Below are positions 1 through 32,354 of a stretch of 32,354 nucleotides of DNA, piece by piece. Position 1 is the first letter of the stretch; each line of letters opens with the position of its first letter. Source of the DNA: Paludibacter sp. 221. GTDB taxonomy: Bacteria; Bacteroidota; Bacteroidia; Bacteroidales; Paludibacteraceae. A program made the translations under genes and the position numbers. The stretch lies in assembly GCF_010501035.1 (NCBI RefSeq), contig NZ_QVMH01000022.1, positions 1-32,354 on the forward strand, written 5' to 3'. A model generated the notes under the pieces. The model was not told where the DNA came from. It saw only the letters and a program-made list of their open reading frames with translations, and ran no database searches.

Positions 1-614
<614 letters not shown>

Positions 615-1313
615 CTATTGATTTATAACTTGTACGGTAGCACATGCCATAACTCCGGCAGTTTCAGTACGCAGCCGGCTATCTCCTAACGACACAGGCA
701 AAAAACCCTTGGATAACGCCATTTCAACCTCTTCTTTACTGAAATCTCCCTCCGGCCCGATAAGTATCAAAGAATCTGTAGTTTTTTTGCAAGCATCTCT
801 AAGCAACAGCTTTTTCTCATCATCGTAACAATGGGCTATGAAACTCTGTGAAGCTACACTATCCCTGACAAACTCCTCAAATTTCGCCAAAGGGTTAAGG
901 ACGGGGAAGTTTGATTTTTGCGACTGTTTTGAGGCCGATACTATTATCTTCTGTATACGTTCGGGCTTTATTACCTTTCGTTCCGAATACCTTGTGATAA
1001 CAGGCGTTATTGCATCAACCCCTATCTCAGTAGCTTTCTCTACAAACCACTCAAAACGTTCAATATTTTTGGTAGGAGCTACAGCCAGATGCAGTTTATA
1101 ATTACGCTTTCCTATTTCGGGCAGCACTTCTACAATCTCTACCAAGCAATGCTTAGGATGTGGTTGCACTACATAGGCTCTGAAAAAGCCCCCCCGCCCA
1201 TCTGTGATATTTATTTCACTACCCGCTTGCAAGCGCAACACCTTTACCGCATGCACCGATTCTTCTTCGGGCAAAACGGGGTTAATGGAAATATCCGGAG
1301 CGTAAAAAATCAT
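615..1313 (-). CDS. rsmE: 16S rRNA (uracil-1498-N3)-methyltransferase RsmE
   Basis: This cytoplasmic SAM-dependent SPOUT methyltransferase methylates N3 of U1498 in 16S rRNA. The 232-residue product has the family's usual size. It has an N-terminal PUA-like part (about residues 1-70) and a C-terminal SPOUT knot with the diagnostic GPEGDF (186-191) and LGDSRLRTETA (209-219) motifs. The frame could be opened by a TTG three codons earlier, but ATG at 1313 gives the typical family N-terminus MIFYAP. A terminator-like hairpin after folD ends only about ten bases before this ATG, so expression probably depends on read-through or an internal promoter. It is the last gene of the minus-strand housekeeping block. 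Confidence 0.95.
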   Translation of the reverse strand: MIFYAPDISINPVLPEEESVHAVKVLRLQAGSEINITDGRGGFFRAYVVQPHPKHCLVEIVEVLPEIGKRNYKLHLAVAPTKNIERFEWFVEKATEIGVDAITPVITRYSERKVIKPERIQKIIVSASKQSQKSNFPVLNPLAKFEEFVRDSVASQSFIAHCYDDEKKLLLRDACKKTTDSLILIGPEGDFSKEEVEMALSKGFLPVSLGDSRLRTETAGVMACATVQVINQ

Positions 1314-1318
1314 AGAAA

Positions 1319-1341
1319 ACAAAAATCCCCCGAAGGGGATT
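1319..1341 (-). terminator. Terminator between folD and rsmE
   Basis: Read on the minus strand, a 7-bp stem AATCCCC/GGGGATT closes a stable TTCG tetraloop and is followed by TTTTTGTTTTC. The T-run reaches almost to the rsmE ATG at 1313. It begins about 30 bases after the folD stop codon. It looks like a rho-independent terminator, or an attenuator for rsmE. Confidence 0.75.
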
Positions 1342-1370
1342 ATTATGATAAATTATTATTAAATAATCGA

Positions 1371-2258
1371 TTAAGAGTAAATCTCTTTTTTAGCTGCCAA
1401 AAGCGTATTTTTAAGCAACGACACAATCGTCATAGGCCCTACGCCACCCGGTACAGGAGTTATGTAAGAACACTTTGGAGCAACCTCGTCAAACTTCACA
1501 TCGCCGCTCAGGCGGAATCCGCTTTTCGTTTTATCCGAAGGAACACGTGTGGTACCTACATCAATCACCACAGCACCTTCTTTCACCATTTCGGCAGTCA
1601 GGAACTCAGGTGCTCCCAGTGCCGCGATAATAATATCGGCTTGCAAGCAGATATCCTTTAAGTTTTTGGTACGGCTATGGCACACTGTAACAGTAGCATC
1701 GCCAGGATAGGCTTTTTGCATCATTAGCAACGCTACAGGCTTTCCTACGATATTGCTTCGTCCTATCACCACACAATTCTTTCCGGAAGTCTCTATCTCA
1801 TATCGTTTCAGAAGCTCCAGAATACCCGAAGGAGTTGCCGATACATAACAAGGCAACCCTATAGACATACGCCCTACATTAATCGGATGAAAACCGTCTA
1901 CATCTTTGCGGTAATCAATAGCTTCAATCACTTTTTGTTCTGAAATATGCTTAGGTAACGGCAACTGCACGATGAAACCATCTATGTCCTCGTTGCTGTT
2001 CAGTTTATCAATCTCGGCAAGCAATTGTTCTTCGGTGATTTTTTCTTCGAAAGCAAGCTTTGTAGAAGTAAACCCTACTTGCTCGCACGATTTCACTTTG
2101 TGTGCCACGTACGTCTCACTTCCGCCGTCGTGACCAACAATGATTACGGCAAGATGAGGGCGTTTTTTTCCCTCTGCAATCATTTGCTTTACTTCTTCTG
2201 CTATTTCGGCTTTTACCTGGTCAGAAATAGCTTTACCATCTATTATTTTGTAGGACAT
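1371..2258 (-). CDS. folD: Bifunctional methylenetetrahydrofolate dehydrogenase/cyclohydrolase FolD
   Basis: This cytoplasmic enzyme interconverts 5,10-methylene-, 5,10-methenyl- and 10-formyl-tetrahydrofolate using NADP, feeding one-carbon units to purine and fMet synthesis. The 295-residue product is close to family length. The catalytic YxxxK is YVAHK (Y50, K54). QLPLP (98-102), DGFHP (121-125) and PGGVGPMT (270-277) mark the folate site and the C-terminal signature. ATG at 2258 is chosen over a TTG seven codons upstream because MSYKIIDGK fits the family start. It lies 83 bases after ffh in the same direction, so the two may share transcripts. A hairpin terminator follows. Confidence 0.97.
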
Positions 2259-2341
2259 ATCTGATTTTTTTTTGGACAATAGTTATAAAAGGTCTACATC
2301 TTTCAAAAAAGCGAAAATACAACAGACTGAAAATCAACCAG

Positions 2342-3658
2342 TTATCTTCTTTTTCCCATTTTCATTTTTCCCTTATTCATAGTAGCACGCATCATCTTGC
2401 TGGTTTGCTCAAACTGCTTCAGCAAGCGGTTTACCTCTGCTACAGTTGTACCACTACCAGTAGCAATACGTTGTTTGCGGCTTCCGTTCAAAGCACTCGG
2501 ATTTGAGCGTTCATACGGGGTCATCGAGTAAATTATGGCTTCAATTCCTTTGAAAGCATCGTCGTCTATCTCTACATCTTTCAACGCCTTTCCCATACCG
2601 GGAATCATCGAGGCAAGTTCCTTAATGTTACCCATTTTCTTTATTTGTTGTATCTGCGAGATAAAGTCGTTGAAATCAAACTGGTTCTTGGCTATTTTCG
2701 ATTGCAGGCGGCGGGCTTCTTCTTCGTCATATTGCTCTTGTGCGCGTTCTACCAGCGACACAATATCGCCCATTCCCAGAATACGGTCGGCCATACGTGA
2801 AGGGTGGAACACATCCAGTGCGTCCATTTTTTCGCCCGTACCCACAAATTTAATTGGCTTGTTTACTACCGAGCGGATAGAAAGAGCAGCACCACCGCGC
2901 GTGTCACCATCCAGTTTTGTAAGTACCACGCCGTCAAAATCGAGACGGTCGTTAAATTCTTTTGCTGTGTTTACAGCATCCTGTCCGGTCATTGCATCCA
3001 CTACAAAGAGTATTTCGTGAGGGTTGACAGCTTTTTTGATAGCTTCAATCTCATTCATCATCTCCTCATCTACAGCCAAGCGTCCGGCAGTATCCACAAT
3101 TACAACATCGTTCTGGTTTTGCTTGGCGTATTTTATCGCATTCTCGGCTATTTTTATAGGATTTTTATTTCCTTCTTCGGAGTAAACAGGTATATTCAAC
3201 TGTTCGCCCAACACTTTCAACTGCTCGATAGCTGCAGGACGATAAACGTCGCCCGCTACAAGCAAAGGCCGCTTTGCCTTTTTGGTTTTCAGCATATTAG
3301 CCAGCTTGCCCGAAAAGGTGGTTTTACCCGACCCTTGCAAACCCGACATCAAAATAACAGCGGGATTGCCTTTCAGGTTAATATCAACACTTGTGCCGCC
3401 CATCAGCTCGGCCAATTCGTCGTGAACTATTTTAACCATCAACTGGTTAGGTTTCAGCGAGTTCAGCACATCTTGCCCTAAGGCCTTTTCTTTTACGGTT
3501 TCGGTAAATGTTTTTGCAGTCTTATAATTTACGTCAGCATCGAGCAGAGCTTTACGAACATCTTTCAATGTTTCGGCAACATTTATCTCGGTTATTTTAC
3601 CCTGACCTTTTAGTATTTTAAACGACCGTTCGAGTCTTTCACTTAATGATTCAAACAT
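2342..3658 (-). CDS. ffh: Signal recognition particle GTPase Ffh (SRP54)
   Basis: Ffh binds 4.5S RNA and signal sequences of nascent chains and, with FtsY, delivers ribosomes to the SecYEG translocon. The 438-residue protein has the full NG-M layout. The N helical bundle covers about 1-95. The G domain has its P-loop GLQGSGKTT at 106-114, DTAGR at 189-193 and TKLDGD at 247-252. The methionine-rich M domain runs from about residue 300 to the basic tail ending MKMGKRR. A good Bacteroidota promoter lies 50-80 bases upstream, so ffh probably starts its own unit, which may continue into folD. Nothing unusual was seen. Confidence 0.98.
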
Positions 3659-3708
3659 AAATATATAATGTGTTTGTTTTGAATAATAAACAGATTTTTA
3701 AAGAGGTG

Positions 3709-3740
3709 CAAAGTTAATCATAAATTTACAAAATACAATG
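3709..3740 (-). promoter_or_regulatory. Predicted Bacteroidota promoter of ffh
   Basis: On the minus strand, TAACTTTG (3716 down to 3709) matches the -7 form TAnnTTTG. An ATTG ending the -33 region (3740-3737) is separated from it by about 19 bases, the usual spacing. Transcription would start near 3702, giving a leader of roughly 45 bases before the ffh ATG. Confidence 0.65.
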
Positions 3741-3742
3741 TA

Positions 3743-4318
3743 TTAAAAGAACAGATGTTCTATCAGTATTTTAGCGCCAATTCCGACAAGTATGATTCCT
3801 CCCAACACCTCCACTTTGAAAGTAAATTTTTTCCCAAAATAAGTACCGATAAATACCCCAACAAAAGAAAAAAGGAAGCTGACTAAAGCTATTATTATTA
3901 CGGCAACATATATCCATTCGGCAAAAGGTGCAAGTACAACTCCCGTAGCCAAAGCATCTATGCTTGTGGCAATGGCTAAGGTTATCAATCCTTTCCACCT
4001 GAAGTGCTTCTTTACAGTATCGGGGCCGTCACAGCAATCTTCGTCTTTCTTAAAAGCCTCCATAATCATTCTCACCCCAATAAATCCAAGCAGGACAAAA
4101 GCTATCCAATGGTCGAAAGCCTTGATTTGCTCCGCAAAAACGCTGCTAATGTAGTAACCTATAAGCGGCATAACTCCCTGAAACAGTCCAAACAGGAAAG
4201 CAATACGCAGTGCATACCCGAAATGAAAACGCTTGGTACAAATCCCTTTGCTTATCGACACAGCAAAGCAATCCATAGCCAAGCCTATCGCCATTAATAT
4301 AATAGTTAATAAATCCAT
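3743..4318 (-). CDS. mntP: Putative manganese efflux pump MntP
   Basis: This inner-membrane protein of the MntP (YebN, former DUF204) family exports Mn2+. The 191-residue product is family length with about six hydrophobic helices. The two internally repeated, membrane-buried acidic motifs are present: AMDCFAVSIS with D16 and ATSIDALATG with D121. A charged cytoplasmic loop near 88-108 (KKDEDCCDG) contains an acid/cysteine patch that could contact metal; this is inference. It ends about 85 bases before ffh, with the ffh promoter in between. No manganese riboswitch could be recognised in the upstream spacer. Confidence 0.92.
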   Translation of the reverse strand: MDLLTIILMAIGLAMDCFAVSISKGICTKRFHFGYALRIAFLFGLFQGVMPLIGYYISSVFAEQIKAFDHWIAFVLLGFIGVRMIMEAFKKDEDCCDGPDTVKKHFRWKGLITLAIATSIDALATGVVLAPFAEWIYVAVIIIALVSFLFSFVGVFIGTYFGKKFTFKVEVLGGIILVGIGAKILIEHLFF

Positions 4319-4497
4319 GATTACAAAATACTTAATAATTTATGATTTTAAAACTTACAATTGCATTCAACTTGATAATCGGCAGTAATGCGTTAAAAAT
4401 AAATTATTTTCACCAACTATCTGCTTTACAGAAATATACAAGAGACTATATTTTTTTGATTTAGTTCCATGACAAAAATTTCACTTCAACTCTTAAA

Positions 4498-4648
4498 GTC
4501 CCGTAGGAACGACAGTTTGGCAATAGTCGGTTCCTTACATGGCATTCGCGTGCCGTAGGTACGCTACCCCGTTGCAAAAGTTTCGCACCTATGGCACGAA
4601 TAACACCTGTCATAACACCTTATTACCAAACTTATGCTCCTACGGAGC
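4498..4648. repeat. Long imperfect palindrome, MITE- or REP-like element
   Basis: The two halves are reverse complements of each other. The outer arms 4498-4525 and 4621-4648 match at about 21 of 28 positions. The inner arms 4549-4563 and 4584-4598 match at 13 of 15, around a 20-base loop. Several of the differences are transitions compatible with G-U pairing. Small CC(G/T)TAGG or CCTACGG cores recur in each arm (GCTCC-TAC-GGAGC at 4636-4648 is a perfect mini-hairpin). It resembles a non-autonomous palindromic element or a dispersed REP-type unit. Copies elsewhere in the genome would be needed to prove mobility. Confidence 0.6.
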
Positions 4649-4765
4649 TTTTGATAAAAAACACAGAGCACTATTTCCAAATCAGCGGTACTACTTGACA
4701 ATCAATAGTTTTAAAACCCAGTTATAGGTGTTTTATAAAGCATGCCGTGTTATATATTTGGAGGT

Positions 4766-4846
4766 ATTTTAAAAAGCATGCTCCTGCCTGAAAGGCAGGA
4801 TTTGCATATGGAAGTTCGACTTTTCAAGTCAGCATACTTTTAAAAT
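4766..4846. other. Branched (three-way-junction) hairpin 3' of the DUF6377 gene
   Basis: An outer stem pairs 4766-4782 with 4831-4846 over about 15 bp with one bulge. Inside it lie two further hairpins: a perfect 8-bp stem, TCCTGCCT/AGGCAGGA with a GAA loop, at 4782-4800, and GACTT/AAGTC with a TTC loop at 4818-4830. The element starts about 20 bases past the stop of the minus-strand regulator gene. It could be its terminator or 3' stability element, a small structured RNA, or a dispersed repeat. Confidence 0.5.
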
Positions 4847-4867
4847 ATATATATAATTCCCTAACAG

Positions 4868-6487
4868 CTACTTAGAGAAGTTTGCTCCTATTTTCATTAC
4901 TTCATTCTCAAAATCGTCCTTATTAACAAAAGACTTATTACGGATTCGGGTTCTGTAATTATAGACTGTACGTATGGAGCAACGCAGAAATTCCGCTATT
5001 TGTGTGCTATCGGTTATTCCCAACCTGATTAATGCAAAAACCCTCAACTCTGTATTAAGAGAGTCATTATTTTTTATATTAAAGCGTTCATCTTCAGGTA
5101 GCAATTTATTAAATTCCTCTACAAAACCGGGGTAAAGCCTTAAAAAAACTTTATCAAAAATATCGTACAGATTCTTAAGTTCCTCCTCAAGCATATCGCG
5201 CGACCTCAATGATTTTGCCAGTTCTTCGAACTGACGGTCAATCACCATTTTATTGATCGAATGCTGGTATTTTTCCAGTTTTTTTATATAAACAGAACAG
5301 ATGTTCAAAAACTCTCCGATATATGTCTCTTTCAAAAGGTTGGCTTCCGATAGTGCATTGTTTGTCCTTACCATATCATCATTCAGACTTTTCAACCGAG
5401 TGTTTGTTTCGGACAAATGACGGCGGGCCTTCGCCAGTTTCCCCAGTTGGATAATAACAAATACAATAATAATAATCAATATAACGGAAAGGATACCGAT
5501 AAAAAACAACATGCCTGCAAGTTTACCATTCTGTTCCTGTATCTTATCATTATAAGCTTTTTCTATTATAGGAAAAAACTGCGACACCTTCAATGTTTTC
5601 ATACTAAGGTTAGCAAACACAGCATCTTCCATCGATTGATACACGTACTTGTACGCCCGTTCAGTTTCATTGGTTTCATAGCAAGACACTGCAAGTGCCA
5701 AAAACGATTCATGCTCTTTCACAGCATTTTTCATATCGGCAATAGCAGATATTACAAAATATTTTTTCTGCATGGCATAGTCATTCTCTCCACGGTATGT
5801 GCACCCTATCCAATAAGCCATCATAGCTTGCAAATGGCTGCCATCTTCCGTTTCATCAAAAATCGGCAACAGTATTTCCCGTGCCTTTGCCCACTCTCCG
5901 GTATCCATCAATTTCTCGGCAAGCGCATATTTGTATTGTCTCGACCCTTCTTTTGTCAATACAAACAAAGAGTCTTGATAATTCAAATAAGGTTGGTTGT
6001 TTAAAACATTACCCGACAGATAATTATAATAAAACTGTTTACAAGCTGAATAATAATGCGTCAAAAACTTTTCGGGAATAGCAGGGCGGTTTATCGAATT
6101 AAGTATATCCAGGGCATCCAGATACAGCCCGGCCTTGGAATAAAGCTGGATAAGCATCAATTTCGATTCTAATATCCAATCTTCGTTGTTTAGCTCCTCC
6201 GCAATCTGTAGGTTTTCCCGGGCATACTTTTTAGCCGAGTCGGGTATAAAACTCAGGTACTCATTCTGCAAATCAGTGTGAATACGATAGATTTGTTCGG
6301 ATGTGACATTAGGGAGCTTCAATATTTTCTTAAGTTCATTTATCCTCGCCTCCTTTTGCTCTACATATATTTCTTTGTTTTGTATAGTGGAGTCGAGTAA
6401 AGCAAACAGAGAACTTAATTCACTTTTCTGAGAAAGCAAAGAAACAAACGGTAAAAAAGCACATAAAAGAATAAGAGAGTTCCTCAT
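4868..6487 (-). CDS. DUF6377-type transmembrane regulator (periplasmic TPR sensor, cytoplasmic HTH)
   Basis: This is a 539-residue one-component regulator of a kind common in Bacteroidales and often found near glycan genes. A signal peptide (1-20) is followed by a helical, TPR-like periplasmic region (about 25-320). A single membrane helix spans 325-348, then a coiled coil (350-385). The C-terminal domain ends in a winged or LuxR-like HTH (about 490-517: TDSTQIAEFLRCSIRTVYNYR). The N-terminus is therefore outside and the DNA-binding end inside. A perfect inverted repeat overlaps its -7 element, suggesting autoregulation. The family name is recalled from sequence features, not from a search. 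Its targets are unknown; the glycan cluster at 8-21 kb is the natural candidate. Confidence 0.8.
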   Translation of the reverse strand: MRNSLILLCAFLPFVSLLSQKSELSSLFALLDSTIQNKEIYVEQKEARINELKKILKLPNVTSEQIYRIHTDLQNEYLSFIPDSAKKYARENLQIAEELNNEDWILESKLMLIQLYSKAGLYLDALDILNSINRPAIPEKFLTHYYSACKQFYYNYLSGNVLNNQPYLNYQDSLFVLTKEGSRQYKYALAEKLMDTGEWAKAREILLPIFDETEDGSHLQAMMAYWIGCTYRGENDYAMQKKYFVISAIADMKNAVKEHESFLALAVSCYETNETERAYKYVYQSMEDAVFANLSMKTLKVSQFFPIIEKAYNDKIQEQNGKLAGMLFFIGILSVILIIIIVFVIIQLGKLAKARRHLSETNTRLKSLNDDMVRTNNALSEANLLKETYIGEFLNICSVYIKKLEKYQHSINKMVIDRQFEELAKSLRSRDMLEEELKNLYDIFDKVFLRLYPGFVEEFNKLLPEDERFNIKNNDSLNTELRVFALIRLGITDSTQIAEFLRCSIRTVYNYRTRIRNKSFVNKDDFENEVMKIGANFSK

Positions 6488-6514
6488 AACAAGATGTATT
6501 AACCTGCTTAGTTA

Positions 6515-6535
6515 CAAAGATAGAAACTATCTTTG
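6515..6535 (-). promoter_or_regulatory. Promoter -7 element inside a perfect 9-bp inverted repeat
   Basis: CAAAGATAG (6515-6523), an AAA spacer and CTATCTTTG (6527-6535) form a perfect palindrome. On the minus strand its proximal half reads TATCTTTG, an exact TAnnTTTG -7 element about 28 bases before the ATG of the DUF6377 gene. No clear -33 TTTG is present at the usual distance, which would suit a promoter controlled by a protein bound at the palindrome. Confidence 0.5.
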
Positions 6536-6560
6536 ACTTTCTGCTTATTATGACACAAAA

Positions 6561-6591
6561 AGAGATTGCCTGCCAATTACAAACAATCTCT
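6561..6591 (-). terminator. Terminator of the DUF4488 lipoprotein gene
   Basis: On the minus strand, AGAGATTG pairs with CAATCTCT over 8 bp around a 15-base loop, and TTTTTG follows directly. It lies about 33 bases past the stop at 6624 and separates the XRE/DUF4488 pair from the DUF6377 gene. Confidence 0.65.
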
Positions 6592-6623
6592 CCCTGCTAA
6601 TTAAACGCTTATAAATTACAATC

Positions 6624-7091
6624 TTAATTCAACGGATTGCCATAAGGTACTCTGACCCATAACTCATTCACATACCGCCCACCACCAACGGGGTATTTCA
6701 GAATCAAAAATTTATTATGCAGTATTTCGTAAGTCATTTTATTATCAGTCCCGCTAAATTCGGGAGATGTAAAAGAACGCACAACATGCTCTGTATATTC
6801 CGATTCGGAAAAGCTGTATGTACCATTTGCCGTAATATATGTACCACGGTTGTTGCGGATAATATTCGTAAAATCTCCTATACGGTCAACAATTTTATAG
6901 GTAGAATAAACAATTGGATTGTAGCCGCTTAACAGCATCTCTTTTGCAGGAAACTCCTTACTCAACTGCCACACACCCTGCAATGCGGATTGGGGCATAG
7001 CCTGTGAAGCAACAGAGTTGTTTTTGGAGGATGAACAACCGATAAAAGATAATACCAGAACAAATACGACAAATAATAGATTCTTTTTCAT
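6624..7091 (-). CDS. DUF4488-like lipoprotein (partner of the XRE-DUF4488 regulator)
   Basis: This is a 155-residue predicted lipoprotein. It has a hydrophobic leader with lipobox SFIGC (C19), then a short Ser/Asn linker and one domain of about 115 residues. The domain opens with GVWQLS and closes with NELWVRVPYGNP, features I associate with DUF4488, a lipocalin-like beta-barrel family of unknown function. The residues after Cys lack the acidic run that sends Bacteroidota lipoproteins to the cell surface, so a periplasmic location is inferred. It starts 50 bases after the XRE-DUF4488 gene and is probably co-transcribed. Its domain is the closest relative in the window of that regulator's sensor half, with long shared stretches such as YSTYK and RSFTSP. 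The ligand is unknown. Confidence 0.8.
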   Translation of the reverse strand: MKKNLLFVVFVLVLSFIGCSSSKNNSVASQAMPQSALQGVWQLSKEFPAKEMLLSGYNPIVYSTYKIVDRIGDFTNIIRNNRGTYITANGTYSFSESEYTEHVVRSFTSPEFSGTDNKMTYEILHNKFLILKYPVGGGRYVNELWVRVPYGNPLN

Positions 7092-7141
7092 GATTTTGAA
7101 TTTTAGAGATTAATATCAATAATTATATTTCTCATTCAATT

Positions 7142-7975
7142 TTAATTCATCGGATTCCCATAAGGCACTTTCACCCAAAGTTCGTTAAACTTATTTCCTT
7201 CTTTCACGTAAACAAGTATAAGGTACTTATTCTGAATAATCTCATACTTCATCCTGTTATCTGACGCACTATAAGAAGGCGATGTAAACGAGCGGTCGAC
7301 ATATTCAATATATTCAGTTTCAGATATACTGTATTTACCATCGGCCGTGATATGCGTACCCTTGTTATTACGAATCATATTCGTAAAATTTCCGCATTTA
7401 TCAATAAACTTATAGGTAGAATACACATTAGGAACACTCCCCTTCAGCAACGCTTCTTTTCCTATCGCATCTTTGCTCAACTGCCAGACACCCTGTATAT
7501 CAAATGCTTTCATCGTTGTAACCGGATCGCTCGTTGTTTTCAAATCGTTAACCCATACTACTCCATTTTTAGCGTTCGCATCATTCCTTACATTTTTATC
7601 CCTTATTGCCGAAACAACTATTATCAATGATATTATAACAACAAAAAATGAAATGACCAAAATCCGTTCCGATAACGACAAGGAGCGGAAAAAGCCCGAT
7701 AGCTTTGAAAAAAAAGAATGCTGCTCTTCAATTTGCTGGTTCACAGCATCCTCTTTTAGCTGATCTTGTTGTCCCAATGTATTGAAATCCTCTACCGAGT
7801 AATCCAATGCGTTAAATATCATTTTAAGAGTGTAAAAACGAGGTGTCGCTTCGCCCGACTCAATCCGCTGCAAACTACGTATGTTTAAGTTACACTGCTT
7901 TGAAAGTTCTTCCTGAGTTAAACCTTTAGCTTTCCGAAGCTCAGCAATTTTTTTTCCTAATTCCGGTTGTTTCAT
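7142..7975 (-). CDS. Transmembrane XRE-family regulator with periplasmic DUF4488 sensor domain
   Basis: This 277-residue fusion starts with a cytoplasmic HTH of the XRE type (about 5-64; LTQEELSKQCNLNIRSLQRI). A linker follows, then one membrane helix (about 104-125), a second linker and a DUF4488-like domain (159-277, GVWQLS to NELWVKVPYGNP). There is no signal peptide, so the HTH is inside and the DUF4488 domain outside. An upstream ATG at 7996 is possible, but ATG at 7975 is preferred. It follows GGAGGGAGG at good spacing, rare in this window, and the predicted promoter -7 element overlaps the earlier ATG. It probably senses an extracytoplasmic ligand or the neighbouring lipoprotein and regulates genes directly, like a CadC/ToxR-style protein. 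No homologue with a known role was recognised. Confidence 0.85.
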   Translation of the reverse strand: MKQPELGKKIAELRKAKGLTQEELSKQCNLNIRSLQRIESGEATPRFYTLKMIFNALDYSVEDFNTLGQQDQLKEDAVNQQIEEQHSFFSKLSGFFRSLSLSERILVISFFVVIISLIIVVSAIRDKNVRNDANAKNGVVWVNDLKTTSDPVTTMKAFDIQGVWQLSKDAIGKEALLKGSVPNVYSTYKFIDKCGNFTNMIRNNKGTHITADGKYSISETEYIEYVDRSFTSPSYSASDNRMKYEIIQNKYLILVYVKEGNKFNELWVKVPYGNPMN

Positions 7976-7993
7976 ATCCGCCTCCCTCCGAAA

Positions 7994-8022
7994 CAAAAAT
8001 ATAGACTACTACAAGATTTCAA
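7994..8022 (-). promoter_or_regulatory. Predicted promoter of the XRE-DUF4488 gene
   Basis: On the minus strand, TATTTTTG (8001 down to 7994) is an exact TAnnTTTG, and a TTG (8022-8020) lies 18 bases upstream. Transcription would start near 7987. The leader would be only about a dozen bases and would carry the GGAGGGAGG ribosome binding site, supporting the start at 7975. Confidence 0.6.
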
Positions 8023-8044
8023 GCATTTTTCAGCCGATTTTGAT

Positions 8045-8064
8045 ACGGTTTTTTCACGGTTTTT
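8045..8064. repeat. Tandem ACGGTTTTT direct repeat upstream of the regulator promoter
   Basis: Two copies of ACGGTTTTT begin at 8045 and 8056, 11 bases apart, about one helical turn. They lie about 23 bases beyond the -33 element of the XRE-DUF4488 promoter, a plausible activator position. Similar ACGGyGTTT repeats occur upstream of the GH2 gene. Confidence 0.4.
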
Positions 8065-8217
8065 AATCATAACAAACTACATATAAGCATTTTAGAATAA
8101 CAAAAAGTACTACAAAAAGAATCTAAATTTATAAAGCTATTTTCCCAATTTCATCCATTCGCCGTCCCTATATACATATATAACGATTAAAAATAGAATT
8201 TATCACATATAAATGAT

Positions 8218-8248
8218 AAAAAATTGCCCCGCTAATTTGCGGGGCAAT
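8218..8248 (-). terminator. Terminator of the glycan operon after GH36
   Basis: A perfect 10-bp GC-rich stem (8223-8232 with 8239-8248) has a six-base loop. On the minus strand it is followed by TTTTTTA. It lies about 35 bases past the GH36 stop and closes the long minus-strand glycan cluster. Confidence 0.85.
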
Positions 8249-8283
8249 AAAAATATAACATTCAGTATTTTCAATTTCTACTC

Positions 8284-10479
8284 TTACTCCGCTGTAATTT
8301 CAATCACCCTGCTGTTTGTTTGTCCTGTTGTGAACACGTTCAATCCTATTTTCATCAGAAAATCGCCTGAGAATGTTTCTCCATTTCCCCTCATGTTGGA
8401 TTTACGTTCGGGAATAAGGTTGATTTCTTCTATTTTGTATTTTTTGTCAGGGTCAAGTCCTTGTAGCTTTACCGACATTGTTTTTTCACCCATGCGAGGG
8501 TGAATATCATAAGAAAACAAAACAGCTTTAGTTTTTTCTTCATTAGCATACATCACCGACATGTGGTTTGTCTCATAAGGAGAAACCAAACGATACTGGT
8601 CACCATCCAGAATAACAGGTTTCAGGCGTTTATAATCGGCTACAGCCTGTTGACAGAATTTCTGGTCGGTTTCGCTCATTTCGTGGGTGCGGATGTCAAA
8701 TCCCATTTTACACATCATAGCCACATCTACACGGAATTTTATACTGGTACGACGATTCCAGCTTGTTACGTGGGCATCCATCGACTTAGCCGGAAAAAAC
8801 TGTGAAAAGCCCCACTGTATGTAAATACGCTCGATAGGGTCGGTATTATCACTACACCAAAACTCGGTAAAGTACTTAAGCGATTCATAATCGCATCGTC
8901 CACCCCCTCCGGCGCAAAGCATCATCGGCAAATCGGGATATTTCTCGTTCACACGTTTGAACACATTCACCACCCCTCTGTTGTGGTCTATATACAACTG
9001 GTTTTGTTTTGTTTTCAGGTATGGAGAATAAATATTGGTTATAGGGCTGTTACAATCCCATTTAAGAAATGCTACATCCGGATTTTCACTCATAATATTA
9101 TCCACTACGCCAAAAACAAAATCCTGCACCTTAGGATTGCTCATATCCAGCACCAACTGGCTGCGATAATAATAAGGCTCACGGTTTGGCAAGCGTATTG
9201 CCCAATCGGGGTGTTTTTCAATCAATTCACTCTCAGGGCTAATCATTTCGGGTTCTATCCATATGCCAAATTTCACACCGTTTTCTTTGGCCTTTTCCAC
9301 CAAAAACGGAATTCCATGTGGAAGTTTGTCTTTTGTAACATCCCAATCCCCTAAAGTAGTAGTCGCTTTTTCGCGTGGGTATTTATTGCCAAACCAACCA
9401 TCGTCCAACAGAAACATATCAACGCCAAGCATCCTGGCCTCGCCCATAATATCTACCAGCTTATCCTCATCAAAATTAAACTGTGTTGCTTCCCAGTTGT
9501 TGAGCAGGGTCAGACGGTCACCTTTCCCATCTTTCAACTGGTAATTGCGCGCCCATGTGTGAAAGTTACGGCTTGCCTTGCTTGTGCCGTCTTTACTGAT
9601 TGTAAAAATAAACTCAGGCGTTACAAAATTTTCTTTTGGTTTCAGCTCATAGTTTGATGCATAAGGATTAATTCCCGATATAATACGCAGGTTACTTGAA
9701 TTGTCTACTTCAAATGTAAACTGAAAATTACCCGACCAGGCTAATGTACCAAGTACAACCGTTCCTTGTTGCTCTTGGGCTGGTTGCCCTAAACCAACCT
9801 GAAAAAACGGAGAAACGTGCATAGCGGCCCGCGATCCAAGTTTTGTTTCAAGTATTTTTTTGCCGAATTGTAATTGCTGGGTACTCATACGTGCTTCCAT
9901 AGCCCAGTCGCCGCTAAATTCAGTCAGGTAATAAGCAGGGCTTTCAAAATAAAGCATAGACGACGCATAACGGCTTATAGTCACAGGTTTCTTTTCGGTA
10001 TGGTTAATTTCAGTCCAGGTTTTTATTATGTTCTCTTTGCCGAAAGTATGATATACGAGCTTTACATTTACAGGATAAACGTCATCCTTCAAGTTGATAA
10101 CTGTTTCGGTCACGTTGTCGTCTATCTTATTTACTTCATGCGAAACATAACGAAAAATGGATGTCATATTTCCATCGTTATGCTGGATGGCAAAAGCAGG
10201 TTCGAAGAAATCTTCAGCCCCCGATGCCGGATACACTTCCCAACCACGAGCCGATACGCTTCCTTCGGAACCGCCTTTGAGGCTGAACGAAAGAGCTTTA
10301 AATTCTGATTCATTCATCAGTTTATCGCCCAGGTAAGCCTGATAAACACGCTTGCTTTGAGGTGCAACACGGATAACCAAGTCGATATCGTCAGTTGAGA
10401 TACGAATAAACTCAGACTGGCTTATTAATGGGAGAGAAAATAAACCAATCAAGAGAAATGATAAAAAAAACTTCTTCAT
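8284..10479 (-). CDS. Secreted GH36 alpha-galactosidase
   Basis: This retaining exo-glycosidase removes terminal alpha-linked galactose (some family members act on alpha-GalNAc). The 731-residue product has a signal peptide (about 1-20, ending LISQS), a beta-sandwich N-terminal GH36 domain (about 25-310) and the (beta/alpha)8 barrel with FLLDDGWFG (357-364). The nucleophile is predicted as D475 in KWDCN and the acid/base as D544 in SDNTDP. All key residues are present. It is the last gene of the cluster, 90 bases after the MGH1-like gene, and is followed by a strong terminator. It is a clear paralogue of the NPCBM-GH36 protein two genes upstream but lacks the NPCBM module. The exact substrate cannot be read from sequence. 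Confidence 0.93.
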   Translation of the reverse strand: MKKFFLSFLLIGLFSLPLISQSEFIRISTDDIDLVIRVAPQSKRVYQAYLGDKLMNESEFKALSFSLKGGSEGSVSARGWEVYPASGAEDFFEPAFAIQHNDGNMTSIFRYVSHEVNKIDDNVTETVINLKDDVYPVNVKLVYHTFGKENIIKTWTEINHTEKKPVTISRYASSMLYFESPAYYLTEFSGDWAMEARMSTQQLQFGKKILETKLGSRAAMHVSPFFQVGLGQPAQEQQGTVVLGTLAWSGNFQFTFEVDNSSNLRIISGINPYASNYELKPKENFVTPEFIFTISKDGTSKASRNFHTWARNYQLKDGKGDRLTLLNNWEATQFNFDEDKLVDIMGEARMLGVDMFLLDDGWFGNKYPREKATTTLGDWDVTKDKLPHGIPFLVEKAKENGVKFGIWIEPEMISPESELIEKHPDWAIRLPNREPYYYRSQLVLDMSNPKVQDFVFGVVDNIMSENPDVAFLKWDCNSPITNIYSPYLKTKQNQLYIDHNRGVVNVFKRVNEKYPDLPMMLCAGGGGRCDYESLKYFTEFWCSDNTDPIERIYIQWGFSQFFPAKSMDAHVTSWNRRTSIKFRVDVAMMCKMGFDIRTHEMSETDQKFCQQAVADYKRLKPVILDGDQYRLVSPYETNHMSVMYANEEKTKAVLFSYDIHPRMGEKTMSVKLQGLDPDKKYKIEEINLIPERKSNMRGNGETFSGDFLMKIGLNVFTTGQTNSRVIEITAE

Positions 10480-10569
10480 TTTAATAGTGTTTGATATTAT
10501 TGAGTTAATACTACTTTTTTAATACCGTCATTTAGGGTGATGATATCTATCAATGTACAAAAAATCACA

Positions 10570-12231
10570 TTATTTCACGATAAAATTATTCGTACCCGGT
10601 TGTACATCAAAAACAGAGGATTTATCATGAAACAGAACTGTCAGTTTATATGGCTTATCCGACTGAACTGTCAGAAACGCTTTTGCTTTTTCATTTCTGC
10701 GTTCATTACAAATAACAGAAGTAGTGATGTCCGCCATACGAAGATTTTCAACTCCATGCCTGTCAGTACGCCGTAGGTCATAAGTCAAAATTTTATCCGC
10801 TCCATTTAAGCGGAACCCAAGCACATTCTCAATTAACAAGGCAATAGGTCCCACACCAGTCCAACCCACAAAATTGGTTCTGCAAAACTTGGTCGAATCA
10901 TAGTCATGTGTTCCCGGAACAAATTTTCCGTCTATTTTTTCAGGAGCATAATTCTCCCACAAAGTGCCCGTTGTCAGAAACACCTGATACAACCCTTCTA
11001 TATATCGCTCCGAAGCCTCTTTTGCAAAAGCGTTATCGCCTACCTGCTCAATACCTTTAATTGTAGCATAATTTGTAGGTGCCCAAACCGCACCTTGCCA
11101 ATAGCCACCGTTAGCATGATATTCGGGGTATGATGCCGCCAACGAAGGAAAAGGAATATCTTTCCAGAACAAAGCAGGATTTTTTAAATTGTTTATCAAG
11201 GCTTCACTTTGCCCGGCAGATGTAATTTCGGCTAACATAGGCCAGAAACAGGCTATTGTTTTCCATTTGGTTTGCACTCCGGCAGTATCTACATCGTAAT
11301 ACAGGCCATCTTCTTCATTCCACATCCAATAATTAATCCTGGCTGCAATCTCGGCAGATTTCTTTTTATATTTCTCTGCTTTTTCAATGTAGCCTAACTC
11401 CTCACAAATAACAGCAATGTTATTGCATTGAATTACCATCTGGCTCGACATGTCTACCCAGCCCTGATGGTCGGAAGCCCAATGGGTCCTTTTTCTGCCA
11501 TTGTCTCTCGGAGTATTATCCATCCCCGAAGCCTGCCCATTACTCCAATACAATTTATGCGGCGTATCCTCTCCTATCCTTGCTTTTTCTACAAATTCAA
11601 AGTATTTTTCCAAAACCGGAAGTATGTGCTGAAAACGAGACTTATCGCCTGTCACTTTGTAATTTTCAACCTCAGCCCAGCTAAACAAGGGAGGATTGAT
11701 TAAATTGGAATTATTGTCGTCAAACCAGTCTTTTCCTGTTATTTCATCTATCCTGCGGCAGATACTGCCATTTAATTTTTGACGGCAATAAAAGTTATCA
11801 AAGGACCGGATGCCGGGAAAAATATGATGTGCATATTTTCCAAACATTGTCATAAATATAATATCCCACTGAAAAATAGAATTATCAAAGGCCTCGTCAT
11901 ACCAATTCGAAACAAAAGGAGAACCCTCTACCGGAGCTTTAATATTGTTGAACAGCAACTGCCAGCATTTATCATACATATCTACCCACCCCTTATTATT
12001 ATCCAATATAGGCTTGGGTAGCAAATGTTTATTATCTTCATAAGAAGGAATTGGTTGCGGCACGTATTTTTTCTTATAAAAATATGCTCCCCTCTCCTCC
12101 GGTTGAGTTATATTATTATTTGAAGAATTATGATTTATCCCTTCCGAAGCGGGAAATGAGCCATTTGCCTGCAAAAAAAATGTAAAGCAAAAAAGCAGGG
12201 ATAGTATTAATGATTTTTTTTCCATTATCAT
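10570..12231 (-). CDS. Secreted MGH1-like (GH63-type, clan GH-G) glycoside hydrolase
   Basis: This 553-residue secreted protein has a predicted (alpha/alpha)6-barrel of the MGH1/GH63/trehalase type. After a signal peptide (about 1-24) comes a low-complexity Asn/Ser linker (33-42). The catalytic region covers about 85-470. Motifs include SGMDNTPR with D238 as likely general acid, HQGWVDMSSQ (255-264), GGYWQGAVWAPTNY (375-388) and LWENYAP with E426 as likely general base. Members of this group act by inversion on alpha-glucosides, mannosylglycerate or other alpha-linked sugars, so the substrate is open. It lies 18 bases after the NPCBM-GH36 gene and 90 before GH36, so it is surely in the same operon. 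The start could be either of two ATGs two codons apart. Confidence 0.82.
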   Translation of the reverse strand: MIMEKKSLILSLLFCFTFFLQANGSFPASEGINHNSSNNNITQPEERGAYFYKKKYVPQPIPSYEDNKHLLPKPILDNNKGWVDMYDKCWQLLFNNIKAPVEGSPFVSNWYDEAFDNSIFQWDIIFMTMFGKYAHHIFPGIRSFDNFYCRQKLNGSICRRIDEITGKDWFDDNNSNLINPPLFSWAEVENYKVTGDKSRFQHILPVLEKYFEFVEKARIGEDTPHKLYWSNGQASGMDNTPRDNGRKRTHWASDHQGWVDMSSQMVIQCNNIAVICEELGYIEKAEKYKKKSAEIAARINYWMWNEEDGLYYDVDTAGVQTKWKTIACFWPMLAEITSAGQSEALINNLKNPALFWKDIPFPSLAASYPEYHANGGYWQGAVWAPTNYATIKGIEQVGDNAFAKEASERYIEGLYQVFLTTGTLWENYAPEKIDGKFVPGTHDYDSTKFCRTNFVGWTGVGPIALLIENVLGFRLNGADKILTYDLRRTDRHGVENLRMADITTSVICNERRNEKAKAFLTVQSDKPYKLTVLFHDKSSVFDVQPGTNNFIVK

Positions 12232-12249
12232 AATTCTTAAAATACCGCC

Positions 12250-14844
12250 TTATTTCACATACAGATACACCGATGCACTGTCAAAACGTTTCTTACAATT
12301 AAAATCAAGCCCTTTTTCCATCAGTTCTTTTCCTGAAAGTGTTTTGCCATTCTGAATACAAGCGGCAGCATCTGCCGAGTCTATATTCACTTCGTCAATT
12401 GTATAATTTAAATCGGGATTTAAGCCTTGCAATGCTACATTTAAGCCTTCGCTCGAATCGCGAACCTGATAAACAAAAACAACAGCTTTTTCCTTTTTAT
12501 CATTCTCCACATACGAAACAACCGAACGCGATGTTTCGTAAGGCGATACTAAACGGTATAAATCGCCCAACTGTACTACAGGGCGTAGCTTTGTTTTATA
12601 CGCTTCTAATGATCGTTTTGTTATTTTCTTTTCCTCTTCCGTCATTTTCAATGGATTGGCATCCATACCCAAACAGCCACTCATCGCTACGTCAAACGCA
12701 AATTTAAATGGTTGATGCCCCATGTGTGTTACGTGTGCTCCATGCGTTTTTGCAGGAAAAACATGTGACGCTCCCCATTGAACGAACACTCGTTTCAACG
12801 GGTTAGTGTTATCACTTGTCCAGAACTCATGGAAATAGCGCATTGCTCCATAGTCGCAACGTCCGCCACCGGCAGCGCAAAGCATCATTTGCAAATCAGG
12901 ATTCAAGCGAACCGATTCACTGAATATCCGGTATAGCCCGCGAGTATATTCATACCACAAATGCTGCTGTTTATCTCCAAGATATTGCGAATACGGATTG
13001 TGAAACGGGCTATTGCAATCCCATTTTACAAAAGTAATACCCGGATTGCTTTTCAGTATATTATCAAATGCGCCGATACAAAAATCCTGCACCTGAGGAT
13101 TAGTCAAATCCAACACATACTGCCCACGTTGCAAATGCGGGGTACGCTGAGGGTCAGTCAGCAGCCACTCAGGATGCTCTGTTACAAGATGCGCTTCCGG
13201 ATTGGCCATTTCCATCTCTACCCAAAGCCCAAAATCAATACCTACCTTTCCGGCCGCTTCTATCAGAGGCTTCATGCCATCAGGGTGCATTTTTGGGGTA
13301 GGATTCCATTCGCCAAGTACACGCGCCTTATCCGGCAATCCGAACCAGCCATCGTCAAGCAAGAATAGTTCAAAGCCTAAATCATGGGCTGGCTGTAAAA
13401 ACGGAATAATTACATTATCGGCAGTATTCATTCCGGTAGCTTCCCAGTTGTTGAATATTGTACGAAGTTCCGTTTCCCCATCGCGTATACCATAGGCACG
13501 AGCCCAACGGTGCAGATTGCGCGAAGCCTCGCCCTTACCCTGCGTAGAATAAGTATAAATCAGCGAAGGGGTGATATAACGCCGACCTGCCGGCAAAGTA
13601 TAATCGGCCGACCAAGGGTTAGTACCCGAAACAACTGATAAATAGCCGTAAGTGGTCAGTTCAAATTTCAGTTGATAATTGCCCGACCAAGCCAGCGTCC
13701 CGGCAAGCACTTCGCCCGAAGTTTCAGTAGCCTGTTCGTTCAAAGTAATCATAAAATGCGGCTGCCGTCCGTTTGAGCTGGTTATCCCCCAACGGTTTTC
13801 TATCACTTTTGAGCCTACTGTCAGCGGATATTCGTCTACATTAAATTCGTTCATCCAGTCGCCTGTAAATTGTGTCAACCAGTAATTGCGCGTACGGCTA
13901 CGCAATGTCAGAGCTGACGATGCGGCCTGTTTTATGGTCACATCGCCTTCCTCATTATGATAAACTTCTGTCCATTGCTCTATTACATTTTGCTTTGCAT
14001 AGGCTTTGTAATACAGCTCGGTATAAAGCGGATATACAGAATCTTTGAGTTTAATGTATGTAAGTGTTATATTATCATCCACCTTTGTAGTCTTATGCTC
14101 TACGTATTTCAACATGGTAGATGTGTGCCCATTATGATGTACAACATGTAAGGCAGGTTCTCCCCAATACACTATTTGTTTACCGCTTTGTATAGTTGAG
14201 TAAGCCTGTTCTTTCTGTACACCCGAAGCAAAAGTAACTTCCAGACCTGCTTTTCGGCCTATGTATTGTTGCATGAGGTTGTCCTCAGCATCCACCGACA
14301 ACAACAACAAATTATTGTCCGTACTGATTTCTATTAAACGACGGCTCGATACTGCAACCGGTTTACCCTCTTTCATATCAAAGTAAGCCTCTGCCCAGTC
14401 TGCATGATCATTACTTATGCCATCGCCGCCCGACAAAGCCTCAAGTACTAATGTTTGCACCCCATTCAAGTTAATGTTAACTTTTTTAGGTTTGTCTCCT
14501 TTACGCATCAGGGGCGACTTGAACACCTCTTTATCGTCGGCCGTTATCCTAAACACAACAGACCCAGCCGAAGTAACTTCATCATCTACACCTACAAGGG
14601 CTGTAAAACGAGCGGCACGCCCTTCCAACGCTATCATCATTTTACTATCGGCATGCGTGCCTACTCCGTTCCGGTACACTTTGCCACCCATCGTCAGCGG
14701 GTTTCCATCTATGCTCCTATTAGCTTTGGCCGAGCTCCAGCCTGTAGTCATCATACTTAGGTTAAGTTCACTCAACGGGATTCGATTTTGAGCCAGCAGC
14801 ACTACCGGCAACAGGATAAAAAGGCTAAGAATAATTTTTTTCAT
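12250..14844 (-). CDS. Secreted NPCBM-GH36 alpha-galactosidase
   Basis: This 864-residue exo-alpha-galactosidase carries an extra carbohydrate-binding module. A signal peptide (1-19, ending VLLAQ) is followed by an NPCBM-type beta-sandwich (about 22-156; note YRNGVGTHADS and the following charged strands). Next come the GH36 N-terminal domain (about 165-450) and the catalytic barrel with FLLDDGWFG (494-502). The predicted nucleophile is D609 in KWDCN and the acid/base D678 in SDNTNP. NPCBM modules in related enzymes bind galactose-type sugars, suggesting anchoring to an insoluble or polymeric substrate (inference). It starts 56 bases after a DUF4488 lipoprotein gene and runs tightly into the MGH1-like gene. 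Confidence 0.93.
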   Translation of the reverse strand: MKKIILSLFILLPVVLLAQNRIPLSELNLSMMTTGWSSAKANRSIDGNPLTMGGKVYRNGVGTHADSKMMIALEGRAARFTALVGVDDEVTSAGSVVFRITADDKEVFKSPLMRKGDKPKKVNINLNGVQTLVLEALSGGDGISNDHADWAEAYFDMKEGKPVAVSSRRLIEISTDNNLLLLSVDAEDNLMQQYIGRKAGLEVTFASGVQKEQAYSTIQSGKQIVYWGEPALHVVHHNGHTSTMLKYVEHKTTKVDDNITLTYIKLKDSVYPLYTELYYKAYAKQNVIEQWTEVYHNEEGDVTIKQAASSALTLRSRTRNYWLTQFTGDWMNEFNVDEYPLTVGSKVIENRWGITSSNGRQPHFMITLNEQATETSGEVLAGTLAWSGNYQLKFELTTYGYLSVVSGTNPWSADYTLPAGRRYITPSLIYTYSTQGKGEASRNLHRWARAYGIRDGETELRTIFNNWEATGMNTADNVIIPFLQPAHDLGFELFLLDDGWFGLPDKARVLGEWNPTPKMHPDGMKPLIEAAGKVGIDFGLWVEMEMANPEAHLVTEHPEWLLTDPQRTPHLQRGQYVLDLTNPQVQDFCIGAFDNILKSNPGITFVKWDCNSPFHNPYSQYLGDKQQHLWYEYTRGLYRIFSESVRLNPDLQMMLCAAGGGRCDYGAMRYFHEFWTSDNTNPLKRVFVQWGASHVFPAKTHGAHVTHMGHQPFKFAFDVAMSGCLGMDANPLKMTEEEKKITKRSLEAYKTKLRPVVQLGDLYRLVSPYETSRSVVSYVENDKKEKAVVFVYQVRDSSEGLNVALQGLNPDLNYTIDEVNIDSADAAACIQNGKTLSGKELMEKGLDFNCKKRFDSASVYLYVK

Positions 14845-14900
14845 AAAGGAGAGATTTTCTTTTCAAGGATAATTTAAAATTTTGATTGTATTTGTTTTTT

Positions 14901-15446
14901 CTATTCTACCGAAAAAGGACGACCTAAATTAACCTTCACCCACAGTTCGTTAGTCTTACGGCTCATAACAGTCCCATCAGGCATCGGGATTTTATTCTCG
15001 TAGGTCAGCACCATACGGTTTTCATCTAAAAACATATAAGACAACTCATTAGTAGCACCATCGTGCAGAGGATTGGATGTAGATCTTTCTACATATTCAA
15101 CATACCTATTTTCAGAAGGGTATATCTTATATATCCCAACAGCAGTCTGAACTGATTTAAAGGGGATAAAGCCCTCATTTCCTTTCAGGCTATTAGAAAC
15201 TGATAGGGAATTATGAGACAAAAAGAGATTAGTAAACGTTCCGTCGCCGCTTATCAGCTTAAAAAACGGCAAACGAGTATTATTAAACATATAAACCAAC
15301 TCGTCCACACTTCCGGGGTAATCCATACACATTTGCCATACACCTGTCAACGGATGTTCGGTATATTTGCTTTTGTTATTTCCCGAGGAGCAACTTGCAC
15401 CAAACAAAATAGTTACAAAAAGAACGAAATAAAGTTGTTTCTTCAT
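14901..15446 (-). CDS. DUF4488-like lipoprotein
   Basis: This 181-residue predicted lipoprotein has lipobox FGASC (C19) followed by a Ser/Asn/Lys linker. Its single DUF4488-like domain runs from GVWQMC to NELWVKVNLGRPF. Compared with the 155-residue copy at 6624 it has an insertion of about 25 residues in the middle. This is shared with the copy at 21022, as is the stretch RLPFFK followed by SGDG and NLF. It lies between another DUF4488 gene (54 bases upstream) and NPCBM-GH36 (56 bases downstream). Function is unknown; a periplasmic ligand-binding or chaperone-like role is only inference. Confidence 0.75.
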   Translation of the reverse strand: MKKQLYFVLFVTILFGASCSSGNNKSKYTEHPLTGVWQMCMDYPGSVDELVYMFNNTRLPFFKLISGDGTFTNLFLSHNSLSVSNSLKGNEGFIPFKSVQTAVGIYKIYPSENRYVEYVERSTSNPLHDGATNELSYMFLDENRMVLTYENKIPMPDGTVMSRKTNELWVKVNLGRPFSVE

Positions 15447-15500
15447 GACATAGCTTATTTTAGTTTATAATTGAGAGACTGTTTTTAAATATATATCCAC

Positions 15501-16004
15501 CTATTTTATACTATCTGCCACATTGTTTTTTGAGACTTCAAAAGGATTGCCATAAGGAACTTTCACCCACAGCTCGTCCACTTTCTCATTAATAATAAGC
15601 CCTTCATAATCTGTCTTCGTAGGATAAGAAAGTTTCAGGTATTTTCCATTTATCAGTTCACACTGCATCACGTTTTTATAGTTATCATGCAGCGGGTTAG
15701 TGTACGATTTTTCCACACACTCCACATACTCGCTCAGAGAAGCTACTTTATAAGTACCATACACAGTGATGTAAGTATTGCGCGACAGTATCATATTGGA
15801 AAACCTGCCGTTATCAGAAATAATTTTATACTGCGGCATCCGTGCATTTTCATAAGGGGCTATAGTAGGCATACCGTCGTACGAAGTACCACATAGCTGC
15901 CATATCCCTACAAAATCGGAAACTACCGGTACTTTCTTGGTTTTATCATTACACCCGGCTAAAAATAACGCCGCAAAACATACAAAAAACACAATCCTTT
16001 TCAT
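15501..16004 (-). CDS. DUF4488-like lipoprotein
   Basis: This 167-residue predicted lipoprotein has lipobox FLAGC (C18). The DUF4488-like domain shows GVWQLC-type opening residues (here GIWQLC), the central VECVEKSYTNPLHD segment and the closing DELWVKVPYGNPF. The C-terminus extends about 14 residues beyond the domain. It follows the DUF4832 gene after a 76-base gap that contains a hairpin, so it may begin a sub-operon with the next DUF4488 gene and the glycosidases. No catalytic motif is visible. It is one of five DUF4488 copies here, and the ligand is unknown. Confidence 0.75.
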   Translation of the reverse strand: MKRIVFFVCFAALFLAGCNDKTKKVPVVSDFVGIWQLCGTSYDGMPTIAPYENARMPQYKIISDNGRFSNMILSRNTYITVYGTYKVASLSEYVECVEKSYTNPLHDNYKNVMQCELINGKYLKLSYPTKTDYEGLIINEKVDELWVKVPYGNPFEVSKNNVADSIK

Positions 16005-16047
16005 TTCTCTAAAAAATAATTAATGCCTACTAAAAACAGTTTGAGGG

Positions 16048-16072
16048 AGGGCATGAGACAAGCCCATGCCCT
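16048..16072 (-). terminator. Hairpin after the DUF4832 gene, weak terminator or processing site
   Basis: AGGGCATG (16048-16055) pairs with CATGCCCT (16065-16072) around a nine-base loop. It lies just after the stop at 16081 in minus-strand direction. The T-run that follows is interrupted (CCCTCAAACTGTTTTTA), so it may only reduce transcription or stabilise an mRNA end inside the cluster. Confidence 0.5.
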
Positions 16073-16080
16073 TGCTATTA

Positions 16081-17646
16081 CTACAATGTTGCTGTTCCTA
16101 TTATATTCACAACTCTGGTTTTATCTTTATTAGTCCAATGAGTTGCTTTTCCGTTGTCTGTCGAGAATTTAATCTGATATTCGGGCAAATCTTTTATCGA
16201 CACCTCATTGTCCAACACAGTCAAGCCTACTTTATATGTTCCTGCTGCAACCTGAGGATTTACACTACCCGATATTGTATGTACAAGCAATTCGTCAGGC
16301 TTATCCACAGCCCAAGGCTGCCATGCTTTCGGGTTCACATCATCCAGTTTTATTTCTTTGGCTATCTGGTTGTTCGAATCTATCAACACCAAAAATACCG
16401 ACTTCGGGTTATGTACGGTAGCAAATCCGGTGTTAGTTACACGAATATCGTATTGCAACTTTTCTCCGTCCTTATTAAAAGTTGCTTCTTTTACATTGAG
16501 GCGATAACCTAAATGGTCGCGAACGAACTGATAAAACGAACGAATTACAAACTTACCATCTTCTTTAAAATAATCCTGATCGAAGAAAATACCCAGACGC
16601 TCCAATTTTGCAGGATAAACCTTTACAGTTCTCCAATACTTGATATTGTTGTAAAAGTTTTGTGTTATATCCATCGCCACATAGTGGTGCAATTTCAAAA
16701 TCGGGAATAAACCATCTGTATCCAACATAAAATCGAGCCCCCATGTTGGGTCGGTTTTTCCTTCGTGAGGTACCTCGCCACTTACATAAGCGTCAAAAGA
16801 TTCTTTTGCCACTTGTTTGTATTGGTCATCTTTCGGGCAACCAAAATCGCTTCCTCCACATGCCATTGGGTGTTGGCCTCCGGTAAAGTAGTCATTATTA
16901 AAACCAATACGATTATAATCATCGGCACTTATCTCCGGCTTTAAGCCATTTTTACGAGAACAATAACGCATCTCCATACCATAACCTTCGGGGATACCGG
17001 CAAGTAAGGCTTTCATTATAGCATTGTTCTCCGAAGTAGAAAAAGAGGGGGTCCATTCGCCCCATTGCCCGATAAACCCGGACTGAATAACTGAGATTAC
17101 ATCAATATTTTCCGTTATCACCGGAGCCAATTGTTGCGCATGCTTCAATGTTCTTTCAGCCGTAGGATAAAGGTTTTTGGGCAATGTATGCTCATTACGA
17201 TAAGCAAAACGTAGAATTGCTTTATAACCACTGTCGCGCAACGTTTGGAACAGTGTTTTTATATTATTAATTGCCGATTCGGGTATAACGTCAACTTCGC
17301 GAAATTCCTGCAAATACATATACAATTGAGTAAGTGTAATGCTGTCTTCTTCTGTTTTCAGTTCTTCAGTTCTTGTACGGATAAACCCATCAGGATAATA
17401 TTCAAAATCTTCGTCTACTTCCAGTATTTGTCCTACTCCTGAGCCATATGGGTTAAACATAGTTTCAGGCGTGCCGGCTGTAATCACAAAGTTACATTCC
17501 AGATGAAGTCCTCTGTCCGGATTTCTCAGAGCTTCTTTACTTACAATATCTTCGGATGCTTTTGATGACAGAAACAGGCTCTGAGCCATTAAAAAAGAGG
17601 AAGAAGATATTATCAAGATAAAAAATAAATTAATCAGTCTTTTCAT
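16081..17646 (-). CDS. Secreted DUF4874/DUF4832 protein (copy 1)
   Basis: This 521-residue secreted protein has a signal peptide (about 1-22). The N-terminal part carries NPDRGLHLE (42-50) and GQWGEW (193-198) within what looks like a TIM-barrel-like fold, as in DUF4874. The C-terminal part (about 250-510) fits DUF4832 and ends in a beta-rich domain. The family is found in polysaccharide-degrading Bacteroidota, but I know of no proven activity. The acidic residues around GEW could be catalytic, but that is speculation. It starts 15 bases after the ricin-like gene. It shares clear similarity over its full length with the copy at 19432, including identical DHLGYRLNV and DSNNQ segments, so the two arose by duplication. 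Confidence 0.8.
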   Translation of the reverse strand: MKRLINLFFILIISSSSFLMAQSLFLSSKASEDIVSKEALRNPDRGLHLECNFVITAGTPETMFNPYGSGVGQILEVDEDFEYYPDGFIRTRTEELKTEEDSITLTQLYMYLQEFREVDVIPESAINNIKTLFQTLRDSGYKAILRFAYRNEHTLPKNLYPTAERTLKHAQQLAPVITENIDVISVIQSGFIGQWGEWTPSFSTSENNAIMKALLAGIPEGYGMEMRYCSRKNGLKPEISADDYNRIGFNNDYFTGGQHPMACGGSDFGCPKDDQYKQVAKESFDAYVSGEVPHEGKTDPTWGLDFMLDTDGLFPILKLHHYVAMDITQNFYNNIKYWRTVKVYPAKLERLGIFFDQDYFKEDGKFVIRSFYQFVRDHLGYRLNVKEATFNKDGEKLQYDIRVTNTGFATVHNPKSVFLVLIDSNNQIAKEIKLDDVNPKAWQPWAVDKPDELLVHTISGSVNPQVAAGTYKVGLTVLDNEVSIKDLPEYQIKFSTDNGKATHWTNKDKTRVVNIIGTATL

Positions 17647-17661
17647 GATAGTTCCGATTTA

Positions 17662-19398
17662 TTATTTAACCAATACTTTTGCTACTTTACCATCCGCTTT
17701 TACCAGATAAACTCCCTCCGGAAGCTCATAATCTTTATTCACCTGTATTCCGTTTATATTCCAAACTGTAAAATCGTCACAGCCAACTACAATAATTTTC
17801 CGATTCCGGGTATAAACAACGATATTATCACTATCTACCGACGGAATATCTGTTGTAATCTCCCCAGTATGTACAAAAGTCCAAGCAAATCCCGAATTCT
17901 TAGAATTTTTAATGTATACCTCAGGGTAAGTAGATGTATTATTACCTACATACAGGTATCTCGTAGCACCATCCTTTTCTTTGCCCGATATTTCATATTG
18001 CATGTCGCCTATGTAATTCAACAACCAACCGTCGCTATCTGTAAAATCGGTGGTATATTGTACATAGCTGAAAATACCCTCCTGTACCGAGTTGGTCTGT
18101 ATTATATTGCCGGTTGCTTTGTTTACAAATTGAACACGTTCATCGGCAGGGTCTGTACTTACTTTTACAGCCTTCCAATACTGAGATTTATTTTTTTTAT
18201 CAACATCTTCAATCGAGAACTTCACATAAGGCTTGCCTTGAGAGGCAACGTCTGTGATAGCTTTGTCTTTATAGTTCTCCTGAGTATTTGTAATAAAATA
18301 CCACACTGATTTTTCGTCGGTACTTATTTCTACATTAGGGTCTTCGTATGCTACAAAGCGGAAATAAGAATTACTCTCGGTATTCCATTGTGTATCAACA
18401 AACATGATGACAAAATCACGAACACCATCGGCCGAGTTGGCTTGGTGAGCATACACCTCAGCAGCTTTACCTCCCGTTGGTGGTACGGTAGCAACTATCT
18501 GACAATAGTTCTTATTCACCCTACTAAACTTCCATTTTGTTTTAGGCGCATCGCTGACAGTTGTAATGTTAATATTTCTGGGTGCAGCAGCATAAGATAT
18601 CTCCAGTTTTTTTCCGGTAGCTTTATTTATTATATCGTATTCTTCGCCGGTTTTCTCAAAACGCCACAATTGCGGGTCAACATCTATTGGTTTAATTGAG
18701 GTTGCTGTTGGCCGTCCGTACACTTCATCTCCTTCTACAGTATAAACCCTGTTTGCCCGCACTCCTTCGCCCAACACCTGAATATGATACCAAACAGGAT
18801 TGTCGGCGCTACTATCTTCGGGCAAAAAGTCGGAGTCATTATCCAGATTTTCGGCCAATATAAACGAAAACTGCGAGTTAGCGGTGTTATTATATGCACT
18901 CGATTCGAACATAACTACATAATTACGGCTCCCGTAATCATTTGCCTGATGTGCATATACATTAGAATCACCTCCCCCCGAAGCTGCTTTAGACGATTTA
19001 ATATTATAATAATCATCATATGCCTCGAAACTAAAGGTAGCCGATGATTCGGTAGCAAGCGCTGCATGGCTAATCGACTTGGACGAGTCATATGCGATAT
19101 CAAGCTGTTTTCCGGTTGCTTTATTTATAACTCTGTATTGCGAACCGGTTTTCTCGAAACGCCACCACTGGGTATCCTTTTGCGATTGGTCGTCAGTGTA
19201 GATTACCGCACGTCCATATACTTTCGTATCATTTGCAATAGTTGTGAAAACTCGTCCCGCACGCTCTCCTTCGCCGGTTACTTGTATATAATACCAAACC
19301 GGACTATCAGCCGTGCTGGTTTCTGGCAACTGAGCTTTAATCTCGGGTATAAAAATCAAAGCAAGCAACAAAATAAAATAGAATACTGACCTTTTCAT
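17662..19398 (-). CDS. Secreted protein with three ricin-like repeats and a T9SS-like C-terminus
   Basis: This 578-residue secreted protein has a signal peptide (about 1-22). Three related repeats of about 160 residues start near 26, 196 and 362, each opening with (S/N/K)xVWYxI. Within them INKATGK and VYAHQAN recur. The repeats look like RICIN-type beta-trefoil carbohydrate-binding domains. The last 60-70 residues resemble a type A T9SS sorting domain, with a short beta-strand series ending LPEGVYLVKADGKVAKVLVK. No catalytic domain is seen. It probably binds glycans outside the cell and helps the co-transcribed DUF4832 proteins, which flank it at 15 and 33 bases. The third repeat is the most divergent. 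Confidence 0.75.
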   Translation of the reverse strand: MKRSVFYFILLLALIFIPEIKAQLPETSTADSPVWYYIQVTGEGERAGRVFTTIANDTKVYGRAVIYTDDQSQKDTQWWRFEKTGSQYRVINKATGKQLDIAYDSSKSISHAALATESSATFSFEAYDDYYNIKSSKAASGGGDSNVYAHQANDYGSRNYVVMFESSAYNNTANSQFSFILAENLDNDSDFLPEDSSADNPVWYHIQVLGEGVRANRVYTVEGDEVYGRPTATSIKPIDVDPQLWRFEKTGEEYDIINKATGKKLEISYAAAPRNINITTVSDAPKTKWKFSRVNKNYCQIVATVPPTGGKAAEVYAHQANSADGVRDFVIMFVDTQWNTESNSYFRFVAYEDPNVEISTDEKSVWYFITNTQENYKDKAITDVASQGKPYVKFSIEDVDKKNKSQYWKAVKVSTDPADERVQFVNKATGNIIQTNSVQEGIFSYVQYTTDFTDSDGWLLNYIGDMQYEISGKEKDGATRYLYVGNNTSTYPEVYIKNSKNSGFAWTFVHTGEITTDIPSVDSDNIVVYTRNRKIIVVGCDDFTVWNINGIQVNKDYELPEGVYLVKADGKVAKVLVK

Positions 19399-19431
19399 TT
19401 GATTGTTTTTTTGGGTAATTTATAGTGTTTT

Positions 19432-20979
19432 TCAAAAAGTTATATTTCCAATAATATTTACCATACGGGTTGTATTTTTCCAATGGCTTACCTTACCGTT
19501 ATCCGTTGCGAATTTGACACAATATGCAGGATTATTCTTTATCGATTCGTAGCTATCCGGAATCCAGATACCAACCTTATATGTTCCTGCAGCTACATTA
19601 GCTTCGACCGAACCGGAAAGGGAATGAACCAATAAATCGGCTGGTTTGCCTTTAGCCCAAGGCTGCCAGTCGCGAGGCTTAACATCATTAAGCGGCAACT
19701 CTTTCACAAGCTGGTTGTTTGAATCAATCAGAACAAGATAAACCGGTTTAGGATTGAGCACTGTAGCAAATCCCGTATTGGTTATTTCTATATTATATTT
19801 TAATTTACTTCCATCTTTTTGGAAAGTAGGAGTATTTACAACATTTAAACGGTAACCTAAATGGTCGCGCACAAACTCATAGAAGGAACGCACTACAAAT
19901 TTTCCGTTTTCCTTGAAATAATTCTCATCAAAAAATATATTATTCCTCTTCAACAGTTCGGGTTGTACCTTTACCGTTTTCCAGTAAGTAATGTTATCCT
20001 TGAAATTCTGAGTAATATCCATCGACGAATAATGATGGTCTTTCAGCACTTTCAAAACCGTAAGCGGATCCATAAAAATATCGAAACCCCACGGCGGACC
20101 TTCGTTGTAAGGTATCTCTCCACGCATATGATAGGTAAATGAAGTCTCGGCCACATGGTTATAATCACTACTATACATGCACCAGTCGCTACTTCCGCAG
20201 TTCTTTAGCCCTGTAGTAAAGTAATCGTTACAAAACCCGATGTAGTTCATCTGGTCGGCAGATAAAACTGATTTCAAATCATTACGGATATCAATATAGC
20301 GCACCACCATACCATAGCCTTCGGGTATGATATTGAACATGGTTTTCGCTATTGTATTATTATTAGTTGTCGAAAACCGGGGAGTCCATTCGCCCCATGT
20401 ACCCAGCAGCCCTACTTCGACAACAGATACAACATCCCAATTGGCCTGAATCAAAGGTTTCAACTGCTCCAAATGCCCCATAATGCGGTCGAAAGTAGGA
20501 TTGTCTCCCGAATGGCCATTGCCAATGGCACCATTATCACGACTGTAGGCAAAACGCAATATAGCCTTTACATTATGTGTACGCAAACCGTTAAACAGCG
20601 TTTGTATATTATCCAAACCTGCTTGGTTTATGTCTTTATCCCAAAACGAGGTTAAATATATGTACAACTGAGTAAGGGTAATGGCATCTCCTTCCGACTG
20701 AAAGTCTTCATTACGGGTATCCATGAAACCATCAGGATATTTCTCACTTCCAACCTGCCCCTGACCTGCTCCACGTCCATAGGGATTCGGGATATATCCA
20801 ACCTCATCGGTAGCCTGATAGATAGACTCCAGATGAAACCCCCTATCAGGATTCCAAAGAGGTGTCTTATGCACAATATCCTCCGAACCCATCGAAGCCA
20901 AGAACAAATTTTGCGCTTGCATTAACGGCATAAGCATAAACACGCTTAATGCAACAATAATAATTTTCTCTATTTTCAT
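19432..20979 (-). CDS. Secreted DUF4874/DUF4832 protein (copy 2)
   Basis: This 515-residue secreted paralogue of the protein at 16081 has a signal peptide (about 1-23). NPDRGFHLE lies at 43-51, GTWGEW at 193-198, and the C-terminal beta-rich part closes at VNIIGNITF. The position of both motifs is conserved to within a residue between the copies, so gene structure is intact in both. It is the second gene of the cluster, 42 bases after a DUF4488 lipoprotein gene and 33 before the ricin-like gene. As with copy 1, an extracellular glycan-related role is inferred from the neighbours only. Confidence 0.8.
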   Translation of the reverse strand: MKIEKIIIVALSVFMLMPLMQAQNLFLASMGSEDIVHKTPLWNPDRGFHLESIYQATDEVGYIPNPYGRGAGQGQVGSEKYPDGFMDTRNEDFQSEGDAITLTQLYIYLTSFWDKDINQAGLDNIQTLFNGLRTHNVKAILRFAYSRDNGAIGNGHSGDNPTFDRIMGHLEQLKPLIQANWDVVSVVEVGLLGTWGEWTPRFSTTNNNTIAKTMFNIIPEGYGMVVRYIDIRNDLKSVLSADQMNYIGFCNDYFTTGLKNCGSSDWCMYSSDYNHVAETSFTYHMRGEIPYNEGPPWGFDIFMDPLTVLKVLKDHHYSSMDITQNFKDNITYWKTVKVQPELLKRNNIFFDENYFKENGKFVVRSFYEFVRDHLGYRLNVVNTPTFQKDGSKLKYNIEITNTGFATVLNPKPVYLVLIDSNNQLVKELPLNDVKPRDWQPWAKGKPADLLVHSLSGSVEANVAAGTYKVGIWIPDSYESIKNNPAYCVKFATDNGKVSHWKNTTRMVNIIGNITF

Positions 20980-21021
20980 TATATATTATTTATTTTGTAT
21001 TTATATAAATCATGATTTTAA

Positions 21022-21567
21022 TTACATGAATCCCGCATTAGGATTTCCTCCCTCGAGCCTAATCCAAAGCTCTTTCAATACCCGGTTGACTACCTGCCCC
21101 GTTGCACTTTTGTTTAATGTATACGAAATAATCATAAGATTATCACCTACAAATTCGTAGGTTAACTCATTGTCAACACCATTGTGCATGGGGTTTGTAT
21201 ACGATTTTGCAATAGATTCCACATATCTGCCTTTTCCCGAAACATGGTAGGTGCCATACGCCGTTATAGACGATGCCCGTTCGGGATTCATTACATTAGC
21301 TTTTCCAAAATCGGTGTTGGGGATGACATAAAAATGATTGAAAGACATAAAAAGATTGTTGAAATTACCGTCAGAACTCAACACTTTAAAAAACGGCAGC
21401 CGTTTGTCTGATAATACAGCAACGGGGTCCATGTTTTCGGACACAGTACCACACATTTGCCATACGCCAACAAGTTTAGGATCGGTTTTCCTTACATTTT
21501 TCACCGAAGAACAGCTTGCGCATAGCAACGTGAACAGTAATAAAAAAATAAGTGATTTGTTTTTCAT
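21022..21567 (-). CDS. DUF4488-like lipoprotein, first gene of the glycan cluster
   Basis: This 181-residue predicted lipoprotein has lipobox LCASC (C19) and a Ser/Val/Lys linker. The DUF4488-like domain runs from GVWQMC to KELWIRLEGGNP. It shares the mid-domain insertion and the RLPFFK/SSDG/NLF stretch with the copy at 14901. It is preceded by a terminator hairpin and a possible promoter, so it probably starts the transcription unit running down to about 16081 or 8284. The only cysteines are in the leader, lipobox and GVWQMC motif, so no metal site is suggested. Confidence 0.75.
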   Translation of the reverse strand: MKNKSLIFLLLFTLLCASCSSVKNVRKTDPKLVGVWQMCGTVSENMDPVAVLSDKRLPFFKVLSSDGNFNNLFMSFNHFYVIPNTDFGKANVMNPERASSITAYGTYHVSGKGRYVESIAKSYTNPMHNGVDNELTYEFVGDNLMIISYTLNKSATGQVVNRVLKELWIRLEGGNPNAGFM

Positions 21568-21599
21568 ATTATTAAAAATAAGTGTTTCTCCTTAGAATT

Positions 21600-21607
21600 C
21601 AAAATTA
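21600..21607 (-). promoter_or_regulatory. Possible -7 promoter element of the glycan cluster
   Basis: On the minus strand, TAATTTTG matches TAnnTTTG, 33 bases before the ATG of the first DUF4488 gene. It touches the foot of the preceding terminator hairpin. The -33 region about 20 bases upstream reads TGTG, not TTTG, and lies inside the hairpin, so the assignment is weak. Confidence 0.35.
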
Positions 21608-21638
21608 ATCATCTGTGGAATTTATTCCACAGATGATT
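21607..21638. terminator. Terminator after the M60 peptidase gene
   Basis: A perfect 15-bp stem (21607-21621 with 21624-21638) has a two-base nominal loop, opening to about four in practice. On the minus strand it is followed by TTTTGAATT. It separates the M60 gene from the DUF4488-led cluster. Its perfect symmetry would also allow it to act as a protein-binding site. Confidence 0.7.
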
Positions 21639-21745
21639 TCGTTAACTACACAACATTTAGTTAGTCATTCTTTTTCAACATACCCGTTATTTTAAACTAA
21701 ATAAACATCAAGCAAGAAAACTAACTTTTTTTTAGAAATCCATTT

Positions 21746-24103
21746 TTACAGTTTATATTCCTTTACATTGTTATCATTTATCTCATGTATATTGGCATGC
21801 TTGGGCTTCGGCAATTTCATTGCTTTTATTTCTTTCAGCAATGCGTCAATCTGTGCCTGAGTAACCTCAAATTGCCGGCGGCTGTAATCATCAATTACAG
21901 TATTGACAGGAGTAAGGAAACCCCATTTTTTGAAAAAATCAGTTAAATCCAGATTAGATGCTTCGCAAGCAAACTTCACAAACTGAAGCTGACATTCACC
22001 TTCAGTTTTAGGGTCGGGAGTTACACGTACCTTTTCATGAATATCTTTATAAAAATCGTCATTGCCCAGCACGTCGTGCACATACAATTTCAACTGCCAG
22101 AAAGGTACAAGCTTACAAAACACATCGTCAGCCTGATTGTGCGGAATACCTTTTTCCACTATTGTTTGCAATGCCTTATTGTATCGGTTTCCATAATCAC
22201 GCATTTTCTCGCCCATCAGGCGCGAGGGGTTACCAAAAGACGTTTGAATATACAGGGAGTAGATATTGTTAGTAACCTCTGTCATCCCCTGCCATTTAAG
22301 CCCCGGACGGGTTTGGTTACAATGCCCTACCTCGTGGGCAGGCCCCCATATAGCAGTGGTGGTGAAGCGGTCGACATTGCATAACTCTTTCAACGTACCC
22401 TGATGATATGCCGTACGGTACGATGTAGCATACATATAAGCATTACCATATACGGTGTGGAAATACATTCTGTTTTTAAACTGCTTGTTATACTTATTAA
22501 GCCCCATAAAATCCTGCTCCATTTCGACCATACGGTCGTAAGCATTGATAAGCGCCAAGCCGTCAGTAGTATATTTTCTGAAATCCTCAGTATTAAACGT
22601 AAGGTGCGACGATTTTCCTAAAACATCAAAATACTTATCTGTAGCATTATCTATCAGTCGTTTCCAGTCCTGAGCCGAGTGTTTCCTACTATCGAAATAG
22701 CCATTTACCGAGCCCGAAGCAATATGTATATTCACAGGCTGTTCGGTTCCTGTTTCGGTAAGATAAGTAAGATAAGCCAAACCGTCATCATCTACCGTAA
22801 AGATATTCACACCATCCACCAAACCATACGATTTTCCGCCAAAGCCCTTATCCAGATTTTGCACCAAAATTGAGATGCTCTGACCGTTCAGATTATCGGC
22901 AAATACTACGAGTTCTTCTCCCTGCTTCACCGAAATTCCTGTAGGATTATCGCGCAGGCTATAAGGATTTGTCTTATTTGCCTTTGCCATAATATCCGGA
23001 TGCTGGTACGGTTTATAGCTTGCAATCCGGAACTCAGAGCTGTAGTTACCTTTCAACATATCAAGAGCCAGCTTTCGGATAGAAAGGTTAGGGATTTTTC
23101 GAATGTCTTTCTCTGTAATTCCGGTTTTAAGTGCAGAACACAACTTATCGGCAAAAACAGTACTCAAGTCGAATGAGTTAGCCGGATAGTTTCTGAAAAA
23201 CTCCATTTCGGCACAACTTACGAATCCGATAGTATTATCGCCAACACCTGATTTTACAACAAACTCGATGCTAACAGGATTAACCAATGGCTCAGGAAAA
23301 GTAATGCGTCCGGGCGAACTGCTTCCTTTAAAATCAAAATCGCCTAACTTTGTCCTTTTCTGTGTTTTAGTAGTGTACCAAACTTCAAACTCTTTAATAA
23401 GCCCGTTAGTAGCATCTTGCCGTGGGTTGCATACAAGGTAATCAATCTGGTCGGTATTATCGAAATTATAACGCAAAGTGACAGGAAACTTTGTATTGCT
23501 CCAACTTGAATGATAAATCGTATTAATATCGTTATCAAATGAATTTTCAATACCTTCTCCTCTCTGATAATTGCTTGCATATCCGCTTGATGGGGTTATT
23601 TTTTCTGGATTTGCCTTGTAAAATTCCATCTCGGCAACTCCAACAGTGTTATTCGTTGCCGACTTAATGATAAACTCAATCTTAGATACTTTTTGGAGGG
23701 AAACAGGAAATGTTATTCGCGAAAAATCAGCCGTTTCGTTCAGTTTCAAATCATTAAACTTTGTCCTGTTACCATCTTGCAGGGTATACCAAAGTTCTAA
23801 TTCAGTTATTTTTCCGGCATTATCCTGAAGCGAAGGAGCTATATATTGGATATAATCAATTTTTTCAGTACCCGAAAAATTATAAGTCAAAGTTACAGGC
23901 AACGATGATTGTCCCGACAGATAATAAGTATTCTCTTTTCCGTCGAACGATTTTTTCAAATCATGCTTTTTCTCTGCTGAACTTGCCGAAGCACTTTTGG
24001 GAGTAACTTTAAAATCGACAGGAAAAGTCAACCTCTGTGAAAAAACAGAAAGGCTAAAAATAGCAATCAGTAAAAAAATGACATTAAACTTTTTATTTAT
24101 CAT
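21746..24103 (-). CDS. Secreted M60-like (mucin-type) zinc metallopeptidase with two discoidin domains
   Basis: This is a 785-residue secreted peptidase of the M60/enhancin-like group, whose members cleave mucin-like O-glycoproteins. A signal peptide (about 1-22) is followed by two F5/8 type C (discoidin) domains at about 30-163 and 170-305. A linker and accessory beta domain (about 310-480) come next. The catalytic domain (about 480-785) has the zinc site HEVGH (590-594) with a downstream E609, fitting HExxHx(8-28)E. All expected ligands are present. It sits 63 bases after a zinc-ribbon gene and just downstream of the GH2 beta-galactosidase, suggesting joint breakdown of a glycoprotein. A terminator follows it. 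The substrate is inferred from the family. Confidence 0.88.
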   Translation of the reverse strand: MINKKFNVIFLLIAIFSLSVFSQRLTFPVDFKVTPKSASASSAEKKHDLKKSFDGKENTYYLSGQSSLPVTLTYNFSGTEKIDYIQYIAPSLQDNAGKITELELWYTLQDGNRTKFNDLKLNETADFSRITFPVSLQKVSKIEFIIKSATNNTVGVAEMEFYKANPEKITPSSGYASNYQRGEGIENSFDNDINTIYHSSWSNTKFPVTLRYNFDNTDQIDYLVCNPRQDATNGLIKEFEVWYTTKTQKRTKLGDFDFKGSSSPGRITFPEPLVNPVSIEFVVKSGVGDNTIGFVSCAEMEFFRNYPANSFDLSTVFADKLCSALKTGITEKDIRKIPNLSIRKLALDMLKGNYSSEFRIASYKPYQHPDIMAKANKTNPYSLRDNPTGISVKQGEELVVFADNLNGQSISILVQNLDKGFGGKSYGLVDGVNIFTVDDDGLAYLTYLTETGTEQPVNIHIASGSVNGYFDSRKHSAQDWKRLIDNATDKYFDVLGKSSHLTFNTEDFRKYTTDGLALINAYDRMVEMEQDFMGLNKYNKQFKNRMYFHTVYGNAYMYATSYRTAYHQGTLKELCNVDRFTTTAIWGPAHEVGHCNQTRPGLKWQGMTEVTNNIYSLYIQTSFGNPSRLMGEKMRDYGNRYNKALQTIVEKGIPHNQADDVFCKLVPFWQLKLYVHDVLGNDDFYKDIHEKVRVTPDPKTEGECQLQFVKFACEASNLDLTDFFKKWGFLTPVNTVIDDYSRRQFEVTQAQIDALLKEIKAMKLPKPKHANIHEINDNNVKEYKL

Positions 24104-24166
24104 TGGTATTAGTTTTTTATATAATATCGTAAATAACTTTCTTTTTTGCAGCCCAACTCTCCGAAT

Positions 24167-24469
24167 TCATTGCAATGGAGCGAAAAACTCCACTTTTCCA
24201 CACTTCGGACAAGTGTATAAATCAAACGACTCTCTATTTACAAACATTTCTCCGATAGCACCCAAAACTCCACTCCGCGCACCTTCGTGAAACTTATAGT
24301 TACCGGAAAAAATCATCGGTACATTACAACGGAGGCAATCCAACTCCCGGTCTCCGTCCAGCGAATCTTTTATATCTAAAACCTTATTTTCAGTAAAACT
24401 GTAATTGCAGTTCCAGCAAAGCTGAAAACCCGGCTCAACTTCAGCCCCGCAATTAGGACACTTTTTCAT
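24167..24469 (-). CDS. Small double zinc-ribbon protein
   Basis: This is a 100-residue soluble protein with four CxxC pairs. CPNCG (C4, C7) and CWNC (C18, C21) form one ribbon. CLRC (C45, C48) and CPKCG (C87, C90) form a second around a 38-residue insert. No signal peptide is present, so it is probably cytoplasmic. ATG at 24469 is chosen over an upstream ATG at 24496 because it places the first ribbon right at the N-terminus, as in related zinc-ribbon proteins. It lies between GH2 (terminator between them) and M60 (63 bases) and may be co-transcribed with the peptidase. I do not recognise a specific family. Such ribbons bind nucleic acids or proteins, and a link to glycan use is not evident. 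Confidence 0.75.
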   Translation of the reverse strand: MKKCPNCGAEVEPGFQLCWNCNYSFTENKVLDIKDSLDGDRELDCLRCNVPMIFSGNYKFHEGARSGVLGAIGEMFVNRESFDLYTCPKCGKVEFFAPLQ

Positions 24470-24580
24470 GTGTTTGCAATTAGTGGCAAAAATCAAGAAT
24501 CAAGCCAAAAGGCTTTTTTAATCATTTTTCCTTTGTGTACGGCTAAATTCTTTTGTCTCTTGGATATATATTTATTTGGT

Positions 24581-24610
24581 TTACAGAGTGACTTCGGTGT
24601 CACTCTGTAA
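24581..24610. terminator. Hairpin terminator after the GH2 gene
   Basis: A perfect 12-bp stem (24581-24592 with 24599-24610) has a TTCGGT loop. The T-rich tail is clear on the plus strand (AACCGGGTTTTTT) and weak on the minus strand, although only the minus-strand GH2 gene ends here, 15 bases away. It is still the likely end of the GH2 transcript. Confidence 0.65.
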
Positions 24611-24624
24611 AACCGGGTTTTTTA

Positions 24625-28083
<3,459 letters not shown>

Positions 28084-28238
28084 TTATTATATAGTTTTAC
28101 AAATGATTAAATTCAACAGCAAGCACAAAGACCCATACAAAAGCTAAAACAGGCTTCTACATAAGTTTTCTTCGCTATTTCAAGGATACCAAAAAGATGG
28201 ATTCTGTTTAAAGATTTCTCCTTCATCCAATGATTTTC

Positions 28239-28271
28239 TTACGGTGTTTGAGCATTTTATTACGGCGTTTC
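28239..28271. repeat. Direct repeat TTACGGyGTTTs, 21-base period
   Basis: TTACGGTGTTTG (28239-28250) and TTACGGCGTTTC (28260-28271) match at 10 of 12 positions and start 21 bases apart, two helical turns. That geometry is typical of a dimeric or tandem-binding regulator. It sits between the GH2 start and its possible promoter. No matching regulator could be identified. Confidence 0.45.
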
Positions 28272-28329
28272 AAAAAAACCAACCGAAGGCTCAAGCCTGT
28301 TTATCGCTATATCTCAGATAGATGAGACA

Positions 28330-28358
28330 CAAAGATACAGTTTCTTTATCGTTCGAAA
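28330..28358 (-). promoter_or_regulatory. Possible promoter of the GH2 gene
   Basis: On the minus strand, TATCTTTG (28337 down to 28330) is an exact TAnnTTTG, and TTTC (28358-28355) lies 17-18 bases upstream as a poor -33 match. It would give a 250-base leader before the GH2 ATG, long enough to hold regulatory sites such as the direct repeat. No closer -7 candidate was found. Confidence 0.35.
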
Positions 28359-28551
28359 CAGAAAACTGCAGAGCAACAGAGCAAAACATGAAGATAGACA
28401 TTGTTGTGTTTTTCTCCTAACAGCTCCGAATGGCTATAATGTTTTGTATCAAAAAAAAACTTAACTTTACCAAACTGTTCCGAATTTCAAATTAAATTGA
28501 AAAACAGCACATTGGCTTCTTAAACGTTTTCTTAAAAAAATGTATCCTTAA

Positions 28552-28583
28552 GTAAGTAATATTTATAAATAAATATTACTTAC
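28552..28583. promoter_or_regulatory. Perfect 32-base palindrome upstream of the plus-strand operon
   Basis: GTAAGTAATATTTAT (28552-28566) is repeated as its exact reverse complement at 28569-28583 with two A bases between. It ends 48 bases before the ATG at 28632. If the -7 element is TAACTTTA at 28598-28605, it covers the expected -33 position. It looks like a repressor operator. A terminator is unlikely because no gene ends here. Confidence 0.55.
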
Positions 28584-28631
28584 CGAAAAACAACTATTAA
28601 CTTTACAAGTTGAAACCAATTTAAAAGCACC

Positions 28632-30062
28632 ATGAAAAAACACATTTTACCATTGTTGTTCCTGTTTCTATCGGCAGCATGGCTAAATGCCCAGACAAAA
28701 CCCAAACTGAGTAGCAGCACCAATGAGTTTTGGTATTATATTCAGTTTTGCAAGGGCGGCGCCGTAATACAGGATATGGGAAACAATACCAACTTACTTA
28801 CCAAGAAAAAAGTTGACGGACAAGCCTCGCAACTTTGGAAACTTACCGGCACGCATGACAATTATGTACTTGTGAGCAAGCAAGGACGAACGATGAACTA
28901 TTCGTCCAACCGTTTTCAGGCAAGCACCGGTTCGTCGGTCAAGTTTGCTCTGGTTTCTACAACAAACACAAGTTTTGCACCGGCTTGGGAGTTGAAACGC
29001 GTGGGACAAACACAGTGTATGAACCAATACGGCGGTGCCGGAGTGGATGCAGAATTAGGTCAATGGACTGCCGGCGATGGCAACAACCCTCTGATTTTTA
29101 TACCCGAAGACCCATCCCGCGAATTATTTCCTGAAATTAGCAGCGGTACAAACCACGTCTGGTATTACATCCAATTCAAAAAAGGCGACGCAGTACTCCA
29201 AGATATGGGAGACGGCGAGAATCTGAAAACCAAAATACCTCGCAAACACGATTCACAACTGTGGAAAGTAAGCTATTCGGGCGATAATTATATCATCGAA
29301 AGCAAACTGGGAAACAAAATAATATATTCTGATGGATTTTATAAAACAAGTTCCACAGGCAGCACATTATTTCAAGTCCGCTCAACCACAAACAAAAATT
29401 ACCCCACAGCTTTTGAATTGCAGCGTACCGGTACCGAAAAGTGTATGAATCAATGGGAAAAAGCAGGATTTGAACGTCAGTTGGGCGAATGGCTTTCTGG
29501 CGACAATAGCAACACATTGCAGTTTGTAAACATAGATGAAATGGCTAAAACAGACGATTTTCAAAATACAAACGATGTATTTATAGATTACACAGGCTGT
29601 TCCAAAATAATAAAACTGAATTTACCCAAGTGTACACACATTGGCAAAAATGCTTTTGCAGCCTGCACTGTATTGGGAAATCTGACCTTTTCTTATTGCA
29701 CCCCTCCCGTATACGGCAAAAACGCATTTTACTCGCCGCAAGACATCAATATCGAGATTGAAAACCAAGACAACGACATTGTTTCAAAATGGCGCGACAT
29801 AGCCGAGTGGGATGCCTTTAAATGGAAATCCACATCGAGTATCAACGAGGTAGAGACACAAGGATGGATAATCAGCGTTTTAGGAAATCGTCTGATTATT
29901 TCAGGACTTATGCCCGGAAGCGAAATCCGAATTTTCTCCGTATCAGGAACGCAACAATATTTTTCGTCCACTCAAGACGGCACGCTGGATATTGTGCTCC
30001 CAACCGGGTTCTATATTGTGAATCAATATAACAAAAGCCAAAAAATTTTCATAACCAAATAA
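28632..30062 (+). CDS. Secreted ricin-like/LRR protein with T9SS sorting domain
   Basis: This is a 476-residue secreted protein. After a signal peptide (about 1-20, ending WLNAQ) come two related ricin-like beta-trefoil repeats at about 30-160 and 170-300. They share WYYIQF, QDMG, SQLWK and CMNQ motifs. Then comes a short BspA-type leucine-rich segment (about 318-395, with IGKNAFAACT and YGKNAF). A type A T9SS sorting domain covers about 405-476, ending VLPTGFYIV and KIFITK. No enzyme domain is seen, so it probably binds carbohydrate or a surface partner. The gene runs nine bases short of the metallophosphoesterase gene, so the two are co-expressed. The repeats differ in sequence from those of the 578-residue ricin-like protein. 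Confidence 0.75.
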   Translation: MKKHILPLLFLFLSAAWLNAQTKPKLSSSTNEFWYYIQFCKGGAVIQDMGNNTNLLTKKKVDGQASQLWKLTGTHDNYVLVSKQGRTMNYSSNRFQASTGSSVKFALVSTTNTSFAPAWELKRVGQTQCMNQYGGAGVDAELGQWTAGDGNNPLIFIPEDPSRELFPEISSGTNHVWYYIQFKKGDAVLQDMGDGENLKTKIPRKHDSQLWKVSYSGDNYIIESKLGNKIIYSDGFYKTSSTGSTLFQVRSTTNKNYPTAFELQRTGTEKCMNQWEKAGFERQLGEWLSGDNSNTLQFVNIDEMAKTDDFQNTNDVFIDYTGCSKIIKLNLPKCTHIGKNAFAACTVLGNLTFSYCTPPVYGKNAFYSPQDINIEIENQDNDIVSKWRDIAEWDAFKWKSTSSINEVETQGWIISVLGNRLIISGLMPGSEIRIFSVSGTQQYFSSTQDGTLDIVLPTGFYIVNQYNKSQKIFITK

Positions 30063-30071
30063 ATAAAAACC

Positions 30072-31577
30072 ATGAAACACATGAAGCAATATATACTTCT
30101 TGTTTTACTGATATGCACACAGGCTATAGTGGCACAAAAGGCACAGAGTGTAACAATCGAAGCCGGTAAACTAAGCGAAAGCGTAAAGAATAGCGAACAG
30201 ATTATCACACTGAAAGTATCCGGATTTATGGATGCACGTGATTTTTTCTTTCTAAGAGACAATTGCCCGAATTTGGCGAATCTGGACATTAAAAACGTAA
30301 CAATATTGAAGTATGGCGATTATCCGGCCGGCAGAATTCCGGATTTTGCACTTTCGCGCAGAACCAACACTGAAAATTGGCTGGAAATGCGGTTGAATGG
30401 AACTATTGCGCCAACAAGCAGTTTCTCGGTTACAAAAAAACTGTTCCTTTTAGATAAGAAAACCAATTTATCGACAGCTAAACTAAGCGCAACTATCCCC
30501 GAAGGAGCAAGTATTTCGCCCGATCCTTCGAAGGTAACCATTTCCGATGGCGCAAAAATTAATTTCAAGGTTACTTCCGAAAATGGAGAAACCGTAACAT
30601 ACCAGTACACTTTTTATTTAGACAACTTTTTTACGATGATTGTAGGTGCCGATTCTGAAATTGATATGCGCAACAACAGTGTGAGTGCGCTACAAGAATA
30701 TACAAAAAAAATTATCAATCTTCACAATTACTCGTACAGTTATTCCGACTACAGTTTTATCAAACCAAAGACTTCGCTTTTCATTATGGCAGGCGATATG
30801 GATAGCGACAGGGGCGGACAATTGTCTACTTTCGACAATGTGTTCAAACAAGTTACTGATGCCGGTATTCCGATGATTACCATTTATGGCAACCACGACT
30901 GGGATCCGGAGTATTGGGGCAATGACGGCAACGACGAGGGTTACACATATACCGGCTGGCAAAGCAACGAGCGCACATGGAATGTAGTGAATACATACAT
31001 CGAACGAAGCAAGAATTTAGGTGTAAGCGATGTACACGTATTTTATTCGGGACATGACGAGGTATATCCTTTTGTTTTCAAATTTAAAAACGTACGTTTT
31101 TACATGGGACAAAATTATTGGTTTCAGCCACCTTATTACGTTCCAAATCCTATTGCATTTTGGGAAAGCAGAGAGTTTTATTCTCCCGACGATAACATCA
31201 TTATTCCGCTAACCAACAAAATAAACTCGGAATGGAAAAACGATGCTGCTGTGTGGGTACAACACTACCCTCTCAATTGCGCCGACAAATGGTGGCTCAA
31301 CGAGAATGGCGGCGGATATTCATTAAGCAAACATGCACGCGGTAAATGGAATACTGCTGCAAAACGCCGCGAAAAAACAAAAGAAATGATTCGCGCCACT
31401 AAAAACCCGCAATTTTTTGCCGGTCACAATCATAGCGAAGCTATTTACACACACACGCATACTGATGGAACTTCGTTTAAAGAATACATAGCCGGATATT
31501 ATCCTACCGGACGAGTTTTCATGGTACTACTGCGCGAAGGAATTGGCGTTGTAGAAGTAAAACCAATACAGTTATAA
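30072..31577 (+). CDS. Secreted calcineurin-like metallophosphoesterase
   Basis: This is a 501-residue secreted protein. A signal peptide (about 1-22, ending IVAQ) precedes a BspA-like N-terminal part (about 27-115) and an Ig-like or DUF5018-like beta domain (about 118-183). The metallophosphoesterase domain covers about 188-490. Four of the five metal-site motifs are clear: GDMDSDR (241-247), GNHD (273-276), H398 in QHYP and GHNH (451-454). The first motif, normally DxH, reads GADSEID (D194) and lacks the histidine, so metal site 1 may be altered. It may remove phosphate from sugars, lipids or nucleotides outside the cytoplasm, but the substrate is unknown. It is co-transcribed with the ricin-like protein and followed by a strong terminator. 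ATG at codon 4 is an alternative start. Confidence 0.82.
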   Translation: MKHMKQYILLVLLICTQAIVAQKAQSVTIEAGKLSESVKNSEQIITLKVSGFMDARDFFFLRDNCPNLANLDIKNVTILKYGDYPAGRIPDFALSRRTNTENWLEMRLNGTIAPTSSFSVTKKLFLLDKKTNLSTAKLSATIPEGASISPDPSKVTISDGAKINFKVTSENGETVTYQYTFYLDNFFTMIVGADSEIDMRNNSVSALQEYTKKIINLHNYSYSYSDYSFIKPKTSLFIMAGDMDSDRGGQLSTFDNVFKQVTDAGIPMITIYGNHDWDPEYWGNDGNDEGYTYTGWQSNERTWNVVNTYIERSKNLGVSDVHVFYSGHDEVYPFVFKFKNVRFYMGQNYWFQPPYYVPNPIAFWESREFYSPDDNIIIPLTNKINSEWKNDAAVWVQHYPLNCADKWWLNENGGGYSLSKHARGKWNTAAKRREKTKEMIRATKNPQFFAGHNHSEAIYTHTHTDGTSFKEYIAGYYPTGRVFMVLLREGIGVVEVKPIQL

Positions 31578-31720
31578 AGCATTAGAGTATGGGAAGGCAG
31601 GACTACTGAATACCGCTTTCAGGCATAGTGTAATTTTTTGGGGTGATAATACAAGAAAAGATGCGCTTTAAATAATACAGGGGACTGAATGTCAAAAAAA
31701 AGTCAAAAAAACGACAAAAC

Positions 31721-31757
31721 ACCCTCGTTACAGCATATTGTAGCGAGGGTATTTTTT
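31721..31757. terminator. Terminator of the plus-strand operon, shared with the convergent FISUMP gene
   Basis: ACCCTCGTTACA (31721-31732) pairs with TGTAGCGAGGGT (31739-31750) over 12 bp with one G-U pair and a GCATAT loop. ATTTTTTATT follows on the plus strand. It also lies about 45 bases past the minus-strand gene at 31801, so it may serve both convergent genes. Confidence 0.85.
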
Positions 31758-31800
31758 ATTAAATCGGAACTTTTTGAACACCCTTAAACATATCCAAACA

Positions 31801-32354
31801 TTATAATTCTGAGATACACCGTACACTTAAGCCGCTCGCACGGTGGTTCAGGTACGCAGGGTACACGCTACTACCATTGAAGTGCAGGTTGAGCGAGGTA
31901 TAACTGTAAACGCTACCACTCCAGTAGTGGCCGTTAGAACCTACGTTATAGAGCTCGCCAGTACCGTGGCTGCGGTAGCCGGCGGCGGGCAAAAATAATG
32001 TAGTAGTCTCGCCGTCGGGTTTAATCTCGTAACCGTTTGTTCCACCTGTAGAATACCAAGACCAAGTGTTAGCTACAGCAGTAGCTTTAGCACCGGGAGC
32101 TGAACCGCCACGAAAGATATCACTCCATTCGCCCTGAGCAGGAACGCGCCAACCGGCAGGACATGGGTCGTAAGTACCATTTTTTTGGTTACGCCAGTTA
32201 AGGTCAGCAGTAGGAACTTTTGTTACATCAATCCAGTTGTAAGGATAAGAAGGAGCTTTAATAAAGGAACCGGAAATATCGGCAGGAAGTGTAGCATCAT
32301 TGTTAGTAGACAATGTAGTGGTTGCAGCACTGGTACGCTTCTCGTGACCGTCAG
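31801..32354 (-). CDS. FISUMP-domain protein, 5' end beyond the window (partial)
   Basis: The frame is open from the window edge to the stop at 31801, about 184 residues, so the start is missing. A TTG at 32313 could be read as a start, but the frame continues upstream without a stop. The visible part matches the Fibrobacter succinogenes major paralogous (FISUMP) domain: DPCPAGWRVP, LPAAGYR, YWSGS and a closing LSVRCISEL. These are secreted or surface proteins of unknown function, often present in many near-identical copies. This domain usually follows other modules, so the missing part may hold a signal peptide and further domains. It converges on the plus-strand operon. Confidence 0.8.
   Translation of the reverse strand, partial: DGHEKRTSAATTTLSTNNDATLPADISGSFIKAPSYPYNWIDVTKVPTADLNWRNQKNGTYDPCPAGWRVPAQGEWSDIFRGGSAPGAKATAVANTWSWYSTGGTNGYEIKPDGETTTLFLPAAGYRSHGTGELYNVGSNGHYWSGSVYSYTSLNLHFNGSSVYPAYLNHRASGLSVRCISEL

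Follow-up and report, generated by a model that had tools for sequence, protein, structure and literature searches.

A putative membrane-tethered XRE-type regulator with a DUF4488 outer domain, its lipoprotein paralogue, and the Bacteroidota scaffold family behind it

A single open reading frame of Paludibacter sp. 221, P0001, joins an XRE-type helix-turn-helix (HTH) domain through one predicted membrane helix to a DUF4488 domain, and is followed by P0002, a lipoprotein built from the same outer domain. These observations on the domains and the pairing, first made from the window (the whole 32,354-nucleotide stretch of contig NZ_QVMH01000022.1 analyzed here), are confirmed, and the accompanying interpretation of P0001 as an undescribed sensor is partly supported. 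We propose, with moderate confidence, that P0001 is a membrane-tethered one-component regulator with a ligand-sensing barrel, that P0002 is its partner, and that the adjacent glycan locus is under its control. The apparent novelty lies in how the parts are combined and in the family underlying P0001. The locus offers a testable role for DUF4488, in which a DNA-binding domain would directly read out the state of a ligand-binding barrel, and its interest is raised by a family of proteins with swappable outer domains and a probable nested start.

Domain architecture and predicted fold of P0001

The P0001 reading frame is exact, running from an ATG at 7975 to a stop at 7142 on the minus strand (Table 1). 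The original prediction placed an XRE HTH, a single hydrophobic helix and a DUF4488 domain in one chain, and Pfam searches, hydropathy and a structure model bear this out. The C-terminal half matches DUF4488 (PF14869) with 49.9 bits against a cut-off of 27, and Lipocalin_4 is a marginal match inside the same region (22.8 against a cut-off of 22.4). At the N-terminus, HTH_3 and other Cro/C1-type Pfam models match instead of Trans_reg_C, for which P0001 has no match at E 0.001; Trans_reg_C is presumably the Pfam name of the CadC/ToxR-type HTH.

The AlphaFold2 model of P0001 was built on a 22-row alignment that drew on window proteins and on loci found in a genome-contig scan for relatives. The mean pLDDT is 86.6 and the pTM only 0.46, so the relative placement of the domains is not predicted. 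The N-terminal half consists of HTH helices (residues 3–56), a helix at 61–98 and a helix at 101–137 that contains the hydrophobic segment. It is followed by a low-confidence linker (138–153) and eight strands between residues 162 and 269, which form a predicted barrel as in solved DUF4488 proteins. In structure comparisons, the modeled barrel matches 4gzv_H with Z 15.6 (rmsd 2.3, 110 residues), 4iab_B with Z 14.7 and 4i95_A with Z 14.4; 4iab carries the deposition title ‘putative monosaccharide binding protein’. These DUF4488 proteins of Bacteroides share family and fold with the outer half of P0001, but are single-domain depositions of at most 142 residues with no HTH in their chains. The HTH fold resembles those of C.AhdI, SinR and the P22 c2 repressor (Z 11–12.6).

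P0001 contains one strongly hydrophobic segment, whose best 19-residue windows begin at residues 105–106 (Kyte-Doolittle mean 3.19). Hydropathy and model helix 101–137 both agree with the membrane helix that had been claimed. By reading, the N-terminus is the HTH itself and no signal peptide precedes it, again as predicted. With a single helix, the HTH and the barrel should lie on opposite sides of the membrane. We infer that the HTH is inside because a DNA-binding domain needs the cytoplasm, and that the DUF4488 domain is outside because the four stand-alone DUF4488 proteins of the window carry lipoprotein-type leaders (by reading). Toward the HTH, the helix is flanked by 2 K/R and 1 D/E, and on the other side by 4 K/R and 2 D/E, so the positive-inside rule lends this assumed orientation no support.

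Table 1 Features of the P0001 locus in window coordinates
Feature	Position	Strand	Basis
SusR-family glycan utilization regulator, downstream neighbor of P0001–P0002	4868..6487	-	NF058541 559.5 bits, cut-off 480
Inverted repeat AGAGATTG/CAATCTCT, then T-rich DNA; candidate terminator after P0002	6561..6591	-	
Stand-alone DUF4488 lipoprotein P0002	6624..7091	-	DUF4488 65.3 bits; lipobox FIGC by reading
HTH-membrane helix-DUF4488 putative regulator P0001	7142..7975	-	277 aa; ORF, Pfam, model, structure matches
DUF4488 lipocalin-like domain, P0001 residues 160–272	7160..7498	-	profile and structure match
Predicted membrane helix, P0001 residues 104–124	7604..7666	-	Kyte-Doolittle mean up to 3.19; model helix 101–137
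Long helix linking HTH to membrane, P0001 residues 61–98	7682..7795	-	structure model
HTH_3 (XRE/Cro-C1) DNA-binding domain, P0001 residues 10–64	7784..7948	-	Pfam 45.6 bits, cut-off 23
TAnnTTTG box (TATTTTTG), candidate promoter element of P0001–P0002 unit	7994..8001	-	motif position
Palindrome TTTATCA-N8-TGATAAA, candidate operator	8199..8220	.	single exact copy in window
Terminator-like hairpin closing upstream glycan operon	8223..8248	-	hairpin search and terminator scan
Probable operon just upstream of P0001, nine genes	8284..21567	-	family matches; gaps 15–90 bp
DUF4488 lipoprotein	14901..15446	-	profile match; leader by reading
DUF4488 lipoprotein	15501..16004	-	profile match; leader by reading
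DUF4488 lipoprotein	21022..21567	-	profile match; leader by reading

The P0002 lipoprotein and the glycan locus

P0002 lies 50 bp downstream of P0001 on the same strand, and the two reading frames do not overlap. It is 61% identical to the P0001 barrel. In a comparison of five DUF4488 relatives, the others share 37, 35, 30, and 26% identity with the barrel, the within-window proteins being those at 37, 30, and 26%. The claim that the lipoprotein at 6624 is a stand-alone copy of the P0001 outer domain and its closest relative therefore holds, at 61% against 37% for the next. A hairpin upstream (8223–8248) and an inverted repeat downstream (6561–6591) suggest that P0001 and P0002 are probably one short, co-transcribed unit, and P0002 is the only gene that shares it with P0001. 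The inverted repeat has 15 nt between its arms and is not in the terminator scan, whose loop limit is 8.

A profile search of the Paludibacter genome for DUF4488 returned six matches in five genes, all within the window. The P0001–P0002 unit sits between a glycan operon and the SusR-type regulator. The enzymes of the operon are a GH36, an NPCBM-GH36 and a trehalase/MGH1-like glycoside hydrolase, and its non-enzyme genes encode three DUF4488 proteins, two DUF4874/DUF4832 proteins and a ricin-type lectin. All are likely regulated neighbors of P0001. Genes for M60 peptidase and GH2 beta-galactosidase lie beyond this operon, and M60 peptidases together with galactosidases may point to host-glycoprotein glycans. 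The two DUF4874/DUF4832 proteins (16081–17646 and 19432–20979, minus strand) flank the lectin between DUF4488 lipoproteins, an arrangement of interleaved paralogues in one probable operon. On the far side of the window (28632–31577), two plus-strand genes have only below-cut-off ricin-type lectin, LRR_5 and metallophosphatase matches.

Candidate control elements accompany the unit. The TAnnTTTG motif, known from Bacteroides promoters, has 38 matches in the window against 38.6 expected. As this is chance level, only the position of the box at 7994..8001 is suggestive. A sigma-70-type promoter scan was set aside since Bacteroidota promoters differ. The palindrome upstream of the unit is a weak candidate operator, with 8 matches at up to three mismatches in the window against 5.2 expected.

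In our proposed scheme, P0001 would hold its XRE-type HTH in the cytoplasm, cross the inner membrane with one helix and expose the DUF4488 barrel to the periplasm. The ligand of the barrel would be small, and most likely something freed by the neighboring glycan-degrading enzymes, such as a sugar. Binding would alter the pairing of barrels and thereby the dimerization of the HTH on DNA, and this switch would set expression of the 8284–21567 glycan operon, of the SusR gene or of the unit itself; P0001 probably controls the adjacent glycan locus. P0002 may act as a partner by delivering ligand, pairing with the receptor, or competing. Against a regulatory reading stand an orientation unsupported by flanking charges, a weak palindrome and a promoter motif at chance level across the window.

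P0002 could be no partner at all but just one of the four DUF4488 lipoproteins of the glycan locus. P0001 would then stem from a duplicate that an HTH-membrane gene captured, and would act by itself as an ordinary one-component sensor. We consider this possible, though rather unlikely. Four stand-alone DUF4488 genes lie in the window, and L166, from another genome of the order, has three tandem DUF4488 proteins (424–1872, plus strand) with no HTH gene in the 3.3 kb covered. A neighboring stand-alone paralogue for every receptor was considered as a rule and rejected, as none of ten related single-helix loci with long flanks had an adjoining outer-domain copy (best other-ORF E-value 0.074). Nonetheless, the adjacent P0002 is by far the closest to the P0001 barrel of all DUF4488 proteins in the window and alone shares its short unit, which speaks against this account.

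Relation to known membrane-bound regulators

Transmembrane transcription regulators (TTRs), among them ToxR and CadC, are a known class that combines a DNA-binding domain and a membrane helix in one chain, and single-pass forms are described as the commonest among those surveyed, with Bacteroidota among the enriched groups (PMC10269533). P0001 likewise has both elements in one chain, according to hydropathy and the model, but differs in its XRE-type HTH and DUF4488 outer domain; a term search of the main text of the same survey finds neither ‘XRE’ nor ‘DUF’. By its architecture, P0001 is by definition a TTR, a putative one as to orientation and activity.

The pairing also has precedent. In co-component systems, as described in PMC9214523, a membrane-bound regulator is paired with an adjacent lipocalin-like periplasmic protein, usually, not universally, with overlapping reading frames. 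In VtrA/VtrC, the signal of a lipocalin-like barrel passes through an HTH protein bound to the membrane (PMC4933562). VtrA/VtrC, ToxR/ToxS and P0001–P0002 have the same order of parts, first the membrane-bound HTH protein and then a small lipocalin-like protein of the periplasm with a membrane anchor, and here too the downstream gene encodes an exported lipocalin-like protein (leader by reading). The parts differ: VtrA has a CadC/ToxR-like HTH and an alpha-beta sandwich as outer domain, whereas P0001 has an XRE-type HTH and a lipocalin-like barrel; the partner P0002 is a lipoprotein and a paralogue of the P0001 barrel; and the two genes stand 50 bp apart rather than overlapping. We do not file P0001–P0002 as a co-component system because its HTH is not of the CadC/ToxR type and the usual gene overlap is lacking. 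VtrC was not among the 50 structural matches listed for the P0001 model, an absence that excludes nothing.

By analogy, our best reading is that P0001 would work like VtrA/VtrC, built from different parts. This would carry the co-component idea, described in enteric bacteria, to Bacteroidota. The original prediction that no described system has this layout stands in part. The combination of parts seems new, and we found no paper in the open-licence literature searched that names DUF4488. Judged by the titles listed, that literature also gave nothing on an XRE-type layout of this sort in Bacteroidetes, on internal translation starts in TTRs or on DUF4440 joined to a transmembrane HTH protein, and only the TTR survey bore on XRE and lipocalin domains in membrane-bound transcription. 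The general layout, on the other hand, is known from the TTR class (PMC10269533) and from co-component pairing (PMC9214523).

A scaffold family with exchangeable outer domains

The HTH module of P0001 recurs with two kinds of tail: one consists of multiple membrane helices, the other of a single helix that leads to an outer domain. Among 204 loci counted (135 with the HTH motif), the single-helix kind comprises 28 distinct genes including P0001. This count covers the loci collected, apart from several order-level HTH matches without a locus; it includes L157, entered by reading since its helix missed the hydropathy threshold. Two loci of the 80 best relatives, L114 and L139, yielded no ORF. 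The outer domains of the 28 members are of at least six kinds. The SnoaL/DUF4440-like kind accounts for 19/28, 15 by BLAST clustering (including the truncated L008) and L045, L052, L053, and L200 by reading. Pfam searches on four such members gave DUF4440 above cut-off in L091 and L037; in L162 both SnoaL_2 and DUF4440 fall slightly short of their cut-offs, and L086 matches neither. L042 and L046 share an outer domain of unknown type, and L157 and L159 another (no Pfam match at E 0.01 for L157). L156 and L181 have a carbohydrate-binding-like domain, a likeness seen by reading only. L179 (691–1920, minus strand) joins the same kind of HTH and the junction (see below) in frame to a cell-wall amidase domain, Amidase_3 (146.9 bits), which suggests an enzymatic instead of a sensory role for some outer domains. 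Both L179 and L181 were found by searching with the junction-bearing protein L091, whose HTH is 66% identical to that of P0001 over the first 65 residues.

The HTH-helix-SnoaL/DUF4440 proteins of Bacteroidota (such as L037, L091 and L130), for which we found no published name in the open-licence literature searched, resemble P0001 in having the same HTH, a single helix and a C-terminal outer domain. They differ in the outer domain, and in a signal-peptide-like helix and a conserved internal ATG that are absent from P0001. As judged from sequence, Bacteroidota reuse the scaffold of HTH and membrane segment as a module, and we reject the view of P0001 as a unique oddity.

In 27/28 single-helix members, an in-frame ATG that is part of a conserved junction, roughly DLFNLKTNTMKK, marks the beginning of the helix. 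P0001 is the sole exception, and the junction occurs in no multi-helix member among the loci collected. The ATG is followed in 25/27 by a signal-peptide-like stretch with an A/G-Q site, which P0001 also lacks. Synonymous codons across the junction are unusually uniform: in 25 aligned genes (L008 and L200 left out), their summed entropy is 6.86 against 12.12 expected (sd 0.46) under a null of each gene's own codon use, and 0/1000 draws were as low (z -11.3). Nine HTH windows of junction length, taken as a control without L179, gave z values of -1.8 to -5.1, so gene relatedness explains part of the uniformity but not the excess. Upstream of the junction ATG, adenine is found at -3 in 22/25, at -6 in 17/25, at -12 in 25/25 and at -13 in 21/25. 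Adenine at these positions, in the same numbering, is described as promoting translation in Flavobacterium johnsoniae (PMC6847099). The junction pattern, searched with up to two mismatches in 295 order genomes, gave 12 matches in 10 genomes. By position, eight lie in HTH genes already collected. Of the remaining four, one is a further HTH-SnoaL gene and three are plain gene starts that lack an upstream HTH and belong to proteins that look exported. The gene of L200 was listed by protein search, and its DNA was obtained only via the junction pattern. A second start that would give the outer domain alone in these relatives is well supported by sequence.

The signal-peptide-like helices with an A/G-Q site in these 25 relatives, together with an amidase in L179 that is hard to view as a sensor, lend some support to an account in which the P0001 barrel senses nothing. 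The membrane anchor would chiefly keep an XRE repressor at the membrane, or processing would part the HTH from the barrel, with autoregulation by the HTH only. We regard this as improbable for P0001, which has a plain anchor with no A/G-Q site and an intact, well modeled DUF4488 domain.

The strict fusion is rare. Full-length P0001 matches were confined to its own genome among 200 family genomes, and none other was found among 393 order genomes or among the 4 genus genomes, whose three other members are 87–89% complete. With the strict fusion in one genome only, conservation cannot vouch for P0001 function. DUF4488 itself is present in 17/395 phylum genomes and 10/393 order genomes, and no other HTH-DUF4488 fusion was noticed among these matches. 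For this survey, neighborhoods were read at nine phylum loci, seven order loci and the gene of L069 itself, and the remainder were judged by open-frame length; at the order loci, ORFs of at least 260 aa were read by their first 60 residues only. A DUF4488 lipoprotein from a different genome of the family, L012, is located after a beta-galactosidase gene. Two proteins from genomes of this family, L010 and L011, are the same as proteins of two named Paludibacter MAGs (L104 and L122), in line with a host related to Paludibacter. A phage origin of P0001 was rejected, as tblastn against a phage collection gave no match. A strict fusion known from one genome might be suspected of being a chance join with no function or a product of misassembly. 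This is very improbable given that P0001 lies well inside the 32 kb stretch with no stop or frame break, both halves exceed their cut-offs, and relatives carry other outer domains on its scaffold.

A more distant fusion was found in a Bacteroidales MAG. Among the best 80 of 85 relatives from the scan of genome contigs, L108 alone aligns with P0001 through the outer domain (residues 1–270, 32%). It is not a Pfam DUF4488 member, with no match at E 0.01 and a direct hhalign value of only 49.7% against the DUF4488 set. The link is indirect: hhalign gave 98.9% for L108 against a distant set drawn from DUF4488 search matches, and 97.5% for that set against the DUF4488 set. Modeled as a lipocalin-like barrel, the outer part of L108 matches 4qrl, 4gzv, and 4iab (Z 13.6–12.9) as well as VtrC 5kew_B (Z 11.0, rmsd 3.6 over 99 residues); P0001 and P0002 were among the sequences aligned for this model and may bias it. 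The L108 outer domain is a distant lipocalin-like relative of DUF4488. A 66-column HTH tree, with multi-helix members thinned to 18 at random, is poorly resolved (7/45 inner branches starred, 20 open), and a single origin for P0001 and L108 was not rejected (p-AU 0.077, 21 chosen rows). A fusion unique to one genome had been named in advance as refuting the sensor proposal. The strict fusion is nearly so confined, but the distant L108 fusion exists and the scaffold recurs widely.

The nested start and the separate P0002 gene may serve one principle, although the Amidase_3 member L179, with its suggested enzymatic outer domain, counts against this. We tentatively suggest, as a possibility short of our main proposal, that P0001–P0002 is an unbundled form of an apparently unnamed Bacteroidota family with ‘one outer domain, two forms’, HTH-tethered and free exported, in which outer domains are freely exchanged. 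The free copy would come from the nested start in 27/28 members and, in the window, from the separate lipoprotein gene P0002. Tethered and free copies would compete for or share the ligand and so set the sensitivity of the regulator. If the nested start is true across the family, some Bacteroidota ‘HTH-domain proteins’ also encode a hidden secreted protein.

Two junction-bearing members come from named isolates, L157 from Parabacteroides goldsteinii and L159 from P. gordonii, and offer a practical test system. By reading, the short two-helix HTH members L010, L011, and L041 also have a Met near the start of their first helix.
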